Part shown: one piece after another, positions 1 through 64,000 of the stretch
Layout: every line of letters begins with the position of its first letter
How positions within the stretch are numbered: position 1 is the first letter of the stretch
Assembly: GCF_905475395.1 (NCBI RefSeq)
Contig: NC_058341.1
Location: 70,439,501-70,503,500 of the forward strand
Source of the DNA: Chrysoperla carnea
Lineage: Eukaryota; Arthropoda; Insecta; Neuroptera; Chrysopidae
Length of the DNA: 64,000 bases
Direction of reading: 5' to 3'
Made by a program: the position numbers and the translations under genes
The notes under the pieces: generated by a model
Databases searched by the model: none
The model's input: the letters and a program-made list of their open reading frames with translations, nothing else
Told to the model about the DNA's origin: nothing

Positions 1-1386
1 AAAATCACCCCTAGAATTGACAGAGATAAAAATTCAAAATTTCATCTCGAAAATATTCTGTTTGGAGGGTTTTGGGGTTGCTGATTACGAATCCAAAGTC
101 TAAAAGTAACTGAAGACGGTTGCAACCACATTAAAACCTCCCCTATACTAATATTTTTTTTAAATAAATGAGTAGTATTAACCAAATCGCTTTGGAAAAA
201 TCGCTTTTCGAGTAAAAAATTCGTGAAATTTGAAAAACCGCGATTTTTACGATTTTCATCCCTCAAAAATCCTATGAAAAAATCAGATTTTCTAATGTAT
301 AAAACTTTTATTTCTAGTGTAAAGCTAACTAGGCAACATCCCGCAAAAATTTTTTTCCAAATTGAATTTGACTTGACTTTGACTTTGGAAGTGCTTGATT
401 GTTAAGAGAGACTACCCAAAAAAACGCTTGCCTGTTCTATACATGCTAGAAAGATGGAATTTTCACCAATCGACTCAAATTAACAGAAAAGTTCGCAAAA
501 TTTCATATTCCACAACACAACCCCCCCGGAAAATTAGAAAAATGGTTTTTACAATTTTGAAATTTTTCGAACTTTTCTGTTAATTTGACTTTATTTCGAA
601 TTTTGCCGGGACTAAATAGACGTATGGAGCAGTGTGTTTTCTTCAATTGTTTCAAATTCAATATATTTTCAAAATGATAGTAACAACCAATGTCAAAAGC
701 TCATAGTTTTTGTGTTAAAGTGAAAAAAGTGCGAAAATTTTGCAGTTTTTCACTGAATACGCTGGTAGCACAACTATTTTTGCTTACAAAATGTAGTTTC
801 ACAGTCCCCTAAGTGGTCCAACTAACACACCAAAATAGCAGCTTTACTTCGCGTTTAGCCATTTTAGTTGTTTTTTTGTAAGATTTTACTAGCGTATAAT
901 ATATCTAAAATGATTAGATTATACTCCAGCAGATATGTACTTTTTACCTGGAAAGTATTCCAAAGTTAATGAAATTTTTACAGGCTTTTTGGGGGTACTC
1001 GAGGATGTTTATCCTAAGTTTTCGACCTTGTATTTATTCTTTGGATTGTTGTTTGTAATTTTGAAATCATAATCTATTTTTCATTGGCGTGAACCATTTT
1101 TTAATGGGAATATTTTCCCATGGCCCTTGGCGAAATGCGTTTCTCGCTATTTATACTGAATATCATACCCAATTAGTAGAATAATGTAGTTGTTTACATT
1201 TTCTCACAAATTTTCCAAAAAAAATTTTTTGAACAGCCCCCCTCCCCTCAAATTAGCACAGGATCCTCGAGGTCGAAAACTTAGGATAGACATCCTATAG
1301 TAGCTAATAGACATCCTATTTTTGTGTATATCTATTGGAGTATTACGAGTCCTTTTCCAAAATTAAAATATATTTTTTTATTTTAG
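1..1386. other. Intron sequence of the tamozhennic-like gene with a small foldback element
   Basis: No exon is visible here. It ends in a pyrimidine-rich acceptor (TTTTTTTATTTTAG) directly before the first exon in the window, so it is read as the 3' part of an intron whose upstream exons lie outside the window. It holds an inverted repeat: positions 1004-1029 match the reverse complement of 1270-1296 with about one mismatch, suggesting a MITE of about 300 bp. Positions 55-110 resemble the tandem-repeat family seen at 23100-23700 (shared 'ttttggggtt.ctgat'). Confidence 0.6.
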
Positions 1387-1766
1387 CCTACATCAGAGAG
1401 TATTTATGTTTGGTACCGAATCAACATAAATTTTGCTTTCGTGAAACAGCGGATGTGTTACATCGTTCAGCAAGTTACAAAACAGATTTTAGTGGTTATC
1501 GCGCAGCATTAGCTTGGAATGCTCTAAGTATGTATGCCGGTAATTTACTAGCACAGCCATGGCGAAAAGAATATCGAACAATACGATTGTATAGTGGATT
1601 TTACAAGCATGAAATTGAAGCGAATTTAGTTGGTGCTGAAATAATGCTTGAAGTTATGGGTTATAAACATGTCGGGGATAGTGTTATGGTATTAGAAGGT
1701 CCAATATGTCCGGATCGTGTCGCAAATGTATCGAGAGATTCATTGGTGGCATTTGTTGAATGTCAG
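1387..1766 (+). CDS. tamo: Tamozhennic/SPATA2-like protein, PUB-domain exon (5' partial gene)
   Basis: First of three exons of one gene. It opens after an AG at 1385-1386 with two bases finishing a codon and ends in phase 0 at CAG|GTAAAT. The translation holds the core of a PUB domain, including WRKEYRTIRLYSGFYKH and EIEANLVGAEIMLEVMGYK, as in Drosophila Tamo and vertebrate SPATA2. Known for the family: Tamo modulates nuclear import of selected cargo in Drosophila, and SPATA2 uses its PUB domain to join the deubiquitinase CYLD to the LUBAC ligase. The N-terminal exons are upstream of the window. The gene assignment rests on this PUB core together with the paired RanBP2 fingers in the last exon; the cellular role in this species is inferred from the family. 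Confidence 0.85.
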
Positions 1767-2437
1767 GTAAATGATCACTCTATATTATTTCTCTCATGTT
1801 TTTTTGGAGGGGTTTCATATCTCCTAACGACCAATTTAATATTGGTGAATAGAATCTTGAGTCAGGCAGTGGATTTGCAGTTATTTCGCTATTGCGCAAC
1901 CTATGACATTTACAAGAAAAATTAATCAAAAAACTCAATTTTTTACATCACATATTCTTTTCCTGAATTTCAAAAGAGTTCCAGAACAGATTTATTTCCA
2001 TAAGGGCTATCTTTATGCATAGGCTCAAGACTAATGTCCCACGTTGTTTGTATGTGGGGGGGGGGGGGGTATGCAGACTCTCCTGCGAGTATACAAGCCG
2101 AGAAAATAAAGGAAAAAAAACTTTCTGCGACAAAACCATGTTTTCTTGTAAAGTTTAAAACGGATTTAACTTCAGATAGTCTCATTTTTAGCACTGTAGC
2201 CCCCTATTTTTTGTTTTATTATTAAAATGCTTTTTCCGTTTTCTTTTTTGTAACAAGAAAGTTTTTTCACACCTTTCTGATTTTTTTTTTAAAAAACTTC
2301 CTACACTCTGACTTTTTCCAAAGTATTTCTCTTTAAAACTACTATTTTATAATATTGAGGTATGCTGTTATTGAGGACTCCTGAGTAAAATCTTTCATTG
2401 ATGCGACTAATATTTAATATAAAAAATTTGTTTGCAG

Positions 2438-3122
2438 ATTATAAAAAATATATGGGAAGAAATATCATCACGCTTTAAAATATCATGGCTAGATGTATTA
2501 GAATTTCGTGAAAAACATATATGTTCACCAGATCAAGCTGTTCGTGCGCTTGCTTACAGATGGCATGAACGTAATTATCAAAGTACACAAGCTCCTGTCC
2601 CAACACAAATAGTCCAACATCCTTTATCACCACCATTAGCCTCTTTAGCCCAACCAATATATAATACAACACCCATAACATCACATGTAATTGATAATTA
2701 CGCTCGATATCAACCACTAGTTGTACACGCACCGCCACCTCAACCGACTATTTATGGTACTAATCCTTATTATGGATATGGAACATATGGCACAGCGCCT
2801 GTTACTTCTTATCCTACCATCCCACATCAAAGATATGCATCGCAATATGCTCCAACTACCTATCAACCAGTAATCACACCAAAAACACCTATTTATTCAT
2901 CACCCAATAATGGTTACTGTTGTTCGCCACAAAATGGGAGCAATAGTTATGTAACAAATAGTGGTTACACGCAACAAATACCACGAACAGTTCAAGTACC
3001 CACCGGCCAGTTGATTGAACTAGACAGTGTGGCATATCAAGAACTTCCTAAGAAATCATCTTCATACAACAATAACACAGAACTGACAATACCATCACCA
3101 AAAGCTCGTGACGAAGGAACAG
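2438..3122 (+). CDS. tamo: Tamozhennic-like protein, middle exon
   Basis: Acceptor TTTGCAG precedes 2438 in phase 0, matching the previous exon. The donor is ACAG|GTACAT at 3122, leaving one base of a split glycine codon. The first 50 residues (IIKNIWEEISSRFKISWLDV...) are a conserved helical continuation of the PUB-containing region. The remainder is a low-complexity linker rich in Pro, Tyr, Gln, Thr and Ser (for example YGTNPYYGYGTYGTAP), probably disordered. The open frame runs on past the donor but only into repeat sequence, so the donor at 3122 is preferred. Confidence 0.85.
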
Positions 3123-3148
3123 GTACATACATTTATTTATTTATTGGT

Positions 3149-3650
3149 AGTCTAGTCAACAAGTTCAAATTGGTGAAGTATATAGAAATAGGTTAGGTTA
3201 TATTGGCTGTCCAAGAAGGACACACTTAGGCTATAGCTTGTTGGATTTGGAATGATGTCTAGAAAAATGTGCTAGAAGCGTCTTTTAGCACATAAAAAAA
3301 TTGCAAAAGTTATAAACAATTAAAGATAAAGAAAACAAGTTATTTCATTTTTCCCCAATATTTCATAAAATATTAATATTTAAGAAATTTCAAAAAAAGA
3401 TACTTAAAGAGAAGGAAATTTCCAATAAAAAACTTCCACTCTCGGAAGTATATCTCCATTATTTATAATCTTAATTTAACGCTGAAAATAGGTATTTTTG
3501 CGTCATTTTTGGATTGCTGTAACATCAAAAACGAGTGTCTCACACTAAATAATTTTTTAAGTTATTAAATATTAATTTGAAATAATTATGGTGTATTCTA
3601 AACACTTTAAAGAATTTACTACCGTTTGAAATTTATCTTAAAGTCAATTT
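3149..3650 (+). repeat. Dispersed repeat family B, copy 1, with a nested GGTTAGGTT insertion
   Basis: Closely matches 59562-60040 in the same orientation, from 'gtagtctagtcaacaa' on. This copy carries about 48 extra bases (about 3183-3232, containing GGTTAGGTTATATTGGCTGT) that the other copy lacks; the insert is flanked by TATA on both sides. A related piece lies in reverse at 13505-13565. Confidence 0.75.
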
Positions 3651-4340
3651 TTCAACTAAAATATAAAAATTTGTCTTTGTCTCTCTTTGGAGCTATAAAG
3701 ACGAATAATATAATATATAATATTTTGACGAATAATATAATATTTTATAACTTTAATCTCGAAACTAAGCGTTATGGGAAAGAATTACATGAGTATTATT
3801 TTGTTTAATGTTTAAAATTGGATGAAAATAATTTTTTTTTTTACTTTACAAAAAAGGTAATTTTTTTAATTAATTGAATTTAAGTTTTTGGTAGTACATA
3901 CTATATTATAATAAATAATTAAAATAATGAAAAATAATTTTATTATTAGTGTATGACTACAAGTTTTTTTTATTTGATCTCAAAATTTTTCGAACTTGCG
4001 TTCATTCTCAAAATGAATACCATGGTTTTATAAAATTTTTTGACCTTAAATATGATTACCTTGGAAACTGAAATGAAAATTTAAAGAAAATTATTTGAAC
4101 TTTAGACTCAAAATAGCAGTTCGTAACACATCCTTTTCATCGTTACACGTTGTTTTTGAATATTTCCAAATTTTAACCCTTCTAAAAATAAGGTTCCCAT
4201 TCTCGCATGTGTTTAATTGATTTTATTTGACATTTGAATTTATCATCAAATTTATGGGCATTTAAAATGCAATGGTCTGAAAAAGCTGTTGCACCAATGT
4301 TTTTTAATCGAATAGATGCACTATGTTCTTCTAGTGCAAC

Positions 4341-4880
4341 AGATTCACAAATCTTCATTTTTGTTTAGAAACAAATTTTGAAAATTTTTAGAAATATCGC
4401 ATTTTTCGAAAAAGGGCACCTTTCGTAAAAAATTTACTCTTGATCGAGAGACTAAGGTAGAGCGGTTTTTCGGTACTTAATCTCTTCGTCTAGACTTTTT
4501 TGAGCATCATATTTTAGCAGCAAGTGAAACTTGCATTTGTTAATAATAAATACTTACTTTACATTAAAAAAGAAATATTTGCAAATGTTATCTTTCGTGT
4601 AACGACGGCTATGATCCCGTTAAAATCGAGTGTTTCTGCATCCCCAAAAATGCCCTTTTTTCGAGGCCCGATTTCGGCGTCAAAAATTAAAAAATTTCAC
4701 TTGCTGCAAAAATATCATGATTGAAAAAGTCTAGGCGAAGAGATTAAACCCCGAAAAACCGCATTACCATAGTCCCTCGGCTAAGAGGAATGTTTTTACG
4801 AAAAGTGTTCTTTTTCGAAAAAATGCGATAATTCGAAAAATTTTCAAAATTGGCTAAAAAAACTGAAGATTTGTGAATCT
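4341..4880. repeat. Foldback element, about 540 bp
   Basis: Arms of about 190 bp: 4341-4533 is the imperfect reverse complement of 4690-4880. The outer ends are 'agattcacaaatctt' and its complement; the inner ends share the motif GCAGCAAGTGAAA. No coding capacity is visible. It lies in a tamo intron. Confidence 0.8.
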
Positions 4881-5455
4881 ATTACTCACAACTGCCTTAT
4901 ATATCAACTGTAAAAAGATCGAAAAAGAAAAAACGTTATAATCAAATGTAAAAACGACTATTTTCGCTCATTTTTTCATGTTATCTCGGCACCCACGCAT
5001 CCAAATCGGACTTACCATACGTCAATCGATAGGTTTTTTTGAGATCTAGAACTTTCCAATTTAATATTTTTGCATTGGACGTTAACTTTCTTTTTAAATC
5101 GCAAAATTTTTTTTTTTTTTTTTTTTGCGAATTTTTTTGTTTAACTTAGCCACAGGGCTTTTCATTTTAAAATCACGATTCACATTTGTTTCGTACTAAA
5201 TGATTTATAACCAATATGATAAAATGCATAACAAATATCTTCTATCTTAGTCCTACTTATTGCTGTCAGTACGAAAAAATAAATTCTGCACTTGCGCATA
5301 TGACATGATGAAAAGGTCTATTAAAAGCTAGCCAACAAAAGACGCTATGGTTTCTTGGCTTGTTTCCTTCTATAACAACGTATTTTTTGTTTTCTGATAG
5401 CAATTTTAAGTTTACTACTTTTTAAACACTTCAATTTCTTTTTATTACTCTACAG

Positions 5456-6144
5456 GTACTTTTGAAAGTTGGGATTACGTATTCCGAAATTTAGAAAGCC
5501 AAGGTTACAATAAGGATATGGGTCAACGAGGGGATTTACTATGTCCAGAATCAAAAAGTAAAACAAAACGAAGTGCACGAGGAGGCGAACATAAAAGTAT
5601 GAAAATTAGTGATGCCTTACAAAAGATGCGATTGGACGATGATAATTACGATAGTCGAATTAATGTAGCTCACAGTAGCTCATACGATAATCTATCATCG
5701 CACAGCTCATCAAATAATAAAGGCCGCAATAATTATTCAGTGAAAACGAAATCGTTACCACGAGAAAGTAAAACTTACGAGGATCAAGTGACTCCTACAG
5801 TTTCACAAACACTAGACGTTAAGAAAGCACGTGCGAAAACTTCATCGAAAAACGAGAATGTACGACACAAAGAACCGCCTAAAGATGAAGTGGATAACAA
5901 AAAAACAAATCCATCGACAAGCAATAGTTCAAAATGGCATTGTAATGCTTGCACATATTTAAATGTACCGACAAAAGATATCTGTGAAATGTGTGGTAAA
6001 TCAAGAAGTTCGATAACATCACCAATGCCACCAATGGCAGTTGGTGGTTCTGAATGTCCAAAATGTACTTTAATTAATGAGAAAAATGTTAAAATATGCG
6101 ATGCTTGTGGGGCAAGTTTAACAAATTCGCCTACATATATCTAG
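5456..6144 (+). CDS. tamo: Tamozhennic-like protein, last exon with two RanBP2-type zinc fingers
   Basis: The acceptor CTACAG precedes 5456 and the two first bases complete the glycine codon split by the previous donor. The exon reads GTFESWDYVFRNLESQGY..., a segment conserved in the family, then a basic and Ser-rich region, then two zinc fingers. Finger 1 is W-x-C-x2-C-T...N...C-x2-C (WHCNACTYLNVP...CEMCG); finger 2 is CPKCTLINEKN...CDACG. Both fit RanBP2/Npl4-type fingers, which typically bind ubiquitin or Ran-related partners. Stop codon at 6142-6144. Confidence 0.88.
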
Positions 6145-6147
6145 AAA

Positions 6148-6153
6148 AATAAA
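6148..6153 (+). terminator. Poly(A) signal AATAAA of the tamozhennic-like gene
   Basis: A canonical AATAAA starts four bases after the stop codon. If used, the 3' UTR is extremely short. Confidence 0.5.
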
Positions 6154-6929
6154 TCAAATAGAGTATATTTATTATTAAATTTTAATCATTAATAAGTAAA
6201 TTATTTTTTATGTTTTAATAATCGCCTGATCTAATTACACGCTAGAGTGATTATTTATACCCCGACTAGACAATGGCGAGAGTTATGCGTTTGACCGATA
6301 TGAATGTATGTTCATCTGTTCGGACCTAGCTTCTAAACTACTTATCATAATTTGACAAATGAGGTATCGTTAGAAGCGTCTTGATTGCCCGCTGGGTCGC
6401 ATTAAATTGAATATGGCGAATTTTAGAGGACATAAAGTTTCGTCGGTCTCCGACACAGTGAGGGGGGGGGGGGATTTATGGAGAAAACTGGACTAAAAAG
6501 AGTCTCGTTTTTTAGTGACAGTAAATTTTAAGTATTGATAATTTTATTAAAAAAAAGCATAATAATTTGATTAGACTTCTAAGCCTTTTGATTAAAATAT
6601 GTACTGATGTAACGGGTACGCCATTTTTTATATCTGTATGTAAGCATTGAATAACTTCGTAAAAAACAATCGATTTCTGTATATGAGGAAATTTTATATT
6701 CATTTGGTCCTTTTAACAGAGAGCCATAAGGTATAAATAACTCAAAATTTCGGAATCCAGAACTAGTCAATGAATTTTTATAAAAACTGTTCGACTACAT
6801 TGTTTAAAAATTGGTGGTAAAAATGACAATGGGAATCGCTAGAAGGGTGTAATCTAAGCAAAAAAAAAGAAATTTATTCAAGCATGTTTCAAAAAGTCAA
6901 TACTTTCCGAGTTTTTAGCGATTGAAATT
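6154..6929. other. Intergenic sequence, no gene seen
   Basis: AT-rich spacer with a G-run near 6460-6472. No exon-like reading frame or clear repeat boundary is seen. Confidence 0.5.
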
Positions 6930-7760
6930 AGGAGTATTTAACGTCAAATAACTGAAAATTTTCAGTTTTTTGAAGAAAGAATATCATACACTGTTTAAAG
7001 TACTTCAAAAAACCTTGAAAATGAAAAAAGTTTCAAATCATTTACACGAAAATTAACGAGTTATAATGAAAAGTAAGTTTCTCGTATCTTTTTTTATGTT
7101 TTATTCAGAACAAAAACTGATGAATTTACCACGGGAACTAAAATTAATGCTTGCCACTTTCCAATTAACTTTATTGAGGTACCGGCAACATGCTCAAAAA
7201 GTTCTGGCAGTAACGGTTATATATTTTATGAAATATTGCAATGTTAATGCAAAAAATTTTTTCGAAAAATAAAAAATGTCTATCTTAATAACTCGAAAAA
7301 AAAAAGAAAGTAACAAAAAAAAGTTTAGAAGGTAAAATATTTTGCTTGAAAAAAAGTTAAATTTTTTCTCCCAAACTTTTTTCTGTAACTTTATTATTTT
7401 TTGAGTTATTTAACGATAAAGACATTTTTTATGTATTTTTCGAAAAAAATGTTGGCATTTAAATCGAAATATTTCAAAAAATATATATCCGAAACTGCTA
7501 GAACTTTTAAAGCATGTTGCCAGTACCTAAATAAAGTTAATTGGAAAGCGGCAAGCATTAATTTTAGTTACTGTGGTAAATGTATCATTTTTTGTGGTAA
7601 ATAAAACATAAAAAGAACGGTCCGAGTCAATTTTTATGCAAATGATTTGAAACTTTTTTAATTTTCATGTTTTTTTATAGTATTTCAAAAAGTGCACGAT
7701 ATAATACTTTTTTTTAAAAAAATCGCCAAATTTTTCAGTTATTTAACGTTATTTTAAGGC
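6930..7760. repeat. Foldback element, about 830 bp, arms meeting near the centre
   Basis: The left half (6930 to about 7340) is an imperfect reverse complement of the right half (about 7350-7760). Matching landmarks are 'tttcaaatcatttacacgaaaatt' on the left and its counterpart near 7635-7660, and 'ccggcaacatgct' (about 7182) against 'agcatgttgccagtacc' (about 7512). The open frames inside are mirror images of one another and not genes. Confidence 0.8.
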
Positions 7761-7979
7761 TTCAAATAAAAGTTGTTAATTTTTTTATAAGAAATTTAAA
7801 CACAGGACTTTTACATTTACAACAAAATTTCATTTTAAAATTAGCATATCTCAATCAATTTTGAAGCTAGAAAGTCGAAAAATAAACGAAAATGTGCCCA
7901 AATACTTCAGCTAGAACTTTAAATAAAATTTTTTTTAAATTTGAACATACCTTTTTTGTAATTTGTAAAAAATTGTAAC

Positions 7980-8100
7980 CCCTCAAAAAAGAGGTTATGT
8001 ACGCCCCTGAGAGGTCAACTTTTTTTTACAAAGTGTTTACAATATAATAAACATCCAATAAATAAAATTTCAAAGATGCATTAATTTTTACTTTATTATC
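7980..8100 (+). repeat. Repeat family C, end fragment
   Basis: Shares 'ggttatgtacgcccctgagaggtc' type sequence and an 'atttcaaagatgcattaatttt' end with 10800-10935 and 15180-15300. In the other copies the element has an inverted partner end; none is obvious here. Confidence 0.6.
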
Positions 8101-9867
8101 ATGATTATTCTATTTAATATTATTAGACTATGAATTGAAGTTTCAAAAACATGTCTAATCAATTCAATCGGTTGACAAATGTCAAAGTTATTCAATGTTT
8201 GCATCCCGACATAAAAGATGGTGTATCTTATAGATTATTAGAAAACCCCACCGACTTAAAATTTTTAGTAAATAAATTAGTTTAAATACAAAATAATATA
8301 AGTGTTTGTTAATTCGCGTTGAAAATACAAGAAATATTATGGAAACTCTAGCGTGTAACCAGACATGGAATTTTATAAGAGGCACAAACATACAGCCGGT
8401 TTCTCACGCAATTACAGATAGAATTTGAGACAAAATTTGCACAATAAATGTACAAGCGAAATATTTGATGAAACCATACAAGTCGATCAATTTTTAAGAG
8501 AATCTGACTTTAAATGTATTATTTCTAAGCTTTAATTGAGTTCACAAAAGATATGTTCTTGGGTCGTACAGCAATATTTATTGTAAGAGTTGAAACATTT
8601 CATTAGCAGGTTGTCTGATATCCCTGATAAAAAAATCCGAAATCAGAATTTTTTCCAATTGAATTCTATTCATTTTGATTGGTTGAATTAGAAATTTCCG
8701 ATTCATGAATCAGACTTTTTTATCAGGGAAACCCTATGAAAAAGTGGTTTCAGTATAATTTGTCAATCTTGTGATTCTGAAAGAAATTAGTAGTAGCACA
8801 AAAATTGTTGAAAGGAAAACCATACACACTTAAATGAAAAAGTCTATTCCATTTTTAAGGACATTTAAGGTGTTTCCAAACTATATCAGCTGATCGGAAG
8901 TAGTAACAATGAAACCGAACGAAAAACTTAACAGTTCGATGGGCATTCTCTTACAATTTTAAGGAAAAGAATTTCTATAAAAACTGAAGAAAGTATGTAT
9001 CGAATTTCATCTCAACCATGATTATATTGAAAGAGTTCGAAGTAAAAACAGTCAGAATCGTGAATTTTAACTTTTCCAATTTTGGAGATTATTTAGACAC
9101 CGATTATGAAGACTTATTCATTTTAAGAAATTATACTGAAATTATTTTTCCAAAAAAAAAAAATGTGCGGGGCCCTTTATAAATTTAAAATTGAACTATT
9201 AAATTTGTGCCATATCCTTTTTTAATAGATTAAGCCATATTCTACAATTAGGTCGTATAGTGGACGCATCGTTCTGCGGCAAAGTATACTTTTAGTGAGT
9301 CATTTCAGAAAGGCTGAGAATTTCCTCAACTAAGCCATTACCGCATCCACAAAGCTATTCTGCGTTCTCAAAACGGGTGGCTTTGGCCTCAATAGAGTTC
9401 CAAAGATGTAGCGCCTGTCTCAAGTTTGAACTGATACCAGAATGGGTAGAACCGGCTGTAATCGACAGACATTCGATAAAAAGGTAGTCGATGTGAGATC
9501 GTCCGCAATTGGTTTTGAGAGTCTGATCACATAAAGAATTTAGTCTAAAAATTACAAAATAGGTATCGTACGCAATTTTTACGGGGGGGGGGGAAGGTTT
9601 TAGTAAAGTCAATCGTAATCGCGAATGGCACAATCTTAATCACAAAAAAATATTAATTTTAATTTTTTTGTTTTCGTATTAATTAAATCCCCTTTCCCCA
9701 CCTACATCGCGATGTAATCATGATTTTTGTAATTTTTATACAAAATTCTTCACGCAAAATGATTTTTAACTCTCATATCGACAATATTTTTTTGAAATAT
9801 CTGTTGAGTAAAACCGATTCTACCCTTTCTAATCCAGTAACCTTGTCACCTGAAAGTATGCGGTAGT
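8101..9867. other. Intergenic sequence with one small hairpin element
   Basis: No supported gene. A short hairpin-type repeat lies at 8620-8733: TCCCTGATAAAAAAATCCGA is mirrored by 'cagacttttttatcaggga'. A 92-codon reverse frame at 9355-9633 has no recognisable family and no splice or start context, so I do not call it. Confidence 0.5.
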
Positions 9868-10210
9868 TAACGTCAAATTCGGTAGTTCTGATTTTTTGCA
9901 GATTTGTTTATTGGTCCAATGAATAATCCGAGAATGTGACGTCGAGCGCCGAACGCAACTTTGTCAAAAACCTAAAAACCATGAAAATTTCTCCTTTTTT
10001 CAGATCTTGGCGGTTATAATCCTAAAGGACTAGTTTTTGATTGTACCTATTTAGGATGTTTTTAAAGTAGACTAAAATACAATATGAGACTAAAATTGTT
10101 ACTGTAGGCCCAATAATTTAAGAGATAAATACTTTCAAAGTTTATATTTTTTTTTTTAAACCAACAACATTAACAAGTCTGAAAATAATCAGAACTACCG
10201 GATTTGACGC
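9868..10210. repeat. MITE-like element with about 35-bp inverted ends
   Basis: Positions 9868-9905 (cgtcaaattcggtagttctg...) match the reverse complement of 10172-10210 with few mismatches. The interior is non-coding. Confidence 0.65.
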
Positions 10211-10509
10211 AAGCTTTGATGTATAAAGCTAGTGAATTATTCTGGAATCAGTTCAAAGATACAGGCGTTACATCTTTGGCACTATATTCTCCAGCTTTAA
10301 AAACTCGGAATAGATTAATGATCAAGAACGTGGTTCTGGCTAACAAACCTATGAAATTTTCATACTTTCTAAAACGACTCACTAAAACTACTTTTGGCAA
10401 AGAACCTACATACATGCAATATAAATTTTATTTGACACTTATTAGAAAAAATGTCTTATTGTATTTGCATCTAACGATAATAGTACAATTAAACTAAGTA
10501 TCTAAAAGG

Positions 10510-10935
10510 AAAAAATTAATGCTTCTTTAAAATTTCCACAATTGTTAATTAGGTTGTTGCATTTTTGGGGGGTAGATTTAAACTTTTGTTCTGTCTCTAA
10601 CGGTTTACAAGGTGGATACTTTTCATTTGATTGAATGAGCAAAAAAATTATATTTTAAAATCTTCATATCTCGGTCAATTTTGATGCTAGAAAGTCACAA
10701 ATACTTCAGCTAGAAATTTTATTTGAACTTTTTTTAATTTAATCATAGTTTTTTTTTTTTTTTTTTTTTTTTGTAATTTGTAAAAAAACTGATTAAACTC
10801 TTCAAATACCCCCTCAAAAAAAGGTTAGGTACGCCTCTGAGAGGTCCACTTTTTTTTACAAAGTTTTTACAACCTAATAAACAACTGTGAAAAATTTCAA
10901 AAATGCATTAATTTTTTCTTTTTTATCATGATATT
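10510..10935. repeat. Repeat family C, copy with inverted ends
   Basis: It starts with AAAAAATTAATGCTTCTTTA-like sequence and ends with the inverted counterpart 'aaaaatgcattaattttttc'. The same ends bound 14795-15300. A long T-run at 10749-10771 interrupts it. Confidence 0.7.
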
Positions 10936-11568
10936 TTATTTTATTTGGTTGTACTATATAGCGACATACGACTTTACTTGTGGCAAAGGCTTTACTAAAA
11001 TTATGCTCGACAGAATATAACAAAGAGTGCCGCCAAATAAACTTTTTAATCAAAAATATTATGTAAATAAATAAATAATAATAATAATAATAAAATAACA
11101 GATGGTTCGAGTTAAAGTGCCGAAACTCGACACATAGATGGCGACTCCAATAGGATACTCATTCGAATTTTAGATAATACCATTACCAACTTTCTAAATC
11201 TTTTCAATGAAAAATTTTGCTTATCAATGTCTCATGTTAAGGTAACATTTGGATTTCAAACGTTCGAAAACGGATTAATAAGCACCTATTTTTACTGTTT
11301 TTGAAAAAGGCCTAATTTTTTTTTTAAACGACAATATTAGTTAATCTGTTGAGATATTGATTTTACTACCAATATACCACGATCGAAAATTAAACTTTCG
11401 AAGTGGATATTAAAAAAAAGAAAAAAACTCTTAGAATATGTTATCATCTTGAGACGAGTGTTTTGTTCACAAACTTATAGTCCTGGTGACTCTAAAAGCA
11501 TACACTATAATTGATAAATATATCTCTAAACTAAGTTTGTTACTTCAATTGCAACCAACAGTGGGTGC
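10936..11568. other. Intergenic sequence, no gene seen
   Basis: AT-rich, with a short ATA-rich microsatellite near 11064-11090. Nothing further can be supported. Confidence 0.5.
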
Positions 11569-12583
11569 CAGGGCCGGACTTACACAAAGCGCCACCCTTG
11601 GCCAATGGCAAAAAATGTTGCCCTAAGTTTCCTCAGTTAGTTCTGTTACAATTAACTACATATAAAATTTGAAATGAAGAGAAAAACTCCATGCAAATCT
11701 TTTTTAATCGATGCTTTATGCTTAAGGATGTACGAGCACCAAGAAAGTTTTAAAGAAAAAGCTTAATTTTTTTTTATATGAAGTTGGATTAAGTCTAAAT
11801 CAATTCTGAAAATTTTAGGGTGAATTGCCCGATTATTTAAATAAATAAATGACTTCAAAAGTAGGCATTCAATGGTGGTCTTATGGGAAAACGGTAAATG
11901 GATGATATGTTTTCATAGATTTCTACAAAACTAGTCAGTGGCAATTAAAAAAAACTATTTAAATTAAAGTTAAAACCTTAATAAAATATTGAAAACAAAA
12001 AAATCCGTTGTACCCGACTAATTAAAGATGTATGATTAACGGTAGTGGGGACACAAATTTAAAAAAATATTTTTTTCAATTTTGATTTTGAATTATGTTA
12101 TAACTTGACAATATAGCCGAAAAGTAAGAATACAATTTTTCGATATTTGGAGTAATTTTCAAAATATCGAAAATTGAAAATTTTGTTTAATTATTTAATT
12201 TTCGACATTTCGAAAACCAAAGCAAAGAAAAATTTTATTCTTATTTTTCGTCTACATTCATGAAGTTATATAACAAAATTCATCATCAAAGTTGAAAATA
12301 AGGTACAAATAATTTCAATCCTAAATATAAAATTGCCTTGGTGCTCGTACTACCTTAGGAATTCGTTATTATTTCAGAAAGCGTATGAATCAGGATTTAA
12401 AAATTATACTTTTGATTGAGAATCTGTTTGTGAAAAGCAAAGTATAAAATTTTTGCAACATCTTCAAGATTTTTCTTCATGCCTAAGATCAAATTCACAA
12501 TTATACAAAAATAGTTTGAACTTTCGATCAATTTGCTGCCTAGGACCATAGCCCATATAGCCCACTATGTAAATCCAGATCTA
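11569..12583. mobile_element. Non-autonomous hAT-like element, about 1015 bp
   Basis: The left end CAGGGCCGGACTTAC and right end GTAAATCCAGATCTA are imperfect terminal inverted repeats. The flanks GTGGGTGC (11561-11568) and GTGGATGC (12584-12591) are a 7/8 match for the 8-bp target duplication typical of hAT transposons. No transposase frame remains. A second, internal inverted repeat lies inside at 11722-12361. Confidence 0.72.
11722..12361. repeat. Inverted-repeat element nested in the hAT-like element
   Basis: 'ttaaggatgtacgagcaccaag' on the left is mirrored by 'cttggtgctcgtactacctta' on the right. The two ends lie well inside the hAT termini, so this is probably a separate, younger insertion. 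Confidence 0.6.
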
Positions 12584-12591
12584 GTGGATGC

Positions 12592-13707
12592 TACCTAACA
12601 TAAGCCGAGAAAGATAGCTTTTAGTACCACAGAAAACATAAAAAATGAGAAAATTCGTAACACCCTGGCGTCAGTATCAATTTCTAGGAATGTTTGGTAT
12701 TTTTCTAATGTATTTTAAGTTGTTATTTTTTTTAGTTAAGTTTATGATGCGCGCGCACAGGATGACACGAAAACTACAGTTTAAGTTAGTAAGTTACAAG
12801 TTTTTAACATCATAAAGTTAGTGGGTAACGAAATGCCACTCACAATAGATAGATTAGGTGTCATCTATGGGCACAATAGATAGGTTAATTGGAGTATGTA
12901 TTATGTGTTTACATTATTTATAAATTATTATATTTGTTATTACCAAAGAAGAACTTCACACACTTTTTTTTATCTACGATAATTCTTGTGAGTGGGCATT
13001 TTTCTTTCATGGAGGCCGGAATATTTCTCATGCGGGAGAGTTTAAAATTGATGGATATCCATTTTTTATTATTATAATAGGAAGATCATCGAATAACAAA
13101 ACGGAAAAATCAGGGTGTCGAACCTGTTTTACCTGATCTTCCTGTTGCAGAAAATTCCAATTTTTAAGATATTGGGGAATAGTCACCCCTTTTTATCTAG
13201 TGTGAAATCTCCAATTTGTCTAATCTTAAAACTCCATTTTGTCTAGTCGTACAACAGAGAAATATCTTCTAATTTAAAAAGCCGTGGGGTGGGTCTGGTG
13301 CGACCCTTGATATCCACACGAATAACTTCATAGTATAATAAAGAGTTATAAAAAATTGAATCGACTAGACCGAATGTTATGAAATTATTTTCCGATCATA
13401 TTGCAGTTAAGACACTTGGATCGAAACCTCAACGAAGTTGATATCATTTTTTGTTCGCGAGATGTCAATCATAAAAAAAATTTTTTTTAAACTCGACCGA
13501 CTCGAGACGACTTGACCGAAGTGTGCCCTTCGTGGACAACCAATATAACATAACCTAACCTAACTTATTCAATTCAACTAGCTGATCCGTACGGAATTTC
13601 TCAGTGCGTCACAGTGCTTTAAAATGAGACGTAAATGGTAAATCATGGAATTTCATAAAGGAATAGGAAGATCTCATCTATCGACAGAAAAACAGGCCAA
13701 AGATATA
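12592..13707. other. Intergenic sequence with one short GGTTAGGTT-type element
   Basis: Positions 13505-13565 are the reverse-strand counterpart of the short insert found at about 3183-3232 (sharing the 'cgtggacaaccaatataac' segment). No gene is supported. Confidence 0.5.
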
Positions 13708-14090
13708 ATATACAGGGTGGATCATTTTAATATATACGCCTAAATATCTCGTTACGTAGTATAACTTAAACAAATGTTGCAGAATTTGATGGGGGACAAT
13801 ATATGTTTTCACATTAGATTGAATCTAGTTCTTCGGGTTTCTTTAATGGCAATATTAGATCCTAAACGGTAAGAGATAGACTAACACTTTAAATTAGAAA
13901 GTTGAATGAAATATATTTAAGTTGCATTTCTTCCGAAAGCTAACGTTTTTCGAAAAAATGCTTTAAACAAAAATTGTTAGTTTTTTTTATGAGAATCGAA
14001 TTTCTAATTTTAGGAGTTATTCCATCTCTTACCGTTTAGGATCTAAAGGAACTTGGAAGAACTAGAACTAGTTTTAAGTTTTCCCGCATA
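13708..14090. repeat. Foldback relative of the 15568-16672 element
   Basis: It begins with ACAGGGTGGATCATTTTAAT-like sequence and shares 'ataacttaaacaaatgttgcag' with the 15568-16672 family. An internal inverted match joins 'atcctaaacggtaagagat' (about 13858) with 'atctcttaccgtttaggat' (about 14024). Confidence 0.65.
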
Positions 14091-14794
14091 TCAAACATTT
14101 TTCGGGCTCACAGAAAGAGAACATCCTCCTTACCGAGAATTTTCGTTGTGGGAAAAGTGGTTATGACAAGCACAAAAGTCACTCAAGAATTTTCGGACGT
14201 GTATTTATCAATTATAATGTATGCTAGCGCGCATCCAGACTATTACATTTTTAATATGAATAACACCGTCCTATGTATATAATTAGACCCATGCGTATTT
14301 GAATTAAAATTAAATTTTTTTAATAATTAATCGCGACTTAGGTTAATAATAAAAGAAAGCTCTAAAATTGTATGATATTAATTTAAAAAGTATTATAATT
14401 AAATATAGTTGCTTTTAAAATGGCGCTTTAATAAATTAAACATAAAAATAAAATTTCAAGGCGCTAAATTTTCATAAAATAAAAAAAAATAAAAAATAAA
14501 GAGTCTTGCAAAGTAAATTGTGATTCACATAACTTGTGTAAATTTTTTTATAAAACTAAAATATTTTTATACTTTCTAAGAAAGTATATTTTTAATCAAA
14601 TTTATTAATGACTTATATAGTTAAATAGAACTTAATTAACTAACGAGAAAGAAAAATCATTTATTAATAAATATTTTTATTTCAAATAATATCAATTTAT
14701 TGAGATTTAAAACAAGTCACCATTGGGTTAGTTTACGCGAACACAACAAAAGTAGTCTAATAAAATTAAATAGAATAATCATGGTAATAAAGAA
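14091..14794. other. Intergenic sequence, no gene seen
   Basis: Very AT-rich spacer, especially 14300-14700. No gene or repeat boundary can be supported. Confidence 0.5.
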
Positions 14795-15300
14795 AAAATT
14801 AATGCATCATTGAAATTTTCCACAGTTGTTTATTAGATTGTAAAAACTTTGTAAAAAAAGGCAACCTCTCAGGAGGGTACCTTATAACCTTGTAGAACAA
14901 AAGTTTTAAATCTAAAAGTTATTCCTTATAAAAAAGTAAACAACTTTTATTTGAATCATTCTTTCGTAAACATCACTGTTTACCCTTGAGGGCTCAACTT
15001 AGGAAAAATGTTTTTCCTGTTTTTTTGAAATATTTTTTTTTTAAACATCCCTTTTTACTCGTGAGGGTGTCTCTAAAATGTTTGGAGAAAATGGACACCG
15101 AAGTTTTTTCCTAAGTTGGGGCCTCATGGGTAAACAGTGATGTTTACGATTAAACTGATTAAACCCCTCTCCTCAACTACCACCCAAAAAGGGGTTAGGT
15201 ATGCCCCTGACAGATGTAGTTTTTTTTACGAAGTGTTTACACCCAAATCAAAAACTGTGAAAAATTTCAAAGATCCATTAATTTTTCCTTTTATATATTT
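14795..15300. repeat. Repeat family C, copy with long inverted ends
   Basis: Left end AAAAAATTAATGCATCATTG; right end the inverted version, 'cattaatttttcc'. The arms extend about 70 bp. The interior carries 'gtttacccttgagggctcaac' type sequence shared with repeats near 53110-53160, 53400 and 58600. Confidence 0.7.
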
Positions 15301-15567
15301 AGTTTAATTGTACTAAAGTGTTTGCATCATCTCTAGACATCTAAGCACCCTCGCATATTTTTTTCTTGAAGAAAAATTTGAATACATTGTCGGTATATAA
15401 GTTGTTTGAGGGTACAAAATGTCAGAATATCCGTCGATGCTCAAAACGCTTATGTTGTGTGTGGTAAACAAGCTCTCTAATCTTATACTCCTAGACCAGG
15501 GAAAAAATAGCCAATATTTTTAATTATTTTACTGATTTTATGGTACGTTAAAGTATATCATATTAAA

Positions 15568-16672
15568 CAGCGTGGACCATTTAAATTTATTATCGGTAGT
15601 AGCTCGTTTTGTAGGTAACCAATCAAAAAATAACTTAAACAAAAGTTATAGAGTTTGATGGAGGACATCATGTCCTGACATCAGATTGGACCTTTGTCTC
15701 ATTTTAATGGTGTGTAAACGTCTTTTGAAATTTTAAACGTATTTTTCTCGAAATAGCGGTAATAAAGTCGGTGAGCAAGATTTCTCCGAATTGGCTCGAC
15801 CGATCGGTTTTGAATTTTTACACAGTCTTCTTAGATATTATCCCCAGGTATTAATCGAAGGAATAAGATTTCTAAAAATTATTTCCTTATTTTAGACCAC
15901 TTTAAAGTTGGTAAAATTTTTAAGAATTTTGTATTTTTCTTTTTTTAAGCCGCCATTTTGTTTGAAAATAATAATTTTGACTTCTCCTCACTCAATGTCT
16001 GCATTCATCTATCGACCAGAGATATGGTGCTCACCATCGGATATTTTTTGAAGGACCTAAAGGAGATCGCCTACAGGAGCATTACCTTATTTATCAAATT
16101 TTCGAAATCGAACAACGGGATATTAAAATTACAGAAATGTTCTATATGTATACGTTTTTTAAATTAACGTAAAATAGTCTTCCCAAAAAAAAAAAAAAAC
16201 TCGCAACTAGGAATATAACCCCTTATATAGTCCGTTGACCTTGATTTTTAAATGATTTTGGAAATTTACCTGGCCTTAAAAGTTTTTTTACACAGACGAA
16301 TAACCTTTACTGTCCTTGATAACTTTTGTACAAAACATTTTTCTAAAGTTAGCGTATTTTCTTTCGATTAAATGCAAGAATGACACATTTTTAAGTCGCA
16401 TTTCCTCTGAAAGCTAACGATTTTCGAAAAAATGTTTTAAATAAAAAGTATTAGTTTTTGTACTAGGATCAACTTTCTAATTTAAAGTGTTATTCTACTT
16501 CTTACCATTTAGAATCTGAATTGGCTATTAAAGCAACCTGGAGAAGCAGATTCAATCTGGTGTCAGAACATGATGCCCCCATCAAACTCTGCAACTTTTG
16601 TTTAAGTTATTTTTTTATTGGTTGACTACAAAACAAGCTATTAGCCCTTATATATTAAAATGGTCCACCCTG
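15568..16672. repeat. Foldback element of about 1.1 kb with arms over 110 bp
   Basis: Left end CAGCGTGGACCA and right end TGGTCCACCCTG. The arms include 'acttaaacaaaagtt' facing 'aacttttgtttaagt' and 'catgtcctgacatcagattg' facing 'caatctggtgtcagaacatg'. A short open frame inside (15958-16167) is not a recognisable protein. Confidence 0.78.
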
Positions 16673-17368
16673 TATTTATTGTATTTATAATACAAAAGGA
16701 TATGAAAACAATAATTCACATATAAAAAGGAAAGAGTTAAACTATACTCTTCAAAAATATTAAAAGATAATATTTCTTTCAGAATTTTCTGATACATGAG
16801 ACGGGCGTATCTTATGAAAAATGATTCTTTATTAATTTCCTAAAGATCAGTTAAGGCTGTGCATCCTAGTTGTTGAACCAGAAACTTGGAATTGAAAAAA
16901 TGTGAATAATTATCACTTATTAGAACCGCAAACTTATTTTTTTTACCTGTGAACTTCAAAACGGAATAAATATTTACTCCACAGATTTTTTACTCATAAA
17001 ATCGTTCTGAAAGCAGTAATTTGACTCACAAGTACATGCATTTTTTTGGGTTTTTTTATACCAAAGAGAATGGTATAGAGAAAATTCCATTTTAGTATGG
17101 TTTAGTTAGCGAAAAATCGATCGAACTATTTTTCTAAGCAACCGTTTTTCAAATTTCAAACGAGATTTCAAAGAGGACACATAAGGGTTTGAGAAAAAAA
17201 CTACCATCATGGTGTTTTTGCCAAAAAAGTCTATTTATTTGGAAAATTCAAAAAAATTGGGAAATTGATCTATAGAAAAATCAAATAAAATTCTAAGAAA
17301 TATTGGTTATTAAAAATGTATTACGGTAAAAATGTATAAAATAATTAAAAGTAAAGTTATAATTTAGC
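16673..17368. other. Intergenic sequence, no gene seen
   Basis: No recognisable gene or element. A small local hairpin is present near 17058-17078. Confidence 0.5.
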
Positions 17369-17713
17369 TTATTCAAAGAAGCCACAATCACTGCAGTAGA
17401 CTATTCTGTGATTCTCGCTGGTCGATGACTCGCAATTTGTGCAATATACTCGCGTTTTACGATTCTCCGATCGGGGGCACAAATCGAATCTGGCCGGTAT
17501 TTTTAGTGACTCATTAGCTGATTGAAATTTCCCCGTCTCGGTATTTTTTCGAGAAATCCTTCCTCTTAATCTGAATGTTTAGATTTTGCTTCTTTCTCTA
17601 AATTATCATCTAAATCGGAACACACAGTCGATTGCTGATTCTTTCCTAGTCTCGAATTCCGTTAAATCTTTCGCCAACGTATTGGTGCTTCTCAAATTGT
17701 ATCTTTTCGCCAT
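17369..17713 (-). pseudogene. Remnant of a piggyBac-type transposase C-terminus
   Basis: On the reverse strand the segment ending at the TAA at 17369-17371 reads CPRSENRKTRVYCTNC and ends YCSDCGFFE. The pattern RKTR-x2-C-x2-C...H...C-x2-C fits the cysteine-rich domain at the end of piggyBac-family transposases. The expected first cysteine pair is incomplete (an F where a C would be usual). Upstream, the reading frame is broken by stops, so only a decayed fragment remains. The family call rests on this motif alone; a host zinc-binding fragment is the alternative. Confidence 0.45.
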
Positions 17714-18287
17714 CATCTGCCAAAAAAAAGGTAAAATAAGGTTATAATACGTGGTTTAAATTTTGTTTTTTTTAATTTTTTAAAGTGTCTCGCGACCTCT
17801 CCCTATTGCTAGAAAATTACGGTCTAGGTCTTCCGTCAATTTTGTCACATACTAATTTTGAAACGTAGTTCAAAGTTAACTTGGGATAGTTATCTACCCC
17901 AGTTTGTAGTTCTAGGGTTAACTTTTTATGAAAATCATACACGAGTGTACAGATTTATGTCGTAATTTTTCGAACCCTTTCAACTTTCGGTGGTAAAAAT
18001 GATATAAATCTTTGATTTTGCGAAGTGAAAATTAGAATAAATAGATAATTTTTTGCGAGTTTTAAGCTGTTTGAAAATTTACAGCAGAAAAATTTGGATT
18101 ATTTATGAAAAAATCTTTTAATATTTTGATGTGAATAAGTTTACTCTCCGAGAAGAAAAAGTTCGATATACTTTGGGTGTCATAGGTACTCGATTAAAAA
18201 AAAATATATCAAAGGAGAAATATTGATTGCATTTTGGCCACATAGCTAATGCAGGTTATTAATCTAGGAGAATGAGACGAAAACATA
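17714..18287. other. Intergenic sequence, no gene seen
   Basis: Nothing supportable beyond the piggyBac fragment next to it. Confidence 0.5.
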
Positions 18288-18652
18288 TAGACTCCAAGCC
18301 TATGCCAAAATTTTTCGGGTAAAATGACCCATCGAGAATCATGTTAAAAAACATCCTCCTATATGTAAAAGTAAGTTTAAGCACATTGAAATTGACGGTA
18401 GATAAAAAAAAGTTTTTACTTCCGGCACCTATGTTACCGGATTTATTTCTGTACGGCATTTATGGAATTCGCTTCGAATACTTATGCAGAGTTAGTATCC
18501 AGCAACGCCGTACATATTTGTTAGAGCAGGTGTGATATACCAAGAGTGTAACATTCATATTGTCACCTGTACCTCGCAAAAATGACGCCATGGTGCTTAA
18601 ACTTACTTTTATATATAGGAGCATTTTTTTAACATGGGCTTGCAGTCTAATA
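18288..18652. repeat. Inverted-repeat element of about 365 bp
   Basis: 'catgttaaaaaacatcctcc' with 'tatgtaaaagtaagtttaag' on the left is mirrored by 'cttaaacttactttta' and 'ttttttaacatg' on the right; arms about 80 bp. A partial second copy lies at 19811-19890. Confidence 0.72.
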
Positions 18653-19172
18653 AACAAATTTATTCATATTATAATAATATATATCTAATCTTTATTAATT
18701 GAAATCATTGATTAAAATTTGTTATTAAACGAATAAATGAATCTGTTAAATGTTTAGATTCAAATAATATCAAAAATTTAAATCAAATTCTACTTAATGC
18801 TTTCGGATATACAAAACCTTCTTCAAATGACCATTTTTACTATTTTATCAGAAAATATTTGATTTGTTTTCACCAAAGACTTAAAATATATATATATATT
18901 TTTTAATAATGGCACTAAATTATTCTAAGTTTGTCATTAATAATGAATTTTTTAATTAAAAGCCCGACTTAAGAAAAACGATTTAAAACAATTCAAAATC
19001 ATTAAAATTTTAATAATTTTGATTTGTTTTAAACAGTTTGTCTTTTTTCAAGTGTTTTGAAAAAAAAAAAAATATTAATCGTTACGTATAAATATTATCG
19101 TTTAAAACGATTAAAAATTTTTAAATCGTTCTCCATCATTATAGAACGATTGATATAGAACATTATATATCA
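18653..19172. other. Intergenic sequence, no gene seen
   Basis: AT-rich; contains runs resembling 'aaaacgattaaaa' in both orientations around 18970-19140 but no clear element ends. Confidence 0.45.
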
Positions 19173-19560
19173 TAGTCTACAGTATAGAGGGGGTATTATT
19201 TCGTAACTAACATTCTTACGAAACTTCGTGAGTGGCTTCATTTCAGTGTAACCTACAACGTTTTCATTTACGAAAACTTTGGAAATTGGTGCGTTTCAAT
19301 GGTCCAATATTTTAGTAGGCCACTATTATTCTCTCTTTTTATATTCATTTATCTTGCATTAAAGAAAAAAACAATTGGTTGCTCATATTTTTTTAATAGG
19401 TATTTTTTTGACATGTTTTCCGTGTTCCACATTGAAAACGCCACAATGTCCACAGTTTTCGTAAATGAAAACGTTGTAGGTTACACTCAAATGAAGCCAT
19501 TCACGAAATTTCGTAAGAGTGTTAGTCACGAAACCATACCCCCTTCTGTACTGTAGACTA
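19173..19560. repeat. MITE with arms of about 110 bp
   Basis: Ends TAGTCTACAGTATAGAGG and 'tctgtactgtagacta'. The arms include 'cctacaacgttttcatttac' facing 'gtaaatgaaaacgttgtagg'. The interior is non-coding. Confidence 0.82.
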
Positions 19561-20029
19561 TTATTTTAAATAGTTTTGAATCGTAACAGACAATTTAAAA
19601 CTATCAAAAAATGATAAAACGATTTGAAATGCTTTTTCTTAAGCCGGGTGAATCTGTCCATCAATTTTTATTTTTAATCATTTCGTTAGAAATTAATTTT
19701 AAATTTTGAATGATAAATAATAGTTGATAATTTAAAAAAATATTTGATTACGTTAAAAATAACGCTGTGTTATTTAAGGACATATTAAACCGGTTTAATT
19801 ATTATATTATAGACCACAAGCCCATGCAGAAATTTTTCGGAGGAAACATGTTGAAAAAGATACTCCTATATGTAAAAGTAAGTTTTGCATCGTCTAGTCC
19901 CTTAAAATAGAGCACTAATCAATTAACATGGCCTGGTCGTAGCATCCTTCGGAAAGATTTGGAAAAATGAAGCATAATTGCTTAAAAGCCATGCCAGGAT
20001 TGAGAAAGATTAGGAAAAATTGAGCATAA

Positions 20030-20830
20030 ATGCTTAATAATATAATCAACAAGCCGGAGAAAAGTGTTGATAGTGAAAAGTTTGGAAACAGTACTGATTT
20101 TAATGAAACTTTTTGTAACGTGTATAGGATCTCGAGGAACATTCAGCCAACTTAACCTAGTCATGTGGGAGCCAATATAGCACAAAAACTGCCCCCAATT
20201 CAGAAGGTGTGGTGAGGGGTTGGATATATAAACAAACCAAAATCAGTCAAGAATTTATAAAATATCAAAGTAAGGATAAAAAATACATCAATTCCGGAAT
20301 ACGTGACAGAATCCGTGTATTCGAACATCGAATTTGTTATCAGCGACCAAAAATACCCCTATAGTACAGTTTGGACGATAAATACTTAGTTTGCCGTTTT
20401 TGTGCCAAAAAAGTGAAATTCTTGGCCCAAAATGACAAGATTTTCGGAAGACATGACAGAATCCGTGTAATCTGACATCGGATTCGTAATCAGTGACCAA
20501 AGATATCCCTTACAGCACAGTTTGTACGATAAATACTTAGTTTGCCATTTTTGTGCCAAAAAGTGGAATTCCCGGTCAAAAATGATACGATTTTCGGAAT
20601 ACGTGACAGAGTTCGTGTAATCTGACATTGAGTTTGTATTCAAAAAAGTTTTTTAGCCACCTCATGGGTTGATTCAGTTTTTGAGCTACATATGTCATCC
20701 CTATGACTAGGTTAAGTTGGCTGAATGTTCCTTGGGGTTCTATAAGCTGTAACGTGCTTATTCTAAAAGTTTCATTAAAATCGTTGCTGTTTTCTAACTT
20801 TTCCATTCCGGCTTATTATTAACTGTATTA
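20030..20830. repeat. Foldback element with internal 150-bp tandem repeats
   Basis: Arms of about 130 bp: about 20034-20170 faces about 20665-20830 (shared 'cattcagccaacttaacctag' and 'gattttaatgaaacttt'). Between them about 2.3 copies of a 148-152 bp unit are in tandem, starting at 20296, 20444 and 20596 and sharing 'gataaatacttagtttgcc'. Confidence 0.8.
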
Positions 20831-23070
20831 TAAAAGCTATGCTAGTTTTATCTAAAAATAAAGTTTAAAAACAAATATTTATTTAACTAAAGTCTGGATA
20901 TAAAATGTTATGATAACTTGTTTCTTTGTCGTAATAAAAATGAAACAATTATATGAAATTCACTGGAAGGACATTAACTTTATTTCATTTTGTAAACTAG
21001 TGTTATTTTTTGGGTCTAAATTTTGGTATAAAACAATAAAAAAGTCACGTGTCTTCCCTATTGCAAATTATTAAAATTTAAAAAAAATAAAATAAAATTT
21101 TGTGGACAAGATTTTTAAAATGAAGGTCGACGTATATTCGAATGAAAAATGTTTTATTTATATAATATTTTTACTAAAAAACACATTGTTAAATTTTTAG
21201 ACTACTATTGTGCTTTTTTCAAATTTTAATAGTTAAAAAACTTTGTTGAAACCAATTATGAAAAAAAAAATGTTTGTTTGAAACTTTTCGATAAAATTAT
21301 ATTAATAAATTGCAAAGCTAATGACAATTATATTCGTTTAGCTTAACTATCATCAATTTTCAATAAAATGTTCGCAATGATATTAGAGTGGTTTCTGGCT
21401 GGGTTTGAGTGATCAAAATAGGCGAATCGAAATTTTTAGAAGTCAATCAAGAATAAGAAAACTTATGTTGCCAGTTTCGAAAGTGGTCGCATTTCTTTAG
21501 AAGTTTTTAGGGGGTGCTTCACTTCAACCTAGAGTCTATAGTCAAAAATACCTAGAAAGATTTTTATCAAAATTGAGATGAAACTGGGTATGAGGCGTCC
21601 CAATGTTACAATGAATCAATTAAACACAGAGAACTAACTATATTATGTAGTACTAGTCGTTACCCGCCTGCTGGACAATTTCAATTTTAAAAACAAAAAC
21701 TACCGCAGTACCGCGTCTAATAGTCTTCTCTTCCTTTACCCTCACTTAATAGCCCTTTTGTTCGCCCATTAATGGGTTTTAATTTTTTGGTGCGAATCCT
21801 AGGTTTTTTTTAATTAAACAGCCCATGTTACTCGCTGATAATGTAGCATTCTATAAAAATTAAAATGACGGTTTTTCATACAAAATTTCACCTCCTATTT
21901 CACTCCCTTAGGGGAAGAATTTCGGAAAATCCTTTCTTATCGGATGTCTACGTCATACGTAGAACACACCCTCCTAGGTCTCTACGTTCAGCTGTTACCC
22001 CACTAGTTATTTACGATACTAGTGGGATAACAGCAGTATTGACGTACGTCTGCGAAATTTGCACAACGAGTGCATAGCGCGAGTTGGGCAATCGCAGAAG
22101 TACGTTAATAAATAATGCATTATTACACGTGTATCGTACAAAACTTTATCTGCGCCTCTAAAATGTGAAAATAAACGATAATTTTTATTTAAAAGTCATT
22201 ATTATTTAAAATTTGTCATTGCTTATTGAGAAAAATAGAAAATTAAAAAAGTTACTATAGTAAGTGAATTCATTACCGCCGTAGTGCGGGAATGAATTAT
22301 CACACTATCATTACCACACAAGGGCGGTAATGAACTATTTTTCCCACGCATACTAAGTGAGAAAATTGCTTTTTTCTCACGGGCTTAGATAAAATATTAT
22401 TTATTATGGGTGCATTTCGAAATACACTGCGATCACTGTGAGGTATCACGTTTATTCAGTATACTGCGAAGGCGATACCTTATAGCCAGCTATACTGGTT
22501 GACAACGGTGTCAAATGAGAATAATTTTCATTAAAAAGTTCGCTGTTCAACGAAACAAATTATTGTTTGAATATTGTTATAATTAAATATTTGATAAATA
22601 TTTATAATATATTCAAAATTAGTACAAACAAATTAATTATTTTTTACTTATTATTAAAATATAAAAAATTTTATTTAGTTAAAATGTTATATTTTTATGT
22701 GTTCTCTCCTGTGTTCTTGATATTTGTAATTTCTCGAAGTACTTTTCTTATAAATTTTGTACTTGATCGTATTATTATCTTTTTCTTGTAACATTAATTT
22801 AATAGATTTTCATTCTTGATGTGAGCATTGTTGGCGAAATTCCTAGTTTAACCATCCAAATTTCCCTTTGGTTCATTTATTTCCCATTACTTTGTTCTTT
22901 TGGTTCTACATTTAGCTGCACAGCAATATTTAAAAATAATATTTCCAAATATATCCAATCTAAATTATTAATCGTAGGTACATCTGTATAACATTCTATG
23001 TCTATCAAGTGATCTATAATAAGGTTCCAATTAAAATCGGTAGATAGAGTCTTCCTTATAGACGAATCAA
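20831..23070. other. Intergenic sequence with repeat fragments
   Basis: No gene is supported. Positions 21640-22080 hold fragments similar to sequence elsewhere (for example 'taatgtagcattctat', also at 43614). Positions 22975-23060 match 34345-34490 (a shared 'tacatctgtataa' and 'gatagatagagtcttt' type repeat). Confidence 0.5.
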
Positions 23071-23678
23071 CAGGTGATTTTTGAAAATTTCAAAATCTTG
23101 AAAATATGCAACAAAATGGGCCAGAAACGTACATTTGGGGGTTTTTGAGATCACTGATTAATATTCTGAAGTCAGAATTTCGATATACCCCCCCCTCCGG
23201 GGGTAATTCACTCCGCTGGTCCAAATTGAATATTTACAGAAAATTGCAGTGTTAGGTCAACGAAGGGTGAAAACCCCCATGAAGGGGGTTAGTATATCCC
23301 CATTCTAACTTCGGAATCGTGATCAGTGTCCCCAAAAACCCCCGCATACACTTTTTGGCCCATTTTGTCGAATATTTACAGAATCCTGCTGTTTTTGACC
23401 AGCGGGGGCGAATAACCCAAGAAGAGGGGAGTACATCTTCATTTTAACTTCGGAATCGTGATCAGTGACCCCAAAAACCCCTGAGTATACTTTTTTGATC
23501 CATTTTGTTGAATATTTACAGAATATTGCAATTTTGGACCAGCGAGGAAAATTACCCCATGAGGGGGACATTATGTCGAAATTCTGATTTCGGAATAGTG
23601 ATTAGAGAGCCCGAAAACTCCCGAATATACGTTTCTGACCCATATTTTTATGGTTTTAAAATTTTCAAAAATCACCTC
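23071..23678. repeat. Foldback element with internal 140-bp tandem repeats
   Basis: The ends are inverted: 'ggtgatttttgaaaatttc' (23071) faces 'gaaaattttcaaaatcacct'-like sequence at the right end. Between and overlapping the arms, a unit of 139-140 bp recurs, marked by 'taacttcggaatcgtgatca' at 23306 and 23445 and a diverged copy at 23585. G- and C-rich runs such as CCCCAAAAACCCC recur in each unit. Confidence 0.78.
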
Positions 23679-23914
23679 ATAAATGGATTCTAATGATTGG
23701 CCTATTTGGCCCATAGAAAAAACCAAAACTTTCTAGCGGCAAAAAGTTAGATGTAGATTCCGATATATGAACCTTCCTGATCATTTAAAAAAAAACTGGC
23801 TCGATAGGTTGAGGTACAAAAAAATTCTCTATGAAATGCTAAAATGACACGACTATTAGTAGGATTGTCGAATAATAATCATACACAATGCTTATGATCC
23901 ATCAAATTAAAAAA

Positions 23915-24530
23915 AAATATGATTGAAGGTACAATAATTCGCACCTGGCTGAAAGGTAAAATTGTTCATACCACCATAAAACTGAAATTTAAAAAGTCCT
24001 CATCGATCCGAGACATGGATAAAGATTTACGCGGGTTTAAATGTTACAAAAACTATTTTTTCGTGATTTTCAGTAAAACGGTAAGTTTTACTGAAAACTG
24101 ACTGATTTAAATTTTACTGACTTTTATTGATTTAAATTTGTTAGAAAATATTATTAAATTTTCAATGTAAGCCATAGAATTATGTCCATCCATAAAACCA
24201 TATGACGTTTACAACTCTTAAAACTTTTTGAATCGTTACATCTCAGAAACGGTGGCTCTTAGGAAAATTTTTATATTTAATTATCTGATCTACAATTTGT
24301 GTCTGAACTAGTTTTATGATAAAATTCACCGTTTCACTGAAAATCGCGAAAAACCCGTTTTTGTGACCTTTGACCCCGTGTAAATAATTTTCCACATCTC
24401 GGATCGGTGAGAACTTTTTAGATTTTATTTAAGATGCTGTTTTGATCAGTCCTACCAAATTTCAGCCGGATGCAAATTTTTGTACCTTCGAATGTTTGAA
24501 TTGACCGGATCATAATAATGCAATAAAAAT
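23915..24530. repeat. Foldback repeat family E, copy 1
   Basis: Inverted arms: 'ttgaaggtacaataattcgc' with 'tcatcgatccgag' on the left face 'gcaaatttttgtaccttcga' and 'ctcggatcggtgag' on the right. A longer relative (31565-32495) lies in the intron of the two-exon gene. Confidence 0.78.
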
Positions 24531-24548
24531 AATGTGGGTACTCTATAG

Positions 24549-24850
24549 CAGGCATGGGCAAACGTGGCCCAGAGAAATACCTCAGACTTCTGTAACTAAC
24601 ATACGAGTAAGACAGTGATAACCTAACCAGTGACAACCAAAAATATGAGTAAGACAGAGAGGCAACATTTTTTTCTACCCATCTCATTACTATTAGCGAA
24701 ACTGAGATAGATAGAAGATTCGTATACCCGTCTCGCTTCCTCCTCGATGAGCAATGCGGACTTGGATAAAGAGACCCACAATAAAGTTTATGACACACAA
24801 TAAAGTTATAACAATAGTGATTTCGACTTAAAATAACTCGCCCATGCCTG
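24549..24850. mobile_element. Non-autonomous hAT-like element, 302 bp
   Basis: Terminal inverted repeats CAGGCATGGGC and GCCCATGCCTG are perfect. The flanks CTCTATAG and TTCTATAG are an 8-bp target duplication with one mismatch. There is no transposase; an open reverse frame through it has no recognisable domain. Confidence 0.85.
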
Positions 24851-24858
24851 TTCTATAG

Positions 24859-26008
24859 TGTGTGTGTTGTGTATGCTGGCCTATGTGATTACTGGTTTGT
24901 ATTTGTTAGTACTGATTACTGTATCAACATGTAATAAGATTGGGCTAAATAATGTTCATTGTTGTCTTTAGTTAAATTTATTTAATTAAAAGTTTAGCAT
25001 TACTTCGAACAATTGAAAATTATGTTTGGAATGTCACTTACTACTTATATGCAGAATGTTTGAAAATAAATGATAGTATTAATTCTATTAACGATATAAC
25101 ATAAAACAACAATCCACACAAATTAAAAGGAAAATAAAATTCTAAAGAGAAAATAATAAAAAAGTATAAAGTAGCCAAGCTACATTCATATGTAGCCAAG
25201 TTAAGTTGGCTACATATGAAACAATTTTTCATTATAAGGTTTAAGCAAAAAAGTGATTCTTTATAAAAATCTCTGCTTTCGAAAATATAAACATTCAACT
25301 ATTCACTTTTGACATCAAATGTACAGAGTGCTCCCCAAATTGAAAAAGTTCGATAAGAATGTTAATGGTCGGTTAGAAATGTAGACCATTTAGAACAGAT
25401 AATAAGGGAAACGGTCCAAGAAATCACTCCTGGCATATGTAGAAGTGTATTTAAAAAATTTTTATAAAAGAACAATTACATGTATGGAACGCGAAGGTGG
25501 ATACATTGAGGCAAAAACGAACTAATAACTTGGTCCCAGTATGTTTCCCTTCCATATTATATTATAATAAGTTCTATGCTGTTGTGTTTAATATTTTTGT
25601 TCGCGACTCTAAAATGCTGAGCTGACCGCTACTGATTTTAATATGAAATAGAGAGAAAGGTGTGTTTATTAAAAATCATAATAAATTAATAATTAAAATC
25701 ACTTTTAATATGTAATAACACTTTTATTTAATTAAAATCAAATTTAGAAATTGTAATTTCAATTGTAGATTGAAAACGTAACCTATAATTGTAGTTTGTT
25801 GACTGTATTATATGTCAGCAGCCGCCACTTTTCGCTCGAAAAGTAAAAGAGAGACAGCTCTCACTCCAACTCACACGCTTATATGGCACTGAAATACAGA
25901 GACTGAAACGCTCATTGCCTATGGCGCCCAACGAGCGGCAAGCGTGGACTTTCTTTCTAACTCTTCTGCTCATGCGCATCTGTCACATACAATCCTACAA
26001 CTTTTTTT
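24859..26008. other. Intergenic sequence, no gene seen
   Basis: A short local inverted repeat lies at 25173-25215 (TAGCCAAG...CTACATATG). Otherwise nothing can be supported. Confidence 0.45.
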
Positions 26009-26200
26009 GCCATGGGAACTGATTCTAGCGCTGTCTAGTATTAGAAAATAGAAGCTGTCTATGACAAGTCAAATATATGCATGGCTATGATTGAATTGTT
26101 TATTGAGTGAAATAAAAAAATTATTTCTGTTAAAATTTGGCTTGTCATAGACAGTTTCTATTTTCTACCACCAGACAGCGCTAGAATCAGTTCCCATGGC
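26009..26200. repeat. Hairpin element with arms of about 62 bp
   Basis: 'gccatgggaactgattctag' at the left end is mirrored by 'ctagaatcagttcccatggc' at the right end, 20 of 20. The arms continue inward through 'tgtctatgacaag'. The loop is about 65 bp. Confidence 0.85.
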
Positions 26201-28369
26201 GAATAGTCAGTCACTTTCAAACCAGACTGTTGTACGAGAGAGACATGTATACTCGTCATTTACTTTCCCTGTCTACTCGCTGCTAGTAGACTAGAGAGCG
26301 TTCCAGTCTCTCTATATTTCAGTGTTACATGGATTTGTCCAGACTTTTATTTATAGAGATTTTAGTTTCTTGGAGTCGCGAATTATGTAGTAAATATTTT
26401 CAAACTCATGTCAATTGATTAGCGATACTTTTTTAATGTGTACGTACATTCAATATAAATTAATTTGAATAATTGCCATGAGGTATTTATTTTTCTAAGA
26501 CTGATGGAATGTTTTTTATTGCCTAAATTTTAAATTTGTGTTTGTCATTAAAAATTATCCATTTCATAACAATTTTGTTTTTATTTTAAAATAAAGGATG
26601 TTTTAAAATTAATAGACTTGGAAAAACTGACACAAAATATCCAACTATTTGTTACAGTAGGATGATCCGTTAATAAGTCAAAATACATAATTATCGAAAG
26701 GAAATTGCACTCCACCAGGGTCTCGAAGCTGATAGAGATTGACTAAGATTTTATTGAAAATCTTCTTTTTGTTCGTCTATTTACCCGTATTTCGTCTATT
26801 ACCATTTATCAATAACCATTTTTCCTGTTACAAATGGTTGGAAATTTTGATTCAGAATGAATATTGTTATCTTTTAGTCTATTATAAAGGGAGCACACGA
26901 ACCTAAATATGTAGTAACTCGAGCGTCGTCGAGATCTATTAGATTTTCTAACATAGTTGATTTTAAGAAAAAAAGACCCGACAAAGTTTTTCAATTTAGC
27001 GGTGGTGGAGGACTTACAGACCTTAGAAAATGTAAATCCCGGGTTAGAAGGACCTTAGTAAGTTACGGGCATTTTAAAATGTAAGTTACAGTTACAGGCC
27101 TTCGATTGAGCGGTGTGGGTGGCCGTGAGTAAGGATTAAAAATGAAAAAAAAGTAACTCGAGCGTGTCAGATTTTCATAGTGGACGTTAAGTGGACCCCA
27201 ACAAAAATTCTCATACAAAACACTGGCGATTTCAAGGTGACACAAGCACAGCGCGAATTTTTAAAAATGAAAAAAAAATATCGGGAAGTGTAGTAAATGA
27301 AGCGTGTCAGATTTTTATAATAGAGATTCAACTTGATGCCCTCATCATGCTGTACCTTAATGTGACTAAAATCTTGTGAAGTTTTCTTAATCTAACAAAG
27401 CACACACTTGATAATACTTGTATTCATTGTTGTACGTTACACATAAGAGAGAAGTTGCAAGTTTTTTAATTTTTTTATCTTATTTTTTTTTCGAAAATTT
27501 ACTAAAAATTACAAAGAAAAATTAAAAAAATTTTTTTTTTCAATTAATTTTTCATTTTTCAAATCATTTACAATTGAAAATGGTTTTTCTAAACTGTAAA
27601 TTCAAACGGCAGCGAAGTCAACACCTCGCTTTCGTAACGCTATTCCTCGGAGAAATAATATGAATAATGATAAATTGTTTGTCTCTTAACTGGCTTTCAC
27701 TATATTATAACACATATTTTCATAGAAACCGATTGACAACCAACGGTCAAATACGTCAATACCGTTTTTTTATTCAAAAATATAACTATTTTTTATTAAT
27801 AATTAATAAAAAAAATGAAATTATTAATTTAAAAAAAAAAAAACTACTTAAATATTCTTTAGATGAATTATTCTTTCATTTATATATGTATTTGTGGCAA
27901 AACAAATGCAAGTTCTCTATTTACATAACTGAATATATCCGCGCAAAACTTTTTTTGCGATTTATGAGGTTGCGGCTTGCTGAAATCGTCAAATTATATG
28001 TTTTTCGTATTCCTTGAATTTTTTCCTTCAAAATAAGAAACAAATTTGACCGCGTCCAAGTTACCTCTGGTAAAGTTTTTTTTTTCGCAACTATACAAGC
28101 TTCCCATTTGCTAGCACCATATCTTAATCTCGCGCTTGAGTTAAATCAACTATCGATTTTTTTTTACTAATCAGATCGTATGCCCTACACGATTGTACCT
28201 ATTTTAAGGGCAAATATTTGGTGGTGGTACTTAGGAAGCTTCAAAGAACCCTCCTCCCTATATGTTAATCTGACGCACTCGAGTTACTCCTCAAATCCCT
28301 TTTTGGGCTCCGCTACTATATAAGAGCCAAGTTCTCCATTAGCAAGCTGCTAATTACTGTATTAATATC
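26201..28369. other. Intergenic sequence with degraded repeats
   Basis: A motif around AGTAACTCGAG appears at 26909 and 27154 and inverted at 28272, which may mark ends of an old inverted-repeat element of about 1.1 kb. No gene is supported. Confidence 0.45.
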
Positions 28370-28960
28370 AGGGCCCGATTTAGCTATTTAGCCGCTCCGG
28401 GCAAAAATAATATTTGCCGCCCTTCACACTCATATTATAAACATGGTGTATTTTTTAAGTGGACATATGCTTGAAACTCGGTGAATAAATTTAATCGAGG
28501 ATAATACTTCAAACGAAAAATGTTAGTTACAAAGGGACACATCTTATACCGGCATCGAATTCGATCTTAGTTTTCAGGTTCATTTAAAACCTCACTCTGA
28601 TTCGTAACTGACAAACATTAGATGAACGTTTTAAATTAGAAAGTTGTTCTTTATAAATACGCAAGCATTTTTTGTTTCAAACATTTTTTTGTAAACCGAA
28701 TAGTTTAGACAGTAATTGATAGCAAAAATCTAGCTTTTTGTGCGTTTGTTCATTCAATTTGAACTAAAATGGTCTTTATAGAAAAACAAACCACTTTTAT
28801 TGGATTTATTTGAAAATTTTTTTCGAAGAGTGTTTAGATTTTGCAGAAACATTTATACGAAATAACAATTTTGAAACGAAAAAACAATTTTGAGTAAAAC
28901 TTGTTAGCCGCACCAGGCGGTTGCCCCGCCCATGAATTTTACGCCCGTGAATTGATATTA
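28370..28960 (+). repeat. Repeat family F, partial copy
   Basis: Begins GGGCCCGATTTAGCTATTTA and contains 'atatttgccgccc'. Full copies lie at 29755-30560 (same strand) and 43900-44700 (opposite strand). Confidence 0.72.
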
Positions 28961-29754
28961 CTTATAACGTTGATATGAGTTGTTTTGTATGAAAAACAGT
29001 GTCACGAAGAAAAAAAAGATTTCAAAATTACATTTTCAAGAGCGTATAGCGCCAAAACAGAGCAACTTTTACTGGGACATGTTTAGCTAAATCGACTTAT
29101 TTTGAGCTAAGTCATATGTGTTAGAGCGTTGTAAAGACATTATAGTGGCACCCTGTATATGTAAAAAATAAAAAATGGATTTAATAAACATAAATGTAAA
29201 TTGCGATCCAAGGAACAACACTTTTCGAATATTATTGGATTAATAATGTTTGAAAAAAAAATTCGCATTTTATTAACTTTTGATTTTATTTTAACGTTAT
29301 TAATTTTTGTTTATAAAATTTATAAAGTAGGATCATTTTCTACAAAGTCTTTAAGTATTGCGAATTTCTTAATTTAATTATCCCGTAATTATCTCTTAAT
29401 TAACCCGTCCGATTCTTCAACGCGATAATTAAGAGAAAAACAATGGTTTTTAGAAATAAAATACTTGGAAAAACAAACTTGTAGTGTATGAAGTTATTTT
29501 AAAATAATCCGAAAGGCGCAAAATACGACAATTTAAAAAAGAAATCAGCTTTTTTGTGTTTTAGAATTGCCCTACAACCTCTGCATAATTAATAATCTCA
29601 TAGATGCACAATGAAACCGTGAAAACAGAAAGACAAACGGGAATTTACAAACGATAATAGATGTTTGACATAACACTGGACAATGTGTACACTATAGTTA
29701 TTACACTATAGTTTGTAAATTCTAGTTATTCTTTGCGTTTTCGATGTTCCATAC

Positions 29755-30560
29755 AGGGCCCGATCTAGCTATTTTGCCGCTCCGATCAAAAATATTATTT
29801 GCCGCCCTTTACATAACATATACAGGAAACTTAAAGTAGGCATATGCTTGAAACTCGATAAATAAATTTAATCGAGGAAAATTCTTCAAACCTAAAATAT
29901 CAGTGTCAAAGTGGCACATCTGATACCGGCATCGAATTCGATTTAAGTTTTGAGGTTCAATTAAAACCTCACTTTGATTCATAACTGACAAACATCAGAC
30001 GAACTGTTTAAATTATAAAGTTGTTCTTTATAAATACGCAAACATTTTTTTGTAAATCGAATAGTTGAGACAGTAATTGATAGCAAAAATATAGCTTTTT
30101 GTTCGCTTTGTTCATTCAATTAGAACTGAAATAGCTTTTATAGAAAAACGCACCCCTTTTATTTGATTTGTTGGAAATTTTTTTTCGAAGAATGCCTAGA
30201 TTTCGCAGAAACAATTATTCAAAATAACAATTTTGATACGAAAAAACAATTTAGGGGAAAACTTTTCAATTTGTTTTTACCTAAACTGTACGGTTTACGG
30301 AAAAATGTTTCGAACAAAAAAATTTACTTTCTAATCAATAACAACTTTCTAATTTAAAGTGTTCATCTATCGATTGCCAATTATGGCGTAGAGTAGGCTT
30401 GCAAACCTAGGTCACGTTTGATGTCTGCGTAAGATGTGCGCCTACACATCCAACATTTTTTGCTTTAAGCTTTTTTATCGAGTTTCAAGCCTGTTTCAAC
30501 TTAAAAAAGACACCTGTATACAGGGTATATGTATTATATGTACAGTTTCGCTTGATTCCA
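29755..30560 (+). repeat. Repeat family F, about 800 bp copy
   Basis: It starts CAGGGCCCGATCTAGC and ends near 'acagggtatatgtattatat'. It matches 43900-44700 in reverse over most of its length, including 'cgcacatcttacgcagacat' in reverse. No coding frame is recognisable. Confidence 0.75.
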
Positions 30561-30869
30561 ATAGTGTTTTTTTTTATCGATAAAAAAGTATTTTATTAAT
30601 ACATTATAATAAATTTTTCCATATAATCCCAGTTTTCAGAATAGTCCTGGTCTCATTGAGTCCCGTTTATCAAGATTACTGTATATCATATTTTAAGGAT
30701 TTGAATCGGGCTTTGGTTCCATCATGCATCCACGAGATTAAAATTATGCAGAGATTGTAGGGCAACTATAAACGAAGAAAATGTTTCTTTTTAAATTGTA
30801 ATTAAAATACTTTGTTACCGATCGCGAACGGCTTTTTTGGCTTTTTATTTTTATGTTTAAATAATACTA

Positions 30870-31090
30870 ATCCGATATAAAATTGGATTCTCTACAAAAA
30901 TTTTTATATACAATTTCTCGAAATTTTGTTTATTTTACGAGATATTTGGAAAAAAAAAAATGGGTGCTTTTTTATTTCTATCTTCAATTTCCACCCTCTT
31001 ATTTAATAGCACACCGCGGTTTTTTTTTCTTTAATAACCCATTGAACGATGCTTGCAATAAAAACCAGTGAACCTTTCTTTTCTAAATGA
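30870..31090 (+). repeat. Repeat family J, copy 1
   Basis: Shares 'tttacgagatatttggaaaa', 'atcttcaatttccaccctct' and 'cattgaacgat' with 40520-40740 and 58980-59230, all in the same orientation. Confidence 0.75.
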
Positions 31091-31142
31091 CTAGCCTATT
31101 ATGCCTAATACACAAAAATAAGTCCTTATTAATACACTTAAA

Positions 31143-31433
31143 CTAAAGATCTTCAATCGTCCACGAAGATATTTTCTGATGTAAAGTCATTCCATTATAT
31201 TGTCGAACCGGTACATCTGATAGAATCGGAGAGTCGACTATCACTTTATATTCACTTTTTGTTTTTGGTGTATAAAAATCTGATAATTTTGGTGTTATAT
31301 CTTTTTTACGAAATTCTATTTTTGATGTTTTGTTACGGTCATTGAATTGTTTTATCTTTTCTGTAGGTACGTCCAATGGTATTAGATCTTTGTACACTTG
31401 AACATCCGGGGGGAAACTAATCTTTTTTGAAAC
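31143..31433 (-). CDS. Two-exon protein of unknown function, last exon
   Basis: The reverse-strand acceptor TTTTTAG precedes 31433 in phase 0. The exon begins VSKKISFPPDVQVYKDL and ends SSWTIEDL before a stop. The stretch KKISF fits the RVxF consensus by which proteins dock on protein phosphatase 1, but this short motif also occurs by chance. The sequence is hydrophilic with no membrane segment. I do not recognise the family. Confidence 0.7.
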   Translation of the reverse strand, partial: VSKKISFPPDVQVYKDLIPLDVPTEKIKQFNDRNKTSKIEFRKKDITPKLSDFYTPKTKSEYKVIVDSPILSDVPVRQYNGMTLHQKISSWTIEDL

Positions 31434-32623
31434 CTAAAAACATAATCGATAATAAATTAATAATATTCGAATAGGCCAAGTGTGGCCAAGCGTAGTTTTA
31501 GTTTCAGAAAGGCTTAGAATTTCATAGGTGGTGACTTAAGTAAACATATTGATTCGGTCAATTTAAACATTCGAAGGTACAAAAATTCGCACCCGGCTGA
31601 AATTTGGTAGGATTAATCAAAACACCTTCTTAAGTGAAATCTAAAAATTCCTCATCGATCCGAGATGTGGGAAAAAATTTACGCGGGGTCAAATCTCACA
31701 AAAACGGATTTTTCCTGATTTCCAGCAACACGGTAAGTTTTATTATAAAATTAGCTCAGACAAAAATTGCAGAGCAGATAATTAATCTCAGTCTCAATAC
31801 TTTTTTTCCTAAGATCCACCGTTTCGGAGATATAACGATTCAAAAAGTTGGAAAAGTTGTAGTCGTCATATGATTTTATGGATGGACATATAATTCTATG
31901 GCTTACATTGAAAATTTTGAAAATTTAATAATATTTTCTAACAAATTTAAATCAGTAATTTTGTGAATTTGCATATAAAAAGTATTATTTATACAATTTC
32001 GTATCTTATTTTCACAATTTTTAATGCAACAAGTTTAATTAATTTCTATATTTCAATAATTTTAACTGGACATTCACTATAATATATGTAAGTTACACTG
32101 ATCGAGAGAAAAATATTTTGACTTGTATTACAGCTTCAGTGATGCATATACGTAACTTTTACATATTTAACGATTACAATCTCTTCCAACTTTTTGTATC
32201 GTTATATCTCAGAAAGGGTAGCTCTTACGATAAAAAGTATTGAGACATTATCATATTTAATTATCGGATCTACAATATTTGTCTGAGCTAATTTTATGAT
32301 AAAACCGTTGTGCTGGAAATCACGAAAAACTCGTTTTTGTAACATTTGAATCCGCGTAAATCTCTTTCCATGTATCGGATCGATGAGGACTTTTTAGATT
32401 TTATTTATAATGGTGTTTTGAAAAATCTTACTAAATTTCACCCGGGTGCGAATTATTGTACCTTCAATCATATTTTTTTATTTATCTTGACCGGATCAAT
32501 TTACTACAATTTGGATTTTTTACCTTGCTTCGTTTGAGAAACTCACTGATTCCTTTCTAATAATTTTTCTCAAAGAAGATATTTTCAAAATTTTTCCTGA
32601 AACTGGTTTCATCTTGAACTTAC
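31434..32623 (-). other. Intron of the two-exon gene, occupied by a foldback element
   Basis: Minus-strand GT-AG intron (CAG|GTAAGT ... TTTAG). A family E foldback element takes up about 31565-32495, most of the intron. Confidence 0.75.
31565..32495. repeat. Foldback repeat family E, long copy
   Basis: Arms of about 230 bp: 'cgaaggtacaaaaattcgca' (31573) faces 'cgaattattgtaccttcaat' (32450), and 'tcatcgatccgag' faces its complement near 32378. It is related to 23915-24530. Confidence 0.8.
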
Positions 32624-32950
32624 CTGTCTATTGACAATTTTTTTTTCGTATGGCGTTAAATCATCTACACTACAATACTTTTTCGTTTCGTTACATTTTC
32701 CTTCCAATTCTAAAATGCGTTGGGCATATTGTAAACATGAATTCATTTCAGGTTTCGAATACTTCTGAATATTTTCGTCAGATTTTGATAAACATTGGTC
32801 GGTGTCATCGTAACTTGATGTTTCTTTAAATCGTGAATTCGGTTCTCGAATTACTTTAATACTATCTCGTATTTTTATATTTGGTTCTATTTGTGATGTG
32901 AATTTTACTGAACATTTTTTATGCAATAATGGATAATTTGTTTTTTTCAT
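32624..32950 (-). CDS. Two-exon protein of unknown function, first exon
   Basis: Translation starts at the first ATG of the frame (32950, MKKTNYPLLHKKC); upstream in-frame codons lack an ATG. The exon ends in phase 0 at CAG|GTAAGTTC. Together the two exons give a 205-residue hydrophilic protein rich in Lys, Ser, Asp and Glu, with a possible short helix around YAQRILELEGKC and a basic-acidic stretch LTPYEKKIVNRQ just before the junction. No known domain is recognised. Matching phases and consensus splice sites on both sides support a real gene. A hAT-like insertion lies about 110 bp upstream of the start. Confidence 0.7.
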
Positions 32951-33061
32951 AACAATTATTTTGAAGTAAATCACTTAAATAACTTATCAAAGAACTGTTT
33001 TAAATTTTTAACTGACATATTGAAAACATTCAAAATATAGCGGCAGTTCTTAGGTATGTTC

Positions 33062-33367
33062 CATGAAGAATGTAGAACAGGAGAAAGATCGCTATGTACT
33101 AAAGCATTAGCGTACCTGTCCCTAAAAATATGTAGAATTTATAGTTCATTTTTCAGCCACCAGTCGCGCTGTCAACAAGAAGTTGTATCTGTGAAGTTAG
33201 CTGTTGTTGTTAGCATAATGTACAAATTGATATATCATTTGAAATTAGCGCACAACAGACCGCTTTTATTGATACTACATATTGATCGCAGCGCCTCACT
33301 TATTTTATACATATTTTGGGGACAATATTTTCTATAGCGATCGTTCTCCTGTTCTACATTCTTCATG
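33062..33367. mobile_element. Non-autonomous hAT-like element, 306 bp, with intact 8-bp target duplication
   Basis: Terminal inverted repeats start CATGAAGAATGTAGAACAGG; the right end is the exact complement over those 20 bases. It is flanked by GTATGTTC at 33054-33061 and 33368-33375, identical. It lies just upstream of the two-exon gene, possibly in its promoter. Confidence 0.87.
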
Positions 33368-33384
33368 GTATGTTCATTGACATT

Positions 33385-33765
33385 CATTGACTTTATAGTT
33401 ATACATAGACTAAGGATCGCCTATCTTAAACTTTCCATGCAGTGAGAAGCGTGCCAACAACTGAGGTAATTGTTTAGGTCACCTAGGGATATTTATAAAA
33501 AAACTACATTTATGAAAAGAATATAGGAATATTTTTCAAAAAAATATACATTGAATATAGGGACATTTATCAAAAAAATATACATTGAATGTTAAATTTT
33601 CATATAACAAAATGTTTTACATAAAATGTCGTAATTTCACAGAACTTTTTCGCTTTTTACTTAAAAAGATACTTATCACGTATCACTTTACATTTTTTCT
33701 TACGAATCTACAATGGATTAGGCCTAAGCAATACCTCAGATGTTGGCACGCTTAAACTCGTTTGA
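33385..33765 (+). repeat. Repeat family G, copy 1
   Basis: Shares 'atatagggacatttatcaaa', 'aaaatgttttacataaaat' and 'ttggcacgcttaaa' with 36350-36740, and its 3' part with 56102-56215. Confidence 0.75.
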
Positions 33766-34172
33766 TTCCGTAATATTCACCAGTATATTGGCCAGTGCTG
33801 ATGACGTCATAAACCTACGCCATACTAGTGAATCGTTCCGAAATATACTGGCCAGTGCGTGATGTTATATTTAAGGTTAGTCAACAAAATAACTTACCTG
33901 TATTTGCTCTATGTTACACTTCAGGAGTTACTTTGAGCGTATAAGATTTCTTTTTTGTATTCGTCAATTACAATAAGTAAGTCTTTTTCAGACTCTATTA
34001 TTCTTTCTTAATGAAAAATAAATAAATTAATTTCTTGCGCCAACACCCGGTAAACACATAGACACTGTCATGTTCGTTTTATCAGTACAATATGGCGTAA
34101 TATATCAGGACAATATGGCGTCGATTTCTGACGTCATGGGCACTGGCCAATATACTGGTGGATATTCCGGAA
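33766..34172. repeat. MITE with inverted ends of about 52 bp
   Basis: The end TTCCGTAATATTCACCAGTA is mirrored at the right by 'tactggtggatattccggaa'. The arms run inward through 'ttggccagtgc' and a TGACGTCA site on each side. Confidence 0.85.
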
Positions 34173-35143
34173 CACATCCTTAATGTAATGTCAACATTGA
34201 CATCTTTTGTGTTTTTAAAAATGATTTTGATATTGCTATTATTATATTCAATTTAAATGCATTTTATTTGATTTAAAAAAAAAAAAATCGGTTAACAAAA
34301 CAAACCAAAAATAAATTATTCAAAAATAGCGAACCTAAATTATTTAATCGTAGATAATCATTATAAATAGCATATAATTAACAATCATAATTATGGCGAA
34401 GTCGTACATCTGTATAATATTCTATGTCTATAATGTGACCTATAATAGGGTTTCAATTAAATTCGATAGATAGAGTCTTTCTTAGTAGGATAGGTATCCG
34501 TACTTCGTGAATACATACTTGAAATTTCGCGAGTGGCATCCTTTCGACGAGTCTACCAAACTTTCCTCTCCGATTTTGTTTTCGAAAAGATTGTGTTTTC
34601 AAATGAGTATAATAATGTCATATTTGAGTTATCGTTTTGAAAAAAACGCAGCTTGAATTTGTCGGACACTATGACCACTTGAAAACATTAATAATTAGTA
34701 AACAATAAAATGTTTGTCCGACAAAAATACTGAACCGATGAGCTTGTATACCCCCTCGAACATGCCGTACTTTGTTTTTGAATACGTACATGGTTCACTT
34801 TTGCTGAATTATTTAATAATTATTAATGTTATTATCATAAAGATATGAATACGTACAGCAAGCCAGGGGCCAAAACTTGCGATATGCGTAGCGAGAGAGA
34901 AGATTGCTAGTGAGGTCCCTTATACGTAATATACTGACTTTCGTTTATAAAATATATGTACTAGTGATGGGACGAATATTCGCATTTGCGAATATTCGCG
35001 TTTTTTTTAACATCAGCATTCGCAAAACACAATGCGAAAGTTTTTGACAAAAAACCATAATCAATAACCCCCATCGTCATCAATTGCAAAATAACCCCAA
35101 ACTTCACTAATATGTACCTACTTTACTCATATTGTTGATTCAT
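34173..35143. other. Intergenic sequence with repeat fragments
   Basis: 34345-34490 is a copy of the repeat at 22975-23060. Around 34966-35005 lies GTGATGGGACGAATATTCGC, a self-complementary stretch like a transposon end, without a recognised partner. Confidence 0.45.
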
Positions 35144-35149
35144 TCAATC

Positions 35150-35690
35150 TATCACTCCGAATTGCACTAAATAGTTTTTACTGCTTTTTAAAACAGCAAG
35201 GTTTTCAGAAGGCAGTATTTTCTCTTCATTTGTCATCTGAAAATATGTTTTAAGTTGCGAAACATAATTGTATTTTGGGTCACTGTTATCAATGCTAAGA
35301 GCGAGTTGATTTGTAAGGCAAATGGGTGGTAGATGGTTCGGAGGCATTGTCAAAAGATGACACAGCCAACCGAATGCACTTCCGAACACTCTAGTTATCA
35401 ACTTGTTGATCCCAAACTTCGACCTGACAACCTAACCGGGTGTTGATTTGCTCAAGAAAAAAAGTGTCTTGAAGAAAGAGACTTGTGCTTTTTCTATATT
35501 GGGGTACCATAATTTCAGAATAATAGAGTAAAACGCTTAGGACACAAGTTTCATATAAATATGATCTAGTTTCAGGGCCGCCCATTTTAAATTTTCCAAG
35601 AATTGACTTAGTACTTGACGTTGCGACATTTCCTTTTGCTACTTGTTTATAAGCTGCTAAACAATCTTGATGTTTTTTTTTTTTTTTTTG
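35150..35690 (-). pseudogene. Decayed 3' part of a LINE ORF2
   Basis: On the reverse strand the sequence reads, over shifted frames, YLYETCVLSVLLYYSEIM, then STPG, then FGWLCHLLTMPPNHLPPICL and SDPKYNYVSQLKTYF. This order (a leucine-rich 'SILLYGSE' block, a 'TP..vR' block, 'MP..RLP..C', then 'kYNW..QL') is the usual downstream region of reverse transcriptases of non-LTR retrotransposons. At least two frameshifts break it. The reverse transcriptase core itself is not visible upstream. Confidence 0.5.
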
Positions 35691-36087
35691 TAGTAAACAA
35701 TTAACTTTATCTAAATTCCATACTTATACAATCATTTACCTCCATGGGCGTAAAAAATCAGGGGGGTTTTAGCTACTAATTTGATATGAGTGAAAATTTT
35801 TGCTATTGTATTAATTAGAGCTATACCTCTATAATAATCCGGAAACTGTCTATCCACCTTGTTTTTGTACAGAAAACAATGAAAATTATTTTCGTTTAAC
35901 AACGGTGTCAAAAAACGGGATGGCAGTATACTGGACTGCGTTGTGTATTAAACAGTAACCAGTATAGCTGACTAAAAACGAACGGCTTCGAAGTATACTA
36001 TTCAGTCATAAATGTCATATCTTACAGTGGTCTCAGTGTATATCGGAACATACCCTCTGACGTCTGTGAATTTAACGTGGTTAGTGG

Positions 36088-37033
36088 CTTGTATTGGCTG
36101 CGTTCCGTATACACTGCGAGCAATGCTCAATGCTCTTACTATGTTAGAGAGAAATTCGTTCCGATATAGACTACGAGTGCACTACCGCAGTACTCTAAGG
36201 AAATTAATGACGTCATGAAACGTCCTGAATCGCCGCCTTTTTGTACTGCAAGCACTGGCGTTTTAGAGGTAAGGCACTCTCAGTGCTTTGGTCACGTGAT
36301 CGAATTCAAATAATATATATTTTCATTTAACATTAATGTAATGCATTGATGTTATAGTTTTATATAGACCAAGCATCGTCTATCTTTCCGTACAGCTAGG
36401 GATATTTATAAAAAAAAGCTGACATATGTCAGCTAGGGATATTTATTTAAAAAAAAGATTTATCAAACGAATATAAGGACATTTATCAAAAAAATATGCA
36501 TTGAATATAGGGATATTTTTCAAAAACACATACATTGAATGTCAAATTTTCATATTACAAAATGTTTTACATAAAATATCGTGATTTCACTGAACTTTTT
36601 CGCTTTTTGACTTAAAGAAAAAATACTCACGAATCACTTTACATTTTTTCTTACGCATCTTCAATGGTTGGACCTAAGCCATTACCTCAGAGGTTGGCAC
36701 GCTTAAAATCTTTGGACACTCAGTCTATATAACTCTAACATCAATGATGTAGTGCCTAAAATTTTTATTGATAAAACAATTTTACTTAACATTTTATAAT
36801 TATGGTGAATAATTTATTTATATTAATAATTGACACGAAATATTATAATTGAGAATATCTTACCTCTAAAACCCCAGTGCTTGCAGTACAAAAATGACGG
36901 AGATTCATGACGTTATTAATTCCCTTAGAGTACCACAAGACCACAGCAGTGCACTGGTAGTCTAAATCGGAACGATTTTCTCTCCAGTAAAAGCACTGAG
37001 CAGTGCTCGCAGTGTATATCGGAACGCAGCCAT
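36088..37033. repeat. Foldback element of about 945 bp next to the zinc-finger gene
   Basis: The left arm 36088-36280 is the imperfect complement of 36858-37033: GGCTGCGTTCCG faces CGGAACGCAGCC, and 'gtactgcaagcactgg' faces 'ccagtgcttgcagtac'. A family G repeat (36350-36740) lies between the arms. The right end is about 100 bp before the zinc-finger start codon. Confidence 0.82.
36350..36740 (+). repeat. Repeat family G, copy 2
   Basis: Matches 33385-33765 over most of its length. A small local duplication, 'cagctagggatatttat', appears twice at the start (about 36394 and 36429). Confidence 0.75.
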
Positions 37034-37129
37034 TATTCTATGGTTAGTGTTATTACTGTGGCGTTAGTCATTAGTGTTTAATATCACCAGCATTTCATTT
37101 TTAAATAGATAATATTAACTATTTAAAAA

Positions 37130-37855
37130 ATGGCAAATAATTCATCTGTTGATAAAAACAATCCTTTGTTTATCAATGAAGTAAATATTAAAGTTGAACA
37201 AGAATTAAATATTAACAAAATTGAAACATTAGATGACAACGTTACAATAGAAGATGGACGAATTAAATATGAAATACCAGAAGAAAACAGCAGTGATAGT
37301 GATAGTGTTGTAAGTGAAAAACATGAAAATGATGAACAATTGTATACAATTAATTACGAAAATATTAAACTTGAAAATGTATTACATACCGAACTCATTG
37401 TTGGAGGTGAAATATTAGAAGAAACTGTTTTAGAAGAAAAACCGTTTTCTTGTGATATTTGTAATAAAAAATATAGTCATCAAAGTACTTTAATTCAACA
37501 TAAACGTATTCATAAAGGTGAAAAACCATTTGTATGTGATATTTGTGATAAAAGATTTGATCATCAAAGTAATTTAACTCGACATAAAATGATTCATAGT
37601 GGCGAAAAACCATTTTTATGTGATATTTGTAATAAATCATTTAATCGGCAAAATCATTTAGTTGAACATAAAATGATCCATAGTGGAGAAAAACCAATTT
37701 CATGTGATATTTGTAATAAAAGATTTACTCGGCAAAGTAGTTTAAATCGGCATAAACAAATTCATAGTGGAGAAAAACCGTTTGCGTGTGATGTTTGTAA
37801 TAAAAGATTTAATCGGCAAAGTTATCTAGTTCAACATAAACGTAATCATAATTGA
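37130..37855 (+). CDS. C2H2 zinc-finger protein with five fingers
   Basis: An intronless frame of 241 residues starting at ATG 37130 (AAAAATGG context). The N-terminal 105 residues are acidic and probably disordered, with an IKVEQE site that fits a SUMO-acceptor consensus. Five classical C2H2 fingers follow at a regular 28-residue spacing, first cysteines at about residues 108, 136, 164, 192 and 220, each C-x2-C-x12-H-x3-H, joined by H-x-GEKP linkers (finger 1: CDICNKKYSHQSTLIQHKRIH). Such proteins usually bind DNA in the nucleus; the target cannot be read off. The frame ends where a GEKP-type linker is interrupted by TGA, with decayed fingers beyond. The single-exon form may reflect a retroposed or young lineage-specific copy. 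Confidence 0.88.
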   Translation: MANNSSVDKNNPLFINEVNIKVEQELNINKIETLDDNVTIEDGRIKYEIPEENSSDSDSVVSEKHENDEQLYTINYENIKLENVLHTELIVGGEILEETVLEEKPFSCDICNKKYSHQSTLIQHKRIHKGEKPFVCDICDKRFDHQSNLTRHKMIHSGEKPFLCDICNKSFNRQNHLVEHKMIHSGEKPISCDICNKRFTRQSSLNRHKQIHSGEKPFACDVCNKRFNRQSYLVQHKRNHN

Positions 37856-37995
37856 GAAAAACCATTTTCATGCAATATTTATATATTAACTGTTTGCTGA
37901 TTAAATGTTTTATCAGCAAACTCATTTAATTCAACATAAACGGATTTATCATAGTGGAGATAAATAATTTTAATGCAATTGTAATAAAAGATAGT
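37856..37995 (+). pseudogene. Decayed extra fingers downstream of the zinc-finger stop
   Basis: Directly after the TGA the frame continues EKPFSCNIY, clearly the start of a sixth finger. A second block near 37920-37990 resembles 'ctcatttaattcaacataaa' and 'catagtggaga' of the intact fingers. Both are broken by stops and shifts, so the array was longer in an ancestor. Confidence 0.75.
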
Positions 37996-38291
37996 ATTAC
38001 TGACAGAAAGAAGTAATGTAATTTATTTTAATAAAAATTGAAAAAATGACAAGAGCCTCCTCACATGAAGACAAATTTATGGTTGCAAACTATGTTTTTA
38101 ACCGTTAAGAAATTTGTGAAAGGCAATCAAAATGAGGATAATGCAAATAACCACAAGTTGCTTCCATATAGGGAGGTTTTGAATCAAACTTGATGGCGAT
38201 AGTTAATAATAATGTAATAATATAAATAAATTAAAAAAGTAAAATTAAAATTGTCTTATTTTTGAATTCCTCTAAAACCATCTTAGAGTTT

Positions 38292-39045
38292 ACCTCGGAA
38301 TCTAACGGAATAAGCTGAATTTTTGTACAAACATTAATTTTGATAGCACAAAAGTCTCAGGAGTCACATATTGTTACGCGTGCGCGCCCTTAGATATTCA
38401 AGATCAGAGGTCTTGAAAATCACTTTTTTGTGAATATCTCGTTTCTTTTGCCTTCAATCTTATTAACATTTAGTATAAAAGTTGTACAAGATAAAATTTT
38501 TTGTACGTTGAACCGTTTTCAAAATAGAGGGTGCAGAAGATGGAGCGCTGAGCTATACATACCTTAGTGCCGAGTCAATATTTTTAAATATAAGGTATTA
38601 AATAATCATTTAAGTGGTATTTAATGAATAATTATGTGAAAAAACCGTATAATAGATAAGGTCAATCGTGAATCTCAGTCTATTATGCGGTTTTTGTCCA
38701 TAATTATTCATTAATGATTATTAAAATTCCTTATATTTGTAAATATTGACCCAGCACTGATGTACGTTAAGCTGAGCGCATCTTTTGTGCTATTTCAAAA
38801 ACGGTACCACATACAAAAAAAAGTTTCAGATAAAAGTAGAAAATTTTATTTTCTACAACTTTTATAATTAATGTTTATACGATTGAAAGCAAAAGAAACG
38901 AGATATTCACAAAAAACTGATTTTCGATACCTTTGACCTTGAATATCTAAGGGGAAATATCTATATGTGACTTTTGAGACAACATTTGTATTATCAAAGT
39001 AAAGGTTTGTACAAAAATTCAGCTTATTCCGTTAGATTCCGAGGT
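38292..39045. repeat. Near full-length palindrome of about 755 bp
   Basis: 'acctcggaatctaacggaat' at the left end faces 'attccgttagattccgaggt' at the right end. Matches continue almost to the centre (about 38650-38690: 'aaaaaccgtataatagat' facing 'tctattatgcggttttt'). No coding frame. Confidence 0.85.
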
Positions 39046-39639
39046 TGACCACTTATTTTGTCTAAGATAATATATATTATCGGGTTATAAATGAATCTTC
39101 TCACTTAAAATCCTGAAATCTGTAGAGAAAGGGGTGTATGGAATGAATGTATATTAAAACATTTTAAAAAGAGGTCAGAATAGTTTAAAATGCTAAAGTA
39201 ACCCAAAACTTTAGATGTTTTTTATTAATATAGCCCTTTTTACAACATCCACGCCTCCCCCTCTCGCTTTCATATTTTTTGTAAATTCAAAATTTTTATG
39301 ACGTATAAAGGGGATTTTGGGGTCGCTGATCTCGAATTTTTCTCGAAAATGTTTTAAAATACATTTATTCCATACACCCCTTTCCCCTAATAGCGCGGGG
39401 GTTAAAACTTAAAAATTTTGCTTTGAATCATATAGACCTCTTTTAAAAAGAGTTTTCTGAGGCCAAAGCAAAAAACACCCCCCAAAGCCAGTTCATACAC
39501 CCCCAAGCAATTATTTCCAGAAAGTGTTAAATTTTCCGTTTTTCACAAAAATATAGATATTAAAGATAAAATCGAAAGATAATAAAAAATGCTACAATTT
39601 AAAAAAAAAAATTAACCTTTACCATATGTATGTATACAT

Positions 39640-39673
<34 letters not shown>

Positions 39674-41474
39674 GAAACCTCCCCAAAAAAATATGAGGAG
39701 TAGTTCTTAACATGGACTACAAACCTGCCAAATTTGGATATGCACCGATGTCTCCTCTTGCGAATATAAAATAAAAATGATAAAATTTCTGAAAAAAATT
39801 ACATTTTCGACGCCATTTTGTTGGTTAGACATGTTGCACCACTCCGGGAAAGTAAAAAATTAAAAATACTTATTTTGATGTGAAAATAAAAACTCCAAAG
39901 TTTCGCTGCTCGAACTTTTAATCCATACACAAGGCGTAATTTCACTCTACTATAAAATGCGAACGAGGGATGAAGTGTGAAAAAAAGACTGGTTAAAATG
40001 ACTATATCTCTTTTAGCCAAAAAAAAAAAAATAATAATAATTGTTTAGTATACCATTTAAAAGTAAATTTAATTTACTTTTTTTGGCTGCTACAATCCCT
40101 ATACATATCTCTGCCCAGAAAGAGATACAGTCAAAAAATCACATAAAATCGAAATTTTTTTCCGGTTTGTTTAAACTGTTTTGGCATGAAAAAATAATCC
40201 GATGTAAAAGGACTCCGCAATATTAGATAATAAAATGGCTTTTGATGAAACTTTTTCAAACCGATTCCGAAATGTTCTGCGGGTAATTCTGATCAAAAGG
40301 TCTAACAGCCACAAAATTTTTTAAATGGTTATAGTTCTCGAGCTATAGACGATCATAGCTACACATTTATAGTTATATAATAGCATGTAGCTCGAAAGCT
40401 ACCCGTTAAAAAATTTTGTGGCGTGAGAGCTTTTGATCAGAATGAAACAAAGAACATTTTAGGATGGATTAGAAAGATACACAGAAAGCCATTTTCCTAT
40501 CTAATATTATGGGGTCCTTTGATTCTCTAAAAAAAATTTTATATAAAATTCTTGAAATTTTGCTTAGATTACGAGATATTTGGAAAAAACTAAAAGGGGT
40601 CCTTTTTCACGCCTATCTTCAATTTCCACCCGCTAATTTAATAGCACTCCATGGATTTTCCTTCTTCAATAATTAATTGAACGATTCCTGCAATAAAACC
40701 CCGTGAACGCCGTAGTTCCTTTCTACATATGTCATAATCAACAGTTAAACGAAAATTAAAACGAAACGACATTAAAAAAAAAGAGAAAAAAAATCCAACA
40801 TACTTGTTTTTAAGGATGGATGCCATGTCAAATTCCGCAGTACATCTAATTAATTTTTATAGAGAATCATACATATAATATTTTTTTTAGTAATTATAAG
40901 TATGAAATAATTAATATTGTATCTTTAATTAATTATTTATCATAAAACAAGTATGTAATTTGACTTGAAATTTTCATAAAATAATGTCATAATGACATTT
41001 AAATGACATTTCATAATGACATTTAAATGACAAGTATGACTTTCCCAAAATTGAACTAAAATATTTCTACAAAAACCACAGTAAGGACCAATTTTTTTTT
41101 GCATAAAATAATTCTAAAAAGTGCATAGTTTTCAAAAATAATTTTTTTTTTTACTTGAGTTCAATTTTACGTATCATATTTTTTAATTTTTTTCTAACTT
41201 AAACTACTTCCGGCAAAAATAACCCGGAGTTAAATGACCCTTTCAATTTCGATTATTTCTCTTAAACCCACGGAAAAGTACTATTTTTTTCCATGTAATC
41301 GAAAGAGTGGAGTTTATTCTTCAACATACTTTAAATTGAATAAAATAACTTCAAATTTAATATTGGGTATCCATCCTTAAGTACAAAATTACACATTTTC
41401 AAGGATTCGAAAAAAAAAATATTTCCAGATTTTGAGGAAAAGATTAAAAATCAAGGATATTTCCAGATTTTCCT
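39046..41474. other. Intergenic sequence with repeats
   Basis: A TA microsatellite lies at 39644-39671. A hairpin of about 330 bp spans 40200-40525 ('ccacaaaattttttaa' facing 'ttaaaaaattttgtgg'). Positions 39290-39340 resemble the 23071-23678 family. No gene is supported. Confidence 0.55.
40520..40740 (+). repeat. Repeat family J, copy 2
   Basis: Matches 30870-31090 and 58980-59230 in the same orientation ('ttacgagatatttggaaaaa', 'gaacgattcctgcaataaaa'). Confidence 0.75.
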
Positions 41475-42341
41475 GTGAAAAAGTATAGTTGCGCAGCAAA
41501 TGAAGTTTATTGGCCATTTTGTCAGAATAAAGTTGAAGCTGCGGTACTTTTTGGAAACGTGTGTGCGATTTTAAGTTGGTACGTGGTAGAAGGAAATTTT
41601 TGCATTATCTTGGGAATAAGAGCAGAGCTAGAGGGACATGCAAGTTTTACTATGAAACAGGCACGTGAGTTTTCTTTAGAGGAAAATAAAAATTTAAGGT
41701 TACGCTAACAAATGTCGGAATATCAGCCAGGCAATCGGGGGCCATAGGTTTGGGCGGAGAGCCAAACATGCAACCAAAAAAATTGCAACGAACAGGTAAG
41801 TGGCGATGTTTTGTTGGAATGTTAACAGAGATGTTAAAAACAGTTTGCCAAAAAATAAGCCAAATAACCAGGGACCATAAGACTGAGTAGAAAGACAAAA
41901 ATTTTTTTTTGCAACGAACAGGTACCTGGCTGATGTTTTCTCAGAATGTTAACAGAGATGTTAAAAACGTAGGGCTGACTGGATAGTCAAAAATGAAAAT
42001 AAATGTTTTTTGCAATGGGCAGGTACGAGGCTGATGTTTTGTCATAATATTAAAAACAATTTCTTAACACATCTCTGTTAACATTCTGACAAAACATCAG
42101 CCATGTACCTGTTCGTTGCAAAAAATCTTTTTTTGTATTTCTAGCTTTCCACTCAGACTTACGGTCGTCGGTGATAACCCTGGTGGCTGATGTTTTGGCA
42201 AACCGTTTTTAACATCAATGTTGAAATTCTGACAAAACATCAGCCACGTACCTGTTCGTTGCTTCTGCATGTTTGGCTCTCCATGCAAACTTACTTTCCC
42301 TGGTTGCCTGGCTGATATTTTGGAAAACTGTTTTTAACATA

Positions 42342-43346
42342 TCTATATATATAAAACAAAGTCGTGTTAGTTACACCACTTATAACTAAAGAACGGCTGA
42401 ACCGTTTTAGCTGAAAATTGGCAGGGAGGTAGTTTAAAGCCAGGAGAAGGACTTATCCCGTTCGACAGCATTCCCGTGGGACTTGATAACTGGGTTGGGT
42501 TTCGGTGGTGGTACCATCTATAGTAAACATATTGAACTAACATTTATTTCGATGGTGCGCAATCTATGGCAAACTTATTGAACTAACATTAATTTCGATG
42601 GTGGTGCCGCCTATGGTAAACATATTGAACTAACATTTATTTCGATGGTGGTGCCATCTATGGTAAACATATTGAACTAACATTTATTTCGATGGTGGTG
42701 CCATCTATGGTAAACATATTGAACTAACATTTATTTCGATGGTGGTGCCCTCTATGATGAACTTATTGGCCAATCCTTATCCTTAAACAATGGCCAATAC
42801 TTAAAAGTTTGTGGTTTAAATCTAGAACATTCATGTTTTTCCAATGGTCAATTATACGTGGTATGTTCACGGGTCGGAAGACCATCTGCGTTGTTTGTTT
42901 TTGCGCCTGATAATAAAACAAAAAATGTCGTGTATCACAAAATAATTAAATAAAGAGCAACCTATGTACTAAAATACAGAAAAAATTATGAATGATTAAT
43001 GTATTTTTTTATTTTTTTTTTTTGTAATTTTTACAATTAAAAAAAAAAAAAAACTGCTTATTTAGTGCCATTAAGGCGGAACAAAGTTCGCCAAATCAGC
43101 TAGGTATGTTCACGGGTCGGAAGACCATCTGCGTTGTTTGTTTTTGCGCCTGATAATAAAACAAAAAATGTCGTGTATCACAAAATAATTAAATAAAGAG
43201 CAACCTATGTACTAAAATACAGAAAAAATTATGAATGATTAATGTATTTTTTTATTTTTTTTTTTAATTTTTACAATTAAAAAAAAAAAAAAAAAACTGC
43301 TTATTTAGTGCCATTAAGGCGGAACAAAGTTCGCCAAATCAGCTAG
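42342..43346 (+). mobile_element. Non-autonomous Helitron with a doubled 3' end
   Basis: It starts TCTATATATATAAAAC and ends with the hairpin GGCGGAACAAAGTTCGCC followed by AAATCAGCTAG, so it has the TC start, 3' hairpin and CTAG end of Helitrons. It is inserted between A (42341) and T (43347) without target duplication. The last 243 bp occur twice in tandem (42861-43103, 43104-43346), each with its own hairpin and CTAG. There is no Rep/helicase frame, so it is non-autonomous. Confidence 0.88.
42523..42775 (+). repeat. 47-bp minisatellite inside the Helitron
   Basis: Five units of 46-47 bp start at 42523, 42569, 42616, 42663 and 42710, each beginning with 'gtaaacatattgaactaac' or a close variant, with a degraded sixth. 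Confidence 0.9.
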
Positions 43347-43899
43347 TCTATTAATATTCTGACAAAACATCAACCATGTACCTGTTCGTTCAAAAAAAAA
43401 TTTTTCTATTAATATTCTGACAAAACATCAACCATGTACCTGTTCGTTGAAAAAAAAAATTTTTGTTGTTGCATGTTTGGCTCTTCGCCCAGACCTTGGG
43501 TTCCCGGGCTGATTTTCCAGCATTTGTTAGAGTAATCTTAAATCTTTATTTTCCGCAACAGAAAACTCACGTACCTGTTCGATAGGAAAATTTGCATGTC
43601 TCTCTTAGTCTAATAATGTAGCATTCTATGGATGAAAGAAATTTTAAAAACGGTTACATAATCCCAGATAAATGAAAGTACAGGATTATCAATAAATGGG
43701 ATCATTAAATTTGTGTGCTATTTGAAGTAGGTACGAGTTAGAAGGAAAAATTTTCTCTCTCTTGGGAATATCATAAATGTAAAAGCTATATCCCAGCCAG
43801 ATGAAGGTATGGATTTATCAATGAATGGAGTATTTCCGAAAACTGGGATTGTATGGAAAAATTCATTATAATGTATAAATAAAATAAAACACTAAAAAA

Positions 43900-44700
43900 A
43901 CACCATTGGAATCATATATTTAAGCGAAACTGTACATATAATACATATTATATACCCTGTATACAGGGTGTCTTTTTTAAGTTGACATATGCTTCACAGT
44001 TGACATAAACTTGTAGAATAACTTTTAACGATAAAAATGCTTCAAGCGATAAATGTTGGATGTGTAGGCGCACATCTTACGCAGACATTAAACGTGACCT
44101 AGGTTTTCAAGCTCACTCTACTCCATAACTGGCAATCAACAGATGAATAAAAAAGTAACATTTTTTGTTCGAAATTTTTTTCCGCAAACCATACAGTTTA
44201 GCCAAAAACGGACTGAAAAGTTTTACCCAAAATTATTTTTTCGTATAATTGTTTCTGTGAAATCTGGGTACTCTTCGAAAAAAATTTTCCAATAATTCCA
44301 ATAAAAGTGGTTCGTTTTTCTATAAAGACTATTTTAGTTCAAATTGAATGAACAAACGCACAAAAAGCTAGATTTTTGCTATCAATTACTGTCTAAACTA
44401 TTCGGTTTACAAAAAAATGTTTCAAATAAAAAATGTTTGCGTATTTATAAAGAACAACTTTCTAATATAAAGCGTTCATTTAATGTTTGTCTGTTATGAA
44501 TCAGAGTGGGATTTTAAATGAACCTGAAAACTAAGATCTAATTCGATGCCGATATAAGATGTGTGTCTTTGAAACTAATATTTTTGTTTGAAGCATTTTC
44601 CTCAATTAAATTTATTTATCCTGTATATAGTATGAGTGTAAAGGGCGGCAAATATTATTTTTGTCCGGAGCGGCTAAATAGCTAGATCAAGGCCTGGTCT
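43900..44700 (-). repeat. Repeat family F, about 800 bp copy on the reverse strand
   Basis: Reverse complement of 29755-30560 over most of its length, ending 'ggagcggctaaatagctaga'. It lies just downstream of the RRM gene stop codon. Confidence 0.75.
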
Positions 44701-44751
44701 TACAATTTATGATACAAATTTAAACAGCACAATTCAAATAAAACAATTGTA

Positions 44752-45006
44752 TTAATCTGAATCGGAATTAAAATTTCCAGTATATTCTAAATCGAATGAT
44801 TCCAAATCTGAATTATCTGATACATCAGTCATAACACTATCTGCCGAATTGTCTGAATCATCATTGTCTTCTTTTAAATTTTGTGGTGTTACTTGATAGT
44901 ATCTGTTTATGGTTTGTTCCTTGGATTTACTTTTTTTCTTAAGTTCTTTTTTCGACTTATTTTTTTCTTTCACATCTTCTAGTTTCCGTTTCTTATAATA
45001 CTTGAC
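44752..45006 (-). CDS. Two-RRM RNA-binding protein, last exon (basic then acidic tail)
   Basis: The reverse-strand acceptor GTGTTAG precedes 45006 in phase 0. The exon starts VKYYKKRKLEDVKEK, followed by a Lys-rich stretch that looks like a nuclear or nucleolar localisation signal. It ends in a tail rich in Asp, Ser and Glu (DDSDNSADSVMTDVSDNSDL) before the stop. The basic-then-acidic tail resembles nucleolar RNA-binding proteins. Confidence 0.82.
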   Translation of the reverse strand, partial: VKYYKKRKLEDVKEKNKSKKELKKKSKSKEQTINRYYQVTPQNLKEDNDDSDNSADSVMTDVSDNSDLESFDLEYTGNFNSDSD

Positions 45007-45326
45007 CTAACACAAAAAAAAAGCATTAATCTAGTGTATAAAGATTTTTGATTTCTACTTTTCGATCAAAAGCCGTTTTTTGGTAAAAAAACTTCCCTTC
45101 GGCATATGAGAGTTAGTGCGGAGTGTGACATGTAGTTAGGAGTGTGACTATTCTCGGATCAACTTGAAATTTTCATAAATATATATAAATATATACATAA
45201 ATATATTTATATTCCGGAAATGTAAAAAATCGATTCTTTGAAAATTTTAACTGGATATAATCCCTTAAGTTTCATTGGAATGCAGAATTATAGAAAAAAT
45301 TAATATAAAAATTTCATATTATTTAC

Positions 45327-45525
45327 CTCAACATCGACATCCTTAATATTTAATGTTCCGTTCGATACAATTTGTTCTGCATCCGATTTTGATTCAAATA
45401 TTAAAAGTGCCCACGTAAATTTACGCTTTTTATTTGCTCTTCTGATTTTTACTTTTGTTGCTTTTGGTATTGCTTTTTGAACTTCCTTTTTATGAATGTC
45501 ATCCGGCAATTTCATTACAATTAAT
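45327..45525 (-). CDS. Two-RRM RNA-binding protein, exon 4 (second RRM)
   Basis: The acceptor GTTATAG precedes 45525 and the first base completes a Lys codon split at the previous donor. The exon holds an RRM with the first strand LIVMKLP (RNP2-like) and RKFTWALLIFE (RNP1-like). It ends in phase 0 at GAG|GTAAAT. Confidence 0.82.
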
Positions 45526-45639
45526 CTATAACAATCAGAATAATTTTTAAAATAAAAACGCCTTGGATAAAAATACGAATTCGTATTTTAAAATTTATTT
45601 CCTAAAGACATGCTATGACGGATAACTGTCAAATACGCA

Positions 45640-46240
45640 ACCAAAATATTAAAGGAATTGTATCGAAATTTCAAGCAACTGTATCTCTGCAAAAAACATC
45701 GAATTTAAAAGGGCAATAATGGCTCGTTTGAAAACTTGTACTTTCTAGTTTTGGAATCTATTGTTCAAAAATTTTGATCACACCTTGCTGCTTTGAACGG
45801 AGGGTTGAAAAATGTTATCCCTAAATTTTATATGAAGTTTTAAAGCGTACCAAAATTTAAAAAATTATTTTACAGCTTTTACATTTTAGACCACTCGAAA
45901 GATTGTTTATATTTCTTGAAAATGAGCTATAAAAATTTCCATGCGAGCTTTTTTGCCTAAGAGATTCGATTTCTAGGCAAAATTTGCACTTTTGGGTTTA
46001 AAATCCAGTATCATTTGAAATAATCACTGAAATTTTTTTTTTATCATTTGAAAATATAAACTTCCTTTTTTAAGCCTTGGCATATTGTTTTTTTTTTTTT
46101 TTTTTTTTATTTTTACCACTCTTTAAATTTTGGTTTTTAAAACATGTCAAAAACAGAATTTTCCATATTTTAGGCGTTTTTTCACGTGGCTGTTATTTTA
46201 TAGCAAAAGGGGCCTTATCTAAAATCTTGAGTTGAGATAT
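45640..46240 (+). repeat. Dispersed repeat family A, copy 1
   Basis: Matches about 57800-58300: 'ttctagttttggaatctatt' is in both, as is 'gaaaatgagctataaaaatt' with few changes. A short related stretch also lies right of the virus at 50778-50850. Ends are not defined. Confidence 0.6.
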
Positions 46241-46259
46241 AGTTATTGAAATAAATACC

Positions 46260-46383
46260 GGGAATTCACCGATCCGGACGCCGGCCGAAGGCCATGGCAT
46301 GTCCAAGGATCAAGGTGAATTCCCCACTCCACGTGTTGGTGTTGGATAAAAGAGAATTTTTTTATCTTTTAATGTTACCCATG
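46260..46383. repeat. Left inverted terminal repeat of the endogenous densovirus
   Basis: The inner part (about 46313-46383, containing CCCCACTCCACGTGTTGG) is the reverse complement of the right end at 50621-50688 with few differences. The outer 60 bases (46262-46321) fold on themselves: GAATTCACC at one end faces GGTGAATTC at the other, with a smaller inner palindrome GCCGGCCGAAGGCCATGGC. This is the branched terminal hairpin expected of a parvovirus end. Confidence 0.88.
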
Positions 46384-46470
46384 TTAATATCATGGTGATC
46401 ATTATATTACAGATGCTGTATATTAAAAGTCTTATATGGAATACGAGAGATGTATTATGTAGAATAAGAG

Positions 46471-46507
46471 ATATATAAAAGGCTTAACTTAGAAAATAAT
46501 AGTCAGT
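46471..46507 (+). promoter_or_regulatory. Capsid-side promoter of the viral copy (TATA box and leader)
   Basis: TATATAAAAGG at 46472-46482 lies 26 bp before a CAGT initiator-like motif directly at the start codon. This is the position expected for the capsid promoter in an ambisense densovirus. Whether it works today is unknown. Confidence 0.6.
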
Positions 46508-47410
46508 ATGTCTCCGGGAAGAAACAGAGGACAACTTATATATACGTTAAGACAACGTGAGTTACGCGAAGCTTTTAAAAAACAAAATAGAATAAAAAAT
46601 TATAACGAGTGGGTGAAAACTTCTCAAACTGCTAAAGATATTATAAAATCATGGTCTCGTGGTGGAGCGAGTTATAATGATTTTATTACGGCGGGTACTT
46701 CAAGAGCCAATAACGACGACAGAGCAGACGACAAAGAACCGGAATCCGTTAACGACGCAGAACCCGTAGAACCCGAACAACCCGAACAATCAGACTCAAA
46801 CTTTTCTCCATATATGTCTCCGGGAAGAAACAGAGGACAACTTATATATACGTTAAGACAACGTAAGTTACACGAAGCTTTTAAAAAACAAAATAGAATA
46901 AAAAATTATAACGAGTGGGTGAAAACTTCTCAAACTGCTAAAGATATTATAAAATCATGGTCTCGTGGTGGAGCGAGTTATAATGATTTTATTACGGCGG
47001 GTACTTCAAGAGTCAATAACGACGACAGAGCAGACGACGACGAACCGGAATCCGTTAACGACGCAGAAACCGTGGAACCCAAACAACCCGAACAATCAGA
47101 CTCAAACTTTTCTCCATATATGTCTCCGGGAAGAAACAGAGGACAACTTATATATACGTTTAGACAACGTGGGTTACGCGAAGCTTTTAAAAAACAAAAT
47201 AGAATAAAAAATTATAACGAGTGGGTGAAAACTTCTCAAACTGCTAAAGATATTATAAAATCATGGTCTCGTGGTGGAGCGAGTTATAATGATTTTATTA
47301 CGGCGGGTACTTCAAGAGCCAATAACGACGACAGAGCAGACGACGACGAACCGAAATCCGTTAACGACGCAGAACCCGTGGAACCCGAACAATCAGACTC
47401 AAACTTTTGA
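46508..47410 (+). CDS. Endogenous densovirus capsid N-terminal region, three tandem units, open over 300 codons
   Basis: The frame starts at the first ATG after the viral promoter and is open to a TGA at 47408-47410. It consists of three near-identical units of 102 residues (306 bp, starting at 46508, 46814 and 47120), each beginning MSPGRNRGQLIYT and ending in an acidic Asp/Glu/Pro linker with QSDSNF. The third has lost nine bases of the linker. It lies where a densovirus encodes the unique N-terminus of the large capsid protein. I see no calcium-loop or His-Asp phospholipase motif in the unit. The next capsid segment is in another frame and begins after TTTTAATAG, a possible splice acceptor, so the split could be native or could be decay. 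Whether any protein is made is unknown. Confidence 0.75.
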   Translation: MSPGRNRGQLIYTLRQRELREAFKKQNRIKNYNEWVKTSQTAKDIIKSWSRGGASYNDFITAGTSRANNDDRADDKEPESVNDAEPVEPEQPEQSDSNFSPYMSPGRNRGQLIYTLRQRKLHEAFKKQNRIKNYNEWVKTSQTAKDIIKSWSRGGASYNDFITAGTSRVNNDDRADDDEPESVNDAETVEPKQPEQSDSNFSPYMSPGRNRGQLIYTFRQRGLREAFKKQNRIKNYNEWVKTSQTAKDIIKSWSRGGASYNDFITAGTSRANNDDRADDDEPKSVNDAEPVEPEQSDSNF

Positions 47411-47420
47411 ATTTTAATAG

Positions 47421-48161
47421 GATATTAATATTGAAGACTTTGAGTCCTTTGTTAACAGTATACTTAGTTCTGGTGTTACTGAAGTTACTGGTAAAAACAT
47501 TTTGCAATTCATGGATAGTATGGAAGTATCGCTTGATGAACAAGCCATGGAGTTGGATAGCCACCAAGCTCGTAGTGGTGAGAAATCTGGAGGATCCAGA
47601 TCGTCTAATAGGGGAATTGGCATAATACAAAGACTACCAAAAGGTATTGGATGTAATTCAACAAAATTACATTTTTCTAAAACTTTTTTAATGTATTCTT
47701 ATGGATATGCTTGGCCTTATTTTACTGTGGATTCGAATTCTTATCAAGCTACAAGTTTGGCATTAATACCTGTTGATTTTTTACCTTCATATTTATCAAA
47801 AACAGAATTTGATCATTTACCAGCTGGATCAAGAATGACTGAATCAAATGTTAAATATGGTTTAGATGCAGCTAATCCTATGGTACCTACAAGTGCAACT
47901 AAAATGGATGGTACAGTTCTATATGATAAAATGTATAAAGGTACTGCTCTAATGATTCTTGGTATACCAAGGTCAATATCTGATTATTGGGCACTAGTCA
48001 GATCAACAACAGCGGATAAAAATAATCCGAACACTGGTGGTCATCCTAGATTGGATAAATTAATAAATCGGTTTATGGTTACTAATACAGCAGATACAAA
48101 TTTATGTACTTATCATTATAAATGTAAAAATGCAATTTTAAAATCACAAAAAAAGACTTAA
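47421..48161 (+). pseudogene. Endogenous densovirus capsid protein, first part
   Basis: Open from 47421 (after TAATAG) to the TAA at 48159-48161. The central part has the character of an ambisense densovirus capsid: SKTFLMYSYGYAWPYF, then LALIPVDFLPSYLS and EFDHLPAGSRM, landmarks of the jelly-roll start in this group. Translation breaks just after a run of seven A at 48148-48154, beyond which the capsid continues in a different frame. The break looks like a one-base length change in that run. Confidence 0.88.
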
Positions 48162-48709
48162 TTCCTTTGGCATCACCTTTTGCTATTGAAGCAAATAGCA
48201 TGAATACGACTACAGTACAAAGAAAAGATACTTTAGCGAAAGGAACTGTAACATTTGAAAATACTTCAGATGGAAAGAATTTACCTACCTACGAAAAAAT
48301 ATCAACACAATTTGCAGAAAGTTATATTAGACAATTAGAAAATTATGCTGTAAATAGTCCAAGAAATCATACAGAAACACCAATTGCTCAACCACAACTT
48401 TATGTCGGAATATTTCCTGTACCACAATTAAGTCCAGCAACAGATACTGTTAACTTTCAAAATACATCTATATATTTAGAAGTTACCATGGCTTGCGAGG
48501 TAGAATATAATTACAATTCTACTTATTGTGAAGATCAATATGTTACAACTCTGGAAAATAATTTCATGAATCCAGATGCTATGACTTATGATGGCCGTAC
48601 ATTGTTTGGATTGAACTATAGGAAGAATGGAAATGTAAAAAAATCATCAAGAACTCCTGTAACAACAAGGAATGTATATCAGGCATTTAAAAAAATAAGA
48701 ATGAAATAA
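48158..48709 (+). pseudogene. Endogenous densovirus capsid protein, C-terminal part
   Basis: Continues the capsid in the frame entered at the A-run. It is open to the TAA at 48707-48709 and ends VYQAFKKIRMK, with no stop inside. The segment contains PQLYVGIFPVPQLSP and YLEVTMACEVEY, consistent with the C-terminal part of the capsid fold. It has no ATG near its start and cannot be made on its own as a normal capsid. Confidence 0.85.
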
Positions 48710-48739
48710 TTTATTGTTAAAATGTTTTTTATTAATAAA
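48710..48739. terminator. Convergent poly(A) signals of the viral copy
   Basis: AATAAA on the plus strand at 48734-48739 serves the capsid side. AATAAA on the minus strand (48715 to 48710) serves the NS side. The two overlap in the way expected of ambisense densovirus transcripts, whose 3' ends meet in the middle. Confidence 0.65.
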
Positions 48740-48755
48740 ATATGTATTACAAAAT

Positions 48756-48905
48756 TTATAGTATTTCATTTGGATCATAATATTCATCTTCTTCACTATC
48801 ATTTTATTTCAGTTTGTTCAACTATAGGTAAGTTAGATAATTTATTGATGTTATATTTTAACATTAATACATATATATTGCATGAGGATGCGGTTTTAAT
48901 TTGAA
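48756..48905 (-). pseudogene. Endogenous densovirus NS1, C-terminal remnant
   Basis: Read leftward, the segment ends DSEEDEYYDPNEIL before a TAA at 48758-48756, an acidic tail that fits the end of the large NS protein. A shift separates it from NKLSNLPIVEQTEIK just upstream. Between this and the helicase block at 48940-49140, sequence that the family normally has is missing, so an internal deletion is inferred. Confidence 0.6.
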
Positions 48906-48939
48906 CTTCTTCAAATATGGACAAATATGGTTTCCTAAA

Positions 48940-49140
48940 CTAAACCATTAGGCTGATCTTTATTCTTGCTGGACATTTGTCACCACCAAACAACATCTTA
49001 ATCATATCATGTGATGCTGGTTCGCAATTAGGTTCGTTCCAAATTAATTTTCTTTTTGAAATTACTTCTTGTAATGGAAAGTTGCAATATCTATTGAAAC
49101 CAATAGAACCAAAGCATAATGAAAAAGATAATATTGTATC
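48940..49140 (-). pseudogene. Endogenous densovirus NS1, helicase Walker B block in a shifted frame
   Basis: The leftward frame here reads LIWNEPNCEPASHDMIKM and FGGDKC before a TAG, which fits the Walker B and following motif of a parvovirus superfamily 3 helicase. It is out of frame with the main NS1 segment; the switch falls at the Walker A motif near 49145-49160. Confidence 0.75.
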
Positions 49141-50486
49141 GATAAAGTAAGTTTTCCAGCTGATGGTTCAGAAATTATTTTTAAAGTATTTTTTTTAGCT
49201 AATGTTTTTTCAAAAATATAATATACATTCTGGAGAAATTCAATGTAGTCGTCTGGATGTTGGAATTTGATTAATGCATCCAATATATCTAAAGATTGAT
49301 TTACATCATAATAATATTCAGAAATATTTCCATTTGGTGCATTAAATATGCACACATCAGAAATTCGTATAGTTAGTTCATTGAAAGACATATCCATAAT
49401 TTGTGTGGCAAGTATATTGGACACAGTTTGTAATAAAGGATGAGATTTACTATATGTATATACAAAATCACTTTGATGATATATTGTCGTATTAAAAATC
49501 AAAGATAAAGGAGCTGACAGATGCATTTTTAACCAATTTAGAATTTTGTCTCCTTTTCTTCTATAGTTTTCTGTGTTTCGTTTATTCTTGACGCTACTAT
49601 TATTATTTCCTCCAGCTTGCGATGAAGCGGATCCACAATCGAGGAGACATTGAACTGAGTTCGAATCCTGGCTTCCTTCCAGTAATCCTTCTTGTCCTTG
49701 TTGCGAATGGCTTTGAAGGGATACAAATTTAATTTCACCACTTCGTATGCAGGTTCGCCCGGCGACCTCGCAGTGGATAACTGACCTTTGCCCTTTATAC
49801 AGATATGCTGTTGTATTACGCCAGTGTTCAATTTTGTAGGTCCTTGCATGAATAACTTTTCGATTGCATCGGTCTGTTGGCCAGTTGTTAATTCGGGCGC
49901 ATCTGCATTGGTATGAGTGGTATGTGCAGTCGTGGATGACATGGTAGTGGTCGCCGTGGGTTGCGACGAGAAATATTGTTCCGGCGAGATGTTGTTGTAT
50001 GACTCGTTCAACATTTCTATCACTGTCGCCGGATGATTCGTCTTCGCGGAGCTCTTTCGCGAAATCCAACCATGATATTTTCGTCAATGTACTCTTTTTG
50101 TTTTTGCATTTCGTGAGTAATTGCTTCATGAATTCCTTTATTACAAGTATTATCTGATATAAGATTCGCTTCCCGGCTAGATCCCTCTTCTCCACCAATT
50201 GCTTCTGACAATGAATTAATGATGGAAGTAATTTGTGGATCGTCACGTTGTCCACCCACATTAGCTCCAACCAATTGAGAAAAGAGTCCTCCTTCTGTTC
50301 TTCGTCTTCTTCTTGGTTCATGATTCCATTCTGAATCAGATCCTGTGTCTGACATATCTCCTCTTGTTGGAATGTCACATTCTTCTTCTTCTTGCATTGA
50401 GGTTCGTCGTGATCGCTTTCTTCCTCCGATCCACTCGAAACTTGAATGGGGCGACGAGATCTCGACATCTTCAATATTTTCTTCAC
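49062..50486 (-). pseudogene. Endogenous densovirus NS1 initiator domain (with the NS2 N-terminus in the same frame)
   Basis: The long leftward frame has two parts. From about 50040 down it carries the HUH endonuclease motif of the replication initiator (HGDHYHVIHDC) and, near the end, a Walker A-like EPSAGK at about 49150 where the frame is lost. Upstream of about 50060 the same frame reads MSRSRRPIQVSSGSEEESD from 50468, which is more likely the start of the overlapping NS2. NS1 in this virus group combines a nicking domain and a superfamily 3 helicase and drives rolling-hairpin replication. Here NS1 is broken at its 5' junction, at Walker A and by a C-terminal deletion. Confidence 0.82.
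49538..50023 (-). pseudogene. Endogenous densovirus NS2, C-terminal part
   Basis: A 161-codon leftward frame overlapping NS1, as NS2 does in densoviruses. It starts MIEMLNESYNNISPEQY and ends EEKETKF. Its frame differs from 49062-50486 by the same step that separates 49062-50486 from 50020-50604, so one indel near 50020-50060 would place both NS1 and NS2 pairs in register. The protein has no recognisable domain. Confidence 0.65.
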
Positions 50487-50580
50487 AACCTAAATCACGA
50501 TCACGAACTAATTCTGAAGTATGAGGATGTAATAAATACTCCTCTAATTGTTGACTAAAACTTAAGTTATCTTTAGACAT
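50020..50580 (-). pseudogene. Endogenous densovirus NS1, N-terminal part
   Basis: Starts at ATG 50580 (MSKDNLSFSQQLEEYLLHP), the first start codon after the NS-side TATA box, and is open to a stop at 50022-50020. It is acidic and Arg-rich in the middle and contains GGLFSQLVGANVGGQRDD. The initiator domain lies downstream in the neighbouring frame, so this is read as the NS1 N-terminus cut off by an indel. It could instead be a separate small NS protein, but its overlap and ending fit the frameshift reading better. Confidence 0.68.
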
Positions 50581-50599
50581 ACTAATACAATATATACAG

Positions 50600-50620
50600 A
50601 CCACCTACTTATATATCAAA
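50600..50620 (-). promoter_or_regulatory. NS-side promoter of the viral copy
   Basis: On the minus strand GATATATAAGTAGG lies between the right terminal repeat and the NS start, about 30-40 bp before the ATG at 50580. It mirrors the capsid-side promoter at the other end. Confidence 0.6.
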
Positions 50621-50718
50621 TGGGTAACATTAAAAGATAAAAGAATTCTCTTTTATCCAACCCCAACACGTGGAGTGGGGAATTCACCGATCACCGATGT
50701 CCAAAGATCAAGGTGAAT
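50621..50718. repeat. Right inverted terminal repeat of the endogenous densovirus
   Basis: Reverse complement of the inner left repeat over about 70 bases. The outer part (50680-50718) still has GAATTCACC facing GGTGAAT, but the inner branch seen on the left is gone, so this end has a simpler hairpin. Confidence 0.87.
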
Positions 50719-50776
50719 AAATACCACGATACTCTAATTTTATTTCGAGTATCGTGGTATTTATTTAAATAACTAT
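50719..50776. repeat. Host palindrome arm pair at the viral insertion site
   Basis: ACCACGATACTC faces GAGTATCGTGGT across a 13-base loop. The palindrome's outer part, 'atttatttaaataactat', finds its partner not next to it but on the far side of the virus at about 46238-46259 ('atagttattgaaataaat'). Confidence 0.8.
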
Positions 50777-50850
50777 TGTACTTTCTTGTTTTGGAATATA
50801 TTGCTCAAAAGTTTTTATAATCTCTTGTCGCTTTTTACTGGGGGGTGAAA

Positions 50851-51012
50851 AAATTATTACGATAAGATAATGTAGTTACAATTATTGCTATTTTTGAAGT
50901 CGGTGTCAGCCACGGAAACAACTGTGACTGAACAGTTTGCTACATTAAGTTGGCTGACACCGATTCCAAAAATAGCAATAATTGTAACTACATAATATTT
51001 TCGTAATAATTA
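50851..51012. repeat. Foldback element of about 160 bp
   Basis: 'atgtagttacaattattgct' faces 'agcaataattgtaactacat' exactly. The arms continue into 'gtgtcagcc' facing 'ggctgacac'. The loop is about 45 bp. Confidence 0.87.
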
Positions 51013-51882
51013 GATTGACTTTTAAATAATGATATTTTTTAATTCATTTTACTTAGAAGAACTCTAAAAAATATTTTGATTATTGTTTGTTATTCAGAAG
51101 AATACGCAAATAATTTTTTTACTTTTTAGTGCACATTTGTTTTGGAATAGTTTTTTAAGTCGTTTTTCTTTTGTGTTAAAGTTTTTTTATTTTTAATGAA
51201 TCTGAAGTATAATAACTAATTTGTCACTAAAAAAAGAATAATCGAAATCGTTTGGCGTGGTATTGAGTTATTCGTCTATTTGTCGCGCACATACTTAATG
51301 CAAATTTAAGACTTATATCGTTTTCACTTGGATATCATTATCAGAACTGGACTAAATTGAAATGGGACCACCCGAAAAGCACTAGCTTTCAAATAGAAAA
51401 GAATCATCAAAATCGGTTCACTCAGTCGAAAGTTCTGAGGATACAAACATAAAAAATAGAAATACAGTCGAATTGAGAACCTCCTTTTTTGTTTGAAGTC
51501 GGTTTAATAGTCATAATTCATTGAGAATTGCAGAGAAGATGGGCATGAATTGTTTTATATTAACTATTTTAAATTTATACAGAAATCTTTAATTTATGGT
51601 TCAAAATGATGATCATAGATGGAGCAGTAAAATGTCGGAATTAATTTAATTTAAAAAAATATATATTTTTATAAATTATAGTTCATGTGTTATTCTGATA
51701 TATCAGCAATATTGTTGTATAGTTTCATTCAAATCCATTCGTTTTTGCGTAAAAGCGTAACAAACAAACGAACATCCTTACTTTCACATTTATAATATAT
51801 ATAGATTTTTTAAAGATTCGAACAGTTTAATATTATAATAATTATCTGTACGTATTATGCGTAAGTTTATCTAATTAATATC
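51013..51882. other. Intron sequence with degraded repeats
   Basis: Around 51350-51510 lies a stretch ('ttcactcagtcgaaagttct', 'tttgtttgaagtcggttt') that resembles transposon tails common in insect genomes, but I cannot assign it to a family. No exon is seen. Confidence 0.4.
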
Positions 51883-52270
51883 TGGATGACCGAGCTTTGC
51901 TCGGTATTTTTTGAGTTAAAAAGACACAAATTTTATCACTAATATAAGACCCATAAAGATTTAATTATATTGTATAAGACCGTTTAAAATGTCGCCACAC
52001 AAATACCATTTTGAATATCCCGGTAATGTCGTTTATTTCATTAACTACGATATACACCAAAAGATGTCAGGAAGAGTCATATTTTGCGATGTATGTTTCA
52101 GTTTTTCATGAAAAAATGAATAAAACGACGTTTTTTTAAAATGAAACCTTGTTAGATCGCCTTATCGCCCCAAAAAACCCCTACATACTCATTTTCATGA
52201 AAATCGTTGGAGCCATTTCCAAGATCGTTGATATATATATATATATATATACAAGAATTGCTCGTTTAAA
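51883..52270 (+). mobile_element. DINE/Helentron-like non-autonomous element
   Basis: It starts TGGATGACCGAGCTTTGCTC, contains a TA microsatellite at 52230-52250 and ends 'caagaattgctcgtttaaat'. A small start palindrome, an internal microsatellite and a conserved tail are the usual layout of DINE/Helentron elements. Its 5' part recurs at 60267. Confidence 0.6.
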
Positions 52271-52559
52271 TATATAAGATTAGCATAAATTAAAATCAAT
52301 CCTAATCTTAAATCTGTAAATATTGAATCATTTGAAGAGCATTTATTCTGATTTAAAAATTCGAATTAATTTCAAGAAGGAAAAAAATTTAAAAACATTT
52401 TGGAGAGAGGGGCTGAACCCACCCTCATTGAGAATCTCCCCATATAAATTTGAACTAACAATATAATCCTGTAAATGCAGCCATTTATGAAACGGATTTC
52501 CATTGATTTGTTAACTGTTCAAGCTGTTTCGACATTTGTTGACATTTATTGATTTTGTA

Positions 52560-53015
52560 TGCATATTTTGAGCTCGCTAGATTCGCTTTGAATATAGTAC
52601 TTCAAACAGAAATTCAGGAACTTGGCGAGGCTATCAAACTGGTTGATGCTGCGAAAGTGATTTTGATTGAAAGAAGAGGAAACTACGCAAAATAATTCAG
52701 AAAAATTTTCAAAACCGTGAACGATTTCTGCGATTAAAACTCTTAATGTGCAGACTTGATTGGAAATTATTTTCAGATAAAAATCTACATACCGTACATC
52801 GATTTCTTTCTGACACATTTACAGGATCAATTATTGAATCGTTGCAATATTTTATAAAATTTTGTCTCTTTCCCAAAAAAATGACAAATTTTGATGAAGA
52901 CTTCTGCGCTCAACTTTTTGAACCATTCTTTTCAATTTTGTACGATGATTCTCGTGATATCTGTGTCCAAAAAGCAATGAGCAACATAGATCAATTGAGC
53001 CTTGGGTCCGTATGA
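52560..53015 (+). pseudogene. Protein-like fragment of unknown origin with a frameshift
   Basis: One frame reads AYFELARFALNIVLQTEIQE up to a stop near 52692. A shifted frame then continues with RERFLRLKLLMCRLDWK and SLQYFIKFCLFPKKM to a stop after SNIDQLSLGSV. The composition is that of a helical cellular protein rather than repeat DNA, and the shift plus absence of splice sites suggests a pseudogene. I do not recognise the parent gene. Confidence 0.45.
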
Positions 53016-53029
53016 CCCATCTTTTAAAC

Positions 53030-54010
53030 CGTTAGAGATAAAACAAAAATGGAAATGAAAAAATTAAATGGAAAAAATGGTTCTTACAAAAAAATTAACA
53101 ACTTTTGTTTGAAACATTTTTTCGTAAAGATCGCTGTTTACTCGTGGGGGGTGCACTGACATAACACTTCCTATACAGGATATTTCAGTAATTAACTCTA
53201 TCAAATGTTTGCTTTCAATTGTTTTTTTAGAACCTGTCCCATGAAAATGATGCTACGTAATCTACGGTGCCACGCAATCGTTTGTTTTTTACGTCATATA
53301 AGTAAAGAAAGATAGTCGCTCTTAAAAATCCACATATGTATACATGTCACACATACATAACTTATATTAACATATAATACATACTATATAATTTGCGCTC
53401 TCACGGGTAAACACTGATGTTTACGAAAAAATGTTTCAAACAAAAGTTGTTTATTTTTTTATAAAGAACATTTTTTACACTTAAACATTTGTTTATCTCT
53501 AACGGTTTACAAAATGGGCCCTACGAAACCAAGACACCTATGTTGCTCATTTACGAATTCGCTCTCACTTTTTATGTCCTAATCACGCTATAAAAATTTC
53601 AGCTTTTATCTTTTTCGTTTGTAGCTATCGTGTCGACAGACAGAAGGACGGGCAGACAGCCGTAAATGGACTAATTCGGTGATTTTATGAACACCTATAT
53701 TATTCAAGCGTTACAAACTTGGGACTAAACTTAGTATACCTTGATATATATCATATACATGGTATAAAAACGATTCAAAATTACAACTTCAAAAGCGTAC
53801 AGTACCAAAACTTTTAGTAGGTCATGTTTAGGTAAATCGACTTATTTTCACTAAGCTAAATATAGTAGAGTTGTAAAGATCTTTTAGCGTAACTCACTAC
53901 TGAAAAAAGTCCAAACAAAACAAAAAAAATTGATATATTTAAAAATTATAAAATATGTTCTTAACTTAATATCGTTTTGAAACCACAATCGGGGGATTTA
54001 AATATAAATA
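53030..54010. other. Intron sequence with repeat fragments
   Basis: Contains pieces shared with other sites: 'tgtttgaaacattttttcgt' (53107; similar near 53425, 58565 and 14950) and 'ggtaaatcgacttattttca' (53831; similar at 29093). No exon is visible. Confidence 0.5.
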
Positions 54011-54026
54011 AATATAAATTACATAC

Positions 54027-54178
54027 TTGATACATTGTTTTTCATCTTTAATAATTTTCTTTCTCCCGTACGCAACAATTATTCGTTTTCCATCAACTTT
54101 TTTCTCACTCAAATCATTTTTAACTTTCTCACATTTTTCCAAGTCTGTAAATTTGATTGTACAAAAGCGTGCTCGTTT
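54027..54178 (-). CDS. Two-RRM RNA-binding protein, exon 3 (first RRM, second half)
   Basis: The reverse-strand acceptor TTTTTAG precedes 54178 in phase 0. The exon starts KRARFCTIKFTDLEK, whose RARFCTIKF is RNP1-like, and continues through VDGKRIIVAYG, the usual end of an RRM. It ends with two bases of a Lys codon at AA|GTATGT, followed by the 8.5-kb intron. Confidence 0.82.
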
Positions 54179-54242
54179 CTAAAAACATAAATAAATAATA
54201 TTTTTAAGGTTTTATTTTTTTTAATATAAATATAATGAATAC

Positions 54243-54348
54243 CTGGCGTGGAATGCGAACATCTTCAATATCTGGATGAAGATTTTTAATAGTTAATTCT
54301 TCTTCGATGGTTGTTGGTAATTTTAGAAATAATGTATCTTTTTGTTCC
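54243..54348 (-). CDS. Two-RRM RNA-binding protein, exon 2 (first RRM, first half)
   Basis: The acceptor ATTTTAG precedes 54348 and the first G completes a Lys codon. The exon contains DTLFLKLPTTIEEELTIKNL, with LFLKLP as the RNP2-like first strand. It ends in phase 0 at CAG|GTATTC. Confidence 0.82.
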
Positions 54349-54413
54349 CTAAAATTATTTGAAATATTTAAATAAATAAAATCGTAGTTTTGTTACAAAT
54401 AATAAATACGTAC

Positions 54414-54427
54414 TTAAATTCAGGCAT
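54414..54427 (-). CDS. Two-RRM RNA-binding protein, start exon
   Basis: A 14-base coding start (ATG CCT GAA TTT AA) before the donor GTACGT. All five exons join in frame: 726 bases, 241 residues. The protein has an RRM at about residues 9-85, a second RRM at about 91-158, a Lys-rich stretch and an acidic tail. RRM proteins of this layout usually act in the nucleus or nucleolus on RNA; a nucleolin- or modulo-like role is plausible but not shown. The first RRM and second RRM are both short and diverged, so I give no gene symbol. Confidence 0.75.
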
Positions 54428-55437
54428 GTTTTGTTTTAAAAGTATTAAACGAATATACTAAGGTTATTTTAAGACGTCACTTTCATTTCGATAGCACGTG
54501 TGTTTTGAAAATTATAAAATAAAGCACATTTCTCATTAGCACAGTCGTAAATAGGGTGCGTTCTGAAATGTTTCTATGGAGTAATAAAGAAAACCATAAA
54601 GTTTCACTTGGTCACGTTACAATGATCATTTTCTTAAAATATGCAAAAAAATGCTCTTCAGAAGCGATGGTTGTACAGTAAGTGGTTGTAATCGAAATGA
54701 TTCATTTCCCACCCGAGACATAATCTTTCGTTAGGTTAATTATCTTAGGCTCAATAAAACAAAAATTCATTATTGAGCCTTCTGTTCGAAGATTATTATA
54801 TGTCCGGCGTCAGTGTCCAACTGTAAAAATGAGCGACAAAAAATTTTATTCATATCGAAAGTCGATATCTCGTGATATAAATATTTAAAAAAAATTCCTT
54901 AATCTCATTTTAAATGAAACATACGGTATTGATAAACAAACAACTATATCCATAATGGCTGGCGAATATATTTATCTGGGGGTATGTATAAGTACACATA
55001 AAAATATGTTAATTAACGCTAGATATTAATTTTTGTAAATAGGTGATTTTCACGCCAGATTTAGTCATTTAACTCCAAGATAGATAAAAAAAAGGACGCA
55101 TAAATTGAGTATAGAACGACAACATAAGCTTGTACAAAATAGAATTAAAAACGATAAATATTTTTATTTATTTTTTAAACATTATACATTATGTTGTATA
55201 TATCTAAATTTTTGGCCTTTGCGTTCGCCCTGTGATCTACGGGTTGGCCATGCCATTAATGGGGTTGAGTTATTATGGGTCTGCGGGTTTTTTGGCACTT
55301 GCGTTCACCCAGTGATTGAATTCACTCTGTGGTCTAGACCATGGCCAACCCGTAGCTACGGTGTTTTCATTATCAATGAAATAGACATTTTCATTGATTT
55401 TGACTTTATAAAAATACTTATCACGTATCACTTTACA
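54428..55437. other. Intergenic sequence between the RRM gene and recQ5
   Basis: A hairpin lies at 55231-55362 ('ctacgggttggccatg' facing 'catggccaacccgtag'). No gene is supported; an open frame across 55105-55560 runs into the hAT-like element and is not a recognisable protein. Confidence 0.5.
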
Positions 55438-56101
55438 CAGTGGTGGATTTACACATTTTTAAGTATAGGTTTTTCAATTTTTGCCGCTCTTACCTCTAAA
55501 AATTGGAAATTCGTTAACTACGAATTGGAGGCCATGAACTACTATTACTATTTAAAGTAATTATAAACCTTGTATAGTGAGTTAGAAAGTTTTTTTTCCC
55601 ATATTTTTGTTTAGAATTAGTACAAAAAATAATTTTCCTTGCAACCGGACTATCATCTGACAATTTCGTATAAAAAAATGGGAATTTTCCGGGTGCTTTT
55701 TTGCTGGCGACAAAAACAATTATATTAAAAAAAAAATTACTCTACAAATTAAAAAAATATATTCTTAAACTACAACTATTTTGTGCACTCATGGTTGAAC
55801 AAAAGTAGGGGGTCTTCAAGCGTCTTCAATGAGAAAAAAAATATTGGAAATAAAAATGTCTTCGATTTGTTTGGTTTAAAAATGGATATATTCATTTTTC
55901 TAATGGACAGAACTTAATTTTTATCCCAGATTCGAAAAGAGGGCACTCGAAAGTCCTAGGTAACGAAACTTTTATTTTAGAATTATTTTTCTTCAATGAC
56001 AAGAATCTATCTCGAAAATGAACAAAAAAATCACGATTCGTCGGCGTGGATAGGTTAAATTTGCCTCTTTAGGCTCTAGCCTACTAGTAAATCCGCCACT
56101 G
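55438..56101. mobile_element. Non-autonomous hAT-like element, 664 bp, inside a family G repeat
   Basis: Terminal inverted repeats CAGTGGTGGATTTAC and GTAAATCCGCCACTG match with one difference. It is flanked by identical ACTTTACA at 55430-55437 and 56102-56109. The flanking sequence is a family G repeat whose uninterrupted form is seen at about 33680 and 36635. Confidence 0.9.
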
Positions 56102-56215
56102 ACTTTACATTTTTTCTTACCAATCTACAATGGATTTGACCTAAGCAAATTACCTCAGTTGTTGGCACGCTTAAAGTCGTTTGACACTCAGTTTATGTAA
56201 CTGTAATGTCTATGT
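56102..56215 (+). repeat. Repeat family G, 3' fragment of copy 3
   Basis: Continues the family G sequence ('acattttttcttac', 'ttggcacgcttaaag') after the hAT-like insertion. Confidence 0.75.
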
Positions 56216-56873
56216 TTCGCATAGACTAGAAGTAAGTCTGAACAAAGAGCATAGGAGCATCCTATAGTCTTTGAGTCTGAATAGGCCAAAGAGGTTAGGA
56301 CCAATTACAAATTCAGTACGTAATGCCGTACCAATTTCGGTAAAAAAGATTCCTGATAATTTTTACATCATAATTTTTTTGAAAATTTTTGCAATTAAAT
56401 TATATTATTTGCAATAATTAGAAGAATAACCTTCATATTTTACTCAGTATAAAAAGTTAAAGCTGAGTAAAAATGTTGCCATTACATATTTTGTACACAT
56501 TTTTGCTATAAATCCACGATGATTTTTTTCTTGATTTGGTTCATGCAGTACAATTACAGTTTTTAAAATAACTTTCTGTGAGGTTTTTATTCTATAAAAA
56601 GTTGTTCATAAAATTTTTTTGGTAAATTATTTAAAAGTTAATAAATAAAATGATAGACGAGACAGTTCTAACCGAAATAAAAAGCATAAGTTTTAAAAAG
56701 TTTCGATAAAGTCTTAAAAATTTAATGTTAATAATAAGCCGTCAATTTAACCATTTAGTCTTTTAAACAGTTGGTCAAAGTCGATTTTATCAAATCGTGT
56801 AATAAATAAAAATTTAATTGTTAGATAATGCATGTAGCTTACTGAATATTTTTTCGCCAATATTTACATCATC
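56216..56873. other. Upstream region of recQ5
   Basis: No repeats with clear ends. It should contain the recQ5 promoter and 5' UTR, but no TATA box or other motif stands out. Confidence 0.4.
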
Positions 56874-56967
56874 ATGACAGATTTAACTGTCAATTTGAAA
56901 AAATATTTTCACTACGATTCGTTTAAATCAAAGTTACAAGAAAATGCAATTAAGGAAATTTGTAAAC
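56874..56967 (+). CDS. RecQ5: RecQ5 DNA helicase, start exon
   Basis: ATG at 56874 opens MTDLTVNLKKYFHYDSFKSK, the short N-terminal segment that precedes the helicase core in RecQ proteins (the F-x-x-x-x-F...Q region). The exon ends with one base of an Arg codon at C|GTAAGT. RecQ5 is a nuclear 3'-5' helicase; in animals it restrains homologous recombination by removing Rad51 from DNA and limits transcription-linked damage through RNA polymerase II. Five exons in the window give about 496 residues, covering the helicase and zinc-binding parts. The C-terminal regulatory region lies beyond the window. Confidence 0.88.
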
Positions 56968-57029
56968 GTAAGTTTTTACTTGAAATAGTAATGTTTTGTT
57001 CCACTTTTAAGATACTAAAAAATTTTTAG

Positions 57030-57754
57030 GTGAAAAAGATGTATTTATTTCAATGCCAACGGGTTCGGGTAAATCGTTATGCTATCAGTTACCAGCCGTA
57101 ATTTGTGAGAATCAAGTTGCAATTGTTGTATCACCATTATTGGCTTTAATCAAAGATCAAATTGATCACTTGAATGATTTGAAAATTAAAGCCACAACAA
57201 TTAATTCCAAAACTAGTGAAACTGAACGTAAAAAGTTGATAGCTGATTTATTAGGCACTAAATCTGATACAAACACTTCAAAAAGTAAATTAAAACAAAC
57301 GAAATTATTCGAGAAAATTGAAAAAACATCGAATACTTCGCATAAGTTATTGTATATAACACCCGAACAAGCGGCTACAAAAAATTTCAAATCGTTATTT
57401 TCACAATTAATCGAGTTAAATCGAATTTCGTATTTCGTGGTTGATGAAGCACATTGTGTATCAGAATGGGGACACGATTTTCGACCCGATTATGTGCGTC
57501 TTGGAACATATCGCAGTTTAGCACCGAATTTACCATGGATTGCATTGACTGCAACTGCATCCAAAGATGTTACAAAAGATGTGATTGCATCGTTAAGATT
57601 ACGTGATAAATATATTAAATTTAAAGTGTCCAGTTTTCGTAAAAATTTGTATTATGATGTCGTTTTCCAGGATATTATATCAAATCCTATCGAGGATTTA
57701 AAAGAATTTATTGGTACGTGTTTTAGAACGGATCCAGATAATGATAAAAGTTTG
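57030..57754 (+). CDS. RecQ5: RecQ5 DNA helicase, exon 2 (ATPase domain)
   Basis: The acceptor TTTTTAG precedes 57030. The exon holds the Walker A motif PTGSGKS (about residues 41-47), [15 protein letters not shown] (motif Ia), the DEAH box in [19 protein letters not shown] (motif II with the RecQ aromatic-rich loop, about 170-186), and ALTATA (motif III). All catalytic residues expected of a RecQ ATPase are present. It ends in phase 0 at TTTG|GTAAGC. Confidence 0.92.
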
Positions 57755-59293
57755 GTAAGCCTTTTTCATTTAACAAAAAAAGTTAATTAACTTCCTGCCA
57801 GTGTCAAAAATATACACAAGCAAAATATTAAAGAAACAAAATTTTACCAAAATTTCAAACAGCTGTATTTCTGCGAAAAATTATCGAATTTGAAACCGCA
57901 ATAGCTCATTTGAAAAATTGTACCTTCTAGTTTTGGAATCTATTGCTCAAAAATCACCCAAACCCATCAATTGAAAGGGTGAGATATATCGATTAATTTT
58001 ATATAAAGTTTAGAAAAGCGTACTAAAATTTTACAAATTATTTTAAAACAAATTTGTTAAGACCACTCGAATTTATTATATTTCTTGAAAATGACCTATA
58101 AAAAATTCCCGTACGAGCTTTTTACCAAGATATTCGCTTTTCAAGCTATATGGACACTTCTGGATTTAAAAATCTGTATCATCTGAAATAGGCCAATCAA
58201 ATTAAACATTGAACGTTGCATCAAATCGGGTATTGCTGTTTTTTGATATGTTGTTTGCAATGTAGAGGCATTGTTAAATCCAAGTTTCTGACTTCGACAG
58301 ATGAGCGGAAAAATAAAAAAAAACCTCGAAGATATTAACCTTATTTCAGTTTTTGCTGATTTTGACCCGGAAGGATTGAGTTTTTCTCAAAAATTTCAGT
58401 GTTCATTTTTAAAGAAGGTTAAATTATCAACAATTTGAGATCAAACCGGATTTTAGAGGACCGATAATTTCGGAGATACAACTTTTAAAATTTTTTCTAT
58501 CGTTAGAGATAGAACAAAAGTTTAAATGTAAAAAATGCTTTTTATAAAACAATAAACAACTTTTGTTTGTAACATTTTTTTGTAAATATCACTATTAATC
58601 CGTGAAGGCGCTAAATAGGAAAAAATTTCGGTGTCCATTTTCTCCAAAACTATGGATAGATAGTTGAAAATTTGCAGGTTGCTTCAACTATTAGTTTTGC
58701 AAAACAATCTGAAAAAAAAAATTTAGGAATTACTTTCAAAAATTATCGAAAACCAATTAAATGGCGTCCGAAAGCTTTCCATATTAAAGTGATTTTTTAA
58801 ACACTTCTAGTTTAAAAAAAAAATGCAAGCACTGACATTAAACACTTTCTATACAGGGTATTTCAACAATTAACTCAGTTAATTGTCTGTTTTCGCTTGT
58901 TGTTTTCGGACCAAAGTTTTATCATAATTTGCGTCTTTTGTAAACAATTTGTGTCATATTTATAAAAAAATATTTGAAACAAAGAAAATTTGATTCTCTA
59001 CAAAAAGTTTTACATAAAATTTCTCGAAATTTTGCTTAGTTTACGAGATATTTGGAAAAATACTAAAAGGGGTGCTTTTTTACTTCTATCTTCAATATCC
59101 ACCCTCTTATTTAATAGCACTCTGCGTTTTTTTCTTCTTTAATAATCCATTGAACGATTCCTGCAATAAAAATCCGTGAACATCTTAGTTCCTTTCTACA
59201 TGACGCAATCAATAGCCCAAAATTCTCAAAAAAGTTTGGTATTTGCATAAATACCTGAAAATGAACCTTAGTGAATCTCCGTTATGATTTTAG
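57755..59293 (+). other. recQ5 intron 2 with repeat copies
   Basis: About 1.5 kb. Contains a family A repeat (about 57800-58300) and a family J repeat (58980-59230). The acceptor is GATTTTAG at 59293. Confidence 0.7.
58980..59230 (+). repeat. Repeat family J, copy 3
   Basis: Matches 30870-31090 and 40520-40740 in the same orientation ('ttacgagatatttggaaaaa', 'atccaccctcttatttaata'). Confidence 0.75.
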
Positions 59294-59511
59294 GAAAAAA
59301 AAGGTTGTGGAATTATTTATTGTCGAACTCGTGCCGCTACAGAAAATTTATCAACAGATTTACAAGAGAAAGGTGTATCAGTGACATGTTATCATGCTGG
59401 ATTATCAAGTAAAGAACGACAATCAGCTCAAGACAGATGGCAATCTGGTATTATACGTGTTATATGTGCTACGAATAGTTTTGGTATGGGTGTAGACAAA
59501 GCGTCCGTTAG
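59294..59511 (+). CDS. RecQ5: RecQ5 DNA helicase, exon 3 (helicase motifs IV-V)
   Basis: Phase 0 at entry. Reads CGIIYCRTRAATENL (motif IV), CYHAGLSSKER, then VICATNSFGMGVDKASV (motif V). The order and spacing are those of the second RecA-like domain of RecQ. It ends with two bases of an Arg codon at AG|GTAAAA. Confidence 0.92.
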
Positions 59512-59561
59512 GTAAAATTTATTTTTATTGTAACAAAAAACAATCAAGTAGAAATATCACT

Positions 59562-60040
59562 GTAGTCTAGTCAACAAATTCAAATTGGTAAAATATATAT
59601 AGCTTGTTGGATTCGGAATGATGTCTATAGGAAAATATGGCAGAAGCGTTTTTCAGGACATAAGCATTTGCTAAAAGTTATAAAAAATTAAAGATGAAAA
59701 AAAGTATCTTGATTTTCGCCAATTTAATAAAATATTAATATTTAAGAAATTTCAAAAATATTTTTTTTAAAAAGATTCTTAAAGAAGATTCTTTCTCATT
59801 CCCGGAAATTTATCTGCATTATTTATAATTTTAATTTAACGCTGAAAATAGGACTTTTTTCGTCATTTTTAGTTTGTTGTAATATCGTCAAAAACGAGTA
59901 TCTCACACTAAATAATTTTTTTAAAGTATTAAATAAAAATTTAAAAATTTGAAAGAATTATGGTGCATTTTGAACACATTAAAGAATTTATTACCCTTTG
60001 AAATTTATGTCCAAGTAATTTTTCAACAAGTTAAACAATT
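59562..60040 (+). repeat. Dispersed repeat family B, copy 2 (without the GGTTAGGTT insert)
   Basis: Matches 3149-3650. Where copy 1 has the roughly 48-base insert, this copy reads straight through ('aaaatatatatagcttgttgg'), so it represents the empty site. Confidence 0.78.
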
Positions 60041-60266
60041 TTTACAATTGTTTATTAACAAAATTTTCTCGAATTTTCGTTTTCTTTGTAAACTAAAAAA
60101 AGGTTTAAATAATTGGCATTAAATTTGTTTGTTTCGTGGAACCCTTCTTATATATATACTTAACAAATTCACGTCAAAAGAATTTATTTAACAAAATAAG
60201 AACATTTTAATACTTTGTTTATAATAATTTTTTAAACTTTTATGACGTGAACTTGTTAAGTATAGT

Positions 60267-60840
60267 ACCTGGATTACCGGGCTTTACTCGGTACTTTTTG
60301 AGTTAAAAAAGGCACAAATTTTATCACTAATATAAGAACCATTTAAAATGTATCCGCACAAATACTAATTTGAATGTCCCTGTAATGTATTTTATTTCGT
60401 CGAAAGTTGATAAGTGGGAAGTAATCAGGTGGTCCTAATTGGAATTACTAAAAAAACGAACCAGTTTCTGTTGAATAGTACTAATTTTTATCGCCATTTG
60501 GCTGTATTTATCTGATTTGAATATGAATATTTATTATTAGCCTTAAAAAATGGTAAGTGCAAGTATTGACATTTGCTAGTCGAAATTGTAACTACTGAGT
60601 TCGGATCTTCTTCTGATTTTAATTTGTACGAATTATTATTGTCAGTTGGTCAGTTGCATCTCCCAGTTATTTATAGATGATAGGAGATGATAGGAAGTCA
60701 TATTTTGCAGTCAATGTTTCAGTATTTCCTGAAAACACGGATAAAACTACGTTTTATAAAAATGAAACCTAGCTAGATCGATTTTTCGCCCCAAAAACCC
60801 CCTGCATACTAATTAATAAACCCCTAAAGCCCCTATATAC
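60267..60840 (+). mobile_element. DINE/Helentron-like element, 5' part
   Basis: Starts CTGGATTACCGGGCTTTACT and shares 'ttttgagttaaaaa' and 'caaattttatcactaatata' with 51883 onward. The conserved tail with the microsatellite is not seen. Confidence 0.55.
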
Positions 60841-61378
60841 TTTTAATTTATTGGTAGACGGTTTTATCGTGTAAAAACTTTAACATAACTAAAGTTTGTA
60901 AATTCCCATTTTTCTTAGCGTTTTCACGGTTTTATTATGAATCTACGAGATTAATAATTATGCAGAGCTAGTAGGGAAACTCTTAACGAAGAAAATGTTT
61001 TTTTTTTTAAACTGTCGCATGGCTATTTCGAAGCACCTACCTTTTTTTTACATAAGATACCATTAAAAGCTATAATTTGAGCCCCGAACAGATTTCCTGT
61101 GAGTCCAACAATTGGCAAAAATGCTATTTTTTGCGATAAAACCGAGTTTCCTCGAAAAGTTTCGAATGGATTTGATTTCATTTTTTTCGTTTTTAAAAAC
61201 AGCGGATATAGAACCAGAAACCAGCTTCAACTTTTCTAAATCTTGAATATTGAAAAAGGCTTTAGGTGATTTGTAATAATTTTCCATTATTATTATTTCA
61301 CAGGATGGTAGAAAATTTATACCAAATTATCGGACAATTAAATAAATATTTTTATACAATAATTTTTTCCGTTTCCAG

Positions 61379-61618
61379 ATTTGTTATACATTGGGGTGTT
61401 GCCTCAAGTATTGCATCGTACTATCAAGAATCTGGAAGAGCTGGTCGTGATGGAAAACCATCGAAATGTCGAATATATTATTCACAAGTTGATCGTAACG
61501 CATTACAATATAATTTACAACAACAATTTTCTGAATGTGATACCGATAAAAAAAAGAAAATTGCTGAAAATACGTTACAAAATTTTTTGAAAATGATTGA
61601 ATATTGTGAGACTGCCAA
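61379..61618 (+). CDS. RecQ5: RecQ5 DNA helicase, exon 4 (motif VI)
   Basis: The acceptor TTTCCAG precedes 61379 and its first base completes the Arg codon. The exon has FVIHWGVASSIASYYQESGR followed by AGRDG, helicase motif VI with its arginine finger region, then the start of the zinc-binding subdomain (CRIYYS...). It ends with two bases of a codon at AA|GTATGT. Confidence 0.92.
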
Positions 61619-63353
61619 GTATGTTTCTTTTTTCTATTTTTATGATATTACAATATAATTTATTACCCTCTTAGCCTAAAAAATTAGACAAAAAAGAGCA
61701 AAATTTCAAAAAAATCTGGCACAGATTAATTTATATGGATATCTTTCTAATTTTTACAAAAGTTTAATAATCTACCCCCCACCCCATTAACTTTGATCGA
61801 GATTTTTATTTTTATAGGTCCGCGATTGTTTTTGGGTGCATCGTGTTCAGGAAATTCCCTTGATTATTTTTATACCTTTTTTTCGTCCAAGCGGTAGGAA
61901 AAATGAAAATGGCCCCCTATTTTTATTAAATTATTTATGTGAGTTTTTTATTCAAAATGGAAAAAAAATTGATTTTAGAATATTTTTTAATGTACCAAAA
62001 TACTTCTTGTCTTTTAAATTATTTTCTTGTCTTTTCAATTGTAAAATCTCCTAAGATATCGTCAAAATTAATTTCAATATAGACAATAATGACAAATTCA
62101 AACCGATCCTCTCGGTACTTCTCGAAAATTTTTTTTTCCTGCAAATAATGATTTTTTTTTTAAATTGTCTTCTAGTATAGGCGCCGAGTGGGTTTCGTAT
62201 GCATTTACAAGTCCGATCGAAGAAGGAGTGTATTTTGACCATCTGAATCCAAATTTTCAATCTACTCATCGATCAGTGTGGGGTGGAGGGAATTTGTTAT
62301 AAACAAATTAATAGTTTATACGGTCACAGATCCTCCAACAATTTATACCATTTTATTCAACATGAAAAAACAAATATTGCCTTTTTTTATTCGTCTTGAT
62401 ACGACCAATAAAACCGGACATATGGTTAAAATTGTAAACAAAAAAGATTTTGCAAGGTCGGCGCGCAACGCTTGGTTTGAAGCGTCCGTATATTGGCCAA
62501 TAAGTAATATTTTTGTGCTTAAAGTTACTCATTTTAAAGTAATGAGTCTATATTTTAATGTTATGTACATAAAAATACGTTTTATGCAATAGCATCGAAG
62601 CTACACGATTGTGAGTATTAATTTTTAACATTTTTCCGGCCCGCTATTAGTTTATATTTGAAAAAAATAAAAAAGATTTTCAAAATAATTATGTGGAGTT
62701 GTTATTCACTAAGACCTTGGTTTCGACTTATAAACTAATAGCGGGCCGGAAAAATGATAAAACTTAATACTTACAATCGTGCTAGCTTCGTTACTATTGC
62801 ATAAAACGTATTTTTATGTGCATAAAATTAAATTATAGACTCATAATTTTAAAATGACAACCTTAAAAAAACTATTTATTGGCCAATCGACGGACGTTTC
62901 AAACCAAACGCTCCGCCGACCTTATGCAAAATCATTTTTGTTTACAATTTTAACCATATCTCCGGTTCTATTTGTCGTATCAAGACGAATAAATAAAATA
63001 ATTATTTGTTTTTTCATGTAGATTAAACTTATAAACTATTAATTTGTTTATAACAAATTTTCCCCCCACTCTGAGCGATGAGCAAGTTGAAAATTCGCAT
63101 TTAGCGGGTCAAAATACGTTGAAATACACTCCTTGTTCGGTAGGACCTGTAAATGCATACGAAACCCACTCAGCGCATACACTACTCTTTGGGGTACCTA
63201 ATTTGCCTTAGTATAAATCCAAATATATTATTTTTGCATTGTTTTGTGTGTTCTATTTATTAAGTCGGGTATTTTTGGTATTACCCCCTCGGAAACAAGT
63301 ATGTAAATAAAATTTTCAAATACTATTAACGATTTTTTTTTTTTTAATTTTAG
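61619..63353 (+). other. recQ5 intron 4 with a giant palindrome
   Basis: About 1.7 kb; more than half is the foldback element at 62175-63183. The acceptor is AATTTTAG at 63353. Confidence 0.75.
62175..63183. repeat. Foldback element of about 1.0 kb, arms of about 460 bp
   Basis: The ends 'gtataggcgccgagtgggtt' and 'aacccactcagcgcatacac' are inverted. Matches run nearly to the centre: 'ttttccggcccgctattagt' (62632) faces 'actaatagcgggccggaaaa' (62734). The open frame at 62278-62592 is part of one arm and mirrored in the other, not a gene. Confidence 0.88.
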
Positions 63354-63566
63354 TTCTTGTCGACATCTTCTATTTTCTTCGTACTTCGATGACACAAAGT
63401 TACCACCATGTAAAACAAAATGTGATATTTGTACGAATAAAAATGAAGTTTTACGATTAATTGAAGCGTACAATTCATCAACAATTCAATATAAATCTTA
63501 TGCTAAAAAGGATTCTGATGGAAACTTGGAAGAACTTTATGAAGGTGGACGTATGGATCAGAAAAG
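63354..63566 (+). CDS. RecQ5: RecQ5 DNA helicase, exon 5 (zinc-binding end and RecQ5-specific segment)
   Basis: The first base completes the codon from exon 4. It reads CRHLLFSSYFDDTKL, then PPCKTKCDICTN, giving the C...C-x3-C-x2-C zinc site of RecQ. Further on comes EELYEGGRMD; the ELYEGGR stretch is specific to the RecQ5 branch and supports that assignment over BLM, WRN, RecQ1 or RecQ4. It ends AAAAG|GTTTGT. The remaining 3' exons are outside the window. Confidence 0.9.
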
Positions 63567-64000
63567 GTTTGTAACTTTTTTTATTTTTTGTTTATATTAT
63601 TTAAATTGGATAAATTGAATTCAATCTAATAGCCGCATCAATGAATGCTTTTGCCCGGGAGACCTCAATGACAGCTTCAATTTTGATGATTTTTATTTTA
63701 TTTTTTTTAAATGATTCTTTTTGTATATTATTTAAACTCATAAACATTTCAAACGGGGAAAATAATCTGAAGGGGAAATAGGTAATGTCTCGACTGATTT
63801 ATCAACGCCTAGTCTAAATCGCTAATGATAGAAGTTTGAAATTTCGAGAGTGATTTTATAATCTAGGTGTCATTTAAGAAAATATTTTTTTGAAATTCAC
63901 TCCCTAAAGGGTGAAAGAGAGGATGAAAGTTTGTATAAAAATATACACAAATCATCAATTGATGCGTCGGCCATGGTAGACGGACGTGTGTAGAGTGTTC
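63567..64000 (+). other. Start of recQ5 intron 5, running off the window
   Basis: No exon is seen. Positions 63893-63935 contain 'cactccctaaagggtgaaag', related in reverse to sequence near 21890 ('cactcccttaggggaaga'). Confidence 0.5.

Follow-up and report, generated by a model that had tools for sequence, protein, structure and literature searches.

A 64,000-nucleotide stretch of Chrysoperla carnea DNA, referred to here as the window, contains an ambisense densovirus genome inside host DNA at positions 46260-50717. We consider it very probable (about 0.9) that a complete linear genome of this kind was joined to the chromosome at a break in a host hairpin, was triplicated in one segment around that time, and afterward lost its reading frames. 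Because the NS1, NS2, and VP frames are all broken, the copy is a fossil that encodes no working virus, and because the arms of its inverted terminal repeats (ITRs) differ at 2 of 69 sites, the insertion is probably fairly young. It is well preserved and nearly complete, and it belongs to a class of viral fossils already known. The initial annotation had proposed a near-complete endogenous densovirus, integrated whole and then damaged, at 46260-50718. That proposal is borne out by the matches of its capsid and NS regions to parvoviral and densoviral proteins and by both junctions, which can be seen at the sequence level; the history of integration followed by damage fits the tests made. The interval is accurate to a base or a few, as the AAT at the right edge can be assigned either to the virus or to the target-site duplication. 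Our analysis adds the triplication of a capsid segment, the target-site duplication, the host hairpin, the orientation of the tips, an overlapping NS2, and the absence of a phospholipase A2 (PLA2) motif. The element has a GC content of 0.349, compared with 0.304 for the remainder of the window.

Table 1. Features of the endogenous densovirus and its borders (window coordinates)
Feature	Position	Strand	Basis
Left host flank, outer part of left arm of host hairpin	46239-46259	+	Inverted match to 50756-50776
Left copy of target-site duplication	46250-46259	+	10-bp match to 50716-50725
Left ITR with long closed terminal hairpin	46260-46382	+	Fold
TATA box, capsid gene	46472-46482	+	TATATAAAAGG
Putative capsid N-terminal ORF, three in-frame tandem copies of a 306-bp unit	46508-47410	+	Assigned by position
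Capsid piece 1 (stop to stop), N-terminal part of densovirus VP4 domain	47421-48161	+	Denso_VP4, 1dnv
Capsid piece 2, C-terminal part	48128-48709	+	Denso_VP4, 4mgu
Palindrome with poly(A) signals for both convergent genes	48728-48739	.	Sequence, TTTATTAATAAA
NS1 footprint, broken	48759-50592	-	tblastn of intact 654-aa relative, four pieces
NS2, overlapping NS1 in another frame	49538-50489	-	Open frames, phases
TATA box, NS genes	50608-50615	-	CTTATATA, equal to TATATAAG on the minus strand
Right ITR, tip shortened, flop orientation relative to left tip	50620-50717	-	Repeats and fold
Right host flank: right duplication copy (50716-50725), remaining host hairpin, and right arm	50716-50776	+	Repeats, fold, arms

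Termini, junctions, and target site

Inverted terminal repeats with hairpin ends in flip/flop arrangement, a feature of the Densovirinae, are present, with the right tip shortened. The inverted arms (46314-46382 and 50620-50688) are 97% identical over 69 nt, or 94.8% over 77 nt with a gapped extension. As DNA, the left tip forms a long hairpin (z = -4.84, with 0 of 200 shuffles as stable) and the shorter right tip also folds (z = -2.77; 2 of 200), in keeping with the two inverted terminal repeats annotated initially. A direct repeat (46299-46320 and 50697-50718, 95%) places the two tips in opposite, flip/flop orientations.

Both promoters and the convergent poly(A) signals that had been claimed were also found, the former as TATA boxes on opposite strands and the latter as a shared palindromic 12-mer that sits between the convergent genes and has two occurrences in the window.

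The host sequences abutting the element share a target-site duplication of 7-10 bp. Among 20,000 random host pairs, a flank match of at least 10 bp was seen in 3 and one of at least 7 bp in 73. The duplicated 10-mer, AATAAATACC, has exactly two plus-strand sites in the window, both at the borders of the element. When the flanks are rejoined and the duplication is counted once, a host hairpin with 30-base arms and one mismatch appears (29 of 30 paired, versus a best of 22 and a mean of 16.3 in 300 random joins). The hairpin in the right flank is itself stable (z = -8.98; none of 200 shuffles reached its stability), and the flanking hairpin has no other occurrence within the window. A longer repeat at the right flank (50776-50852 and 45736-45812, 79% over 77 nt) was considered as a target-site duplication and rejected; it is a host repeat, since 45633-46023 also matches 57812-58190. 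In the available portions of the literature on endogenous copies, we found no description of a target-site duplication for a densovirus copy.

Host DNA is thus joined on both sides, which marks the element as an endogenous viral element: in addition to the duplication and the rejoined hairpin, host gene domains flank it on both sides, and the database entries for its capsid and repeat proteins come from a contig of 76,427,138 bases. From this one assembly, we infer capture in the germ line.

Capsid and nonstructural genes

The capsid and NS regions lie in the order first annotated, as convergent units on opposite strands, a feature of ambisense Densovirinae. Their segments do match parvoviral or densoviral proteins, the point on which the earlier reading depended: the Denso_VP4 family, solved densovirus capsids, and a relative bearing Parvo_NS1, which is matched over nearly the full length of NS1.

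A Denso_VP4-family capsid, also a feature of the Densovirinae, is present in two pieces. Piece 1, whose frame differs from those of both the N-terminal ORF and piece 2, matches Denso_VP4 in Pfam (E = 1.3e-6 on 47502-48158 and 1.8e-6 on 47421-48158) and the Galleria mellonella densovirus capsid 1dnv in the PDB (E = 6.5e-8). Piece 2, tested as 48167-48706, matches Denso_VP4 (E = 1.7e-6) and 4mgu VP2 (E = 0.003).

Upstream lies a triplicated segment, open over 305 codons, that we assign to the capsid N terminus from its position and strand. Its unit is 306 bp, or 102 codons; an ATG opens each copy, and the third copy is slightly shorter. Each copy was compared over its first 90 codons, leaving out the final 12, the region in which the third copy falls short. 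Nine codons are variable in total, with nonsynonymous-to-synonymous counts of 6:1, 4:1, and 7:0 in the three comparisons. Such counts speak against strong purifying selection acting on the copies and fit either drift after integration or relaxed change before it.

A Pfam scan of the whole triplicated ORF listed 16 families. MUG113 and Ub-Mut7C were just over their whole-protein cutoffs, with no single stretch passing; when single units were scanned, two of the three gave nothing and one retained MUG113 (E = 0.076, 14 bits versus a cutoff of 22.3). MUG113 is also the label of the database entry for the triplicated protein (P0003). We take both identities to be driven by the repetition and reject them. 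A single unit had no match in the PDB at E values up to 10. The only matches to piece 1 among 121 candidate proteins, and to the triplicated ORF among 5599, were proteins of the window itself; full-length capsids of relatives may fall beyond the lengths searched, which makes their absence weak evidence.

Most, though not all, ambisense densoviruses carry a PLA2 motif in VP1. The three plus frames of 46383-48161 contain no match to HD..Y, [YF].G.G, or GPGN, patterns that we take to mark PLA2. A triplicated capsid N terminus without this motif is unusual. The missing motif does not exclude membership in the Densovirinae, because a free ambidensovirus without PLA2 is described in the available part of a published report (PMC6466187). 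Additionally, some of the VP frame changes could reflect natural splicing rather than damage, by analogy with Myzus persicae densovirus as portrayed in the accessible text of its report (PMC11642819).

For NS1, an intact 654-aa relative from a public contig (P0001), the sole relative found, with a Parvo_NS1 domain at E = 2.9e-13, aligned by tblastn in four pieces, covering its residues 5-190 (63%), 199-495 (77%), 495-638 (52%), and 600-654 (60%), with gaps. The window matches this relative across the Parvo_NS1/SF3 helicase domain, minus ~80 nt that are missing from the helicase part near 48.9 kb. A 294-aa core common to the window NS1 and the relative contains HYH, which we take to be the HUH nuclease motif; this motif and the SF3 helicase are further features of the Densovirinae. 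The NS1 frame switches near 50.03 kb and again near 49.15 kb, and over the last ~200 bases the match hops between frames and meets one stop. The earlier view of limited damage, a handful of small changes and a single NS1 deletion, broadly holds, but those last 200 bases are more scrambled than it allowed, and the frames of VP and NS2 are broken as well. The 474-aa NS ORF by itself matched no Pfam family; this observation, like the shortened right ITR tip, counts against our preferred explanation.

NS2 stays open across two ORFs, first within the N-terminal portion of 49062-50489 and then, farther downstream, within 49538-50083; by base composition, the probabilities of such openness by chance are 2.1e-5 and 1.0e-4, both rough figures. 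From the phases, we infer that its frame switches at the same place as that of NS1.

Route of insertion and competing explanations

The virus was a compact ambisense densovirus: VP occupied its plus strand, NS1 and NS2 overlapped on the minus strand, and the two units met at the shared poly(A) palindrome. In the preferred explanation, its complete linear genome, with both hairpin ends, would have entered where one of the 30-base arms of the host hairpin was broken, and fill-in of a staggered break, the presumed repair route, would have left the 7-10 bp duplication. The in-frame triplication of the capsid N-terminal segment may have arisen shortly before or after insertion. Loss of the NS1, NS2, and VP frames would have followed, a timing suggested by the 2-3% divergence of the ITR arms and repeat copies. 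Against this explanation, no nucleotide relative or named virus was found in IMG/VR by protein scans and a 21-base ITR pattern scan.

The border hairpin could instead be the outer part of the viral telomere, in which case the left end lost ~45 nt and no target-site duplication exists. The inverted match of the outer borders (46239-46259 and 50756-50776) resembles an extension of the ITRs, and the hairpin, seen once in the window, lacks further copies there that would mark it as a host repeat. Such an origin is quite unlikely, however: a long hairpin already closes the left ITR at 46260, the right border has a hairpin of its own, whose outer arm is completed by the left border when only one copy of the 10-bp duplication is counted, and a precise, separate deletion would be required.

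Very improbable, too, is a copy that was domesticated, with NS2-like or capsid N-terminal repeats kept for the host, or that is still mobile through its ITRs. The 305 open codons, the retained TATA boxes, a duplication resembling that of a transposon, and the role in wing plasticity of aphid densovirus-derived genes, as given in the available part of one account (PMC10594914), are compatible with it, but NS1 is broken, the repeat copies differ mostly by amino acid changes with no sign of purifying selection, and the capsid and repeat proteins are each listed from one contig only. As for free-virus DNA misjoined to host contigs during assembly, the whole genome length, both ends, and few lesions would suit it, yet it is scarcely credible given the broken NS and VP frames, the unequal ITR arms, the duplication with its rejoined hairpin, and the listing of the element's proteins from a 76-Mb contig.

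Related systems and directed insertion

Vertebrate parvovirus genera have their genes ordered on one strand. It is to these genera that the mammalian parvovirus EVEs belong, unlike the present copy; like it, they include complete or near-complete genomes, among them a Myotis lucifugus insertion with ITRs (PMC2987831; this and the following comparisons draw on the available portions of each source). The endogenous densoviruses of Echinococcus multilocularis likewise place NS1 and VP in an animal genome with some frames broken, and at least one NS1/VP pair has ITRs on both sides, as here (PMC6880638). Their NS1 loci number 26, some of them arrayed head to tail, and VP lies immediately downstream of NS1, whereas ours is a single ambisense copy with a target-site duplication and a triplicated capsid segment. 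Endogenous copies with ITRs are thus described from tapeworms (PMC6880638) and one bat (PMC2987831).

Bemisia tabaci ambidensovirus (PMC12297876) is similarly ambisense and homotelomeric, with flip/flop tips, an NS2 ORF inside NS1, convergent units, and relatives integrated in the host. Its VP contains PLA2, unlike the present copy, and its integrants are partial, the one detailed measuring 1.6 kb and bearing an incomplete ITR. Likened here by description, the Tetranychus urticae-associated ambidensovirus (PMC6466187) is compact and ambisense with a VP lacking the PLA2 motif, but it is a free virus with an NS1 of 354 aa, compared with 654 aa for the relative that our copy matches. Myzus persicae densovirus and the aphid densovirus-derived genes (PMC11642819, PMC10594914) share the ambisense layout of hemipteran densoviruses, overlapping NS ORFs, and endogenous copies in hosts; the VP of the former has PLA2 and introns, unlike ours, and the aphid copies described are gene length or shorter.

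This copy preserves both junctions, the target, and both tip orientations, and so can serve as a test of the route by which linear parvovirus genomes become integrated. We tentatively raise the idea, which we hold to be doubtful, that densoviruses insert by a directed route, in which a viral nickase or host structure-specific enzymes would cut a cruciform-forming host palindrome with a staggered cut of fixed size. If this were true, whole genomes with both hairpins would arrive flanked by a 7-10 bp duplication, in a manner closely resembling that of a DNA transposon. AAV vectors reportedly favor palindromes with arms of ~20 bp. Of the points raised by this copy, its insertion into a palindrome lends itself best to testing.

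Identity of the element and its terminal repeats

The segment at 46260-50717 is an ambisense virus genome of ~4.46 kb. The initial annotation had proposed a near-complete endogenous densovirus at 46260-50718, and both capsid and NS1 matches and the presence of both inverted terminal repeats (ITRs) bear this out, with the extent exact. Comparison of the NS and capsid segments with known proteins, one of the checks suggested for that claim, returned Denso_VP4, a solved densovirus capsid, and an NS1 relative carrying Parvo_NS1. PMC2987831 describes parvovirus copies that are complete or nearly so, one of them with ITRs, and densovirus genes flanked by ITRs are reported in tapeworms (PMC6880638). 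Partial copies are known from whitefly (PMC12297876), aphids (PMC10759679 and PMC10594914), and flatworms, there of NS1 (PMC13055364). As a viral fossil, the element belongs to a known kind and represents it well; its target can be read, and its capsid triplication is a curiosity.

Both ITRs were also claimed from the start and are present, their stems matching along 69 nt with 2 differences (94.8% over 77 when gapped). The left ITR forms a long closed hairpin at its end (z -4.84); at the right ITR, the tip has been shortened, and its orientation is reversed relative to the left one. A direct repeat (46299-46320 and 50697-50718, 95%) is a sign of this opposite orientation, and comparison of the tips agrees. 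Flip/flop tips like these are described for Bemisia tabaci ambidensovirus (PMC12297876). The 2/69 differences between ITR arms, along with 2-3% between the capsid repeat copies, suggest a fairly recent insertion, as judged from sequence divergence.

Condition of the capsid and nonstructural genes

Capsid features of the element
Feature	Position	Strand	Description
Triplicated capsid segment	46508-47410	+	three head-to-tail 306-bp copies; assigned to the capsid by position
Capsid piece 1	47421-48161	+	Pfam Denso_VP4
Capsid piece 2	48128-48709	+	Pfam Denso_VP4

The Pfam matches of the two capsid pieces had E-values of 1.3e-6 to 1.8e-6. Among solved capsids, the sequence matched that of Galleria mellonella densovirus (1dnv, 6.5e-8) and 4mgu, a VP2 (0.0056 and 0.003). 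The capsid is spread over three ORFs, with the frame changing between them. Natural splicing, as occurs in Myzus persicae densovirus (PMC11642819), could explain some of these changes; splicing and damage are not separable here.

All three 306-bp copies are open and begin with ATG, the third being slightly shorter. Over their first 270 bases, pairwise differences number 8, 6, and 8, with nonsynonymous-to-synonymous codon counts of 6:1, 4:1, and 7:0 and nine variable codons in total. Repeat similarity ends one base upstream of the first ATG (46508). With a single copy of the unit, the element would measure ~3.85 kb, around the lower limit of the 3.9-6.3 kb that PMC6521121 gives for densoviruses. 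A search of all three plus frames across 46383-48161 found no PLA2 motif, and because the capsid TATA box begins 36 bases before the ATG, there is little room for one upstream. A free ambidensovirus likewise lacks PLA2, according to PMC6466187.

Among 4588 candidates, one protein matched the minus-strand 474-aa ORF: P0001, a 654-aa NS1 relative from a 3916-base contig (E 6.6e-158), with 229 of 297 aligned positions identical (77%). The aligned stretch contains both HYH and the Walker-like SEPSAGK. P0001 itself carries a Parvo_NS1 domain (2.9e-13), and in the PDB its matches bear the names Non-structural protein 1 and Rep40/Rep68, the latter being the Rep of AAV.

By tblastn, P0001 matched the window in four pieces running from 50592 down to 48759 (63%, 77%, 52%, and 60% identity). 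NS1 is retained nearly end to end, with frame changes near 50.03 and 49.15 kb by the tblastn coordinates. Over the last ~200 bases the match jumps between frames, contains a stop, and lacks about 80 nt, a gap that falls around 48.9 kb, where the Parvo_NS1 domain ends. NS2 overlaps NS1; its reading frame stays open first through the N-terminal portion of ORF 49062-50489, then through ORF 49538-50083, and the chance of these stretches staying open is 2.1e-5 and 1.0e-4, rough figures from base composition alone. By ORF phases, the frame shifts of NS1 and NS2 coincide in position and direction, so a single event probably broke both.

Target site and host surroundings

The ten bases preceding the left end, AATAAATACC, recur at the right end (50716-50725), and the window's plus strand contains this 10-mer nowhere else. 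Random host point pairs gave at least 10 bp in 3/20,000 and at least 7 bp in 73/20,000 (within 10 bp of offset). We size the duplication at 7-10 bp because AAT could be viral. In PMC2987831, duplications are mentioned for RNA-virus copies in mammals, and nothing similar is said to have been seen in insects.

When the flanks are rejoined with the duplication counted once, they form a hairpin whose 30-base arms pair with a single mismatch; random joins reached at best 22/30 (mean 16.3, n = 300). A 20-mer from the hairpin, allowing up to 3 mismatches, matched only its own two arms in the window, so nothing there marks the hairpin as a known host repeat. Inagaki et al. in 2007, cited in PMC8793687, reportedly found that AAV vectors integrate at palindromes whose arms are ~20 bp long. 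Whether densoviruses enter at palindromes via a directed, staggered cut is a question worth pursuing. Transfected linear densovirus DNA in cell culture integrated with rearrangement, in contrast to the clean copy here (PMC5978394).

Just past the right junction lies a second hairpin (50852-51011; 61-bp arms, 92%, 38-nt spacer), which resembles a MITE-type host element. Copies of a dispersed host repeat (45633-46023, 50776-50852, and 57812-58190; 75-79% identical) flank the virus on both sides, the middle fragment beginning where the target hairpin ends.

The capsid and repeat proteins had one listing each, both from a contig of 76,427,138 bases; the search had length limits and so speaks only weakly against copies elsewhere. 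The virus is flanked by host gene domains, with SPATA2 PUB-like and C2H2 zinc fingers on its left and a DEAD helicase on its right. The SPATA2 PUB-like domain (1311-1922) and zinc-ribbon domains (5410-6141) fall within 1311-6144, perhaps one tamozhennic-like gene. Probable helicase-gene exons, perhaps of RecQ, span 57011-61658: a DEAD domain occupies 57011-57787, and 61266-61655 gives a weak Helicase_C match that falls short of the cut-off. Tandem arrays cluster at 42500-43464 (47 bp x 5.7, 243 bp x 2 at 97%, and 58 bp x 2), and two short arrays 3 kb apart (33519-33590 and 36469-36540) are built from almost the same 34-base unit.
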